From the NCBI GenBank assembly GCA_022432975.1, contig CM039512.1:35337730-35401729 (forward strand): 64,000 bases of DNA, written 5' to 3'. This stretch comes from Begonia masoniana (Eukaryota > Streptophyta > Magnoliopsida > Cucurbitales > Begoniaceae). Made by a program: the position numbers and the translations under genes. Below, piece by piece: positions 1 to 64,000 of this stretch (positions are counted from its first letter, which is position 1; each line of letters opens with the position of its first letter). The notes beneath the pieces were generated by a model. The model did not search any database. It was given only the letters and a program-made list of their open reading frames with translations, and was not told the DNA's origin.

Positions 1-451
1 CGAGCACCGTCCTTAAGCTTGGGTTACCTAAGACATTTTTCAATATGTTATTAGCATCAACTCTATACCATAAAATCCCAAAACTAAACGAAACTTCTAG
101 CTAAGGTAATTTTTCTAAAATCTCTACTTTACTTCTTTCGGGCATTCTATCGAGTAATTCGCACTCACAAGCTTCATAACCTCCATTAATGGTCTACAAC
201 CTCCAACAACCAAAATCAACCTAAAACTTCAACTAATCATCATTAATTCATCCTAACTACCCTAATAACAATAAATGCATCATTATTAACCATAAATACG
301 ATAAGACTATTAATTTACAACAAGACCCAGAAATCTAAACCCTAAATCAATAAACCCTTAAAAAATCATAACCCTAAAACGACAAACTAAACGTGCCTAA
401 TGCTTAGAGCTTACCTAGAGTGTTGTTTGTTGAATAAAAACGGAGCAATAA
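1..451 (-). repeat. Partial LTR I (minus strand)
   Basis: This reads as the reverse complement of an LTR related to the solo LTR at 9902-12230 (compare 11490-11850) and to LTR F at 40143. On the minus strand it carries a TTAG/GTAACC acceptor-like site at about 28-29, followed by an ACGGTGCTCG block shared with F at 40951-40960. The left end is cut by the window and the right end by an assembly gap, so neither terminus nor a target duplication is visible. Confidence 0.75.
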
Positions 452-551
452 NNNNNNNNNNNNNNNNNNNNNNNNNNNNNNNNNNNNNNNNNNNNNNNNN
501 NNNNNNNNNNNNNNNNNNNNNNNNNNNNNNNNNNNNNNNNNNNNNNNNNNN
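452..551. other. Assembly gap (100 N)
   Basis: Exactly 100 N, the usual placeholder for a gap of unknown size. It hides the 5' end of LTR I, the 3' end of LTR H, and probably the first 200 bp of element G's 5' LTR. Confidence 0.99.
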
Positions 552-2860
552 AAAAAAACATGTTTGAAAAGATCACTTAGGGGTAGGGATGGTTATGTTC
601 GAAATCATAATTCTAAGTAAAACAACCAAATAGAAAGAGTGCCTACCGGTCGACCCTTTTTAAGACCGGCCAACACTTTGTTTGTCTCTGCTTCCATCGC
701 TCAATATTCAGGGTCGACCTCTAGCAGCTTTTACACTAATCGGACGACACCTGCATACACAGGTCAACACTTTGTTTCTCTCTGTTTTCATCGATTAGTC
801 TTTTGGTCGACACCTACCAGGATGGGGTCGACTCCTCTTTCGGTTTTTACATTAAACTAGCCGACACCCCTACAACCAGGTCGACACTTCTACAACCAAG
901 TCGACACCTCGTTCTTCTCTGTTTCCATAGGTCGACCTCTGGTGGTTGATACCTCTCGTGTTTGGTCGACACCATAAGATTACAGTTGACACTTGAAGGC
1001 AGAATTCATTTACAGAAACTTCCTTTCATCTCCAAACACCTAAAACATCTATAAAACACTACAAATCTAATATTTACACTAAAATGTAGTAACATTATCA
1101 CCATATCAACATCAAAGGTACATCTAAACTGAACATACTCGTGCAGAAGAAACGTAAACATCTCCATAATACATCTAGTATTCCAAAACATAAGTCTAAC
1201 TAAACATCCTATCCAACAGACGGTTCAGACTCAATCCAAAAATACTACTTATATACAACTCTCATAGTTTGCAACGTCTCCAGATTGCGTCAATCAATCC
1301 CCAAGAGCTCGTCCCCCCAACTGCTGCTGATCATCATCCTAAGGCTCTACGTCCTCATCACTACGGTCAGTACCTACATCACAGAGTTCATCATATGAGC
1401 CTAAAGCTCAGTAAGATCATAACAAGAATATATGATGCTCGTGCTATGCATGATACTTTTTAAAACAGATACATACTTTACTTTCATTTAGTTTCAGTGA
1501 CAGAGTAGTTAAATGGGCATGTTAGAGGAATAGATACTAGAAATCAAACATGTGTCACTCCGGCCCAGGTCAGCCCCAGGATCCGCAGAGTTTTAACCGC
1601 CCCCTGGCTCACCTAGCGGTAAGGATCCACAAGGCTTACGGTGGACGAATTGTACACTATTCCTCGTCCCACAAATTAACTGATACATTACATTACATGA
1701 CACTTTCTTATCTTTCTTACATGAAACCTATGCCTAAAAAATTTTCATGATTTCATTGAAAATGTGATGCATGAACATACAGTGTGCATAAGCATAAACA
1801 GTATACATATCCTGAAAACGTAAAGCATAACATAAACCACTAGGATAAGTTAGTCAAGCAATATTCCTAACCTAACTACCCATCGGTGTACCCCATTAAA
1901 ACATAAAACCTAGTACATTCATGATGTAGGTCTTAAGGGCCAAGTACGTACAGTATGAACTTACCTTGGGTCCGTAGAAAACTTTGCCCTTGTTCAACGT
2001 TCTTTACGTCACAAACACCTATTAACGCAATAGTCTGAAGCATTAACATCCAACCAAATTGGAACAAGGTCCAATACTTATCAAACAAATACATAAGTCA
2101 ATTCAAATAGCTTATACCTAATCAACTATCAAATTCTAACAATTTTTTTTTCAAAATCTCAGTTTTTATCAAATTTTCCAAGCCAAAGTTTAAACGATCA
2201 TAACTTCCTCAATCTCCATCCATTTTTGACGATTCAAAATGCTACGGAAACCTTATAACGTCTAGTTTTATAGAGAAAAAAAAAAACCAAAAATATGGCC
2301 AAAAATCCAAAATCTTGGACTGCCCTGTTTTCCTTCTGTTTTCCATAAACAATACCTATTTTTGCTTCAAACATACACTTCTATGCATTTACTTCTTCTT
2401 TAAATCATTAGATAAGTTTAAATCCAAGTAAACATCGATTTAGGGAGAGGAAATTTCCAAATTTTCAGAAATCACTGAGTCTACTTCAAAACTCCATTCA
2501 AAACTTAAGACATCATCAACTAACCTATATAATGCATAAACCAATGAAATCTTACCTTTAAGCTTGGAGAGAAGCTTCACGGAGGAAGAAAACGTCGACA
2601 ATGGTGGGAGGAAGAAAAGTTACATGTGGAAGAAAGAGAAGAAGAGAGAGAGTTAATAGGTTTAAACTTTACCTTAATTAGATTTAACTCCCCTCGTCTT
2701 TCCTTAATTCAAATTTCACCCACACCTTTTTCTCTTCTTATTGTTTGAATCCCTTTTTGCTATTTTCGTCTTAATTAAAAATCACATCCATAATATTAAT
2801 AAAATATTTGTACAAAATATTTTAAGGACAAACTCATGAATAGAAAGGTTAGGTGTTACA
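552..2860 (-). repeat. Partial LTR H (minus strand)
   Basis: On the minus strand the LTR begins TGTAACACCT at 2860 and runs to lower coordinates. It sits inside the 5' LTR of element G: sequence resumes at 2861 with CTTTAGCC, matching G's other LTR at 9600. It has the shared LTR architecture: a GTAAGT donor-like site (plus-strand ACTTAC at 1959-1964), a 54-nt putative exon (1965-2018), a GATGTAG acceptor-like site near 1370, and a palindromic array (640-985). Its 3' end lies in the gap. The expected target duplication is CTTTA (2861-2865), but the partner copy is not visible. Confidence 0.8.
640..985 (-). repeat. GTCGAC-rich repeat array in LTR H
   Basis: Irregular tandem units are built around the palindrome GTCGAC or GGTCGACC, with companion phrases such as AGGTGTCGACC and a repeated CTCTGTTTCCATCG-like spacer. 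Units are diverged, spaced about 20-100 bp. The array occupies the same relative place (near the LTR 3' end) as the GATCGATC arrays of other LTR families here. The 73-aa frame over 639-860 follows from the repeat and is not treated as a gene. Confidence 0.6.
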
Positions 2861-3539
2861 CTTTAGCCAGTGGATCAAATTGCATCTTTCATCTCAGCCA
2901 TCCATGTGAAGTTGTAGACAAATTGTTCAAAAGTTTGGCTGGGCCCTTCTACTAACTCTTTGAGTTTTGTTTTGCAATCAAACCCTCCAACCATCCTTTG
3001 GTCTATATAAGCATAGTTATTGGTGATTGTAAGAGGTTGTTGTTGAATGAAATAGTGGCTGTTTCGTTTAGAGAAACCAAGGCAGTTTGAATACCGAAGG
3101 TAAGCCTCAGTGTGTGCTTACCCAAGATGAGTGCGCCTCTATTACCTCCAAGCTCAAGGTTGCTTGAAGGTTCTTATTACATCCTTCTCTCCACTCTTTC
3201 AAGAGTTGGAAACAAGAAGAAAGTGGCCAAAACTGTTTCCCAAAGTTGGATTTCTTTCCTTGGAAAGAAGAACATGCCGAGAGCCTCAAAATATTGCTCA
3301 TTGTCCAATCTCGCATTTTCTTGTATAACTTCATCTCCATAACTTCTTTTGCTCTGAAAACTTAAAGTGTTTCTTACCAATCTCAATAAAACTTGCACCA
3401 CAATTTTCAAGTGATTTGGAGTACGTTTCCCTTTAGAAATTTGGCCTATTTTAAGGTATCCTCAGCATGGCCGAGCACCGAGAGGTTTAACGGTTTGTGT
3501 GGGTGGAAACACGCCCTTTTGGCAGGCTGTGGCCTATCA
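2861..3539 (+). repeat. Element G 5' LTR (3' two-thirds only)
   Basis: Aligns by eye with 9600-9901 joined to 12231-12615. Shared landmarks are the TTGGATCAAATTGCATCTTT-type start, a TATATAAGCATRG TATA-like box (about 3004), a CTCAAGGTTGCTTGAAGG block and the CCTTTTGGCAGGCTGTGG end. It finishes CCTATCA directly before the primer-binding site. The first 200 bp are missing because LTR H is inserted at the left edge. Confidence 0.85.
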
Positions 3540-3541
3540 TG

Positions 3542-3553
3542 TGGTATCAGAGC
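3542..3553 (+). promoter_or_regulatory. Element G primer-binding site
   Basis: TGGTATCAGAGC lies 2 bp inside the LTR end. It is complementary to the 3' end of plant initiator tRNA-Met, the usual primer of Ty3/gypsy minus-strand DNA synthesis. It defines the LTR border and the plus orientation. Confidence 0.9.
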
Positions 3554-4461
3554 TAAGGCAGCTTCGATTGTGTGCTTCTAATAGTATTGGTTTGCTTTTT
3601 CCTTCATATTTACATTACTGCAACTTATTACTCATTTCAGTTTTACATTCACTACATTTGTGCCTTGAACCGATCTATTTAGTGTTGTTGTTTTTGCTTA
3701 TTTGTTGAGTGATATTTTTTAAGCACATCTTTGTTAACTTGTATGGACTTAAGCATGAAAGTTTAACATCTGAAATATTGCTTAAAACTTGCTGTTTTCA
3801 TTGGTTAAAAGTGTTAGTATTCTGTTTTATCCCAAATCGAGAATAACATGAAATGAACCAAAATTTTATTAAGTATTAAGGCTGTTTTCTTTCACCATTT
3901 TAATTGCTATAAACTTATGATCGTTTAGAACTAAAAGCAATAGCTTTGCATCAAGCTTGGTCATTATTTTTCTCAAAAAATCCGAAACCAAAATTGCATG
4001 AAATCTATTTTTGTGAAATTTGACTTAGTCGAGTACTTGCTATATGTATTGTGTTCTACTTGTTATTTTCCTTGATGAAGGATGCTTAACCTTACCATCT
4101 AGACTTAGGATAAAGTGTTAGTAACAAGAAACATATGTTATTTATTGCTTAAAGTAGATTGTGACTTAAATCTTTGCTTTTTTCAGTGGAACCGAAAAGT
4201 GAAAAGTACAAAACCTAAAAGCAACTACCCTTTTTTGCTTGATTTTGTTTGCTATCTTACATTTGCATAAGTGCGAAAGTTTAAGGTCACAATTTTGTCT
4301 TTTTCATTCATTTAACTTGCTATTTATTAGCTTAGTTAGTTTTTTGTTTTTTTTTTAAGTGGAAAACAACAATCAACATGCCTAAAATTTAGAGGATTAA
4401 AATCGAGGATTAGTTACACATACCTAATTAAGAATCCATTCCTAAAACTTAAGTTAGTAAC
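3554..4461 (+). other. Element G untranslated leader
   Basis: About 900 bp of AT-rich sequence between the primer-binding site and the first gag-like ATG. Short frames here match no recognisable domain. I see no tRNA, repeat array or other gene in it. Confidence 0.5.
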
Positions 4462-5860
4462 ATGAAGATTAGAAGTGGAATCACTCATGAATCAAACCAA
4501 AAATTAAGTCAAGAACCAAACCGGGGCAAAGTGATACCCCAAGCCGAGACTCACACCCCTCAAGAGGGAGAGTTTAGCTTACAATGAAAACTTAATGATT
4601 TAACGGGAGAGGTTAGTAACCTAAGTCAACAACTTATGGACATAAGCCTTCACTTAAAATTAGTTATGGAAAAGGTTGGACAAGACAACTATAGAGTACT
4701 CTCTCAAGAGACCAACCATAGGAGAACCGAGCACCCTAGGAGGAGGTTTTGAGACCAAGAATCATCCCAAGATGATGAAAGGAATGAAAATCCAAGGAGA
4801 AGATTCTAAAACTATGACTATTTTGACGAGGATGAGTGGACCTTAGATGAAGAAGAAAATATTCGTCTAAACCGTCAAAGAGATATTGAGGACTTTAGGA
4901 GTGTTAGGTTGCATATTCCCACATTCAATAGAACGTGTGATAGAGACACATTCCTAAATTGGTTGGACAAAGTTGAAAAGGTTTTTGACTATCACGAATA
5001 TTTCGACAAAGTCAAGATCCAACTAATGTCAGTCGAATTATCAGCTTTGTCGGAATATCCCGATGGGGTTATCTCTAATATTTTGCCTTTGGGACTAACA
5101 ATTATCGGAATTATGACGTAAAGTCCCAAAGGCAAAATATTAGAGATAACCCCATCACCACATGGAGAGTTATGAGATGACTCATGAAGAAGCAGTTGTG
5201 CCTAGCCAGTACAAACAAGAATTATACCTACAAGTACAGGACCTAAAACAAGGAACTCAATCGGTTGAGGAGTAACTCATAGACTTTGAAACCCTTAGAA
5301 TTCGTGGGAAAATGGAAGAACCTGAGGAACAGGTTATCGCAAAATTTATACGTGGATTGAACCGAGACATTGGAAATACCATGGAGTTACACCCTTTAGT
5401 CCCTGGACTCAATGGTGCAAATGACTCTAAAAGTTGAGAGACAAATTAAGAGAAAGGGAAAACCAATTATACCCTTAAGTTCACCCCCAAGTTTACCCCT
5501 AAGCCATCGGAGACCAACAAGACCCTTACTAGGTTTGAAGGAAAGAAACCTTTATATCCTAACTGGCCTCCTAAAGAATCAAACAGTAAGACCATAATTC
5601 CCAAGGAATCAAGTGGTAGAGTTGTAGGAACAAGTGCCAATGGAACGAGAGCACGAGAAATTAAGTGCTACAAGTGTCACGGTGTGGGTCATTTTATGGC
5701 TCAATGCCCAAACCGATGTGTGATGATTATCAAGGAAGACACGGGAGAATTTGAGAGTGAGGACGAACAAGAAGAAGAAGAAGAAGTAAGTGAAGAGGAG
5801 AATGACCTGAAGATGAAGTTGTTCACGCTCCAGAAGGACCTTTACTAATGGTCAGGAGAC
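4462..5860 (+). pseudogene. Element G gag remnant
   Basis: Would encode the capsid-nucleocapsid protein. A frame from ATG 4462 begins MKIRSGITHES and is broken by several stops. The capsid core IPTFNRTCDRDTFLNWLDKV (from about 4912) is readable, followed out of frame by a TTWRVM-like segment near 5157. A CCHC zinc knuckle, CYKCHGVGHFMAQC, lies at 5666-5707, then an acidic Glu-rich tail (about 5745-5815). A 35-bp perfect inverted repeat (5062-5156) disrupts the capsid region. Stops such as TGA in CGA-like positions suggest age. It is clearly gag, but not functional. Confidence 0.8.
5062..5156. repeat. Perfect 35-bp inverted repeat within G gag
   Basis: Left arm 5062-5096 and right arm 5122-5156 are exact reverse complements, separated by 25 nt. 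In one frame the right arm reads as gag-like protein leading into PITTWRVM. The left arm does not fit the gag frame, so the left arm looks like an inverted templated copy of the right. Confidence 0.9.
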
Positions 5861-5891
5861 GAGTCCTCATATCAACGAGCACAGAGGAAGA

Positions 5892-6227
5892 TTGCCACGT
5901 GAAAACATATTTCACAGTCGTTGCCTAGTCAAAGATAAATTATGTTCTGCAATCATTGACGTAGGAAGCTATGCTAATGTAGCCTCCAAGGAAATGGTTA
6001 GCAAATTAGTACTAGAGACTAGGACACATCTCCACCCTTATAAAATTCGATGGCTAGATGACATGGATGATGTCAAGGATACCAATCAAGTGACTATCGA
6101 CTTTGCCTTAGGTAAGTACAAGGACTCCGTCCTTTGTGATGTAGTGCCCATGAGTGCAAGTCACTCACTCTTAGGCCGACCTTGGAAATACGATTGTAAA
6201 GTGACTCATCACGGCTATACCAACTAA
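5892..6227 (+). pseudogene. Element G aspartic protease region
   Basis: A 111-aa open stretch carries the retropepsin-type active-site segment AIIDVGSYANVAS and the downstream flap-side motif HSLLGRPWKYD, both typical of Ty3/gypsy protease. The catalytic triplet reads D-V-G instead of D-S-G or D-T-G, so even this piece would probably be inactive. It would cleave Gag-Pol. It sits directly after the acidic gag tail and in front of RT, the normal Ty3/gypsy order. The frame ends at a TAA at 6225-6227. Confidence 0.8.
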
Positions 6228-6465
6228 TATTCATTGAAGTTATGTGGTAAAACAATTAAGTTAGCACCCTTGACGTTGGAACAAATAGCAAAAGATGATG
6301 AGGTTAGGAAAGAATAGAAAAATAAAGCAAATCTCTTCATGACTAAGAAAGAGCTAGAAGCATCGGTGCTTAGAGGTGAACTTTTGATGATGGTATTATT
6401 CTGAGATAGGATTTTAGAACTAGGAGTTATACTAATTCCCATACAAAACTTACTCAAGCAGTTCA

Positions 6466-7030
6466 TGGATGTTTTCCTGAAGAGTTACCCCAAGGATTAC
6501 CACCATTGCGAGGGATTGAGCATCAAATAGATTTACAACCTGGGCCTGTGATGCCAAACTGACTAGCGTATAGAATGAACCCCGAAGAAACAAAAAAACT
6601 ACAATACCAAGTGCACAAATTATCGGACAAGGGTTATATAAGAGAATCAATGAGTCCATGTGACGTGCCGACATGGAAGGACAGAAACATGAGAATGTGT
6701 GTATATGGCCGAGTCATCAACTAAATTACGATTAAATATAGATTTCTCATTCCTAGGTTCGAGGACATGTTGGATGAGCTCAGTGGAGCTTCGATTTTCT
6801 CTAAATTAGACCTCAAGAGTGGTTATCATCAAATAAGGATGAAAGAATGTGACGAACGGAAGACAGCCTTCAAGACCAAGTATGGGCTGTTTGAATGGAT
6901 GGTCATGTTATTCGTGCTATTAAATGCCCCTCGTACATTCATGCGTTTAATGCACCATGTGCTAAAAGAACTTTCTAGAAAAGTTCATTTTCGTTTACTT
7001 CGATGACATATTGGTATACAGTCTTGACCT
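6466..7030 (+). pseudogene. Element G reverse transcriptase remnant
   Basis: RT blocks occur in order. A VPTWKDRNMRMCVYGRVIN-like segment lies near 6665, then [17 protein letters not shown] (about 6796-6846), [13 protein letters not shown], and the catalytic box [11 protein letters not shown] (FDD at 6999-7007). The last lies in a different frame from the preceding block, so at least one frameshift separates them. Without breaks it would copy element RNA into cDNA in cytoplasmic particles. Confidence 0.85.
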
Positions 7031-7469
7031 TCCCATACATCTTAACCACCTTAGTATCCTTTTTCAAACCCTTAGGAGAGCTAAGCTATACAGGAACTTA
7101 AGAAAGTGTTCATTTGGACAAGACAAAGGTGTATTTTCTATCATTTCCAATGACGGAATGAAAGCAGAAGAGGATAAGATCAAGGCCATTAAGGAGTGGC
7201 CTACCCCTAGTGGAATATCAAAATTCTGTAGCTTCCATGGATTATTCTCATTCTACCGGAGGTTTATAAAAGACTTCAGTTCAATAGTTACACCACTAAC
7301 TAAGAAATGGAAAAAATTTGTATGGACCACATCTTGTCAACAAAGCTTTGATAAGATTAAGGACAAGTTATGTCATTCACCTGTACTAGCACTTCCCGAT
7401 TTTAGTAAGGTGTTTGAGATAAAGAGTGATGCCTCTAGAGTTGGCATTGGAGCCATTCTTATGCAATAG
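7031..7469 (+). pseudogene. Element G RT connection and RNase H start
   Basis: A 152-aa stretch (from 7011) contains the RT thumb/connection phrases LRKCSFGQDKGVF, IKEWPTPSGISKFCSFHGL and FYRRFIKDFSSIVTPLT, then the RNase H start FEIKSDASRVGIGAILMQ. It ends at TAG 7467-7469, where the family normally has a Gln codon. The Asp in KSDAS would be the first RNase H catalytic residue. Confidence 0.85.
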
Positions 7470-7760
7470 GGTAAATCGATTGCATATTTCAGTGAAAAGC
7501 ACAAAGGAGCAGTGCTCAATTATTTGAATTATGACCAAGAATTTTATGTTATCATACGAGCACTAGAACATTGGCAACATTACCTCTTGTCGAAAGGATT
7601 TGCTATATATACTGACCGCCAAACATTAAAACACATCAAAAGTCAGCATTAGTTAAAGAAGAGGAACACAAAAGAGGTGGAATTTTTAGAGAGATTTCCT
7701 TACACCCTCAAGTACCTTAAAGGAGAAGACAATGTTGTTACCAACGCACTATCTAGGAGA
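7470..7760 (+). pseudogene. Element G RNase H C-terminal part
   Basis: After the stop at 7467 the same protein continues: the RNase H segment around FYVIIRALEHWQHYLL (about 7536-7590), then a TDRQTLKHIKSQ-like segment, and from 7677 LERFPYTLKYLKGEDNVVTNALSRR, the conserved end of RNase H. A TAG at about 7650 interrupts it. The role is degradation of the RNA strand in the RNA:DNA hybrid. Confidence 0.75.
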
Positions 7761-8990
7761 CGCACTCTTATAACAGAGTTAGGAACTAGATTCTTCGGGT
7801 TTAAATGGATCAATGGAAGTTATGAATCCGACCATGATTTTGGATCCTACTATACCAAATTCCTAGACAAAGTCGAAGGAGATTACCTTATCATGGACGG
7901 CTACCTATTGAAAGGGAACAAGTTGTGCATTCCCAATAGAAGTTTAAGAAAGTGTCTCATGAAGGAAGCCCATAGTGGAAGATTAACTAGTCATTTCAGG
8001 GAGAAGAAAACTGACGATATGCTTTAGGAGCATTTCTTCTTGCCCCATATGATGAGAGATGTACACCGACTGGTAGAAAAATGTGTCATTTGCAAGAAGG
8101 CTAAGATTAGAGTCTTACCGCAAGGATCATATTTGCCATTACCCGTACCCACTCACCCTTGGGTCGAGATCAGCATAGATTTTATCATAAGATTACCACA
8201 AACAGCTAGAAGCAAGGATTTCTTTTTTGTAGTCGTAGATCAATTTTCTAACATGGCACACTTCATTGCTTGTGCCAAGACTGATGATTCATCCAATATA
8301 GCTGATTTGTTCTTCCAAGATATTATTTGATTGCATGATATTCCACATTCCATAGTCTCAGATAAAGACACTGAGTTTTAAGTGCTTTTTGGACAACATT
8401 ATGGAGGAAGATAGAAACCCAGTTGTGTTTTAGCATATTCTATTATCCACAAACCGATGGAGAGATAGAAGTAGTTAACGGGATATTAGGCACCCATTTA
8501 AGGAGCATTGTAGGAAAAAAATTATCAGACAGGTATATACTTTTGCCAGGATTAGAATTTACCTATAACTGGAGTGTCCATTCCACTACTCATCAGACCC
8601 CCTTCGAGGTCGTATATGGATTCAACCTCTCTACACTACTAGACCTTGTGCCATCACCTATCAAGGATTTAGCGAATCGATAGGGGCCAACAAAGCAGCA
8701 CAAATTAAGAAACTATATGAAACATAGTGTAAGGCCATCGAAAAGAAAAATGAAGGCTACATCAAACAAGCGAACAAAGGTCATAAAGAAATTATATTTA
8801 ATGAGGGAGATTTAGTTTTGTTACACTTACGAAATGAAAGGTTTCCAGCCAAAAGGAAATCCAAGTTACTACCAAGAGCCGATGGGTCATTTAAGGTGTT
8901 AGAGCAAATTACTTACAAGTTAGAGTTGTCGAGCGATTATGGAGTATCAGCTACCAAGATCTATCACCCTATATAGGCGATGAGGAAGAC
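7761..8990 (+). pseudogene. Element G integrase remnant
   Basis: The zinc-binding region shows CVICKKAKI near 8075. The catalytic core follows with SIDFIIRLPQTARSKDFFFV (first Asp, about 8170-8230), a VSDKDTEF-like second Asp block near 8356, and YPQTDGEIEVVNGILGTHLR near 8445. The C-terminal LLHLRNERFPAKRKSKLLPR segment lies near 8817-8880. At least four stops or frameshifts break it (for example at 8025, 8328 and 8681). The family function is insertion of the cDNA into the host chromosome. Confidence 0.85.
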
Positions 8991-9400
8991 ATTAAGGAGC
9001 CCAAATTAAAGGATTTGAGGGAAAATTCTCTATCACTTGGGAAGGATGATATGCCTGAGAAGGCCATTACTCGATCTCAAACAAAGGCTCAAACTTTATC
9101 TAACCTATTTACTAACAATTTTTTTTTTTGTTGCAGGTGGTGATAATTTTAATGATATCTTTGAAGACTAGGATAGGGAGGTTAATACAAAAGACATGGA
9201 GCAACGCATGCATATGCTCACATGGGAATCAAGGAAGGGAAATCATGAAGAGGGAATTTGTCTTCCCTAAAAATCACTTTGTAACTAAACACTCTAGTTT
9301 TATGTTTTATTTGTATTTTGTTGGCCAACATTGGCCTTTTATGTAATCTTATTAATTGTATGCATCATAAGCATTAGGATTAGATGTATGTCAGGATAGA
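8991..9400 (+). other. Element G 3' untranslated region
   Basis: About 400 bp between the decayed polyprotein end (ITRSQTKAQTLSNLF-like segment near 9065) and the 3' LTR. It contains a T-run (9120-9128) and no further domain. No clean polypurine tract is obvious before 9401. Confidence 0.45.
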
Positions 9401-9901
9401 TGATGGTTTGGAGTTGGTTTCTTTTACAAATGCATGGCTTGCACGCAAGGACCACTCGGCTCAAGAAAAACTGCCCTTTTAGGCACCAATTTGGAGTGGG
9501 GACCATTAAACCTTTTGGTCGATCATTTTGCTGCCCTTCGAAGAAGTTATGTTGGAGTTTTCTTTCTTGGAGAGAGTCTTGTATCAATGACAAGACAACC
9601 TTTAGCCATTGGATCAAATTGCATCTTTCATCTTGGCCATCCAAGTGAAGTTGAAGACAAATTGTTCAAAAGTTCGGCCGAGCCCTTCCAACAGCTCATT
9701 TAGTTTTGTTTTGCAACCAAACCCTCCAACCATTCTTAGGTCTATATAAGCATGGTTACTGGTAATTGTAAGAGGTTGTTGTTGAAGGAAATAGTGGTTG
9801 TTTGGTTTAGAGAAACCAAGGAGGTTTGAATACTGAAGGTAAGCCTCGGTGTGTGCTCACCTGAGAGGAGTGCGCCTCCATTACCTCCAAGCTCAAGGTT
9901 G
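9401..9901 (+). repeat. Element G 3' LTR, left part
   Basis: Begins TGATGGTTTGG and matches 2861-3150 from position 9600 onward. It stops at GGTTG, where a solo LTR is inserted, and resumes at 12231. The start at 9401 is inferred from the TG and the lack of similarity in the 5' copy, whose first part is missing. Confidence 0.7.
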
Positions 9902-12230
9902 TGTAACGACCCATTTTTCAAACGTCACTAAATTGACTATTCATAAAAATGCTTTGGAAAATACTGTACATCTTCAAAATGGCTCAAAACGTGTAAATTT
10001 TCTTTTTAAAACTTCATAGAAAATGTGCGTTAAATATAGTTAAAACTTTTTTTTTATGGCACTATTCATGTGAATGGTAACTTTCACTGTTCACGTGAAT
10101 AGTACTTGCACTCTTAACGTGAACAGTGCCGCCGATTACTCACCCCTTGAGGGCTAGTGATCAGCTCATAGAGTAAGTAGATAATAGCCCCACCTAAATG
10201 CATCCCACCATCTCTCAATCGTTCCATCTCTGCCGGCTTCTCCTGCACTATATTTTGGGTAAAAAACTTGCCCAGAAGCAAACTTTGACCCCCCTGGGGC
10301 GATTTTTGACCCTGTGGGGCGACTGATCGCCTCTAAGGCAAATTTTCAGCCCTACGAAGCTGATTGATTACCTCCTTTTAGGCCAACCATCGGAGCACTC
10401 TTGGGTGGGCATTCTAAAACGCCCAATTTTGGGTGATCATTCGCCCATCTGGGGCGAATGATCAGCACCTCCTCTGTCCCCTGGTATATTTTCCATCAAT
10501 CTAAAAATCATACACTCATTTCAAAATTTATCTATACAATTCATCTCAATAAATCATCCTAACGGATCATAACATCATTTTCTTAAAAAAACAAAACGAT
10601 AGAAAACCATGTTATTTTCATAAAATGTAGCGGAAGCATTAAACGTAAAAATAACCCATGTTTAGAAAATCTACTTTCAAAACAACTTTTAAAACTAAAA
10701 AATTTGTGTTTTCCAAAAGTTTTCCCAACTATTTAATCATCCATATCATCTTTACCTAATGTTCCCAAAATACCTATACATTCATCCCCACGGGTCAAAA
10801 ATCACTCCGACTGCACAGAACACTCCCACGAGCATCCTTCTTTAGTCTGTTCGTTCATCTTGTAGGGGAACTTCTTCCTCACCTTCTTCCTCACTTTCTT
10901 TAAGTTCACGTACACCATAGAGATGCCTATGAGATAAAACTCAGCAAGCCTACGTAAATGACAATGCATGAACATGCATGCAATTTTATGAATTTAGTCC
11001 ATTCATTCCTTTTTCAGTCCGTGTCAGTCTTTGGTTATCGGAGCATCACTCGACAGATGAATAAAGCACATCAAGCGATTAGATAGCCCACACCATCTGA
11101 AGGGAGGAAAACACGCTCATCATGGAACGCTATGTCTGAACCTCTCCCCGATAACCACCATGGGGGTTGTTTACATGATACTTTCATACTTGCATTTCCT
11201 TTTCATAAAATCAATGCATAAATTTGTTTTCATGTCATTTCATAAAGCAATGATGCATGGACAATTAAAATGCATAACATAAAGTTTAAATAACTTGAGT
11301 ACCATCAAAAAAATGCATAATCTACAAAACAACTAATCCTAGACTACCCAACCAAAGCATATAAATATTTCATTACTCCAATTTCCTCAACAAGCATAAC
11401 CGATATATGGTGTAGGCCTAGGCCACAGTAAGTCACGAGAACTTACCTGGCGTTCTCCGCAAACTGAGCTCCGTCCGTAAGTTTCGTTCACCCAGGGCAT
11501 TTCGAAATTTGCCGTTAGAATCGATCTTAAACAACCAAATTCCAAAACTAAACGAAATTCCTAGCTAAGGTAATTTTCTAAAATTCTCAATTTACTTCAT
11601 TCGGGTATTCTATTGAGCAATTCGCGCTCACAATTTCTAAAACCTCCATCAATGGCTTTTTCAACCACCAAAAATTCAAACAACAACCATTAATTCAACC
11701 TAACTATCACCAATAATCATAAATACTCCATCAATGGGCATTAATATGGTAAACCTAACAATTTCTCAAACCTAAACCAAAAACCCTAACCTTTTTAAGC
11801 CGTAAAAATTAGAAACTATACGTCTATAATACTAGAGTCTTACCTAGAGCATCGATTGGTTGAAGAAAATGGAGGAAAACGTTGTCGTAGGAAGAGGAAT
11901 CGTCGGCGTGGAGGAAACGTTGAAGGGGAGAAGAGAAAATCGCAAAATGGGAATTCTGAGAGGAGAAGTCGTGAAATGAGGAGTTAAGTGTTTTATTATA
12001 TTAACTTGTCAAATTACCCTTTTGCCCTTTTTACTTAATCTTTTACTTATTTCGCTATTTCGCCTATCGATTTGGTTTCTCCGAAATTTTCTTATTCCAC
12101 CAAATATTCCAATAAACTCCTAGGGTTCTAATGAAACTTCCCGCGCATAAAAGGGGCTTAATTTACTATATTTATGAATATAACCTTATATAACAAAAAA
12201 TTCAAAAACCCCAAAAACCCGGGTGTTACA
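9902..12230 (-). mobile_element. Solo LTR (minus strand), target duplication GGTTG
   Basis: Minus-strand sequence starts TGTAACACCC at 12230 and ends GGGTCGTTACA at 9902. GGTTG flanks it on both sides (9897-9901 and 12231-12235), and removing it restores the element G LTR as seen at 3140-3180. It is 2329 bp with no internal region, so it is a solo LTR left by LTR-LTR recombination. It keeps the GTAAGT donor-like site (plus-strand ACTTAC at 11441-11446). The two acceptor positions read TG and AC instead of AG, so splicing signals appear lost in this copy. Confidence 0.95.
10230..10470 (-). repeat. GATC/GGGGCGA-rich segment in the solo LTR
   Basis: Irregular repeats of GGGGCGA, GATCGCC and GATCAGC phrases lie at the same relative LTR position as the hairpin arrays of other families. 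They are degenerate, and few perfect palindromes remain. Confidence 0.45.
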
Positions 12231-12235
12231 GGTTG

Positions 12236-12615
12236 CTTGAAGGTTCTTATTATCATCTATCTCTCCACTCTTTCAAGATTTGGAAACCAGAATAAGGTGG
12301 CAAAAACTGTTTCCCAAAGGTTTGTTTTTCTTTCCTTGGAAAGAAGAGCAAGCTGAGAGCCTCAAAATATTGTTCATTGTCCAATCTCGGATTTTCTTGT
12401 ATAACTTCATCTCCATAACCTTTTTTGCTCTGAAAACCTAAAGTGTTTCTTATCACTCTTAATATAAGTTGCACCTAAAGTTTCAAGTGATTTTGATTAC
12501 GTTTGCCTTCAGAACTTTTGGCCTATTTTAAGGTATCTTTGGCTTGGTCGAGCACCAAGAGGTCTAACGGTTTGTGTGGGTGGAAACACGCCCTTTTGCA
12601 GGCTGTGGCGTGTCA
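12236..12615 (+). repeat. Element G 3' LTR, right part
   Basis: Continues the LTR from 9901 (shared GGTTG counted once) and matches 3157-3539 by eye. It ends GGCGTGTCA at 12615, aligned with the 5' LTR end at 3539. The right flank is CTCAT; the left flank is not available for comparison. Confidence 0.85.
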
Positions 12616-13089
12616 CTCATGAAGGTACCTTACACTAACCATAATGATTTGAAATACTTCATGAATAAGGAATCATATTGCATCTTAAGCATGTGGCAAC
12701 ACTCTAGTAAATTCCTACAATGTAATTTTTTTCTTGAGTGGATTAAAGTTATGTGATAAGATCTTAGATTATTTTTGGATATTGGTTTGGTATAATCCTT
12801 TGGAACAAAACTATTTATTTTGAAAAAATAGAGAACAAAGCTAAGAAGAGGTTTTATGAGGCCATGATTAAACAATATCTATGGCCACCCTCAAGGAAAG
12901 TTGAACACAAAAGGTTTGAAGGAACCCAATGTTTCCCTAGTATGGGTTGATTACACCTACTTGGTTTGCATTTGTTCATGTTCTCCTTCAAGCATGGGAA
13001 ATTCAAATCCAAGCCTGGGATCAATAAACTTTTCAAGGTTCTAGATAAAATCAACACTTTCAATGTCCAGGACATGTCTCCATACCTAG
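12616..13089 (+). other. Flank between elements G and A
   Basis: 474 bp. The first 50 bp can be read as YTNHNDLKYFMNKES, resembling the RNase H DHKSLKYF segment, so G may have inserted into an older pol sequence. The rest shows no domain that I recognise. Confidence 0.3.
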
Positions 13090-13684
13090 TGTAATATCCG
13101 GCTTGTACGGAATTTTAGATTTAATATATTATATTGATATAATATATTATATGTGGCATTTTTAGAAATTATGTCAAATCAAGTCGGTTTCGCAAACGGA
13201 AAGCTTTATTGCAATCCTAACGATTAATAGGAATTTTAAGAATATTACGAGAATTTTCGGAATAGTGACACAATATTCCGAGTAACTATGTTTCTCGTAA
13301 TGTAATGGATGTTTTTATTAAAATTAGTAAACGAGGTCCAAATTGTGAGCAGACAGTTTTAATAAAGCCCTGGTAATGAATAGAAGTTATGGGCAAAATA
13401 TGGAGTATTCGAGAATCCGAATCGAAGAACGATTAACGAAACGAAGGACGAAACAAATAGATTTAAGTAAGAAGGGTAAAATGGTAATTTGCAAATCCAT
13501 TTTATTAAATAACACAAAATCACTCATTTCTCCCTCACTTTCTCTCTTCTCTCTTTTCTCTCTGGAACGCACGAACAGAGAGGAGAAACTCCTCTGGCCG
13601 CCGACGATCCTTCCCCGTTCCGACTCCGTTCAAGCTCCGTTCTTCCTCCGTCCTTCACGTTTTCTTCCTCTCTCGCTACTCTCG

Positions 13685-14061
13685 GTATGTAGCTTCAATC
13701 TCTGAGCGTTTGTTTTGAGTTTCGGTTCGATTTAGGGTTAGGGTTTCGATTAGGTTTTCCGTTAAAAATGCGATTTAGGCTTCGTAATTAATAGGTTAGC
13801 CTTGATTAAGTATATATTGAACGTATTTGACGTTATTGGACGAAGAGAAATCAAATTGTAAAAAAATTATAAATTGGTAAAATTCCGGGTTTTTAGGAAA
13901 AACTCGTTATTTAATATTTCGGATTATCGAACGTTAATTAACGTTATAAACGCTTTGATTGGCTAAATAAAGAATTTAGGAGAAATTCTTTAGTTAAGTT
14001 TTTAGATTTGGACGTTAATTGTTTAAATTAGTTTTAATGGTAAATATCGTGTTTTCCTCAG
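13685..14061 (+). promoter_or_regulatory. Predicted LTR intron 1 (element A)
   Basis: Donor-like TCG/GTATGT at 13685 and acceptor-like TTTTCCTCAG ending at 14061, 377 nt. The donor lies just after a CT-rich leader. The acceptor is aligned with those of C, D, E and F. This is inference from pattern conservation, without RNA evidence. Confidence 0.5.
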
Positions 14062-14106
14062 ACACGCGACTCCCGTGGACGAAGCTTGCGATTCAGTGCG
14101 CTCCAG

Positions 14107-14700
14107 GTAAGTTTTCGTGACTTACTTTGACCCAAAGGTCTACACCATACTCTGTCGTCATCTCGAGAATACTCGAGGAATCGTTTGTTTTACGTTATTC
14201 TGGTTGGGTAGTTAGGTTAGTTGTTTATAGGTTATGTTATATTGTCTGCTGATATGAACTGTTTGTTTACTTTCCGCTGATATGAACTGTTCATGCATCA
14301 CGGTTTTCGAAAGTCATGAAAAGGAATTTCTGCACATGTTTTTAAGAAAAGGAACGTATATCTGAAATGAAATCTGTAACGAAATCTGAATGAATAAACG
14401 TAATCTGTCTGTTTCTGGTCATGCGAGATGGGGCTCAGGCACGGCTGTGCGTGTTGCAAGCGTGTACCCCCCCTCTCTAACCCCACGGGGTAGTCCAACC
14501 GCCGGACGGGCCCCCTTGGGTTAGTGGGTCGAGGTCTCGGTGACAATCTGTCTGTCTGCGACGTAATGAATCTGTAATCTGTAATTCTGTATCTGTAATC
14601 TGAATCTGAGCATGATTTCTGAATGGCATACGCACGCATGCATCTGCATTTACGTAGCTTACTGAGATTTTAATATCTCATATGTGTCTGTATGGTGTAG
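14107..14700 (+). promoter_or_regulatory. Predicted LTR intron 2 (element A)
   Basis: Donor CCAG/GTAAGT at 14107 and acceptor TATGGTGTAG ending at 14700, 594 nt, with branch-point-like CTTACTGAG about 40 nt upstream of the acceptor. The putative exon between introns 1 and 2 (14062-14106) is exactly 45 nt, as in elements C, D, E and F. Confidence 0.5.
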
Positions 14701-15377
14701 GTGATCTGCTAGGTTACGTTGATCCAGGTGAGGACGAGGTTCCTCCTCCTGACGTAGGTGGCAGCTGATGGATGATGGCCGTGGGAGTGCGCTGAGTAGT
14801 CGAGGCGCTTTTGACCCGTGGGGATGTATGTATGGACTCTGCGGTTATTTTGGGATGTGTTGATCTGATAATTGTATAGAATATGTAGGTTGTTTGGATC
14901 TGGATAGGGGTTAGATAACGTTTTGGTAATTGTATGTAAAACGTTTTGGTTTAAAACTGTTTGATAAACGTTTTAAAATGTTTTGGTTTAGAACCGTTAT
15001 TTAAACGTTATAGAAATTCTGGAACTGCTTGGTTGTCTAAATTAAATATTATAAGTTGTTTGTAGGTTGTTACGGATAGCTCGGTTTTTAGAGCTATCCA
15101 CGCAGTTGGACTTCGCCAAGTCCGCCGTAATACGATTGAGTTTAGAATACGTTTGGGTGGGATTGAAGCTATGATTTGGTTGATAATGTTGATGAATGAA
15201 ATGAATGAAATGTGAAAATGTTGAAGGAAAAGTGAAGTGAATCGCTCTCTGGAATCGGATTCCAGAGAGCTGAGATTGTGTTCTGCTCTCTGGAATTCCA
15301 GAGAGCTAAGTATTGAACGAAAACAGAAGGAAGAAACAAGGAGAAGTCTGATCGCTTGGGGGATCGCTGCATAGCAT

Positions 15378-15582
15378 GCAGCGATCGATCTCTGCTTTTC
15401 AGCAGAGATCGATCGCTGCCCTTGCTACATGCTGCAGCGATCGATCTCTGCTGAAAAGCAGAGATCGATCGCTTGCTGCATGCAAGCGTGCAGCGATCGA
15501 TCTCTGTAAACTACAGAGATCGATCGCTTGCTACCTTTATGCAAGCAGCGATCGATCTCTGTAGTTTACAGAGATCGATCGC
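15378..15582 (+). repeat. Four-hairpin palindromic array (element A LTR)
   Basis: Four near-perfect hairpins on a GCGATCGATCTCTG stem lie at 15378-15419, 15437-15472, 15493-15527 and 15548-15582. The first has a 19-bp perfect stem. Loops are TTTC, GAAA, AAC and GTT, so hairpins 1/2 and 3/4 are reverse complements of one another including the loop. The 62-aa frame read through it is not a gene. Confidence 0.95.
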
Positions 15583-15838
15583 CCCCCCCCTCTTTTTGGT
15601 AGCGAGTTCCGTTTCTGCCCTCTGTTATTAAATGTTTTAATATATTAAGTTTTAATAAATTGTTTTATAGTTTGTTTTAAATGCTTTTAAGGTTCAAATT
15701 GAATTCCGATTTCAGTTCTGTTTTCAACTTCAGTTTTTATTTCCGCACAAAGTTTTATTTAAACTATAAGAAAGTAAAAAGTATAAAAAAAATATATAGT
15801 ACGAAAATACGGGTACAGTATTAGGGGTGTTACAGTTA

Positions 15839-15850
15839 TGGTATCAAAGC
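15839..15850 (+). promoter_or_regulatory. Element A primer-binding site (variant)
   Basis: TGGTATCAAAGC, 4 bp after the LTR, differs from the TGGTATCAGAGC of C, D, E and G by one G-to-A change. It would still pair largely with initiator tRNA-Met. Confidence 0.9.
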
Positions 15851-15921
15851 CCCCGGGTTTTAAAATCGATTCTGTAGACTGCTCGACTGCGCAGCCACTA
15901 CGCGGACTTCCTTCATCAACT

Positions 15922-15985
15922 GTAAGTCTGTTTACTGCTTTGTTTGATTTCAGTTTCTTAGGATTACTTGTTTTAAATTCTGTAG
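15922..15985 (+). promoter_or_regulatory. Predicted leader intron before gag (element A)
   Basis: CAACT/GTAAGT at 15922 to TTCTGTAG ending at 15985, 64 nt, with intervening T-rich sequence. Equivalent 62-66 nt segments lie in B, C, D and E at the same place between primer-binding site and gag ATG. Confidence 0.4.
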
Positions 15986-15998
15986 GATTTTTATAAAT

Positions 15999-17558
15999 AT
16001 GGTTCGAGGAAGAGATCCTAGAGACGACGCGATGGATCGTCTTACAGACTTGATAGACCGCCAGTCCCAGCATATGGACCGGCAAGCGCAGCAAATTACA
16101 GATTTAGTAAATCGGGAGACCCAGCGAGAGACCCAGAGAGCCCAGGATTTAGTGGTTCCTAGCAATCAGGGCATGCAGAAGTTCCAGAGTCTACGACCTC
16201 CTGTATTCGAGGGCCAGTCATCGGATCCGACACGTGCCGAGGAGTGGATCCGAGTTATGGAGGATATGCTAAATTATGCAGAGGTCGGCAACGGGAGCAA
16301 GGTGGCTTATGCTACCTTTCACTTAGCAATGGATGCCCGTTTCTGGTGGGATTCAATCAAGGTGACGACGGACGTATCTATTATGACATGGGATCGATTC
16401 AAGTTCCTATTCTTCGATAAGTATTTCAGCCGCACGATGAGAGTGGCTAAGAGGAACGAGTTCATGCAGCTGAAGCAGACCGGTTCAGTTGCTGATTATA
16501 TTCGGAGGTTCGATGCACTATCTAGATTTGCACCACGCCTTGTCAGCGACAATGAGGAGAAGGTGCATCAGTTTATGGAGGGGCTTAATCCGGAGATACG
16601 GATGCATGTTGTGGTCTCAGGTATTATTGATGTGCCCTTTTCTGACATTACAGCTAGAGCTCTGGACATAGAGGCTGCCAGGGCCACTTGTGTTAGACCG
16701 AGGGAGCCAGCGAAGGGCTTCTTCCAAGAGATCCGTCCTCAGTCTCGGAATCAGGGATGGCAGCCTAGAGCACAGCCACCTCAGCCACAGCCTAGGGGTG
16801 TGAAGAGACCTCTTGAAGGAGGTAACGATAGAGGCAAGGGAAAGCAAGTACAGGGGGCTCCTCCGATGCCATGGTGCCCCAGGTGCCAGAAGGAGCATGG
16901 TGGCGAGTGCCGAGTTGGCACGAACAAGTGTTATAGATGTGGAGATATTGGCCACTTTGTCAGAGACTGTCCGCTGCAGGGCCGTGATCAGTTAGGCGGA
17001 GATCAGAGGAGAGTTACGCCGAGGGTCTTCGCACTTATTGAGCCTGGAGATGTTGACAACGAGGATCAGCCAGCCGTGATAGCAGGTACTATACTGGTTA
17101 CTGGTGTTCCTGTATTCTCTTTACTAGACACGGGGGCTACACATTCTTTTATTTCCACCACTTGTGTGTCGAGATTGAGGCTTGCGCCTGAGATAGCAGA
17201 ATGCGAGTATAGCGTGATGCTACCTTCAGGAGAGCGTATGCAGTCAGGTCGTATTGTCCAGGGCAATATTATCTCGGTTGGGGATCGCACCCTTTATGCT
17301 CGCCTTATCGTTATAGGCATCGAGCACTATGATCTTATCTTGGGGATGGACTGGCTTGCGCAGCACTACGCCACCATCGACTGTCGATCCGGGATTGTCA
17401 CCTTTCGACCTCCGGGTAAAGCTGAGTTTTCTTATCAGGCGATGAGCAGATTGAGTAGCTCGCCTATTTCTTATTCCATGGAGGTCAACGAGCAGTTCAA
17501 AGGTGCGTGCTCTATTTATTGGCCTCTGTCTTTAATTGTCAGTTGCTCAGCGGAGTGA
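15999..17558 (+). CDS. Element A Gag and protease (open frame)
   Basis: 519 aa from ATG 15999, 14 nt after the predicted leader acceptor. Order: a Gln/Arg-rich N-terminal coiled-coil-like stretch ([12 protein letters not shown], residues 25-45), the retrotransposon gag capsid domain (residues about 60-220, with [12 protein letters not shown] and YVRRF-type [13 protein letters not shown]), a basic Gln/Pro linker, [12 protein letters not shown] then the zinc knuckle [14 protein letters not shown] (about 310-323), and the protease active site [11 protein letters not shown] (about 375) with ILGMDWL (about 445). The frame is lost near residue 507 by deletion of one T relative to element E at about 17519. 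Gag would form cytoplasmic particles. This region alone could still be translated. Confidence 0.85.
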
Positions 17559-17850
17559 AGCCGAGCGACATTCCTGTTGTCAGAGAGTTCTCTGGCATAT
17601 TCCTTGATGATCTTCCCAGTTTACCACCAGACCGGGAGATTGAGTTCACTATTGACGTATATCCTAACTCTGCACCGAGGTTTAAGAACCCATACCGGTT
17701 GGCACCAGCCGAGTTGAGTGAGTTGAGGACTCAGCTCGATGAGTTATTGGAGAAACGTTTCATTCGACCCAGTGTTTCACCCTGGGGTGCGCCTGTTCTA
17801 TTCGTCAAGAGGAATGGCGGGACCCTCAGGATGTGCATTGACTACGGGGA
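17519..17850 (+). pseudogene. Element A RT N-terminal fragment
   Basis: After the one-base frameshift the polyprotein continues in the next frame: [37 protein letters not shown], then RT motifs [18 protein letters not shown] and LRMCIDY. At 17846-17851 the sequence jumps from the RT to the integrase zinc region, so the catalytic FIDD box and RNase H are absent. Upstream it overlaps the end of the gag-protease frame. Confidence 0.9.
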
Positions 17851-18810
17851 GTACCAAGATGTACCGGGATTTGAGACAGCACTTCTGATGGCCGAACATG
17901 AAGAGGGAGGTTGCCATGTACGTTGGGACCTGCCTAGTATGTCAGCAAGTAAAGGCGGAGCACCAGAGACCCGCTGGAACACTGTTACCACTGCCGATTC
18001 CGGAGTAGAAGTGGGAGCAGATCTCCGTGGATTTCATTGTGGGGCTCCCGAGGACTACGCGAGGCCATGACGGCATTTGGGTTATTGTGGACCAATTGAC
18101 AAAGTCGGCTCACTTTTTGACTGTGAAGATGACGTCTTCTATGGATCAGCTCGCGGAGCTCTATGTACAGGAGATTGTGAAGTTGCACGGAGTGCCGGTT
18201 TCTATTGTCTCGGATCGAGATCCGAGGTTTACATCAAGGTTCTGGAAGAGTTTGCATAAAGCTATGGGGACTCAGCTTAATTTCAGCACAGCCTTTCATC
18301 CTCAGACTGATGGTCAGACGGAGAGGACGAATCAGATTCTTGAGGATATGCTCAGAGCGTGTGTGCTGGAGTTTCAGGGCTCGTGGAGCCGATATTTGCC
18401 CCTGATTGGGTTCTCGTACAACAACAGCTTCCAGGCTACTATCGGTATGGCTCCGTATGAAGCCTTATATGGTCGAAAATGTAGATCTCTACTATATTGG
18501 GACGAGGTTGGCGAGACCAGCATCGTTGGTCCAGAGATCTTACAGCAAACGGCAGATAAGATTGCCATTATCCGACAGCGCATTGAGGTAGCTCAGAGCA
18601 GGCAGAAGAGCTATGCTGACACCAGACGGAGAGATCTGGAGTTTGAAGAAGGCGACGAAGTCTATCTTAAAGTTTCGCCGTTCAAGGGCATTGCGAGATT
18701 TGGAAGGAGGGGTGAGCTAAACCCTCGTTATGTGGGGCCCTTTCCTATTCTGAAGAGGATCGGGAAGATGGCGTATCGACTACAGCTTCCAGCTTCTATG
18801 AAAGTATCCA
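17851..18810 (+). pseudogene. Element A integrase
   Basis: Starts inside the integrase zinc-binding region (STKMYRDL), with [12 protein letters not shown] near 17930. The catalytic core [33 protein letters not shown] and HPQTDGQTERTNQILEDML (D, D, E) is open from 18027. Two TGG-to-stop changes (TGA at about 17888, TAG at about 18005) break the N-terminal part. A one-base loss near 18800 (ATGAAAGTATCC against ATGGAGGGTATCC in E) shifts the C-terminal frame. Confidence 0.85.
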
Positions 18811-19066
18811 CGATGTATTCCACGTATCTATGCTTCGGAGATGTCTACGTGACCCATCGCATATTGTGGAGGCTACAGAGATCGAGATACAGCCTACCTT
18901 GAGCTATGAGGTGAGGCCGGTACGTATTTTGGAACATTCCATCAAGATTCTACGCAACGAAGAAATTCCGCTAGTCAAAGTTCTATGGCGGAATCACGAG
19001 GTGGAAGAGGCGACGTGGGAACGACAGCAGGGTATGATGACTAAGTATCCTGATCTGTTTGTGTAA
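18811..19066 (+). pseudogene. Element A integrase C terminus with chromodomain-like tail
   Basis: Continues in a shifted frame: MLRRCLRDPSHIVEA, LSYEVRPVRILEHS and IPLVKVLWRNHEVEEATWER, ending at TAA 19064. The W-x-N-H-x-x-E-E-A-T-W-E pattern matches the plant chromovirus chromodomain end, which in this group is thought to direct insertion to particular chromatin. Confidence 0.8.
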
Positions 19067-19089
19067 TTTAATTTTGTGGACAAAATTCT

Positions 19090-19105
19090 GAATAGGAGGG
19101 TAGAA
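19090..19105 (+). promoter_or_regulatory. Element A polypurine tract
   Basis: GAATAGGAGGGTAGAA lies immediately before the 3' LTR TG, the expected plus-strand primer. Confidence 0.8.
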
Positions 19106-19770
19106 TGTAATATCCGGCTTGTACGGAATTTTAGATTTAATATATTATATTGATATAATATATTATATGTGGCATTTTTAGAAATTATGTCAAATCAAGT
19201 CGGTTTCGCAAACGGAAAGCTTTATTGCAATCCTAACGATTAATAGGAATTTTAAGAATATTACGAGAATTTTCGGAATAGTGACACAATATTCCGAGTA
19301 ACTATGTTTCTCGTAATGTAATGGATGTTTTTATTAAAATTAGTAAACGAGGTCCGAATCGCGAACGGACAGTTTTAATAAATCCCTGGCAATGAATAAA
19401 AGTTATTGGCAAAGTTACGGGAGTTTTCGCGATCCAAAAATCGTTGGACGATGACGACCGAAAGACGAAATCAATATAAAAATCAAAGGAAGGGCAAAAA
19501 AATGGTTCCTTTTGCAAATCAAATTTTAGTAAAAAGGCAATTGCCTTCTCCTTCGACAGAACACTTTCTTCTGTCTTTTTCTCCTCGCCCGCGCCAAAAG
19601 ACAGAGAGCTTCTTCTTCTGGCCGCCGGGTTCTCACGACGTCCGACCTACGTCCGACCTCCGTGATTCCTCCGTCCGTCACGGTTTCTTCCGCTCTCGCT
19701 TACCCTCGGTATGTGCTTTTAGTCCTTATGTGTTTTTTTTTACGTTTTCTTCTTTAGCTCTTCATCGTTA
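19106..19770 (+). repeat. Element A 3' LTR, truncated
   Basis: Identical to the 5' LTR by eye for about 258 bp (19106-19364 against 13090-13348), then abruptly diverged though still alignable to about 19715 (GTATGT). After about 19770 the sequence is an inverted pol fragment of another element, so roughly three quarters of this LTR are missing. Confidence 0.85.
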
Positions 19771-20711
19771 GGCAGCGTACCAATACCACCTAGCCTGAAG
19801 TTTAATATCCCATCATCCGCAAGTTGAAAGAACGTCTCCTATGGATGTCAATGCTCAAACGTGCTTCTCACACTCTAAGTCTTCCGTGAGGCTTCTTTCT
19901 CTGCGTATTTTATCGCATTGCGCGTCGGCCTAAATGAAATGTTCACGAGCATAGTGGCCAACACATCCGCCACAATCTCCATTCAACCTTCTTCAATCTC
20001 GACCTCAACTCACCGACTTGCTGCAAGTGAAGGGCTGACTCGTAGAAGGCATCTGTCAAGCATCTGCGGCCTTGTTCGCCTTCTCCCCTGGGTGGGTATT
20101 TGTTTCAAAGTCATAATCCTAACGAACTCCAACCACCTTCGTGTGCCGCATTTCAATTCTTTTCTGGCGTGAACAGGTATTCAAACTCCTGGATCAGAGA
20201 ACACCGCGCCTGCTGCCCATATAGATAGTGTCTCCAAATTTTCAATTCAAGACAAATTCTGCTAATCCAGGTCATGTTTCGGATAATTCTTTCGTACTGC
20301 TTTCACTCAACTGCCTAGAAGCATAGCATATACCTTCCTTTCCTGCATAGCACACATCCAAGTCAACCTTAGACTATCCAATAATGCTTAACTTGTCCAC
20401 CTTCGACTGGCAGGGTCAGAACTGGAGCAATGGTCAATTTCGTCGTTAGCTCCTGAAAACCCTATCGCATGCAGCTAGACCATAGAACGAATTTTTCATT
20501 CTTTCTGTCAAGCATGAAAGGGGGACTGCGATCTTTGAAACCCTCTATGAATTTTCTGTAATACCCTGCCAATCCAAGAAATCTGCGATATCGTGTACTT
20601 TTTAGCGCGCGGCCAATCTGTTTACAACTTCATCTTACTCGGGTCTATACAGAATCCCCTCTTGAGTTATAATAATGACCGAGAAAGTTTATTCGGTCCA
20701 GCAAAACTCGC
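19771..20711 (-). pseudogene. Inverted gypsy pol fragment (RT end, RNase H, linker)
   Basis: Read on the minus strand from 20711 down: LLDRINFLGHYYNSRG-like RT thumb, [15 protein letters not shown] (about 20590-20545), LTIAPVLTLP near 20420, RNase [13 protein letters not shown] near 20225, a [15 protein letters not shown] segment near 20120, PSLAAS, and an LADDGILNFR-like segment near 19810. Many stops and indels break it. It is a decayed piece of a Tekay/Del-like element joined head-on to the 3' LTR of element A and continuing into the gap. Confidence 0.85.
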
Positions 20712-20811
20712 NNNNNNNNNNNNNNNNNNNNNNNNNNNNNNNNNNNNNNNNNNNNNNNNNNNNNNNNNNNNNNNNNNNNNNNNNNNNNNNNNNNNNNNNN
20801 NNNNNNNNNNN
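20712..20811. other. Assembly gap (100 N)
   Basis: Exactly 100 N. It falls inside inverted retroelement sequence, so the relation between the pol fragment on its left and the gag-like fragment on its right is uncertain. Confidence 0.99.
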
Positions 20812-21490
20812 TTGTAGGTTGATCTTTCAATCGTAAATTTCCATTATAATACAAGCGCTGATCACCTTGACAAGTTCATCCATTTTCTCCTGTGATTACA
20901 TATATTCTGTACCAAGATCTTCTTTGGTTGCTTCATCCATATTTATCACAACAATCGATATGTCGTCTCTGACTTAGTGTGTGACAGCATCTTTTATTTA
21001 AGATTCATCTTTACCAACATGCTACATTTGATTGTTGGGAAACTCTCTTGCGTTTTTTGGTTTTATCAATCACTCCCGTGTATTAAAAGAACTTTTCTTT
21101 TTCTTCAAGTGTTAGCACATTCAGCGTGTATGTGGCCCAACCACATACATTCTCTACATTGAATTCCCTCTGTGCCTTAATAGATTGGTTCTGGATCATA
21201 ATTGTCTTCTCCTGACGTTCTTATTGTTTGGGCTCGGTTTTTGGTATGAACGACATTGGGGTCTGACAAACCATGATTATTTCTCCCAAATTTTTGTCAT
21301 AACACGCTGAAATTCTAAATAATAATGCAAGAAGACTCTTCAAGGCATCTTCATCTGAACATTCGTCCTTGTAGGCCCAGTCTTCAGTTGTCCCAGCCTC
21401 TGTTTGTCTTCTGTCTTCACGACTTCTGTCGTGCCACTGCTTCTGTCTCCATTTTCGTCGTCCACAGCTCGCTTGTCTTCTGTCGTCCAC
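20812..21490 (-). pseudogene. Inverted retroelement gag-like fragment
   Basis: On the minus strand a zinc knuckle CRECMWLGHIHAEC (C-x2-C-x4-H-x4-C) lies at about 21155-21114, followed by an ANTLKKK-like stretch with a stop. Upstream (21490-21221) an 89-aa frame contains DECSDEDALKSLLALLFRIS, recalling plant gag-protease proteins just before the knuckle. It is broken by stops. The family is uncertain (copia- or gypsy-like); I am fairly sure only of the knuckle. Confidence 0.45.
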
Positions 21491-22084
21491 GACTTATGTT
21501 GTCCACGGCTTCTGTCGTCTCATTAAGTCTTCTACTGCATGTCTGTCGTTCCTCTCCTGCCTTTCCAGTTTCAGTCATCCATTTCTGTTTCATGATTTTC
21601 TGTTTCACGTCTTCAGATTAAGAGTTTTAAAAAGTCGAAGTCAAGTCCTAGTGAAAATCCCGGAAACTGTTTTCATTTCTCCCTGCCTTCTGTCTTCCTG
21701 TTTTATTCTGTCATTTGTTTCTGTAGTCCGATTTTAATTGTCATCCACTTTAAATATGTCTTCCAGTCTTCAACATCAGAGAAAGTTTCCTCTTTGTAAG
21801 CTCTCTATTAAGTTTTAAAGGTTCATTGTTCAAAAAAAAAAAGTATCACGTTTTAAAATATCCGGAGTGATGGCTCTTCGACCCCGATCGGGTCGAGGGT
21901 CGTCACAAACTCCACTGAACTATAAATTACCTCATCATAAGTCGAGAGGAAGAGATTTATGAGATTCCTCCATAAATGACGAGGGACCCACAACCTTACA
22001 AGACAAAGGACAAGTTGAAGGAAAATTTTTCCTTCATCAAGATCTTTGGATCTTCTTGTTTCTTTGTCATTTTGTTAGGATTTC

Positions 22085-22102
22085 TCTCTATAAATAGAGA
22101 GT
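22085..22102 (+). promoter_or_regulatory. TATA-box-like palindrome
   Basis: CTCTCTATAAATAGAGAG contains a strong plant TATAAATA core inside a short palindrome, preceded by hairpin-forming AAGATCTTTGGATCTT (about 22039-22054). It could be a core promoter of an unrecognised LTR or gene. No coding region starts clearly downstream. Confidence 0.3.
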
Positions 22103-22749
22103 TCCAGATGGAGGAAATTCATCCTAGTAGAGAAGAAAATCTTCCGTGAAGAGTGAGAGAAAATAGATAGATTTTGTGGGAGAAAAAAAAAATTGTGGGA
22201 GATTTTCTCAATAGTACCATGGTTCCGTTAAGGATTCCATGATTGATTTTTAACTAGAAAATGATCGAGTGAAGCTGAAAAAAAAAAAAACCACTTGGAA
22301 GAAAGGCCATTAACAAAAATTATGAACTTATTAACAATAGTTTGTTTATTTTAAGAAAAGCAAAAACGATTAAATTATGATAGAATATAGAAGAAGAACG
22401 TACATGTTTTAGGTGATGAACAGAAAAGTATAATTCACTATTAACATTTATGCTACTAATTTAGTCTAATCACCTATATTTCATGCTATTATAGATTTGT
22501 AAGAAAAATTGATTTACGCTGCTCAAACTAGAAAAATAACAAATTAAAGATAAGGGACAAAGAACCTTGAAAGGGTCGAATTCGAAAAACCTGTTAGAAA
22601 ATCGACGCATTCGAAAATTACTATACCAACCGAAATGGAGAAGAAAGCTAGTAAGGAGAAAATGGAGAAATTTTTTGAGTACCATTCACAACTAAGTAGA
22701 CTTGAATAAAAATGGGAAGACTAATATACCCAAGTGAGAGATTTGTTGT

Positions 22750-22767
22750 TCTCTCTCTCTCTCTCTC
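22750..22767. repeat. CT dinucleotide microsatellite
   Basis: A short (CT)n run, with further CTCTCT blocks to about 22796. Confidence 0.8.
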
Positions 22768-23752
22768 ACACTAGCCTCTCTCTCTAATTCTCTCTTATGT
22801 GTCTTCCGATTGTTGAATCATTCAACTGCCTATTTTGTGGACATTTATTGTCATTTTTTATATTTAACGACAGAAACTGAAAAAAAAAAAAAAAACATAA
22901 TTTTCGCAATTACTGGGCAACTCAACTATCAAATTATTTTAAAGATCACGTTGGGTCACATGTGATTAAATTTAAAATATGCTCTTAAATTGTATTAATT
23001 ACTCTCCTCTTACATAGTTCCTAGCTTTAATAGTTTGTGTCAAGCTACTAAATTTTGGGAAAAATTAAAAATATTAAATACAAGACAACAATTGAGTTGA
23101 CGCTTCTAACACCTCTTAGTTAAAGAATTTTAAATTATTGTACTTTAATTTTCAATGGTTGACATAAATGTAACATTACGTATATTTACATCATAGATAC
23201 TATAAGAATAAATTTTAATAATTTATACATATTTTTTATTTTAATTAAGGAAAGTTGCTTCTCAATTAGCCCACCACTCAAATAGGTTAGTTGAACTTGA
23301 CCTCTATCTCACCTATCATAACGTACCATTGAATACAAAACATATAACGTGTTGGAATGTACAAAATAAAAACACCAAGGATAATGTACAACATTATAGA
23401 CTAACACCACCAACCATATTCATTTGGTGACTGAAATATTTGATGTAAGGTTCAAGTTGTTTAATAGGAAGTAAAGGGTGTGGGCAGCAATAATAATAAT
23501 AATAACAATAAAAGGTACAGAGAAATGAATAAGTGATAGATGCGAGAAATGCCCAAAATACAAAACATCAAATGTCTTTACATGCATTATCTACTAATGT
23601 ACTGTAACAACAAACAAAAAACCAATCCATTGAATTAACAAACTTACTTGGATTTACAACAATGAGATGCAGCATATAAATATTACCATTTCTTCATCGT
23701 GTAAATTGAATCATCTGATCAAAATTTGTTTAGCAAGGATCTGTTTAAATCA

Positions 23753-25034
23753 ATATCAGCAAAAAATGGAGATACCACTGTCAGAACTCACATAAACACT
23801 GTTTAAATTCTTCTTTCAAGAAACCAAGATTTTCTAAAAAAAATAAATAAATGATCTATTTCACAAGCAATTTAGTGTGCTAGGAGATTTCTTGCTGTCC
23901 ATAAAGCTAAAATAAAAACCAAAAGACATAGCTCCCAACAATCTTGTAATCTACAGCAATTACTCGAGGTGTTCAATAAAGTTTTCCTCGTACTTCATCA
24001 ATTAAAATCAACACTCTCAGAAATAAAATTTTCAAGTTACAAAATACAAGTGTAATATAGGTATTATAAGATCATAAAAGGATTCTAATTGCCAGGCCCT
24101 TAAGGCTACAGTAAGCATTGCATGAAGACAGACCTTTAATCGCATTTGGTTTACCATATTTGACATTTGAAGCAACCTAAATAGTCCAGCAAGCAGCATC
24201 CTCTTTGTAAAATTTTGATCGCCTGCACAAATCATTTCTTACTATAAGGTTACAACTATTGTTGGATGGAATAACCGACACATAAGGTTGTTTTACTGTA
24301 AATGAAAAGAAGGAAAAGGGGTGAAAAACAATTTTCAAGAAAACCTCTATCAGGCTTCATTAAGATTACCTGCCATTTCTCCAAATTATGATTAGACAAC
24401 AATATTCTCTGTATTATCCTTGCCCGCTACCTTATAACACTCAAAATTTGCATAGTAATGGCATTATAGGATGGCTGATATTCACATCCCAGCGGTAGAG
24501 AAAATGATTTCAACAGAAAGAAACCTTTCTAATTCAAATTAAGATGGTCAAGATGGAATCACTGCTGAAGTGGCCATCCACCAAAAAATTTCAATCGGCA
24601 GCATACCATCTTTCATGCATGATATAGAAAACAAAACCTGAGTCTTCTAATAAAATAAGATTTATAGGTTACCTCAAAACCGAGAAAGCAAATTTAAGCC
24701 CTTTCAGCAGTAGAGTCAATAATTCATGTGTTTGAACCTGACCTATTTATATGGTGTCCAACATGAAGAATGTGCAAGAAAACTGAACATTTTCAATGGA
24801 GAGACCACATCCTAAATTTAAATAGATCCATGAAAATGTCATGACAGAATACCTACCTCAACCCTTTTCACCTCAAATAATATTGACGGAAGGAGATGGA
24901 ATAGTCAACAAATCTCTGAGATAGGGAAAAAAGGTTTTACCCAAGGTGAAAAATTAAATCAAGGTACCAAAAGCGCACAACATAGAACTTAATAAAACGA
25001 AAAGAGTACCTCAATCACTCTCAGAGTCCAGACA
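23753..25034. repeat. Flank segment X, first copy of a tandem duplication
   Basis: About 1.28 kb found again almost unchanged at 27138-28417. Together with the LTR at 25035 and 49 bp of leader it makes a duplicated unit of about 3.39 kb. On the minus strand it contains short open blocks bounded by splice-like sites (24737-24673) and a 67-aa frame at 24235-24032. Relative to the second copy it has single-base differences, including an extra C near 24425 and an extra G near 24890. Confidence 0.9.
24673..24737 (-). other. Possible host exon remnant
   Basis: On the minus strand GGTCAG precedes a 65-nt open block that can be read VQTHELLTLLLKGLKFAFSV and is followed by GAG/GTAACC. A neighbouring block upstream (minus strand, about 24920-24860) ends GTTGAG/GTAGGT. 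In the second copy of the segment it reads open as LLTIPSPSSILFEVKRVE and joins this block in phase. Further blocks do not join in a consistent phase. The gene is not recognised. It may be a host-gene remnant or chance. Confidence 0.25.
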
Positions 25035-25308
25035 TGTAATACCCGGTTCTGTTAAACCATTTCTCCATTCCTTTTAAACTAATGACACAATTTTTTTTGT
25101 GGCAATATTAAATGTAGGGTTAGTGGATGACTAGGCAAGGGCATAAGGGTAATTAGAAATCTAAAGGTGGATAACGTATTTAAGGAAACTATTATCGAAG
25201 TAGCCGCCACTCTTTTATTCCATTTCCTCCCCATTCTCAGCTCCTCAGCTTAGCAGAGCGCGATAGGAGACCCCCTTCGACCTTCTCCAGCGATTTCCTC
25301 CGAACTTG

Positions 25309-25526
25309 GTGAGTTTTGCTTCTATTCTAGCTACATTGTATCTATTATTGGTGGGAGGGATGATATTGAGGTTTTGGAGAAAACAGTGAGCGAGTGTTAG
25401 TTTCGATTTAAGTTGAAATCGGGAATGCACAATGACTAGAGTTTCCAAAACAGTTTCCCTTAGATTTATAGTGGTTTGAGATGAAGGTTAGAGGAAATTT
25501 AATGTATGCTCTGTCCATGGTTATAG
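25309..25526 (+). promoter_or_regulatory. Predicted LTR intron 1 (element B, upstream LTR copy)
   Basis: CTTG/GTGAGT at 25309 to GGTTATAG ending at 25526, 218 nt. The following putative exon (25527-25580) is 54 nt, the same length as the equivalent exon in LTR H. The same sites occur in the LTRs at 28418 and 35119. Confidence 0.4.
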
Positions 25527-25580
25527 GTTCGAGTAATACCCGAAGTAGCTTGCAAACAAGTTTTCTTTCCAGGAGACCAA

Positions 25581-26063
25581 GTAAGTAAAGTACTGCCTGT
25601 GCCTTCGGGCCTACATCACAAAACAGTAGGTTTATGCATGTTTGAGTATTTTCTGTATGTTATGCATCATGTTTTTGAAAGAATACGAAAATGAATTTTC
25701 ATATATCATATGGAAAGACGAGTACAGATTGAAACGCATTAGCGGTTAAGGGAACTAATCCACCCCTTAACTGATGTAGAGGATTTATGACATTGGGAGA
25801 GTTGATCCCACTCCCAAGGGAATTGAGGGATCAGAACAGCTATTAAGGGACCTCATCCACCCCTTAACTAATGAAGAGAATGTAGACATTGGGAGAGTTG
25901 ATCCCACTCCCAAGGGAATCATGGGATCTGATCAGTAGACAAACGATGCGCAACTGAGATGAGAAAGTAGAAACTGCATAATTAGGTTTCATGTTTCAGC
26001 TTGTCATTCCATTATTGCTTTACTTACTTAGCATTAGGCTAATAGATGAGTTTTGTGATGTAG
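25581..26063 (+). promoter_or_regulatory. Predicted LTR intron 2 (element B, upstream LTR copy)
   Basis: Donor CCAA/GTAAGT at 25581 to GTGATGTAG ending at 26063, 483 nt. It is aligned in order and context with intron 2 of A, C, D and E, including a GGGCCTACATCA block after the donor. Confidence 0.4.
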
Positions 26064-26576
26064 GTGTTGAGGATACTGCAGGTGAATTTCCTGAGTGCAC
26101 AGATGATTAGAAGTGGTTGGAGGAGTACATCTATGTCTCGGCTTGGTAAACTGATGAGGCGGGTTAACTGGTGTCAGCAGTTGTTGAAGTTTAATTGATA
26201 ATGGTTTAGTCTGAGTATGTCGAGTTTTCATAACAGTAGAAATTTTAGCATTTTGAATACGTTTTGAGATTTACTGATACTAGTAATCTGTTGAGTTTTA
26301 AATGTTGATTTTTATCGGGTTTGATTAATACCATGGCTTGAGTCGTTCCTGAATGGTCTTGGGAAGCAAGTAAATACCTTTCTGTAGATAGTGTTGTGTT
26401 TCTTTTCTACCGAATGGTGTCGAGTGTTTTGTTCGTCGGATGATATAAGTGTTTTGTTTGTCGTCTAGTGCCCGGATGAGGGAGATCATCCAGCTGACGT
26501 CACTGGTGGATGTAGAGTAAAGTCGATCGGATGAAGGAGATCATCCGGCTGACGTCACCGGTAGATGAAGGACGTA

Positions 26577-26774
26577 TTTTGTCGTTTAGTGACCGGATGA
26601 CAAATCTTATGTTTTGTCGTTTAGTGACCGAATGACAAATCTTATGTTTTGTCGTTTAGTGACCGGATGACAAATCTTATGTTTTGTCGTTTAGTGACCG
26701 GAAGACAAATTTTATGTTTTGTCGTTTAGTGACCGGATGACTAATCTTACGCTTTGTCGTTTAGTGACCGGTGG
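26577..26774 (+). repeat. 35-bp tandem array in element B LTR (copy 1)
   Basis: Five units of 35 bp plus a partial sixth, each carrying GTCGTTTAGTGACCGG. The equivalent arrays at 29959-30122 and 36663-36854 have one fewer and the same number of units. It lies near the LTR 3' end. Confidence 0.9.
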
Positions 26775-27137
26775 ATGTCTTCAAATAGCCTTCCCCCTTT
26801 TCGTTGACTTTGCTCAGCGGTCGATGAAATTGACTTTGAAATCTTTAATTTTTTTACGAGTTAAACCTTTGCTTCTCAACTGATTATTTCTTAATATTCC
26901 CAACGATTATTTTAATATGGTTTGTTTAATTTACTTTTGTTTAAACGATTTCTGCTGCAAGTTTTCATGTTTTGTCCAAATTCAAGTTTTGAATTTTTAA
27001 CGAAGATTTAAATTTGGCACAGGTTTTTTTTTGTGTAATATTCAGGTTTAAGAGTGACAAACCGGGTTAAGAGAATTCGGGCGTTACAGTATGGTATCAG
27101 AGACATTCAGTTAAACCGTTCAAAAGATTTCTCATCA

Positions 27138-28417
27138 ATATCAGCAAAAAATGGAGATACCACTGTCAGAACTCACATAAACACTGTTTAAATTCTTCTT
27201 TCAAGAAACCAAGATTTTCTAAAAAAAATAAATAAATGATCTATTTCACAAGCAATTTAGTGTGCTAGGAGATTTCTTGCTGTCCATAAAGCTAAAATAA
27301 AAACCAAAAGACATAGCTCCCAACAATCTTGTAATCTACAGCAATTACTCGAGGTGTTCAATAAAGTTTTCCTCGTACTTCATCAATTAAAATCAACACT
27401 CTCAGAAATAAAATTTTCAAGTTACAAATACAAGTGTAATATAGGTATTATAAGATCATAAAAGGATTCTAATTGCCAGGCCCTTAAGGCTACAGTAAGC
27501 ATTGCATGAAGACAGACCTTTAATCGCATTTGGTTTACCATATTTGACATTTGAAGCAACCTAAATAGTCCAGCAAGCAGCATCCTCTTTGTAAAATTTT
27601 GATCGCCTGCACAAATCATTTCTTACTATAAGGTTACAACTATTGTTGGATGGAATAACCGACACATAAGGTTGTTTTACTGTAAATGAAAAGAAGGAAA
27701 AGGGGTGAAAAACAATTTTCAAGAAAACCTCTATCAGGCTTCATTAAGATTACCTGCCATTTCTCCAAATTATGATTAGACAACAATATTCTCTGTATTA
27801 TCCTTGCCGCTACCTTATAACACTCAAAATTTGCATAGTAATGGCATTATAGGATGGCTGATATTCACATCCCAGCGGTAGAGAAAATGATTTCAACAGA
27901 AAGAAACCTTTCTAATTCAAATTAAGATGGTCAAGATGGAATCACTGCTGAAGTGGCCATCCACCAAAAAATTTCAATCGGCAGCATACCATCTTTCATG
28001 CATGATATAGAAAACAAAACCTGAGTCTTCTAATAAAAATAAGATTTATAGGTTACCTCAAAACCGAGAAAGCAAATTTAAGCCCTTTCAGCAGTAGAGT
28101 CAATAATTCATGTGTTTGAACCTGACCTATTTATATGGTGTCCAACATGAAGAATGTGCAAGAAAACTGAACATTTTCAATGGAGAGACCACATCCTAAA
28201 TTTAAATAGATCCATGAAAATGTCATGACAGAATACCTACCTCAACCCTTTTCACCTCAAATAATATTGACGAAGGAGATGGAATAGTCAACAAATCTCT
28301 GAGATAGGGAAAAAAGGTTTTACCCAAGGTGAAAAATTAAATCAAGGTACCAAAAGCGCACAACATAGAACTTAATAAAACGAAAAGAGTACCTCAATCA
28401 CTCTCAGAGTCCAGACA
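27138..28417. repeat. Flank segment X', second copy
   Basis: Direct repeat of 23753-25034. The junction with the element leader shares ATCA (27134-27137). It is bounded on the right by the true 5' LTR of element B. The minus-strand 65-aa frame at 27619-27422 repeats the one at 24235. Confidence 0.95.
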
Positions 28418-30442
28418 TGTAATACCCGGTTCTGTTAAACCATTTCTCCATTCCTTTTAAACTAATGACACAATTTTTTTTGTGACAATATTAAATGTAG
28501 GGTTAGTGGATGACTAGGCAAGGGCATAAGGGTAATTAGAAATCTAAAGGTGGATAACGTATTTAAGGAAACTATTATCGAAGTAGCCGCCACTCTTTTA
28601 TTCCATTTCCTCCCCATTCTCAGCTCCTCAGCTTAGCAGAGCGCGATAGGAGACCCCCTTCGACCTTCTCCAGCGATTTCCTCCGAACTTGGTGAGTTTT
28701 GCTTCTATTCTAGCTACATTGTATCTATTATTGGTGGGAGGGATGATATTGAGGTTTTGGAGAAAACAGTGAGCGAGTGTTAGTTTCGATTTAAGTTGAA
28801 ATCGGGAATGCACAATGACTAGAGTTTCCAAAACAGTTTCCCTTAGATTTATAGTGGTTTGAGATGAAGGTTAGAGGAAATTTAATGTATGCTCTGTCCA
28901 TGGTTATAGGTTCGAGTAATACCCGAAGTAGCTTGCAAACAAGTTTTCTTTCCAGGAGACCAAGTAAGTAAAGTACTGCCTGTGCCTTCGGGCCTACATC
29001 ACAAAACAGTAGGTTTATGCATGTTTGAGTATTTTCTGTATGTTATGCATCATGTTTTTGAAAGAATACGAAAATGAATTTTCATATATCATATGGAAAG
29101 ACGAGTACAGATTGAAACGCATTAGCGTTAAGGGAACTAATCCACCCCTTAACTGATGTAGAGGATTTATGACATTGGGAGAGTTGATCCCACTCCCAAG
29201 GGAATTGAGGGATCAGAACAGCTATTAAGGGACCTCATCCACCCCTTAACTAATGAAGAGGATGTAGACATTGGGAGAGTTGATCCCACTCCCAAGGGAA
29301 TCATGGGATCTGATCAGTAGACAAACGATGCGCAACTGAGATGAGAAAGTAGAAACTGCATAATTAGGTTTCATGTTTCAGCTTGTCATTCCATTATTGC
29401 TTTACTTACTTAGCATTAGGCTAATAGATGAGTTTTGTGATGTAGGTGTTGAGGATACTGCAGGTGAATTTCCTGAGTGCACAGATGATTAGAAGTGGTT
29501 GGAAGAGTACATCCATGTCTCGGCTTGGTAAACTGATGAGGCGGGTTAACTGGTGTCAGCAGTTGTTGAAGTTTAGTTGATAATGGTTTAGTCTGAGTAT
29601 GTCGAGTTTTCATAACAGTAGAAATTTAGCATTTTGAATACGTTTTGAGATTTACTGATACTAGTAATCTGTTGAGTATTAAATGTTGATTTTTATCGGG
29701 TTTGATTAATACCATGGCTTGAGTCGTTCCTGAATGGTCTTGGGGAAGCAAGTAAATTCCTTTCTGTAGATAGTGTTGTGTTTCTTTTCTACCGAATGGT
29801 GTCGAGTGTTTTGTTCGTCGGATGATATAAGTGTTTTGTTTGTCGTCTAGTGCCCGGATGAGGGAGATCATCCGGCTGACGTCACTGGTGGATGTAGAGT
29901 AAAGTCGATCGGATGAAGGAGATCATCCGGCTGACGTCACCGGTAGATGAAGGACGTATTTTGTCGTTTAGTGACCGGATGACAAATCTTATGTTTTGTC
30001 GTTTAGTGACCGGATGACAAATCTTATGTTTTGTCGTTTAGTGACCGGAAGACAAATTTTATGTTTTGTCGTTTAGTGACCGGATGACTAATCTTACGCT
30101 TTGTCGTTTAGTGACCGGTGGATGTCTTCAAATAGCCTTCCCCCTTTTCGTTGACTTTGCTCAGCGGTCGATGAAATTGACTTTTGAAATCTTAAATTTT
30201 TTTTTTATTTACGAGTTAAACCTTTGCTTCTCAACTGATTATTTCTTAATATTCCCAACGATTATTTTAATATGGTTTGTTTAGTTAACTTTTGTTTAAA
30301 CGATTTCCGCTGCAAGTTTTCATGTTTTGTCCAAATTCAAGTTTTGAATTTTTAACGAAGTTTTAAATTTGGCCCAAGTTTTTTTTTGTAATATTCGGGT
30401 TTAAGAGTGACAAACCGGGTTAAGAGAATTCGGGGCGTTACA
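28418..30442 (+). repeat. Element B 5' LTR
   Basis: 2025 bp, TG to CA. Contains a duplicated block of about 95 bp near 29130-29315 (TTGGGAG...CTCCCAA hairpins), two TGACGTCA palindromes (about 29878 and 29934) next to CCGGATGA...TCATCCGG hairpins, and a 35-bp tandem array (29959-30122). Splice-like signals correspond to those of the upstream LTR copy. Confidence 0.95.
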
Positions 30443-30445
30443 GTA

Positions 30446-30458
30446 TGGTATCATAGAC
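30446..30458 (+). promoter_or_regulatory. Element B primer-binding site (variant)
   Basis: TGGTATCATAGAC, 3 bp after the LTR. The duplicated leader at 27092 reads TGGTATCAGAGAC, so the copy belonging to the full element carries a G-to-T change. Confidence 0.85.
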
Positions 30459-30525
30459 ATTCAGTTAAACCGTTCAAAAGATTTCTCATCAGTGCCAATC
30501 GTTGCATGGAAGTACTTCAACAACT

Positions 30526-30587
30526 GTAAGTGTTTATGTTAGTCTTAGTAATTAGATGTATATGAGAGTAGTTAACCTTTTTACAAG
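30526..30587 (+). promoter_or_regulatory. Predicted leader intron before gag (element B)
   Basis: CAACT/GTAAGT at 30526 to CTTTTTACAAG ending at 30587, 62 nt, 11 nt before the gag ATG. Same position and size class as in A, C, D and E. Confidence 0.4.
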
Positions 30588-30598
30588 AATCCGGTATA

Positions 30599-32584
30599 AT
30601 GGCCAGACGCCCAGGAAGACCAAGAGTGCCTAGAGAAATGCCTAATGTAAGAGGTGAGGAGGAGCTTAGTGTGATTAGGCAGCTGACGGATTTGGTGCGT
30701 CAGCAGACTGACATAGTGCGACAACAGTCCGACCAATTAGGAGTGTTATTGAACCGGGAAGCACAAGGAAGTGCCAACTCCGGCCATGGCAATGAGCATT
30801 CAGGGGACCGATTTCGTAGACTTCAACCGCCTACATTTGATGGAAGATCATCTAACCCGATTGTTGCTGAAGAATGGTTAAGGAAGATTGAGAGCATGCT
30901 CCGATGTGCCAACGTCGGAGAAGGAGATAAGGTCACCCTGGCAACGTTTCATTTTGCTGGAGATGCCCAGCTTTGGTGGGAGACAATTGAGACCACCACT
31001 GATACTTTGGCTATGACTTGGTCTCAGTTTAAGGACACCTTCTTTGAGAAATATTTTAACAGCACGGTCCAGACTGCGAAGAAGGTGGAGTTCATGAACT
31101 TGAAGCAGACCGGGTCTGTGGCAGAGTATGTTAGACAATTTGAGTCTCTTTCCAGATTCGCTGGACACTTCATTCACAGAAACGAAGATAAGGTGTTTCA
31201 ATTTATGAATGGACTGAAGCCAGAGGTGTACAGAGGAGTCAAGTATTCAGGTTTTAAAGGATTGCCTTTCAGTGAAGTTGTGTCCACAGCCTTGGAGGTG
31301 GAGGAAGCCGAGATGAAATGTTCTGGGCCGAAGGAAGCCCCACGAAAGTTTGTTCAACCCCAACAACAGAGAGGAACGAAGAGGCCAAATGAAGGCCAGT
31401 ATAGCCAAGGAATGGGGAAGAAGGTACCGGATACCAAGACATTTCCTCTGTGCCCGAGGTGTTCGAAGAATCACTCGGGAGAGTGTAGATTTGGATCGGG
31501 TAAGTGCTTCAACTGTGAAGAGGTTGGACACTTGTACAAGGATTGCCCAAAACCCCGGGTCATTCGATGTTTCCATTGCAACAAGGTTGGCCATGTCAAC
31601 AGAGACTGCCCAGCCTTGAAGGGCGGACCTGCCAGGATTAAGCCAAGAATATTCTCCATGATGGGATCAAGTGATGAGGACCAGCCCGCTGTAGTATCAG
31701 GTACTATATTGGTTAACTCTATACCTGCTTTTACTTTGATAGATTCGGGTGCAACACATTCTTTTGTAGCCTCTACTTTTGCTGATAAGTTAGATGCACA
31801 GTTTACTTCCTCTGAGCATGTGTTTAACGTAGCATTACCCTCTGGTGAACGCATGCACTCTAACCAAGTGATGCCTGATAGCGTTGTATTAGTAGGAAAT
31901 ATGAATTTGCCTGCCGATCTCATTATCATGGACATAACGGGATTTGATGTAATCTTAGGGATGGATTGGTTGTTTAAGCATTATGCCACAATAGATTGTA
32001 GGACTGGAATTGTTGGTTTTCAACCCCCTGGAGGTTCAAACCATACCTTCCAAGCTCTGAAGAAGAGTAAGGAAATGACTGTAATGACCTCTGCCAATTG
32101 TAAACCCTCCCCATGCAAAGAGTATTTGTGCTTTTTGGCCAGTGTTTTAGACACACAACTAGTAGAGAAATCAAGCCCCAAAAATGTCTTAGTTGTCCAA
32201 GACTTCCCTGAAGTATTCCTAGATGACCTTCCTGGCTTGCCACCAGATAGGGAAATTGAATTTGTGGTACATGTTTACCCCGGCGCCGAGCCTGTGTCCA
32301 AAAATCCATATAGACTAGCGCCAACAGAACTTAAAGAATTGAAGAAACAGTTAGAGGATTTGTTGGCGAAGGGGTTCATACGCCCCAGCTTTTCACCATG
32401 GGGTGCACCTGTCCTTTTTGTCAAAAAGAAAGATGGATCAATGCGTATGTGCATAGACTATAGAGAATTGAATAAACTGACTGTCAAGAACAAGTATCCA
32501 TTGCCGCGGATTGATGATCTATTTGATCAGCTTAAGGGTGCAAGAGTTTTCTCTAAGATTGACCTTAGGTCCGGTTATTACTAG
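30599..32584 (+). CDS. Element B Gag-protease-RT N terminus (ends at TAG)
   Basis: 661 aa from ATG 30599. Order: Gln-rich coiled-coil-like segment [19 protein letters not shown] (residues about 34-55), gag capsid domain (about 70-230), basic linker, two zinc knuckles [14 protein letters not shown] and [14 protein letters not shown] (about 305-340) preceded by [12 protein letters not shown], protease [13 protein letters not shown] (about 378) and ILGMDWL (about 448), then [18 protein letters not shown] and [11 protein letters not shown]. The stop TAG at 32582 replaces the Gln of the usual SGYHQ motif. The frame continues uninterrupted beyond it. Gag assembles particles; the protease processes the polyprotein. 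Confidence 0.95.
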
Positions 32585-35083
32585 TTGAAGGTTAAATCTG
32601 AAGATATCCCAAAGACTGCCTTTCGCACAAGGTATGGACACTATGAGTTTTTGGTTATGTCTTTTGGTTTGGCAAATGCACCAGCAGCCTTCATGGATCT
32701 CATGAATAGGGTGTTTCACGAGTATTGGGACAAGTTTGTCATTGTATTCATAGATGACATTCTAATCTATTCTAGAACCAAGGATGAGCATGCAAGGCAT
32801 TTGAGTTTGGTGTTGAAAGTACTTAGGCAGCACCAACTTTATACTAAGTTTTCCAAGTGTGAGTTTTGGTTGGACAGAGTTCACTTTCTTGGCCATGTGA
32901 TCTCTGGAGATGGAATATCTGTTGATCCAGCCAAGGTTCAAGCAGTTAAGGAATGGCCTCAACCGAAGAATGCTGCAGATATTAGGAGTTTTCTTGGACT
33001 AGCAGGATATTATAGAAAGTTCATAGAAGGATTTTTGAAGATTGCTACACCCTTTACTATGTTAACAAGGAAAAATGTGAAGTATAATTGGACTGATAAA
33101 TGTGAATCCAGTTTCCAGACCTTGAAACAGAAACTAACCAATGCCCCAATTTTAACCCTTCCAGCCGATGATGGTAAATTTAGTATTTACTGTGATGCTT
33201 CCAAGATTGGTCTTGGAGGTGTGTTAATGCAAGATGATAAAGTAATAGCTTATGCTTCTAGACAGTTAAAAGTGCATGAAAAGAATTACCCTACACATGA
33301 CTTAGAATTAGCTGCTGTAGTCTTTGCATTGAAAATTTGGAGGCACTACCTGTATGGGCAAACTTGTGAGATATTTTCGGATCATAAAAGTCTGAAATAC
33401 ATTTTCACACAGAAGGAACTGAATATGAGGCAACGTAGGTGGTTAGAGTTTGTCAAAGATTATGATTTCGAGATTAAGTATTATCCTGGAAAGGCGAATG
33501 TAGTGGCTGATGCTTTGAGTAAAGTGACTCCTTCAGTCTCTGCACTGATTTTAGACATACCAATAGCTTTAGAGACAGAATTCCAAAGATTTAACATGGA
33601 AGCTGTGTCAAGTGTGTCAGCCATGCTTTCTGCCATATCTTTGAGGCCTACCATTTTAGAGAAAATAAAGGATGTCCAAATGAATGACCCTGAATGCGAT
33701 AAGTATAAGTTGAGCATGGATTCTACTGACAAGTTGGGTTTCAACTGCCTAGTTGATGGAATTCTCAAGTTTCGAAATAGATGGTTTGTTCCGGCTGATA
33801 CTGAACTTAGGAAGGAAATCTTATCTGAGGCACATTCCTCCAGACTCTCTGTTCATCCTGGAAGTACGAAGATGTACAGAGATCTTAAGCAACATTATTG
33901 GTGGCCAGGTATGAAAAGAAGTGTGGCGGGGTATGTGGAGGCATGTCTGATCTGCCAGCAAGTCAAAGCTGAACATCAGAGGCCTGCTGGAACATTGCAA
34001 CCTTTGCCAGTTCCCGAATGGAAATGGGAACAAATAACTATGGATTTTATTATAGGATTACCTAAAACAACAAAAGGTCACAATGCAATTTGGGTAGTGG
34101 TTGATCGTTTAACCAAATCAGCCCACTTTCTGCCAATGAAGATAACATACTCGATGGATCAATTGGCTGAGTTGTATGTGCATGAGGTTGTTAGACTGCA
34201 TGGAGTTCCAAGCACCATAGTTTCAGACCGAGACTCCAGATTTACATCCAAGTTCTGTAAAAGTTTGCACAAGGCTATGGGAACACAGCTTAGTTTTAGC
34301 ACAGCCTTTCATCCTCAAACTGATGGACAATCCGAGAGAACTATCGAAACCTTGGAGGATATGCTTCGTGCATGTGTGCTGGAATTTCAAGGTTCTTGGA
34401 GTAAATATATACCATTGGTTGAATTCTCTTACAATAACAGCTTCCAAGCAACAATAGGCATGGCACCATACGAGGCATTATACGGGCGAATGTGCAGATC
34501 TCCATTATATTGGGATGAAGTTGGAGAAGCACGGTTGATTAGTCCTGATATTGTGCAGCAGACAGTGGAGAAGATTGCTCTTATCCGACAAAGAATCTTA
34601 ACAGCTCAAAGTCGGCAGAAAAGCTATGCAGACAAAAGACGAAGAGAATTAGAATTTGATGTTGGTAATGAGGTTTTCCTTAAAGTGTCACCTTTCAAAG
34701 GAGTTGTGAGATTTGGGAAAAGAGGCAAGTTGAACCCCAGATATATTGGACCTTTTCAAATCGTGAAGAGAATTGGGAAGTCGGCATATCAACTTCTGTT
34801 ACCAGCCTCTCTGGGGGGAATTCATAATGTGTTTCATGTTTCCATGCTAAAGAAATGTGTTAGAGATCCTTCACAGATTGTAGAACAGCAGAGCATTGAA
34901 GTCCTTCCTACTCTTGCATATGTGGAGAAACCAGTAAGGATCTTGGACTATGCAGTGAAGGTATTGCGCACCAAAGAAGTTTCACTAGTGAAAGTCTTGT
35001 GGCACAATCAGAACATAGAGGAGACAACTTGGGAACGTCAGCAAGACATGATGGTCCAACATCCAGAATTATTCAGGTACTGA
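32585..35083 (+). CDS. Element B RT-RNase H-integrase-chromodomain (after TAG)
   Basis: 832 codons in the same frame as the upstream part, starting [18 protein letters not shown]. The first codon is TTG, not a true start. RT catalytic box [12 protein letters not shown] (about residue 53-64), RNase [43 protein letters not shown] and VVADALSK (about 210-315), integrase zinc region [20 protein letters not shown] with CLICQQ (about 418-465), catalytic [17 protein letters not shown] and [19 protein letters not shown] (D, D, E), and a C-terminal chromodomain-like [18 protein letters not shown]. Length and motif order are complete for a chromovirus. Only the single TAG blocks the full polyprotein. 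Confidence 0.95.
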
Positions 35084-35102
35084 ATTTTGAGGACAAAATT
35101 CT

Positions 35103-35118
35103 TTTAAGGAAGGTAGAT
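35103..35118 (+). promoter_or_regulatory. Element B polypurine tract
   Basis: The purine-rich run TTTTAAGGAAGGTAGAT lies directly against the 3' LTR TG. Confidence 0.75.
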
Positions 35119-37179
35119 TGTAATACCTGGTTCTGTTAAACCATTTCTCCATTCCTTTTAAACTAATGACACAATTTTTTTTTATGGCAATATTAAATGT
35201 AGAGTTAGTGGATGACTAGGCAAGGGCATAAGGGTAATTAGAAATCTAAAGGTGGATAACGTATTTAAGGAAACTATTATCGAAGTAGCCGCCACTGTTT
35301 TATTCCATTTCCTCCCCATTCTCAGCTCCTCAGCTTAGCAGAGCGCGATAGGAGACCCCCTTCGACCTTCTCCAGCGATTTCCTCCGAACTTGGTGAGTT
35401 TTGCTTCTATTCTAGCTACATTGTATCTATTATTGGTGGGAGGGATGATATTGAGGTTTTGGAGAAAACAGTGAGCGAGTGTTAGTTTCGATTTAAGTTG
35501 AAATCGGGAATGCACAATGACTAGAGTTTCCAAAACAGTTTCCCTTAGATTTATAGTGGTTTGAGATGAAGGTTAGAGGAAATTTAATGTATGCTCTGTC
35601 CATGGTTATAGGTTCGAGTAATACCCGAAGTAGCTTGCAAACAAGTTTTCTTTCCAGGAGATCAAGTAAGTAAAGTACTGCCTGTGCCTTCGGGCCTACA
35701 TCACAAAACAGTAGGTTTATGCATGTTTGAGTATTTTCTGTATGTTATGCATCATGTTTTTGAAAGAATACGAAAATGAATTTTCATATATCATATGGAA
35801 AGACGAGTACAGATTGAAACGCATTAGCAGTTAAGGGAACTAATCCACCCCTTAACTGATGTAGAGGATTTATGACATTGGGAGAGTTGATCCCACTCTC
35901 AAGGGAATTGAGGGATCAGAACAGCTATTAAGGGACCTCATCCACCCCTTAACTAATGAAGAGGATGTAGACATTGGGAGAGTTGATCCCACTCCCAAGG
36001 GAATCATGGGATCTGATCAGTAGACAAACGATGCGCAACTGAGATGAGAAAGTAGAAACTGCATAATTAGGTTTCATGTTTCAGCTTGTCATTCCATTAT
36101 TGCTTTACTTACTTAGCATTAGGCTAATAGATGAGTTTTGTGATGTAGGTGTTGAGGATACTGCAGGTGAATTTCCTGAGTGCACAGATGATTAGAAGTG
36201 GTTGGAAGAGTACATCCATGTCTCGGCTTGGTAAACTGATGAGGCGGGTTAACTGGTGTCAGCAGTTGTTGAAGTTTAGTTGATAATGGTTTAGTCTGAG
36301 TATGTCGAGTTTTCATAACAGTAGAAATTTTAGCATTTTGAATACGTTTTGAGATTTACTGATACTAGTAATCTGTTGAGTATTAAATGTTGATTTTTAT
36401 CGGGTTTGATTAATACCATGGCTTGAGTCGTTCCTGAATTGTCTTGGGGAAGCAAGTAAATTCCTTTCTGTAGATAGTGTTGTGTTTCTTTTCTACCGAA
36501 TGATGTCGAGTGTTTTGTTCGTCGGATGATATAAGTGTTTTGTTTGTCGTCTAGTGCCCGGATGAGGGAGATCATCCGGCTGACGTCACTGGTGGATGTA
36601 GAGTAAAGTCGATCGGATGAAGGAGATCATCCGGCTGACGTCACCGGTAGATGAAGGACGTATTTTGTCGTTTAGTGACCGGATGACAAATCTTATGTTT
36701 TGTCGTTTAGTGACCGGAGCAAATCTTAGTTTGTCGTTTAGTGACCGGATGACAAATCTTATGTTTTGTCGTTTAGTGACCGGAAGACAAATTTTATCTT
36801 TTGTCGTTTAGTGACCGGATGACTAATCTTACGCTTTGTCGTTTAGTGACCGGTGGATGTCTTCAAATAGCCTTCCCCCTTTTCGTTGACTTTGCTCCGC
36901 GGTCGATGAAATTGACTTTTGAAATCTTTAAATTTTTTTTTTTATTTACGAGTTAAACCTTTGCTTCTCAACTGATTATTTCTTAATATTCCCAACGATT
37001 ATTTTAATATGGTTTGTTTAGTTAACTTTTGTTTAAACGATTTCCGCTGCAAGTTTTCATGTTTTGTCCAAATTCAAGTTTTGAATTTTTAACGAAGTTT
37101 TAAATTTGGCCCAAGTTTTTTTTTGTAATATTCGGGTTTAAGAGTGACAAACCGGGTTAAGAGAATTAGGGGCGTTACA
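35119..37179 (+). repeat. Element B 3' LTR
   Basis: 2061 bp, TGTAATACCT to GGCGTTACA. It differs from the 5' LTR by scattered substitutions and by array copy number (36663-36854, with one internally deleted unit). Confidence 0.95.
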
Positions 37180-37448
37180 CCTTACGCCTCCTTTCTCGTT
37201 CCTTTACCAAATTTTCCACTTTTCACCTAAAAACACATCAATATACAATCATCAATGTATCCTTATCTATCTCCACCTAACGTATCACATTTACGTACGA
37301 AAGTCCACCCTCAATTTGCCCATTCCGACCCAATACTTAAATCATATCTTCCATAACAAACATACAACGAAAACCTAAAAAAACATCTCCAAAAGCAAAC
37401 CCATCTATAAAATCATCCAATCCAAATATTAACTCCAAGCTAACAACT
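37180..37448. other. Short flank between element B and the solo LTR
   Basis: AT-rich, no frame or repeat recognised. It continues at 39990-40142 once the solo LTR and one target copy are removed. Confidence 0.4.
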
Positions 37449-37453
37449 ATACA

Positions 37454-39984
37454 TGTAACGACCCTAGTTGGAGTCGCCACGTAATTCATAACTTAACCTC
37501 TTTAATTCATATTTACCCTGATCTCTTTAGATCTTTCACCCTTCGACCACTTTACACTAAGGTCCCCTTTGTATTATTTTTTTTATCTTTCCTCAACAGA
37601 ACTTAAGGACTTTAACATAACAGACAGAAACTAGATTCATCGAACTTGACTTCCTCTTAAAACTAACAACATATTCATTCACAGAGTCAAGCGACCATAC
37701 GCAGTCATCGGTTCTATAACAAATTCGGGCAGGAAAGATATGCCCCCAGATTATTCTATATTATTCTGCTCGGGTTTGCATGCATCGGCTAATGGAGTGT
37801 ACCTCTTTCGATTTGTCACGTGTACTCTGCATGACTCAATTATCGTTGCCCAATAGAAGACATCTTCCGGCGGGCACGTGCATCTCTCGTGACTCATTAA
37901 ACATCACTCGGTCACTAAACGACAACAACATCTACGTCATCCGGTAATTGAAATACACTACATCTACCGATCAGTAGACGACAAAATGATTCGTACATCG
38001 ACCGACATTAGAAATACACTACATCGCCCGATCACTAGACGACAAAACACACTTACATCATCCGGTATTTGAAATACAAAACACCTACCGATCACTAGAC
38101 GACAAAACGATTCGTACATCGCCTGACATTAGAAATACACTACATCGCCTGATCACTAGACGACAAAATAACACTTACATCATCCGGTATTTGAAATACA
38201 CAACATCTATCGATAGACATGTGCAATCCACATGTTCTTTTAAGACATCTTCCGATAGAGAACATCTATCGGTGGATGCAAATTCCTAACATCTTCCGAT
38301 AGAGTACAGCTATTAGTGGACATAAATATACACAGACTTCTAACTTCATTGACTCATCACTCTTATAAATGAAAATCAGAGACTCATCCAGAATTCTTGT
38401 AGAGGAAGATTTAGTTAAAATAACTCGTTATATATCCTTATAAACATTCTAAGACTCAGTAATTAAACCAGACAATTTCAAAAGCTCGATGTTTTAAAAT
38501 AATCTCATCCTACTTAGAATTCCATATTCATAATCGTCACTAAAATCATAAGAGCATTAACCAGGGGATCTTGTTCGCCATCCAGCCACAGAATTGCTCC
38601 CTGAACACCTTCCAGCAACCCAAACTTAGATGTCTTCATTAACTTTAGAATCCTCACCTGATATTTCGTCACCTACATCATAAGGTTTAAATTATAAGCC
38701 TAATGCTTAGTAAGGAATGCAATACTAACATGTATACGTGAATGCATAGTTGCAAGAAAATCATGATCATGTTCGTTTCATGCTCTTTTCTTGTTCTTAT
38801 TCGTGTTCTTGTTCATCACTTTCATCATATGGATTAAGGGAGGATTTGTGCCGTAAAGGGGGGAAGACAGTGCAAGTGTACATAGTCCCTTTCGGGCCGT
38901 ATTCATGGTCCTTCTCTTTGGACAGTGACATACGTAAAACCGCCCCCAACCCTCACTTAATCCGGTTGCATAAGTTTCATATTCATTCTCATATCTTGTT
39001 CATGGGGGAAAACATGCTCATAAATCATTTTCATATGCTTGAGAAGTAAATCATGATGCATGACATGAATGTTCTTAAATCATCAGACTATGGAAAATAT
39101 CATACTAGACAGTTGACTTCATAGACTCTATCAGAACATCACATAATATAGTTCTCAAACATTCGTAAATCATCCAAGTACAAACCATCTTACTAACTTA
39201 AAACAAACATCAAACACATAACTAATTTAGTACCCTTAAGATGTAGGGCCCTAATGGCCAGAAATCTTAATACATTCACTTACCTGGCTTCCTTAGCAAA
39301 TTCGTGCACTACACTTCAAACTTCTTCACCTGATATCATTTCACATTTTAGAGTTAAAATAGATCCTAAATATTCTGAAATCAAAGCTAGAAAAGTCCTA
39401 ACTAAATGTCATCCTAGAATCTGTATTCCTGAGTCCTTTCAGCCGAGCACCTTGTGTGTGGACTAAGTTTCCAAAATCTAAAATAGCCTAATTCAACTTA
39501 ACCACTAGTTCCAGTCGGTTATCTTAAAGTCCAGATTCGAATCAAGAATGCTATTACCAAACACAGATTATAAATGTTCCTATTATTCGGCCATTAAAGA
39601 ATCTTGAAACAATGGGTTCTAGCTGAAAACAGAGTTCCAAATAATTACTCGGCAACTACATTGTCTAAATCTTACCTTGAATATAGGTTATCGGAGTGGA
39701 GGCTGGAGGAATCGATCACCAAAGAGGGAGTCGCCGGCAGAGAAAGAGCTCTGGAAGCACGGGAATCGCCGAGAGAGAATGTCGGCTACAGTGGGGTTTA
39801 AGTGAGGTTTAAGGTTTTCATTTTTTTTTTATACTAAATAAAATCCCTCTTAATTACAGTTCTGCCACCACACAAATAGAAACCAAATAAGCTTAGGCAT
39901 TAAAATTTAAATTAAAGATTAACAATAAAGGTGACAGTTAATTCCGTTAAGAAAATCACCTGGCTGAAAATGTCGGATGTTACA
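37454..39984 (-). mobile_element. Solo LTR (minus strand), target duplication ATACA
   Basis: 2531 bp. Minus-strand sequence starts TGTAACATCC at 39984 and ends GGGTCGTTACA at 37454. ATACA flanks both sides (37449-37453 and 39985-39989). It is related to the element B LTR family: its minus strand contains CGTTTAGTGACCGA-type phrases and CCGGATGA. It keeps splice-like signals (CCAG/GTAAGT, plus-strand ACTTAC at 39278-39283; 46-nt putative exon 39284-39329; GATGTAG/GTGACG near 38678). The 99-aa and 70-aa plus-strand frames inside it are chance. Confidence 0.95.
37790..38330 (-). repeat. Tandem array in the solo LTR
   Basis: Alternating units with CACTAGACGACAAAA and CATCATCCGGTATTTG phrases give a higher-order period of roughly 115 bp, and each unit carries CCGATCA or CCGGT motifs. 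It is in the same relative LTR position as the B array, with related core words. Confidence 0.8.
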
Positions 39985-40142
39985 ATACAAATCATCCAAA
40001 ATCGTAATCTACTTATCCTACATCTATCACATATATTTACATATACCAAAACGTCGCTCGGAGCACACCCACAGGTCAGTAAGCCTTGCAAAAACACGTC
40101 CCGTCGCCACGAGCACGATCCGTCGACCACCTATGCCTTGTT
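39985..40142. other. Flank between the solo LTR and LTR F
   Basis: 158 bp including one ATACA target copy. No gene seen. GC content rises toward CGTCGCCACGAGCACG; the origin is not recognised. Confidence 0.4.
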
Positions 40143-41435
40143 TGTAACACCTTGGTTGTTTAATTTTTTGAATTTTAAGCTATATAGCGTTTTAATTCGT
40201 AAAAATATTAAATTAAGTCTGTTTTACAAACGCGAAGTTTTGTTAGAACCCTAAGAATAAGTTGGAATATTTGGAGGAATAAGGAAATTTTAAAGAAACC
40301 AAATCGATAGGTTAATTAACGAATTTAAGCAAAGAATTGAGAGAAGGGCATTTAAGTAAATTGCTAAGTCCAAAATTTAATTAAAACCTAAAATCTCCCC
40401 CCCCCCCCCCCCCCTTCTCTCATTTCTCTCTAGCTACGTGAAGCTCTCCCCCAGCAAAAATTTCCCCTCCCACGCCGTTTTCTCCTCGGCCGATAAACGC
40501 TCCATTTTCGGCAATTTTCTTCTAATTTTTCTTCCCCAAATCTACGTTCTAGGTAAGCTCCAAGCTCCAGGCACATTTAGTTGTTGTTTTTAGGGTTGTA
40601 TTTCAGTTAGGGTTTGTTGAATTAGGGTTGAGAATTTTAGGTTTAGTTAGAAATCGATAGTGTTGCGTTATTAATGCCCGTTGATGACGTATTTATGATT
40701 ATTGGTGATAGTTAGGTTGAGAAATTTGTTATTGAATTGAATTTGGTGGTTGTTGGAGGTTTAATAGCCATTAATGGAGATTGTATAATTTATGAACGTG
40801 AATTGCTCGATGAAATGCTCGAATGAAGTGAATTTGAGTTTTAGGAAAAATTTCCTTAGTTAAGTGTTCCATTAGTTTTTGGAATTCGGTCGTTTAGAGT
40901 CGATTCTAATGACAAATTGTGAATTGCCTTAGGTAACCCAAGCACAAAGAACGGTGCTCGAATAGCTAGGACGCCAGGTAAGTGAGTGTTAGGCTTCCGG
41001 CCCCTAAGGCCTTACATTGTATCGATGTTAGGATTGAAGAGTTTCGATGATGTTTTCATGATTGTTGGGTTTTAACGAGTCGGGTAGCCTAGGACATTAT
41101 CTACTAGCGGTGTATTAGGTTGTTTATGAGTTAAGTGTGTTTTTACACGTTTATGAACTGTCGTTAATGATATGTTATACGTAGTTCCCTCATGCATCAT
41201 GTTTTCTAAAAAGGGCATACGAAATGTTTTATGAACACAGTTTTATGAAATGTGAAGTAAAGAATGAAACGAAATAATGATCTCACGTGATATGTTATGG
41301 TTCTCACCGGGCAAGTCGTGGTTCTCACAGGGCAAGGACGTGGTCTACTGAGTAGTCAATTGTGTTAACGTAAAAAAAATGAAATGAAACGAACATGTTT
41401 TATAAAAATCATGCATTTATGTAAATGTTATGTTT
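40143..41435 (+). repeat. LTR F, 5' half
   Basis: Begins TGTAACACCT and carries the shared architecture: a poly-C/CT leader (about 40397-40435), TCTAG/GTAAGC donor-like site (40553), TTGCCTTAG acceptor (ends 40932), a 45-nt putative exon (40933-40977), and GCCAG/GTAAGT (40978). It is interrupted at 41435 by element D. Its 3' part is not in the window. It resembles LTR I and the solo LTR at 9902. Confidence 0.85.
40397..40415 (+). repeat. Poly-C run in LTR F
   Basis: About 19 consecutive C bases at the start of the CT-rich leader. Length is likely unstable and may be misassembled. Confidence 0.9.
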
Positions 41436-41806
41436 TGTAACACCCGATTCTTTACGGGATTTTGTAAATATATAAATAATGGCATTTTTGTACTTATGTC
41501 AAATTAGGTCGGTTTTACGAAAAGAAAGCGTTATTACGATCCTAATAATTAATATGGATTTTATGAAAATTTTGGAAATTTTAGGAGTTGTAACGCTAAT
41601 TTTATGGAAATTACGTTTATCGTAATATAAAGGTCGTTATGGTAAAAATAGTAAACGAGTTCCGATTTGTGAACGGAAAGTTTTATTTGAACCCTAGTAA
41701 TAAGTTGGATTAATTGGTGAAATAAGAAATTTTGGAGAAACCGAACCGTGAGCTAAATAACGAAACGAAGGACGAAACAAATAGAAAATCAAAGGAAGGG
41801 CAAAAT
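41436..41806 (+). repeat. Element D 5' LTR, part 1
   Basis: Begins TGTAACACCC and stops at AAAAT, the target site of element C. It continues at 49961-49965 (duplicated AAAAT), with ATGGTAATTTGCCAGG-type sequence following, as in the equivalent position of other LTRs. Confidence 0.9.
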
Positions 41807-42351
41807 TGTAACACCCAGCTTTTCTGGATATTATTATTTTATTATATAATGACATTTTCGTAAATATGTCAAATCAAGTCCGTTTCACGAAAAGAAAACG
41901 TTATTAGAATCCTAACGATTAATTGGAGGTTTAGGCAAATTACGAGAATTTTCGGAATAATAACGTTATATTTCGAGTAATTACATTTCTCGTAATATAA
42001 TGGACGATTTAGTAAAAATAGTAAACGAGGTCCGAATTGAGAACGGACGGTTTTAATAAATCCCAAATAATAAGTTGGACTTATTGGTGAAATAAGGAGA
42101 TTTGGTGAAACCGAATAGCTAGTTAATTAACGAAACAAACGACGAAACGAATATAAAAATAATGCAAGGGCAAAACAGTAAATTGCCATATCAAAATTAT
42201 AAAATAACAATAATCTTCTTTCTTCCTCATTTCTTCCCTGCTGTGCGAGAAAACCAGAGAGCGAAGCTCTCTCTGCCGTCGACGATTCCTTCGACTTCCG
42301 ACCTCCGATCGTCTCGATTCTTCGCGATTTCTTCCCCAATCCCGATCCTAG

Positions 42352-42730
42352 GTACGATTCTAAGGTTTTAGGAAAGTTTATTTTGACTTTTACGGAGTTA
42401 AACAATTAGGTTTTCGTTTAGGGTTTCCGTTAAAAATGCGATTTAAGGTTCGAAATTGATAGGTTTGCCGTGATTAAGTATATATTGAACGTATTGAATG
42501 TTATTGGACGTAGTTAGATTGATTTGTGAGAATGTTAAAGTTTTAGGATTTTCGAGTTTGTGGAAAATGCTCGTTAATTGAGGTTTTGAAATACATAATG
42601 TGTAATGTTCGCTAAAATGCATTAGTAAATCAAATTGGAGCTTTAAGGATTGTCCTTAGTCAAGGTTTCGTTGAATTGGACATTTAACGGTTTAAGCTCG
42701 TTTTAACGACAATTTGGTGAAATTGCTTAG
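42352..42730 (+). promoter_or_regulatory. Predicted LTR intron 1 (element C)
   Basis: CCTAG/GTACGA at 42352 to AATTGCTTAG ending at 42730, 379 nt. The equivalents in A, D, E and F are 375-380 nt. Confidence 0.5.
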
Positions 42731-42775
42731 GTAAACAACGCTCGTGGACGGAGCTTGAGCTGCAACGGACACGAG

Positions 42776-43318
42776 GTAAGTTCTCGTGATCTTCTCTGGC
42801 CGATTGGCCTACACCGTACGTCGAAGTCGTCTCGAGAAGTTTTGGTGATGCGTTTGTTTAAATTTGTTTTTGGTTGGGTAGTTAGGTTGGTCGTGTATAG
42901 ACTATGTTTGTTTATCGTCTTGATGGAACACATGCTGGTTGTTTATTTTACGCATTTGACTGCTCATGCATCACGTCTGATAAAGCATATGTTTAACAGA
43001 ACGAACGAAATGAATCTACGTAATCTGTTATCTGGTCACGGCGAAGTGGTTTAGACCTCGGTGACATTCTGTCTGCGACCTAATTAAAATGTAAAATGAA
43101 CCAACGAAATCTACGTAATCTGTATCTGGTCACGACGAGGTGGTTTAGACCTCAGTGACAATCTGTCTGCGACCTAATGAATCTGAATCTGTTATCTGCA
43201 TGAATCTGAATCTGAATCTGTTATCTGCATGTTTTATGAATGACATACGCATCTGCACGCATCTGCATTTACTAGAGCTTACTGAGATTTTTATCTCATA
43301 GATGTCTATATGGTGTAG
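42776..43318 (+). promoter_or_regulatory. Predicted LTR intron 2 (element C)
   Basis: CACGAG/GTAAGT at 42776 to TATGGTGTAG ending at 43318, 543 nt, with CTTACTGAG branch-point-like sequence about 40 nt before the acceptor. The donor sits in the loop of a CACGAG...CTCGTG hairpin. The putative exon before it (42731-42775) is 45 nt. Confidence 0.5.
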
Positions 43319-43836
43319 GTAACATTGAGGCAGGTGAGGATGAGATCCCTCCACCTGAGGAATGAGGCAATTGACGGAGGACGGCCTGCAGTGGTGTGTT
43401 GGCGCAGTCAATGCTTGACCTGACCCGTGGGGAAGTATGTATAGGTTTTGGGGTTTTTGGGATGTTTTGGGCTGATGGTTGTATAGACATTTTAGGATGC
43501 TTGGTTCTGTTAGTTGATAGGTTTTAAACGTTTTAGAAAATCTATTTTGTAAACTGTTTTTGTAAAGTTTTTATGAATTGCTGGATGATTTTAATAGGAG
43601 GAAATTGTACAGTTTTAAACATATCCACGCAGTTTATTTTCAGGGAACTGTACTTCGTTTTAAATACTTTTTGAGTCGTTCTTTGAATGATTAGTGGATT
43701 GAAAGTTGTATGTGTGTGTAGTGATAATACATTGAGGAGTTGTTATGAAAATGAAAGAAAATGGTGAAGTTTTAAGTGTGTTTTGCAGGGAAATTGAAAG
43801 GAGAAGGAAGAAAGAAGAAAGAGGAGGGGGAGGGGC

Positions 43837-44086
43837 GAGCTCTCTTGAAAACGATTCCAGAGAGGTTGCCGAACGATCGCCATGGAGGGCGATCGTTCGC
43901 CCCTCATCTGGTCGCGCTCTGGAAAAAATTCCAGAGCGCTTGCCGAATGATCGCTGGAGAAAGCGATCAGTAGGCAAAAATGGGCGATCGCGTAGGGCGA
44001 TCGATCGCCGGTTTTGGGCGATCGATCGCCCCTTGTGTTTTGATGTTCGGCGATCGATCGCAAGTTTTGGGCCACCGATCGCCACT
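43837..44086 (+). repeat. Palindromic array in element C 5' LTR
   Basis: GAGCTCTCTTGGA-like arms with ATTCCAGAGAGG, then CGCTCTGGAA...TTCCAGAGCG, then repeated GGCGATCGATCGCC-type palindromes. The counterpart at 49468-49718 in the 3' LTR differs by point changes. Frames read through it on either strand are not genes. Confidence 0.9.
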
Positions 44087-44333
44087 GGCTTTTGATTGTC
44101 AAAAAGCCGATTCTGCCCTCCCATGCTGGGCTGACGTTTTAAAGGATTTAAATGTTTGTTTTAATTGTTTATTTAAATTGTTTTAAGATTTTTTTTAAAC
44201 GAGCTTCGATTCCAATTCCGATTTCGATTTCGATTGAGGTTCCGCCTTACGTACAGTTAAAGTTAAAGGTGTAAAAAAAAATATATATAGTTACGGGAAA
44301 TTAAGGGTACAGTATTAGGGTTGTGACAATTTA

Positions 44334-44345
44334 TGGTATCAGAGC
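44334..44345 (+). promoter_or_regulatory. Element C primer-binding site
   Basis: TGGTATCAGAGC, 5 bp after the LTR end, complementary to initiator tRNA-Met. Confidence 0.9.
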
Positions 44346-44416
44346 CCCCGTGTTTTAAAATCGATTCTGTAGACTGCTCGACTGCACTGCCACTACGCGG
44401 ACATTCTTCATCAACT

Positions 44417-44481
44417 GTAAGTATGTTTATAGCTTTATTTGATTTCTATTTTCTTAGAGTTGTGTGTTTTAACCTATATAG
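44417..44481 (+). promoter_or_regulatory. Predicted leader intron before gag (element C)
   Basis: CAACT/GTAAGT at 44417 to AACCTATATAG ending at 44481, 65 nt, 13 nt before the gag ATG. Confidence 0.4.
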
Positions 44482-44494
44482 GACTTATAGAACT

Positions 44495-45641
44495 ATGGTG
44501 CGTCGAGGAAACGATCGAGATGACCGAGACGATACGATAGATAGCCTTAAGGACTTCATTGCTCAACAGTCTCAACATATGGAGCGACAGGCTCAACAGA
44601 TGGAGAGACAGTCTCAACAGTTGGGCACCCTTATCGACCGAGAAGGCGTTAGAGCTCGGGAGACCGCTATTTTGGGTAATCGTGGGATGGAGAGATTTCA
44701 AAAGCTCCAGCCTCCCTATATTTAACGGACAGTCCATGGATCCCTCTTCAGCCGAGGAGTGGATTCGCACCATGGAGGACATACTGGCCTATGCTAGCAT
44801 TGAGGACATAGAGAAGGTTGCGTTGGTGACCTACCACCTAGCATTGGATGCTCGATTTTTGTGGGATTCCATCAAGGCTACCACGGACGTGACTATTATG
44901 AGTTGGGAGCGGTTCAGAGAGGTATTTTATGACAAGTACTTCAGCCATACCGTACGGGAAGCAAAGATGGTTGAGTTTATGCAGTTACGACAGGTCGGTT
45001 CTATTGCCGAATATGTAAGGAGGTTCGAAGCCCTGTCCCGATTTGCACCACGACAGGTCAGCGTGAATGAGGACAAAGTGCGTAGATTTTTACAAGGGCT
45101 TAGCCAGAAGTTCCAGATGCGTCTTACTATATCTGGGGTACGGAATGTATCCTATGACGAGATTGTGGCTAGAGCGCTTGAGATAGAGACAGTTGAACAG
45201 AGTTCTGCCAAACCGAGGGAACCATCTGAGGGTTTCTTTCGAGAGATTCACCCTCAGATCAGGAGTAAAGGCTGGCAGCCAAGAGCATGGCCACAGCAAT
45301 AACAACAGAGAGACGTTAAGAGGCCTTTAGAGGGAGCCAACGATCGAGGGAAAGGTAAACAGGTACAAGGTGCTTCTCAAATGCCTTGGTGCCCTAAGTG
45401 CCAGAAAGAACACAGTGGTGAGTGCCGGGTTGGCACGAACAAATGTTTTAGGTGTGGTGGAGCTGACCACTTCGTTAAATACTGCCCGAAGCCCGGCCGA
45501 GATCAGTCAGGCAGTGATCGGGGGAGGGTTATGCCGAGGATCTTTGTATTTATCGAGCCTAGTGACGTTGATGACGGGGCTCTACCTTCTCTTATTACAG
45601 GTACTGTCTTAATTGCCTGTATGACAACATGGTTATGTTAG
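44495..45641 (+). pseudogene. Element C gag (frameshift and one stop)
   Basis: ATG 44495 gives MVRRGNDRDDRDDTIDSL, then the repeated QSQHMERQAQQMERQSQQLG coiled-coil-like stretch and a gag capsid domain (AEEWIRTMEDILAYAS, DKYFSHTVREAKMVEF). An extra C in the CCTCC run at 44711-44716 shifts the frame and leads to TAA 44723. The capsid continues in the next frame to TAA 45300 (CAA-type codon in relatives). CPKCQKEHSGEC and a zinc knuckle, CFRCGGADHFVKYC, follow. The reading frame ends at TAG 45639, soon after the point where relatives begin the protease. It would supply Gag only, if intact. Confidence 0.9.
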
Positions 45642-47438
45642 ATAGATAGTGATAATAATGATAGGCTTAAAAATAGAAAAGTAAGAAAGTAGAAGGTGGG
45701 TAAGAAGGATTATTAGGTGAACCTCAAAGAGAAAACGGTAGAATACATATAGGACAATAAAGACTAAATAGAAATATAGTTATACATTAGTAGGATTAGT
45801 TTGATTTAATCAGCAGAGTTTGCGCATTTAAGGTTTAGTGACAATTAGAGGAATACACACTATGAAATATGTTCTTTTTTAGTAGATAGAGATTTTGTCT
45901 AAGTGACAACCCCCTTGGAGTATTAGAATACGACTAATCAAGAAAGATGAAGGTCTAGATATAAACCTATAGAGGGATGCCTTAGGCTGTCGAAATGCCG
46001 GTAGTGTGTTTAAATAGATGAAGGGGTACTGAAGGATTCGTATATAGCGATTCGTGTGAAGTTGAGAGTGTCTAGACGAAGATAGAAATCAAGAGATAAA
46101 CTTAGAATAATTGTCGAGTAGAATAGTTAGAACCGGACTAGGATGAGCGAAAGATGGTAAGATTAGTCAGTAAATTCGATGTAGCCTTGCATGAATTTAA
46201 GGAGGAAGTGAAAAGGATTGTTAAAAAAAAAATGAGAGGTTAAGACTGGAAGTAGGTCAGGGTTTAATGGCCAGCAAATTGCGAAATTTGTAAATTATAG
46301 AATAAAGAGGATGGGGATTTTGACTGGAACCATCTAAGTAAGCTTAAGCAGTGAGGCTAAGTTAGCGAATTTTCAAGAGTTCGACTTGTGTTTGGCAAGT
46401 CAAGACCAATAACTACATAAATGACCTAAAGTTAGAACGCACAGATTAGAGCAAATCATGGGTGGAAATTTTAGAATTTAACTGCACTCGGAGTTAATAA
46501 AGATCTAAGATAGACAAAGGAGTGTAACGTGAGTAGTATGAGACTTTTAGTTAAGAATATAGTGATAGAATTCAAGGAAGAAGCTTAGAATGAATGCGAT
46601 GTTTGTAAGAAATTATGGTGACGTAGTTTGAGGAAAATAACAGTGTGAACTTAGTTGTGAAATCCGCCCTGAAGTAACTGGAGGGATTGGTGAGTTGGCA
46701 AGGAAAGCGTGTGATTTGGGAGAATTGGTAAGACTTGATGTGTGAGTGAGGATATGTACAATCCAATTGAGAGTAGAGATTATGAATTTAAGGCTAATGT
46801 TGGAGGGAATAGTCGACGTTTTGGTTTAGAATCATAGAGATTGACCCTAGGGATGACAGGATCAGAGTGAATAAGGGGAAGTTCGAATTTTGTTAGGGAC
46901 AGGATCCTACGTAAGTACCGACTGTAGCTCATAGTTTGACTCACATAGACCAAGTAGTGTTATAGTCGTATAGTTGTAAAGCATAACAATGAAGACTTAA
47001 TTAGGAAACCCGCACCGAAATAGTCTCCAAAGGTCAATGGGTTACCCAAGGAGATAAGTGACCAGGAAATCCTATGGTGATGGGGTTACGAGGAATAGTT
47101 ACCCGAGTGAATATAGAAATTTGGGTTGGCATGCGTTTCAACTACTGACGGAGTCAATCAAATTATGGAGAAGTTTGGGCAAATCGATTGGAGGTTTAAA
47201 AGCGTGACTATGCTCAGTACTTAGTAAGGAAGTGTACGGTCCGATCGAAAGTAGAGAGTACCAATTCAATGCCGATATTAGAGGGTACAATGGAGAGTTT
47301 TGGTTAAGAACCGCGAAGGATGAAAGTAAGTACAGGTGATAAATCGAAGTATAAAGCCGCACGATATGAAACATTAATATCAAGGACTATGAGTTAAGGC
47401 AAATTTTGAGGAAAAAATTTTAAATAAGGTGGATGGAA
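45615..47438 (+). other. Element C non-coding internal region of unknown origin
   Basis: About 1.8 kb, purine-rich on the plus strand, without any frame over about 60 codons on that strand and without pol similarity. Part of it is a diverged duplication: 46640-46850 resembles 46985-47325 in order (for example TGTACAATCCAATTGAGAGT against TGTACGGTCCGATCGAAAGT). It ends in GGTGGATGGAA beside the 3' LTR, a polypurine tract. Retention between gag and LTR suggests a cis-acting or filler role. Confidence 0.7.
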
Positions 47439-49960
47439 TGTAACACCCAGCTTTTCTGGATATTATTATTTTATTATATAATGGCATTTTTGTAAATATG
47501 TCAAATCAAGTTCGTTTCACGAAAAGAAAATGTTATTAGAATCCTAACGATTAATTGGAGGTTTAGGAAAATTACGAGAATTTTTGGAATAATAACGTTA
47601 TATTTCTAGTAATTACATTTCTCGTAATATAATGGACGATTTAGTAAAAATAGTAAACGAGGTCCGAATTAAGAACGGACGGTTTTAATAAATCCCAAAT
47701 AATAAGTTGGACTTATTGGTGAAATAAAGAGATTTGGTGAAACCGAATAGCTAGTTAATTAACGAAACAAACGACGAAACGAATATAAAAATAATGCAAG
47801 GGAAAAACAGTAAATTGCCAAATCAAAATTATAAAATAACAATAATCTTCTTTCTTCCTCATTTCTTCTCTGCTACGCGAGAAAACCAGAGAGCGAAGCT
47901 CTCTCTGCCGTCGACGATTCCTTCGACTTTCGACCTCCGATTCGTCCTCCGATCGTCTCGATTCTTCGCCATTTCTTCCCCAATCCCAATCCTAGGTACG
48001 ATTCTAAGGTTTTAGGAAAGTTTATTTCGACTTTTACGGAGTTAAACAATTAGGTTTTCGTTTAGGGTTTCCGTTAAAAATGCGATTTAAAGTTCGAAAT
48101 TGATAGGTTTGCCGTGATTAAGTATATATTGAACGTATTGATTGTTATTGGACGTAGTTTGATTGATTTGTGAGAATGTTAAAGTTTTAGGATTTTCGAG
48201 TTTGTGGAAAATGCTCGTTAATTGAGGTTTTGAAATACAGAATGTGTAATGTTCGTTAAAATGCGTTAGTAAATCAAATTAGAGCTTTAAGGAATGTCCT
48301 TATTCAAGGTTTCGTTGAATTGGACATTTAACGGTTTAAGCTCATTTTAATGACAATTTGGTGAAATTGCTTAGGTAAACAACGCTCGTGGACGGAGCTT
48401 GAGCTGCAACGGACACGAGGTAAGTTCTCGTGATCTTCTCTGGCCGATTGGCCTACACCGTACGTCGAAGTCGTCTCGAGAAGTTTTGGTGATGCGTTTG
48501 TTTAAATTTGTTTTTTGTTAGGTAGTTAGGTTGGTCGTTTATAGACTATGTTTGTTTATCGTCTTGATGGTACACATGCTGGTTGTTTACTTTACGCATT
48601 TGACTGCTCATGCATCACGTCTGTTAAAGCATATGTTTAAGAGAACGAACGAAATGAATCTACGTAATCTGTTATCTGGTCACGGCGAGGTGGTTTAGAC
48701 CTCGGTGACATTCTGTCTGCGACCTAATTAAAATGTAAAATGAACCAACGAAATCTGTATCTGGTCACGACGAGGTGGTTTAGACCTCGGTGACAATTTG
48801 TCTGCGACCTAATGAATCTGAATCTGTTATCTGCATGAATCTGAATCTGTTATCTGCATGTTTTATGAATGACATACGCATCTGCATGCATCTGCATTTA
48901 CTAGAGCTTACTGAGATTTTTATCTCATAGATGTCTGTATGGTGTAGGTGACATTTGAGGCAGGTGAGGATGAGATCCCTCCACCTGAGGAATGAGGCAG
49001 TTGACGGAGGATGGCCTGCGGTGGTGTGCTGGCGCAGTCAATGCTTGACCTGACCCGTGGGGAAGTATGTATAGGTTTTGGGGTTTTTGGGATGTTTTGG
49101 GCTGATGGTTGTATAGACATTTTAAGATGCTTGGTTCTGTTAGTTGATAGGTTTTAAACGTTTTAGAAAATCTATTTTGTAAACTATTTTTGTAAAGTTT
49201 TTATGAATTGCTGGATGATTTTAATAGGAGGAAATTGTACAGTTTTAAACATATCCACGCTGTTCATTTTCAGGGAACTGTACTTCGTTTTAAATACTTT
49301 TTGAATCGGTCTTTGAATGATTAGTGGAGTGAAAGTTGTATGTGTGTGTAGTGATAATACATTGAGGAGTTGTTATGAAAATGAAAGAAAAATGGTGAAG
49401 TTTTAAGTGTGTTTTGCAGGGAAATTGAAAGGAGAAGGAAGAAAGAAGAAAGAGGAGAGGGAGGGGCGAGCTCTCTGGAAAACGATTCCAGAGAGGTTGC
49501 CGAACGATCGCCATGGAGGGCGATCGTTCGCCCCTCATCTGGTCGCGCTCTGGAAGAAATTCCAGAGCGCTTGCCGAATGATCGCTGGAGAAGGCGATCA
49601 GAAGGCAAAAATGGGTGATCGCGTAGGGCGATCGATCGTCGGTTTTTGGTGATCGATCGCCCCTCGTATTTTGATGTTCGGCGATCGATCGCAAGTTTTG
49701 GGCGGCCGATCGCCACTGGCTTTTGATTGTCAAAAAGCCTATTCTGCCCTCCCATGCTGGGCTGACGTTTTAAAGGATTTAAATGTTTGTTTTAATTGTT
49801 TATTTAAATTGTTTTAAGATTTGTTTTAAACGAGTTTCGATTCCAATTCCGATTTCGATTTCGATTGAGGTTCCGCCTTATGTACAGTTAAAGTTAAAGG
49901 TGTAAAAAAAATATATATATAGTTACGAGAAATTAAGGGTACAATATTAGGGTTGTGACA
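47439..49960 (+). repeat. Element C 3' LTR
   Basis: 2522 bp, the same length as the 5' LTR and nearly identical by eye, with compensating small indels (for example one fewer CTACGTAATCTG unit near 48750 and an added CCGATTCGTC near 47938). Confidence 0.97.
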
Positions 49961-50574
49961 AAAATGGTAATTTGCCAGGTCAATTTTTAATAAAATCACA
50001 CTTCTCTCTTTTCCTTCCCCATTTTCTCTCTACCTGCGTGCTTCTCCCTGCGATTTTCCATTTCTCCCTCACGGCGTTCTCCTCTTGCAACGGCATTTGC
50101 TCTCCTATCAACCTTCGTTCTTCACGTCTTCTTCTCCAACCCCGACCCTAGGTACGATTCTAAGGTTTTAGGAAGGTTTATTTTGATTTTTACGCAGTTT
50201 AAATGATTAGGGTTTCGTTTAGGGTTTTGCAAAAAATGTGATTTAGGGTTTGAAATCGATAGATTTACCGTATGTGTGAATATAATGGACGTGTTGAGTG
50301 TTATTGGACGGAGTTAACCTATTTAGGACAAATGTTAGGGATTTATGAATTTTTGGGTTTTTGAAAAAATTCGTTAATGGCGGTTTCAAGGTATCGAGCG
50401 TTAATTTGTTATTAAAATGCCTCGATTAGTCAAGTTAGAATTTAAGAAATTTCCTTAGTTAAGGATTTCGTTAATTTGGACGTTTAAGGTTTAAGCACGT
50501 TTTAACGAGAATATTGTGAATTGCCTTAGGTAAAAAACGCTCGTGGACGGAGCTTGAAGTTCTACGCGCACGAG

Positions 50575-51156
50575 GTAAATTCTTGTGACTTACTATGGCC
50601 GATTGGCCTACACCATAAGCCGAGTTTGTTGTTGAGGATACGTTGGTGTTTAATTGTTTATGCCGGTCATTGTTTAGTCTAATTGTCTTGGTTGGGTAGT
50701 TTAGGTTCGGTTGCTTTATAGGTTGAGTGTTTTGATGGTATTCGTAGTGTTTTGATGGTGTGCTCTTTATGTATGTTTATACTGAACTAATCATGCATCA
50801 TGGTTTAAACAAACGTCATGAAAACAAATTTACGCACGGATTTCACAAAAAGAACATGCATGTAAAGGCAAGTAAAGTATCACATTAAACAACCATGACA
50901 TGGGGTTATCGGGGATGAGGTTCAGACCTGGCGTTCCGTGGTGAGCGAGTTTTTCTCCCTTCAGATGGTGTGGACTGTCTAACTACTGGATGTGCCCTAT
51001 CTATCTGTCGAGCGTTTCCCATAACAATAGACTGACACTTACTGATATATGAAATGACATGGACGGTTTTCATAGCATTGAGCATACACGATCATGCATA
51101 ACCATTTACGTAGAATTTACTGAGATTTTTATCTCATAGGTGTCTTTATGGTGTAG
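50575..51156 (+). promoter_or_regulatory. Predicted LTR intron 2 (element D)
   Basis: CACGAG/GTAAAT at 50575 to TATGGTGTAG ending at 51156, 582 nt. The donor has drifted from GTAAGT to GTAAAT and the CACGAG hairpin partner reads CTTGTG, consistent with decay of an old element. Confidence 0.4.
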
Positions 51157-51700
51157 GTGATCTTGACATAGGTGAGGATGAGATCCCTCCACCCGAGGAA
51201 TGACGCAGCTGAAGGAGGATGGCCTGTGAGAGTGCGCTGGGCAGTCGATGCTCCTTTTGACCTGTGGGGGAAGTAAGTGTATGTTTTGGGAACACGATAG
51301 TTAGATAAAATTGTATAGTTGAACATATTAGGATGCTTGGATCTGGTTAGCTGATAGAATGATGTATAGATGTTTTGGTAAACTAATTTATAAAATGTTT
51401 GTTAAGGCTTTTATCTAAGTTTTATAGAACGGCTTGGTGATTTTAACAGGGGGAAACGTTTAGTTTTTAAATGGATCCACGCGGTTTGTTTTTATGAAAT
51501 CGGGTTATGTTTTAAATGTGTTTTGAGTCGTTTATTTTGGGTGATTGGCGAAGCGTGAAATGGGTGAGGTTTGAGCGATTGTATGTTACATGATTATGGA
51601 GTGCTTTATGTTTAAGTTTTAATGTGTATATGTGGTGAGGAATATGTGTAGGGAAGAAGGATGAAGAAAAACAAGGGAAGAAAGAAGAAAAGGGAGAGGC

Positions 51701-51921
51701 GAGCTCCCTGGAAATTGAAATTCCAGGGAGGTTGCCGATCGATTGCCTAAGGAGGTGATCGATCTGCAACAAAGGTCGCTGCTCTCTGGAGAATCCAGAG
51801 AGCATGGCGATCGATAGCGAGGCGATCGATCGCCGGTGTGAGGGACGAATGATCGCCACTCCATTTTTCGTGGCTGGCGATCGATCGCTTGCAAAAGGGG
51901 CGATCGATCGCCCCTGCATTT
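51701..51921 (+). repeat. Palindromic array in element D LTR
   Basis: GAGCTCCCTGGAA with TTCCAGGGAGG, GCTCTCTGGAGAATCCAGAGAGC-type hairpin, and GCGATCGATCGCC repeats. It is shorter and more diverged than in C. Confidence 0.85.
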
Positions 51922-52154
51922 TCAGGACAATGTCCCTTCTGCTCTCCACCGATTATTTAATTGTTTTAAATTATTGTTTTAAGTTTTAATTAAATGTTTT
52001 ATGTTTCTTTTAAATAGTTTTAAAATAGTTACGAACGAATTTTAACGATTTAGTCTCTGATTTAAATTCCGCTCAAAAGTTACGAAGTTATAAGGATAAA
52101 AAATAAAAATAAAATGGGAAAATAAGGGTACAGTGTTAGGGTCACTACAACTTA

Positions 52155-52166
52155 TGGTATCAGAGC
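52155..52166 (+). promoter_or_regulatory. Element D primer-binding site
   Basis: TGGTATCAGAGC, 5 bp after the LTR end. Confidence 0.9.
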
Positions 52167-52316
52167 CCCCGGGTTTTAAAAACGGTTCTATAGACTGCTC
52201 GACTGCACAGCCACTACGCGGACATCCTTCCTCAACTGTAAGTATGTTTAAAAGTTTTATGTGATTTCGATTTCTTAGAGTTATATACTTTAAACCTTTA
52301 TAGGAGTTATAGAAAT

Positions 52317-53540
52317 ATGGTGCATCGAGGAAATGACCGAAGTGATAGAGACGATACGATCGACCAACTTCAAGGATTTATTTCCCAACAGTCCCAACAC
52401 ATGGAGCGACAGGCCTAATAGATGGAGAGACAGTCTCAGCAGTTGGGCACCCTAATAGACCGAGAGGGCATTAGAGCCCGGAAGACAGCGACTCCGGGTA
52501 ATCGAGGTATGGAAAGATTCCAGAGGCTCCAACCTCCTGTGTTCAACGGACACTCTACGGATCCCTCTTCAGCCGAGGAGTGTATTCGAACCATGGAGGA
52601 CATGCTGGCCTACACAAGCATTGAGGACGGAGAGAAGGTTGCGTTGGTAAGTTACCATTTAGCACTAGATGCCCGATTCTGGTGGGATTCCATCAAGGCA
52701 ACCACCGATTTGACGATTATGAGTTAGGAGCATTTCAAGATGATATTTTATGACAAGTACTTCAGCCATACAGTACAAGAGGCAAAGATGGTGGAGTTCA
52801 TGCAGTTGCAGCAAGTTGGTTCGATTGCCAACTATGTGAGGAGGTTTGAGGCTTTGTCCCGATTCGCGCTGCGTCAGGTTAGTGTCAATGAGGACAAGGT
52901 ACGCAGATTTGTACAAGGGCTTGGCCAAGAAATTTGGAAGAGTCTTACAATATCAGGGGTGCAGAATGTATCCTACGATGAGATTGTGGCCAGGGCACTT
53001 GAGATTGAGGCTATTTATCAGAGTCCTGTTAAACCAAGGGAGCCAGCTAGAGGTTTCTTTCATGAGATCCACCACAACTCAGAAATAAAGGCTGGCAACC
53101 GAGAGGACAGCCATAGCAACAACAACGGGGCGTTAAAAGGCCTTTAGAGGGAGGCAACGATCGAGAGAAAGGCAAGCAAGTCCAAGGGGCTGATCAGAAA
53201 CCTGTTTATCCTAAATGCCAGAAGGAACACTATGGCGCTCAACTCAGAAATAAAGGCTGGCAACCGAGAGGACAACCATAGCAACAACAACGGGACGTTA
53301 AAAGGCCTTTAGAGGGAGGCAACGATCTAGGGAAAGGCAAGCAAGTCCAAGGGGTTGATCAGAAACCTGTTTGTCCTAAGTGCCAGAAGGACCACTATGG
53401 TGCTTGTCGATTGGGCACGAACAGTTGTTACCGATGTGGAGAGGTCGGCCATTTTGCTCAAAACTGTCCAAGAGCGGCTACCGATCAAAGGAGAGTGACC
53501 CCGAGAATATTTTCCTTTATTGAGCCTGGTGATGTTGACG
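52317..53540 (+). pseudogene. Element D gag remnant
   Basis: ATG 52317 begins MVHRGNDRSDRDDT. TAA-TAG at 52419-52424 replaces the CAA-CAG codons seen in element C. The capsid continues from 52422 (MERQSQQLGTLIDREG) to TAG 52725 (a TGG codon in relatives), then from 52740 ([28 protein letters not shown]) into a basic linker. A 165-bp in-frame tandem duplication (53076-53405) repeats the linker and first Cys pair. The zinc knuckle CYRCGEVGHFAQNC lies near 53428-53469. Frame changes occur in the CAACAACAACGG run. Confidence 0.85.
53076..53405 (+). repeat. 165-bp tandem duplication in D gag
   Basis: Units 53076-53240 and 53241-53405, both starting AACTCAGAAATAAAGGCTGG, differ by a few substitutions. 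165 bp is 55 codons. Confidence 0.95.
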
Positions 53541-53878
53541 ACGAGGATCAGCCCTAAGTGATAGCAGGTACTGTTTTGATTATGGGCGTAGCAGTATTTT
53601 CTTTGATAGACACGGGGGCTACGCATTCTTTTGTTTCCACTGCTTGTGTGTCTAGACTGAAGCTGGTGCCTGAGTTAGCAAAATACGAATATAGTGTGAT
53701 GCTACCTTCAGGAGAGCGTATGCAGTCAGGTCATGTTGTCCAGGGCAATATTGTCTCGGTTGGGAACAGTACCCTCTATGCTCGCCTAATTGTTATGGGC
53801 ATAGAGATCTATGATCTTATTTTACGGATGGACTGGCTATAACATCACTTTGCCACCATCGATTGTCGATCCAGGATC
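53541..53878 (+). pseudogene. Element D protease
   Basis: Open from 53558 to TAA 53840: active site [18 protein letters not shown] (about residue 15), [16 protein letters not shown] and LILRMDWL (relatives read LILGMDWL). Stops occur before (TAA at about 53554, where relatives read Ala) and after. The family role is processing of Gag-Pol. Confidence 0.85.
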
Positions 53879-54361
53879 GTGACTTTTCAACCCCCGAGTA
53901 AAGCCGAGTTTTCTTATCATGCGATGAACAGATTGAGTGGATCGCCTATTTCTTATTCCATGAAGGTCAACGAGCAGCTTAAAGGTGAGTGCTCTATTTA
54001 TTTAGCCACCGTAGTTGATACTCAGTTGCTCAGCGGAGTAAAGTCGAGTGGCATTCCTATAGTCAGAGAATTCTCTAAGATATTCCTTGACAATCTTCCT
54101 GGATTACCGCCGGACAGGGAGATTGAATTTATCATTGATGTATATCCGAGCTCCGCGCCAGTGTCTAAGAACCCATATAGATTGGCGCCTGCTGAAATGA
54201 GAGAGTTGAAAACTCAGCTTGAGGAGTTGTTAGATAAGGGTTTCATCCGACCCAGCTTTTCACTCTAGGGTGCGCCCGTTCTATTTCTCAAGACGAAAGA
54301 CGGGACACTCAGAATGTGTGTGGATTACAGAGAGTTGAATAAGCTTACAGTGAAAAATAAG
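53879..54361 (+). pseudogene. Element D RT N-terminal fragment
   Basis: From 53879: linker [22 protein letters not shown], [40 protein letters not shown] and FIRPSFSL, then TAG 54266 where relatives have TGG. It continues [20 protein letters not shown] and [10 protein letters not shown] to the insertion point of element E at 54361. The remaining RT lies beyond E, outside the window. Confidence 0.85.
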
Positions 54362-54935
54362 TGTAATACCCAGTTGTACGGACTCGCATATTATATTATT
54401 ATTGTATTATTGGATGACATTTTTGTAAATATGTCAAATCAAGTCTGTTTTACGAAAAGAAAGCGTCATCATGATCCTAACGATTATTAGGAATTTTAAG
54501 GAAATTATGGGAATTTTCGGAGATTAAACGCTATATTCCGAGTAATTACATTTTTCATAATATAAAGGATGTTTTAATAAAAATAGTAAACGAGGTCCGA
54601 ATTGCGAACGGACGGTTTCAATGGAACCCAAATAATAAGTTGGAGTTACTGGTGAAATAAGGAGATTTGGTGAACCCGAATAGTTGGACGATTACTGTAC
54701 CGTAGGACGAAACTAAAATAAAAACTAAAGGAGGGTAAAAAGGTAATTCATCAAGTTAATATTTTTTATAAAAATTAACTTTTCTTCAATCGCAGAACAG
54801 TTCTGCGATTTCAATTCTGAGTTTTCCAGAGAGCTTCTACTTCGCGAAACCCTCCTTGCCCGCGACAAAAACCTTCCGATCCGACCTCCGTTCGTTCTGT
54901 TTCCTTCACGTTTTATCCTCCAATCAACGTTCTAG

Positions 54936-55310
54936 GTATGTCTCTATAGTTTTAGAACGTTTATTTCGAGTTTTACGGAGTTATACGTTTAGGGTTTTCG
55001 TTAGGTTTTTGATTAAAAACGCGAATTAGGGTTCGTAATTAATAGGTTAGCTGTGATTAAGTATATATTGCACGTATTCGACGTTATTGGACGAAGTTAA
55101 ATCAATTCGTGAAAATGTTAAAATTAGGGATTTTCGAGATTTTAGGAAGAACTCGTAAATTGGAATTCGAGGTGCCGAACGTGAGTTGTCGAATAAATAG
55201 CCCAGTGAATGGGATTAGAACTTTAGAAAGTCTCCTTAGTTAAGATTTTGTAAATTTGGACGATCAATAGCTTAAATTAGTTTTAACGTCGAAATTGTGT
55301 TTTGCTTCAG
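54936..55310 (+). promoter_or_regulatory. Predicted LTR intron 1 (element E)
   Basis: TCTAG/GTATGT at 54936 to TGTTTTGCTTCAG ending at 55310, 375 nt. The acceptor has a good pyrimidine tract. The next putative exon (55311-55355) is 45 nt. Confidence 0.55.
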
Positions 55311-55355
55311 ACAAACAATGCTCGTGGACGGAGTTTGAGCTGCTTTGGACACGAG

Positions 55356-55934
55356 GTAAGTTCTCGTGATTCTTCTCTGGCCGATTGGCCTACACCGTAC
55401 GTCGAATGTCGTCTCGAGGAGTTTTGGAGAGGCGTTAGTTTAAATTGTACTTGGTTTGGGTAGTTAGGTTATAGGAGTTTATAGTTTACGCTTTACAGTC
55501 TGGATGGTACATGTTATTGTTTGTTTACTTTAAAATATTGAACTGTTCACGCATCACTTGTTTTAAAGAAAAGCATGAAAATGAACTTCCGCACAGAGTT
55601 TTAAAGATAACGTAAAGCATAGCATTGGCCGAAAGGCATACAGGCCTTCGGGCATACAGGCCTTCGGGCATACAGTTTACAGGTCACGCGAGGTGGGGCT
55701 CAGGCACGGCTGTACGGGTTGTAAGCGTGTACCCCCCTCTTCTAGCCAGAAAGAGTAGTCCGCCCGCTGGATGAGCTCTCTCCGGTTAGAAGGTATAGGA
55801 TCTCGGTGACACCTATAGTGCATGGCATAGTAAGATAAAAATAAAGCATGGTTTAATGAACTCATAGCACAGCATGCATCGCATTTACGTAGAGTTTACT
55901 GGGATTTTATCTCATAGTGGGTTGTATGGTGTAG
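55356..55934 (+). promoter_or_regulatory. Predicted LTR intron 2 (element E)
   Basis: CACGAG/GTAAGT at 55356 to TATGGTGTAG ending at 55934, 579 nt. The donor lies in a CACGAG...CTCGTG hairpin loop, as in element C. Confidence 0.55.
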
Positions 55935-56440
55935 GTGACATAGACTTCGAGGTACCAGGTGAGGACGATGTCCATCCACCTGAGGCATGATTCAGTTGAC
56001 GGAGGATGGCTGTGGAGGTGTGCTGACGCAGTCGAGGCTCACCTGACCCGTGGGGATAGTATGTATAGATTTTGGGATGTTTTGGCTGGATAATTGTGTA
56101 GACGTTATAGGATGTTTGGTTCTGGTAGTTGATAGGTTTACATTTGAATGTTTTGGGTAAATTGTTTATAAAACAATATTTAAACGTTATAGAAATGTTT
56201 TGGAAATGTTGTAGGTTGGATACGGATAAGCTCGATTTTTAGAGCTATCCATGCAGTTGGATTTTGCAAAGTCCGCTGTGGGTTGATTGAGTTTAAAATA
56301 CGTTATAAACTGATACTTTGTTAGGAGTAGGTTTAATTGTGTTAGGTTGAATTGTGTTGGTTTGCTCTCTGGAATCCAGAGAGCACTTGTGAAAATAAAG
56401 GAAACAGAGAAGAAGAGAAAACAGAAGGGATCGCGTGGTG

Positions 56441-56652
56441 GTCGCTGCATAGAGTGCAGCCACCGATCTCTGCAGTAATGCAGAGATCGATTGCTGGCTT
56501 GCTAGCATATGCAGCGATCGATCTCTGCAGCAATGCAGAGATCAATCGCTGCTTGCTAGCATATGCAGCGATCGATCTCTGCATTGCTGCAGAGATCGAT
56601 CGCTGCAGCATGCAGTGCATGCAGCGATCAGTCGCTGCATGCTGCAGCGACT
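56441..56652 (+). repeat. Hairpin array in element E 5' LTR
   Basis: Three hairpins on the stem GCAGCGATCGATCTCTGCA with loops GTAA, GCAA and TTGC, followed by GCAGCGATCAGTCGCTGC and CATGCTGCAGCG palindromes. Loops two and three are complementary. Preceded by the CTCTCTGGAATCCAGAGAG hairpin (about 56362-56380). Confidence 0.95.
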
Positions 56653-56909
56653 GGGCGCGGCCTCCTTTCCTCGGGCAGAATGTCAATTCTGCCCTCCCCT
56701 TTTATTTTAATCGAAATTAGTTTTAAATAATGGTTTTATTTAATTAGCTTTATATTTGATTTAAATGTTTTAAAGTTAGATTTTAATTCCGATTTCGATT
56801 TTGGTTTTGATTTCGGTTTAGGTTCCGCCTAGAGTTTAATTAAAGATATTAGGTTAAAAAAAATATATGGTACAGATATTGGGTACAGTATTAGGGTCGT
56901 GACAAATTA

Positions 56910-56921
56910 TGGTATCAGAGC
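56910..56921 (+). promoter_or_regulatory. Element E primer-binding site
   Basis: TGGTATCAGAGC, 5 bp after the LTR end; pairs with initiator tRNA-Met. Confidence 0.9.
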
Positions 56922-56992
56922 CCCCGGGTTTTAAAATCGGTTCTGTAGACTGCTCGACTGCACAGCCACTACGCGGACATTCTTCATCAACT

Positions 56993-57057
56993 GTAAGTAT
57001 GTTTATAGTTTTATTTGATTACTAGTTTCTTAGAATATTTGTTTTAACCTTTTATAG
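56993..57057 (+). promoter_or_regulatory. Predicted leader intron before gag (element E)
   Basis: CAACT/GTAAGT at 56993 to TAACCTTTTATAG ending at 57057, 65 nt, 16 nt before the gag ATG. Confidence 0.4.
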
Positions 57058-57073
57058 GAGTTTTATTATAACA

Positions 57074-57561
57074 ATGGTGCGTCCACGAAACGATCGAGAT
57101 GACAGAGACGATACGATTGATACACTTATGGACTTTATTGCCTAGCAGTCTCAGCATATGGAGAGACAGGCTCAACAGATGGAGAGTCAGTCTCAGCAGT
57201 TGGGTACTATGATAGACCGTGAGGGCGTTAGAGCTCAAGAGACAGCGGTGTCGGGCAACCGCAGGATGGAGAGATTTCAGAAGCTCCAGCCCCTATCTTT
57301 AACGGACAGTCTACGGATCCCTCTTCAGCCGAGGAGTGGGTTCGCACTATGGAGGGCATGCTGGCATATGCTAGCATAGAGGATGGAGAGAATGTTGCAT
57401 TGGTGACCTACCACCTAGCTCTGGACGCCCGGTTTTGGTGGGATTCCATCAGGACGACCACCGATGTGACTATTATGGGCTGGGAGAGATTCAGAGAGCT
57501 ATTCTACGATAAATATTTCAGCCATACCGTTCGCGAGGCGAAGATGGTCGAGTTTATGTAG
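57074..57561 (+). pseudogene. Element E gag N-terminal part (broken)
   Basis: ATG 57074 gives MVRPRNDRDDRDDTIDTL. TAG at 57143 stands where element C has CAG. The coiled-coil-like MERQAQQMESQSQQLG follows in frame. Loss of one base in the CCTCCT run at about 57290 shifts the frame; the capsid resumes at about 57300 and 57349 (MEGMLAYASIEDGENVALVT, DKYFSHTVREAKMVEFM) and hits TAG 57559, again a CAG position. The rest of gag continues in frame after this stop. Confidence 0.9.
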
Positions 57562-59535
57562 TTGCGGCAGACTGCTTCTATTGCCGAGTACGTTAGGAGA
57601 TTTGAGGCGCTGTCTCGATTTACACCACGACAGGTCAGCGTCAACGAGGATAAGGTGCGTCGGTTTTTACAGGGACTTAGCAAGGAGTTCCGGATGCGCC
57701 TTACGATATCAGGGGTACGTGGTGTATCCTATGACGAGCTAGTGGCCAGAGCCCTCGACATTGAGGCTGTTGAGCAGAGTTCTACTAGACTGAGGGAGCC
57801 ATCTAAGGGCTTTTTCAGAGAGATTCGACCTCAGTCACTGAACCAAGGTTGGCAGCCGAGGGCACAGCCCCAGCAGCAGCAGAGGGGTGTGAAGAGACCT
57901 CTTGAGGGAGGTAACGATCGGGGAAAGGGGAAGCAAGTACAAGGTGCTTCTCAGGTACCTATTTGCCCTAAGTGTCTGAGGGAGCACAGTGGCCAGTGTA
58001 GATTGGGCACGGGTGTGTGTTATCGATGTGGAGACCCGGGCCATTTCGCTAGAGATTGCCCGAAGCCCGGCCGAGATCAGTCAGGCAGTGATCAGAGGAG
58101 GGTTATGCCCAGGATCTTCGCTTTTATTGAGCCTGGCGACGTTGATGATGAGGCTCAGCCTGCCGTGATAGCAGGTACTATATTGATTACTGGCGTTCCT
58201 GTATTTTCTTTATTAGACACGGGGGCTACGCATTCTTTTGTTTCCACCGCGTGTGTGTCGAGATTGAGGCTTGCGCCTGAGTTAGCAGAGTGCGAGTATA
58301 GTGTGATGCTACCTTCAGGAGAGCGTATGCAGTCTGGTCATGTAGTCCAGGGCAACATTATCTCGATTGGGGACCGTACTCTCTATGCTCGCCTTATTGT
58401 TATGGGCATCGAGCATTATGATCTTATTTTAGGGATGGATTGGCTATCGCAGCACTTCGCCACCATCGACTGTTTTTCCGGGATTGTCACCTTTCGACCT
58501 CCGGGTAAAGCTGAGTTTTCTTATCAAGCAATGAGCAGATTGAGTAGCTCGCCTATCTCTTATTCCATGATGGTCAACGAGCAGTTTAAAGGTGCGTTCT
58601 CTATTTATTTGGCCTCTGTATTTGATTGTAAGTTGCTCAGCGGATTGAAGCCGAGCGACATTCCTATCGTCAGAGAGTTCTCTGAGATTTTTCTTAATGA
58701 TCTTCCCGGGTTACCACCAGACCGGGAGATCGAATTCACTATCGATGTCTATCCCAACTCCGCGCCGAGGTTCAAGAACCCGTGTCGGTTGGCACCAGCT
58801 GAGTTGAGAGAGTTGAGGACTCAGCTTGACGAATTGTTAGAGAAGGGATTTATTCGACCCAGTGTATCGTCTTGGGGTGCGCCCGTTCTGTTTGTCAAGA
58901 AGAAAGACGGGACCCTCAGGATGTGCATTGATTACAGGGAGCTGAATAAGCTCACAGTGAAGAATAAGTATCCACTGCCCCGGATTGACGACTTATTTGA
59001 TCAGCTACAGGGTGCCCGAGTATTTTCCAGGATTGATCTACGCTCGGGTTACAATCCGCTGAAGGTCCGGATGGATGATATACCGAAGACGGCATTCCGA
59101 ACGAGGTATGGGCATTATGAGTTCCTTGTTATGTCTTTTGGACTTACTAATGCCCCTGCAGCATTTATGGACTTGATGAACCGTGTCTTCAAGGAGTATC
59201 TGGACAAGTTCGTGGTGGTTTTCATCGACGACATATTGATCTACTCTAAGACGAAGGAAAAACACGAGGAGCATCTGAGGATTGTTCTGAGGACCCTATG
59301 TCAGCATCAGCTGTACCCAAAATTTTCGAAGTGCGAGTTCTGGCTTGACAGAGTGAGCTTCCTTGGCCATATTATATCACAGGATGGAGTTTCTGTGGAT
59401 CCGAGCAAGATTCAGGTGGTCAGAGATTGGCCACAGCCGAAGAACGTACGTGAGGTGCGTGGATTTCTCGGGTTGGCCGGTTATGATCGGAAGTTTATAG
59501 AGGGATTCTCAAAGATCACACTTCCTCTCTCTTGA
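57562..59535 (+). pseudogene. Element E Gag C terminus, protease and RT
   Basis: 657 codons open. Capsid end ([14 protein letters not shown]), Gln-rich linker, [12 protein letters not shown] and zinc knuckle [14 protein letters not shown] (about 58018-58059), protease [12 protein letters not shown] (about 58207) and [16 protein letters not shown], then [22 protein letters not shown] (about 58876-58935), [31 protein letters not shown], and the catalytic FIDD (59221-59232), ending with [17 protein letters not shown] and TGA 59533, a CGA-type position. The usual SGYHQ motif reads SGYNP here. The domain order and length fit a full chromovirus. Confidence 0.95.
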
Positions 59536-59886
59536 TTGACTCGGAAGAACGAGAGATTTATTTGGTCGTCTTCTTGTGATGATAGTTTTATGGAGTTAAA
59601 GCAGGGATTGACCACCGCTCCAGTACTGGCGCTACCTGTCGAAGGTGTCAGATTCAGTATTTATTGCGATGCATCGAGAGTGGGACTCGGTTGTGTATTG
59701 ATGCAGGAGGGGAGAGTTAATTCTTATGCTTCTCGGCAGTTGAAGCCGTATGAGCAGAATTACCCTACGCACGACCTTGAGTTAGCAGCTGTGGTCTTCG
59801 CACTGAAGATATGGAGGCATTATTTATATGGGCAGCAGTGCGAGGTATTTTCTGACCACAAGAGCTTGAAGTACTTATTTACGTAG
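59536..59886 (+). pseudogene. Element E RNase H
   Basis: In frame with the preceding part ([10 protein letters not shown]). RNase H motifs: [18 protein letters not shown] (first catalytic Asp), [19 protein letters not shown] (Glu), [12 protein letters not shown] (Asp). Ends at TAG 59884 where relatives have CAG (FTQKEL). It removes the RNA template strand during cDNA synthesis. Confidence 0.95.
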
Positions 59887-61554
59887 AAGGAGCTGAATAT
59901 GCGACAGAGACGATGGCTTGAGTTTGTCAAAGATTACGATTTTGATATCAAGTACCATCCAGGAAAGGCGAACAAGGTTGCTGATGCCTTGAGTAGAGTG
60001 CCTTCTGTGAGTCAGCCTTCACTTGCAGCGATGTCAGTTACGCTGCGGTCTGAGATTGAGAGATTCGATGTGGAGATAGTGGCAGAGTTGTCCAGTATGC
60101 TCGCCAACATTTCTCTCAGGCCGGCTATTCTTGATCGTATACGTGAGGCTCAGCAGAGCGATTCGGAGTGTGAGGAGCTTCGATCGAGCATGACATTGGG
60201 AGACTCGTCGGATTTTCATTTATCAGAGGACGGTATTCTGAAGTTCAGGCATAGGTGGTACGTGCCTAGCGACGAGGATCTGAAGAAGGAGATATTGGCC
60301 GAGGCACATTCTTCGGCATATTCTGTACACCCGGGAAGTACCAAGATGTACCGGGATTTAAAGCAACATTTCTGGTGGCCTAACATGAAGAGGGAGGTTG
60401 CCAAGTACGTTCAGACCTGCCTAGTATGTCAACAGGTGAAGGCAGAGCACCAGAGACCGGCCGGAACGTTATTGCCACTGCCGATTCCGGAGTGGAAGTG
60501 GGAGCAGATCTCTATGGACTTTATTGTGGGGCTCCCGAGGACGACGAGAGGCCATGACAGCATTTGGGTTATTGTGGACCGATTGACAAAGTCGGCCCAC
60601 TTCTTATCTGTGAAGATGGCATCGTCTATGGATCAGCTCGCCGAGCTTTATGTGCAGGAGATTGTCCGACTGCATGGCGTGCCAATTGCTATTGTCTCAG
60701 ACAGAGATCCGAGATTCACATCGAAATTCTGGAAGAGTTTGCACAAAGCTATGAGGACTCAGCTTAATTTCAGCACCGCATTTCATCCTCAGACTGATGG
60801 ACAGACAGAGAGGACGAATCAGATTCTGGAGGATATGCTCAGAGCGTGTGTGCTGGAGTTTCAGGGATCGTGGAGCAGGTATTTGCCACTGATCGAGTTC
60901 TCTTATAATAACAGCTTCCAGGCTATTATTGGCATGACTCCATATGAGGCGCTGTATGGTCGAAAGTGTAGATCTCCATTGTATTGGGACGAGGTTGGCG
61001 AGGCCAGCATCATTGGTCCTGAGATTCTACAGCAGACGGCAGAGAAGATTGCCATCATTCGACAGCGTATAGAGGTAGCACAAAGCAGGCAGAAGAGCTA
61101 TGCTGACACCAGACGGAGAGAGCTGGAGTTCGAGGAAGGCGATGAGGTCTATTTGAAAGTTTCTCCGTTCAAAGGCGTAGCGAGATTTGAAAGAAGGGGT
61201 AAGTTGAACCCTCGTTATGTGGGGCCCTTTCCTATTCTGAAAAGGATCGGGAAGTTGGCGTACAGGTTGCAGCTTCCGGCTTCTATGGAGGGTATCCACG
61301 ACGTATTTCACGTGTCCATGCTACGGAGGTGCTTGCGCAATCCGTCGCATATCGTGGAGGCTACAGAGATCGAGGTACAGCCTACCTTGAGTTATGAGGT
61401 GAGGCCGGTACGTATTTTGGAGACTTCCATCAAGATTTTGCGCAACAAAGAAATTCCGCTAGTTAAAGTTCTATGGCGGAATCACGAGGTGGAAGAAGCG
61501 ACGTGGGAACAACAGCAGGATATGATGACTAGGTATTCTGATTTTTTTGTATGA
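59887..61554 (+). pseudogene. Element E RNase H end, integrase and chromodomain-like tail
   Basis: In frame with the previous part (first ATG 59899). DYDFDIKYHPGKANKVADAL ends RNase H. The integrase zinc region follows with [20 protein letters not shown] and [12 protein letters not shown], then the catalytic [34 protein letters not shown] and HPQTDGQTERTNQILEDML (D, D, E), SPFKGVARF, IHDVFHVSMLRRCL, and the terminal IPLVKVLWRNHEVEEATWE, ending TGA 61552. This section is free of stops and could be intact integrase. Confidence 0.95.
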
Positions 61555-61576
61555 TTTAAATTTTGTGGACAAAATT

Positions 61577-61595
61577 CTGAATAAGGAGGGTGGAA
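61577..61595 (+). promoter_or_regulatory. Element E polypurine tract
   Basis: TGAATAAGGAGGGTGGAA lies directly before the 3' LTR; it matches the tract of element A. Confidence 0.8.
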
Positions 61596-64000
61596 TGTAA
61601 TACCCAGTTGTACGGACTCGCATATTATATTATTATTGTATTATTGGATGACATTTTTGTAAATATGTCAAATCAAGTCTGTTTTACGAAAAGAAAGCGT
61701 CATCATGATCCTAATGATTAATAGGAATTTTAAGAAAATTATGGGAATTTTTGGAGACTAAACGCTATATTCCGAGTAATTACATTTTTCATAATATAAA
61801 GGATGTTTTAATAAAAATAGTAAACGAGGTCCGAATTACGAACGGACGGTTTCAATGGAACCCAAATAATAAGTTGGAGTTACTGGTGAAATAAGGAGAT
61901 TTGGTGAACCCGAATAGTTGGACGATTACTGAACCGTAGGACGAAACTAAAATAAAAACTAAAGGAGGGTAAAAAGGTAATTCGTCAAGTTAATATTTTT
62001 TATAAAAATCAACTTTTCTTCAATCGCAGAACACTTCTGCGATTTCAATTCTGAGTTTTCCAGAGAGCTTCTACTTCGCGAAACCCTCCTTGCCCGCGAC
62101 AAAAACCTTCCGATCCGACCTCCGTTCGTTCTGTTTTCTTCACGTTTTATCCTCCAATCAACGTTCTAGGTATGTCTCTATAGTTTTAGAACGTTTATTT
62201 CGAGTTTTACGGAGTTATACGTTTAGGGTTTTTGTTAGGTTTTCGATTAAAAACGCGAATTAGGGTTCGTAATTAATAGGTTAGCCGTGATTAAGTATAT
62301 ATTGCACGTATTCGACGTTATTGGACAAAGTTAAATCAATTCGTGAAAATGTTAAAATTAGGGATTTTCGAGATTTTAGGAATAACTCGTAAGTTGGAAT
62401 TCGAGGTGCCGAACGTGAGTTGCTCGAATAAATAGCCCAGTGAATGGGATTAGAACTTTAGAAAGTCTCCTTAGTTAAGATTTTGTAAATTTGGACGATC
62501 AATAGCTTAAATTAGTTTTAACGTCGAAATTGTGTTTTGCTTCAGACAAACAACGCTCGTGGACGGAGTTTGAGCTGCTTTGGACACGAGGTAAGTTCTC
62601 GTGATTCTTCTCTAGCCGATTGGCCTACACCGTACGTCGAATGTTGTCTCGAGGAGTTTTGGAGAGGCGTTAGTTTAAATTGTACTTGGTTTGGGTAGTT
62701 AGGTTAGAGGAGTTTATAGTTTACGCATTACAGTCTTGATGGTACATGTTATTGTTTGTTTACTTTAAAATATTGAACTGTTCACGCATCACATGTTTTA
62801 AAGAAAAGCATGAAAATGAACTTCCGCACAGAGTTTTAAAGATAACGTAAAGCATAGCATTGGCCGAAAGGCATACAGGCCTTCGGGCATACAGGCCTTC
62901 GGGCATACAGTTTACAGGTCACGCGAGGTGGGGCTCAGGCACGGCTGTACGTGTTGTAAGCGTGTACCCCCCTCTTCTAGCTGGAAAGAGTAGTCCGCCC
63001 ACTAGATGAGCTCTCTTCGGTTAGAAGGTATAGGATCTCGGTGACACCTATAGTGCATGGCATAGTAAGATAAAAATAAAGCATGGTTTAATGAACTCAT
63101 AGCACAGCATGCATCACATTTACGTAGAGCTTACTGGGATTTTATCTCATAGTGTGTTGTATGGTGTAGGTGACATAGACTTCGAGGTACCAGGTGAGGA
63201 CGATGTCCCTCCACCTGAGGCATGATTCAGTTGACGGAGGATGGCTGCGGAGGTGTGCTGGCGCAGTCGAGGCTCACCTGACCCGTGGGGATAGTATGTA
63301 TAGATTTTGGGATGTTTTGGCTAGATAATTGTGTAGACGTTATAGGATGTTTGGTTCTGGTAGTTGATAGGTTTACATTTGAATGTTTTGTGTAAATTGT
63401 TTATAAAACAGTATTTAAACGTTATAGAAATGTTTTGGAAATGTTGTAGGTTGGATACGGATAAGCTCGATTTTTAGAGCTATCCATGCAGTTGGATTTC
63501 GCAAAGTCCGCTGTGGGTTGATTGAGTTTAAAATACGTTATAAACTGATACTTTGTTAGGAGTAGGTTGAATTGTGTTAGGTTGAATTGTGTTGGTTTGC
63601 TCTCTGGAATCCAGAGAGCACTTGTGAAAATAAAGGAAACAGAGAAGAAGAGAAAACAGAAGAGAAAACAGAAGGGATCGCGTGGTGGTCGCTGCATAGA
63701 GTGCAGCGATCGATCTCTGCAGTAATGCAGAGATCGATCGCTGGCTTGCTAGCATATGCAGCGATCGATCTCTGCAGCAATGCAGAGATCGATCGCTGCT
63801 TGCTAGCATATGCAGCGATCGATCTCTGCATTGCTGCAGAGATTGATCGCTGCAGCATGCAGTGCATGCAGCGATCAGTCGTTGCATGCTGCAGCGATCA
63901 GTCGCTGCATGCTGCAGCGACTGGGCGCGGCCTCCTTTCCTCGGGCAGAATGTCAATTCTGCCCTCCCCTTTTATTTTAATCGAAATTAGTTTTAAATAA
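61596..64000 (+). repeat. Element E 3' LTR (truncated by window end)
   Basis: Nearly identical to 54362-56800. Differences include a 12-bp duplication (AGAGAAAACAGA, near 63655) and one additional array unit. The last 140 bp or so are outside the window. Confidence 0.95.
63688..63922 (+). repeat. Hairpin array in element E 3' LTR
   Basis: Same order as 56441-56652, with an extra GCAGCGATCAGTCG-TTGCATGCT unit, so about 23 bp longer. Some stems are more perfect than in the 5' copy (for example CGATCGATCGCTG against CAATCGCTG). Confidence 0.9.

Follow-up and report, generated by a model that had tools for sequence, protein, structure and literature searches.

Two probable spliceosomal introns inside the long terminal repeats of a group of Begonia Ty3/gypsy retrotransposons

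Are the ordered splice-site-like signals that recur within the long terminal repeats (LTRs) of certain Begonia masoniana retrotransposons genuine introns, and if so, what might removing or retaining them mean for the element? The question arises in a 64,000-nucleotide stretch of contig CM039512.1 (assembly GCA_022432975.1, positions 35,337,730 to 35,401,729, forward strand), here called the window, where a first-pass annotation had described two donor–acceptor pairs within single LTRs and suggested that spliced RNA serves as mRNA and unspliced RNA as genome. A review states that plant LTR retrotransposons are, as a rule, free of introns.

Plant Ty3/gypsy elements lie nested within one another in the window, and gag, aspartic protease, reverse transcriptase (RT) and integrase domains were found in them. 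LTRs start with TGTAAYACCC, and the primer-binding site (PBS), TGGTATCAGAGC, is of what we take to be the initiator-Met tRNA type. Profile hits in the window proteins comprise gag, CCHC, RVP_2, RVT_1, integrase H2C2 and a Tf2-1-like SH3 domain; the order gag–protease–RT–integrase is that of Ty3/gypsy, with rve scoring below the cut-off and the RNase H model absent from the hits. The chromodomain (PF00385) gave no hit in the three window proteins scanned and is present in 8 of the best 120 of 7,979 related proteins; among these 120, all those with an organism name come from plants, the top identity being 64%. By their LTR ends and the integrase C-terminus, which we take to be traits of the Tekay/Del clade, the window elements appear to belong to the Tekay/Del-like chromovirus group of Ty3/gypsy. 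The nesting is as follows: element C lies inside the 5′ LTR of E (E parts at 41436–41806 and 49962–52150), and A (54362) is inserted in the internal region of E. Three B LTRs are found at 25035–27088, 28418–30442 and 35119–37179; the extra copy, upstream of a near-complete B element, follows a 3.38 kb period, for which unequal recombination is a possible origin, and 35-bp-spaced tandem repeats occur within the B LTR at 26554–26890 and 29936–30237.

Sites and spacings were re-measured in 13 window LTRs, and the ordered layout was borne out: a leader, a GTA donor, 375–380 nt, an AG, a 45-nt block, a GTAAGT donor, 543–594 nt and TGTAG, held in place while the flanking sequence is strongly diverged between LTR families. 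GT...AG ends, as expected of U2-type spliceosomal introns, are present wherever a site was located, the sole exceptions being in the decayed copy G. The block, or exon 2, measures 45 nt in C5, C3, A5, A3, D, E, G and H. The divergent groups B and J show the same order with other spacing, as had been noted for B and for a solo LTR at 37454 (J, minus strand): intron 1, block and intron 2 measure 218/54/483 nt in B1 and 218/54/482 nt in B2, intron 1 of B3 is 218 nt long (its second donor was missed by the exact-string search), and the 46-nt block of J, on the minus strand, separates introns of 346 and 611 nt. In B and J, which are strongly diverged, the eye recognizes no more than the order, the motifs at donors and acceptors and, past donor 2, a stretch resembling GGCC..GGCCTACA. 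Some details of the first-pass annotation have to be adjusted. The range of 543–594 nt for the second intron fits C5, A, D and E but not C3 with its 528 nt, and the second donor, generally GTAAGT, is GTAAAT in E; an LTR called F, described as cut before the second acceptor, is so cut and probably corresponds to our H, and nothing resembling a 'spliced leader' in the trans-splicing sense was seen. A further LTR at 19106–19763 stops just past its donor. The 5′ LTR of element C (C5) has a 3′ partner at 47439–49961 (C3) that is 96% identical to it by self-BLAST. The features are as follows, coordinates resting on site measurement where no other basis is given:

41807–44329, plus strand: 5′ LTR of element C (C5), by self-BLAST; starts with TGTAACACCC and is followed by the PBS at 44334
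42221–42351, plus: exon 1 of C5, CT-rich leader, by sequence and composition; its 5′ end is set by a TATA-like stretch near 42190 and is thus inferred
42352–42730, plus: predicted intron 1 of C5, 379 nt, CTAG/GTACG ... GCTTAG/; exactly absent in intron-less relatives
42731–42775, plus: exon 2 of C5, 45 nt, by sequence
42776–43318, plus: predicted intron 2 of C5, 543 nt, GAG/GTAAGT ... TATGGTGTAG/; both introns absent in loci L071/L072
43319–43470, plus: beginning of exon 3 of C5; in the spliced frame its opening 15 codons contain no stop
44334–44345, plus: PBS of element C (TGGTATCAGAGC), by sequence
47996–48374, plus: predicted intron 1 of C3 (3′ LTR of C), 379 nt
48420–48947, plus: predicted intron 2 of C3 (3′ LTR of C), 528 nt
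54936–55310, plus: predicted intron 1 of A5, 375 nt
55356–55934, plus: predicted intron 2 of A5, 579 nt
62170–62545, plus: predicted intron 1 of A3, 376 nt
62591–63169, plus: predicted intron 2 of A3, 579 nt
13685–14061, plus: predicted intron 1 of D5, 377 nt
14107–14700, plus: predicted intron 2 of D5, 594 nt
50152–50529, plus: predicted intron 1 of E, 378 nt, in an LTR split by the insertion of C
50575–51156, plus: predicted intron 2 of E, 582 nt
40553–40932, plus: predicted intron 1 of H, 380 nt, in an LTR cut before acceptor 2
28692–28909, plus: predicted intron 1 of B2, a member of a divergent group, 218 nt; relatives without it exist
28964–29445, plus: predicted intron 2 of B2, 482 nt
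39330–39675, minus: predicted intron 1 of J, a solo LTR, 346 nt
38673–39283, minus: predicted intron 2 of J, 611 nt
11492–11843, minus: predicted intron 1 of G, a decayed solo LTR, 352 nt; acceptor GG instead of AG
10910–11446, minus: predicted intron 2 of G, decayed, 537 nt; acceptor AC instead of AG

Conservation of the sites gives a mixed answer. The string AGGTAAGT occurs 10 times (2.2 expected) and TRTGRTGTAGGTG, with at most one mismatch, 12 times (0.19 expected), both counts being inflated by related copies. Between C5 and the LTRs A3, D5, E, G and H both donor GTs are kept in five of five comparisons, but so are 10 of 88 GTs, these two included; acceptors 1 and 2 are kept in 4/5 and 3/4, which 19 of 54 and 22 of 54 AGs also reach. 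In 26 of 30 fetched close copies, a sample picked by similarity near acceptor 2, the four splice sites are kept 24/26, 24/26, 24/26 and 26/26 times, many other sites being equal to them, against background means of 0.79 (GT) and 0.76 (AG). In the alignment check that had been proposed, i.e. whether GT and AG positions are more conserved than their neighbours, the donors were kept between families (5/5), and the acceptors did no better than background in the five-LTR comparison and the close copies alike; site conservation alone would neither prove nor refute splicing. Base composition follows the plant pattern of AT-rich introns and GC-richer exons clearly for intron 1 and more weakly for intron 2 (GC contents in the window LTRs: leader 46–62%, intron 1 30–37%, block 43–62%, intron 2 36–44%).

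Genuine introns whose spliced RNA is now and then reverse transcribed would leave behind LTRs from which an intron is precisely missing, and such LTRs were sought in the window's own 795-Mb assembly. An initial junction pattern was too short, its 7,326 matches being, by inspection, mostly intron-bearing acceptors; among them, locus L035 has leader and 45-nt block fused at the predicted base. A longer leader-to-block pattern gave 33 matches, with none for the reversed-pattern control, and by inspection these are 31 exact joins, carrying 18 distinct 14-nt leader ends, and two intron-bearing acceptors. Twenty of the 33 were fetched; all 20 are exact and keep donor 2 (GTAAGT or GTAAGC), and the acceptor-2 motif lies within 900 nt in 13 of them. 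The rest comprise six joins fetched as three pairs and seven that are matched strings only (five joins, two intron-bearing). The longer pattern has the cut point built in, so a second search was run in which the position of the join could vary by about 15 nt (5–35 nt allowed, an exact join being 19). Its 13 matches, with none in the control, consist of nine joins, three intron-bearing copies and one chance hit, and all nine joins are exact, with no near misses. Since intron 1 can be aligned between families (58–73%), the intron-less state is a loss. The 20 fetched loci form 18 clusters at 85% identity, and a tree that also includes 51 intron-bearing LTRs requires no fewer than 14 changes, a count that recombination between LTRs could alter; the tree is built on exon 2 and downstream sequence. 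A search for relatives in viral_contigs gave 14 pattern matches, none of them confirmed.

Five LTR pairs are without intron 1 in both repeats, which is the pattern predicted by reverse transcription of spliced RNA. The pairs are labelled C3, C5, C6, C8 and C13 (not to be confused with the window LTRs C3 and C5), and their repeats are 97–98% (C3), 99.3% (C5), 99.6% over 257 nt (C6), 94.9% (C8, i.e. L058/L065) and 98.1% (C13) identical. Genome pairs C3 and C8 have a PBS after one LTR and related pol before the other, and C3 is flanked by the target site duplication ATAGT; genome pairs C5, C6 and C13 are taken as such from strand, a spacing of 5.6–7.0 kb and 98–99.6% identity. Mixed elements with the intron in one LTR only were not seen, the partners of single LTRs having been sought unsystematically. 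When 11 single intron-less loci were followed downstream, the LTR end was recognized in six and not in five; no PBS follows in the six, which are thus solo LTRs. Five of these six have a perfect 5-bp target duplication and the sixth, L060, matches in four of five letters, and perfect duplications are present in six of the seven intron-less insertions tested.

Group B gives the same picture with its own sequences. A pattern built from B's exons 1 and 2 hit 15 joins, with one to three mismatches elsewhere in the pattern, and its control had no match; in all eight that were fetched the join is at the predicted base and donor 2 is present, with acceptor 2 lying within the fetched stretch in five. 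The B joins (G000 C1, C5, C8, C12 and C13; L084–L091) form two sublineages with a common join, from which it follows that an intron-1-less lineage has probably multiplied and that intron 1 is dispensable there.

For intron 2 the yield was far smaller. An initial pattern was too loose (733 + 717 matches, 433 + 426 in the reversed control), and the two matches without mismatch, L071 and L072, were followed. They lie 7.1 kb apart and are 89.7% identical, the upstream part of L072 being truncated; in them the leader runs directly into a block of about 44 nt and this into exon 3, each join falling where the cuts were predicted, so that both introns are gone, and the second junction stands at GAG/GTGAT as predicted in both LTRs. 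A PBS was not found in L075, adjoining the both-intron-less LTR. A search of C/A/E-type LTRs for exon 2 near exon 3 had one match, an imprecise deletion, and no exact join. Precise removal is thus seen in genomic copies for both introns, for intron 2 in one LTR pair only. Loss of intron 2 is far rarer than loss of intron 1; judged by this one pair, intron 2 appears to be removable, but RNA spliced there seems rarely to return to the genome. A join of exon 2 to gag had no match in genome copies, and because RNA spliced in this way would lack the PBS, no retrotransposed copy of it is expected; the acceptors found for the LTR donors lie in the LTR itself.

Could exact joins arise without any splicing, by deletion at the DNA level or by template jumps between short direct repeats such as TAGGTA? 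Donor and acceptor do share TAG/GTA in C/E-type LTRs, and the imprecise deletion in intron 2 is of this kind. However, 10 of the 31 joins are of the AC type, and the cut points in window A and D share only AG, which makes such deletion unlikely, with the limit that the AC-type relative L040 has CTAG at its acceptor and hence four shared nucleotides; the B sites share three. As the open-join search met exact joins exclusively, both LTRs are affected in five pairs, and L071/L072 are without both predicted introns, we regard deletion as very improbable. Scarcely more credible is the idea that only intron 1 is real, the TTACTGAG...TATGGTGTAG/GTGA block being some other RNA signal (a hairpin, a packaging or a 3′-end element) and L071/L072 the product of a chance deletion. 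It would accommodate the loss of intron 2 in a single pair, the AG missing from acceptor 2 in G, the 7 of 20 intron-1-less loci in which the acceptor-2 motif was not found, and a hairpin present in several families, with a folding z of about −2.1 in C and D and nothing standing out in A, E and B. Yet the L071/L072 junction is the predicted one in both LTRs, together with exact loss of intron 1, and the families compared, as well as B and J, retain donor 2. That the LTRs of this Ty3/gypsy group carry two genuine spliceosomal introns within their R region, as far as its limits can be drawn from sequence, we hold to be highly probable (roughly 0.88), the support for intron 1 being better than that for intron 2. 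The intron-less genomic copies thereby support splicing inside the LTR at the sites originally proposed.

What the introns do is a separate matter. They might be a passive relic, e.g. a captured host-gene leader that is spliced without any role for the element; the multiplication of the intron-1-less B-type lineage, where intron 1 is not essential, and the merely moderate conservation of the sites would fit, but the order is kept in LTRs with strongly diverged flanks, and intron 2 is hardly ever lost whereas intron 1 often is, so that we rate a relic as unlikely, if the least so of the alternatives. Somewhat less likely still is a coding purpose, with the spliced LTR RNA serving to make a short peptide from exon 3 and perhaps exon 2. 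The start of exon 3 (43319–43365 and homologues) reads, in the spliced frame, as an acidic, proline-rich tail, GD..GEDE.PPPE, followed by a stop. Exon-3 starts were compared in 65 distinct sequences, of which roughly half are close copies of the C type. Sixty of them have a next AG/GTGA motif, and in 59 it lies a multiple of three nucleotides from acceptor 2; 62 of the 65 reach their first stop no earlier than codon 15, two stop at codon 3–4 and one has no stop. In this frame pN/pS is 0.37, against 1.33 and 1.21 in the others (43 loci, 25 distinct, the pairs not being independent). Against a peptide as the purpose stand exon 1, which has no coding signal in that frame (pN/pS 1.10–1.36), exon 2, which has little (0.61 vs 0.69 and 1.07) and contains stops in J, and the failure to find a conserved ATG or other start codon upstream of the exon 3 frame. 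Three further candidates were rejected. Splicing from Gag into the 3′ LTR as the source of the frame would need a donor at the Gag/protease border, and the glycine codon there is GGC, GGT and GGA in A, E and D, i.e. no donor is conserved; an open reading frame through the retained introns is not conserved either; and depletion of ATG in the leader, as a sign of translation, is no stronger than composition predicts (24 in exons 1 + 2 vs 31.4 ± 4.8, a count not exceeded in 20 of 300 shuffles, and 17 vs 14.3 in exon 1, for 44 distinct of 61 loci). Viewed over 130 nt, the leader is ATG-free in 12 of the 13 window LTRs.

Two small signals may be recorded here:

43279–43298, plus: TTACTGAGATTTTTATCTCA, a branch-site-like TTAC plus a short hairpin before acceptor 2, by sequence; function putative
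44417–44481, plus: 65-nt stretch from GTAAGT to TATAG, located past the PBS and ahead of the gag ATG; conserved, possibly a small intron

The inverted repeat before acceptor 2 is seen at 43283–43298, 29410–29424 and 38695–38709 (minus), and by eye both of its arms differ from group to group (TGAGAT/ATCTCA, TTAGC/GCTAA, TAAGC/GCTTA). A GTAAGT about 80 nt past the start of the PBS, with an acceptor-like AG before the gag ATG, occurs in A, C, D, E and B (30526–30587), and the stretch is kept in L076 and L077, the two intron-1-less elements in which a PBS was found.

How could two introns in an LTR operate? The transcription start, the polyadenylation site and hence the extent of R are inferred. 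If transcription starts below the TATA-like box, every LTR-driven RNA would begin with exon 1, intron 1, exon 2, intron 2 and exon 3, and the same two-intron stretch would recur in the 3′ LTR. Of the two, intron 1 would be taken out by the spliceosome, and intron 2 at least on occasion, as the intron-less genomic copies indicate. In reverse transcription of the retroviral kind, R is copied at the RNA's 5′ end and then transferred, so a spliced template gives an insertion with both LTRs intron-less. The majority of templates would retain both introns, and RNA spliced at intron 2 is probably kept from the replication pool, given how rarely that intron is lost: intron 2 may hold something needed for packaging, its splicing may commit the RNA to translation, or its strong donor may mostly be joined to an acceptor beyond the PBS. 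The proposed division into spliced mRNA and unspliced genome has to be narrowed in this respect, since intron-1-spliced RNA has repeatedly been reverse transcribed (at least 14 changes, and a multiplied B lineage), and what survives is that only intron-2-spliced RNA appears nearly excluded from re-entry (one LTR pair; C/A/E search). A sorting role of the LTR introns is plausible. In its full form, with intron 1 freely removed and retention of intron 2 marking genome RNA, spliced RNA going to translation and unspliced RNA to reverse transcription, a cis-signal for replication inside an LTR intron and exon 3 coding for a small LTR-peptide tail, it is a tentative proposal that we would not yet bet on.

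In foamy viruses the LTR donor is used with acceptors that lie in the internal part of the genome. Their major splice donor precedes the polyadenylation signal within the LTR (PMC3694450), i.e. a functional donor in the transcribed part and in both LTRs, as the Begonia donors are predicted to be; the Begonia LTRs differ in holding two donor–acceptor pairs, and thus two complete introns in one LTR. The foamy-virus donor may be regarded as the nearest functional parallel, with no claim of descent. Among plant elements, Ogre (Tat lineage) is a Ty3/gypsy element with an intron in its coding region and likewise partially spliced RNA (PMC6317226), and the sugarbeet element SCHULTE has, according to its abstract, 'unexpected introns' in its ORFs. 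BARE1 (PMC3735527) and EVADE (PMC12786077) resemble the present case in that alternative splicing, giving a short GAG RNA, separates RNA forms of a plant LTR retrotransposon, and BARE1 also in its U-rich intron and GC-richer exons (PMC3735527); they differ as Ty1/copia elements whose intron lies in coding sequence and whose spliced RNA yields a GAG-only product (PMC3735527, PMC12786077). The predicted introns are not of the internal Ogre, BARE or EVADE type, within or between coding regions, but lie in the LTR, upstream of PBS and gag. Retrosat-2 is placed in the Tekay/Del clade, whose elements are widespread in seed plants (PMC6317226); its TATA box precedes nt 244, where an R of about 2 kb starts (PMC3485330), which is the layout proposed for the window LTRs. 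In the text that deals with Retrosat2 and the one that covers 2,432 Del elements (PMC3485330, PMC4029996) the word 'intron' does not occur, and 'splic' occurs in one reference title. In the open-licence literature as far as it is searchable, where silence is no proof of absence, we recognized no published case of introns in plant LTRs, and two complete introns inside a plant LTR are apparently unreported there.

If the introns do lie in R, one and the same sequence would be kept in the RNA that is copied and removed from the RNA that is translated, and a spliced template would rewrite both LTRs. The genome would then record each failure to keep the two RNAs apart, and the division between translation and replication could be counted from DNA alone. 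In practical terms, gene models and RNA-seq reads over such LTRs may be misread as host genes or chimaeras.
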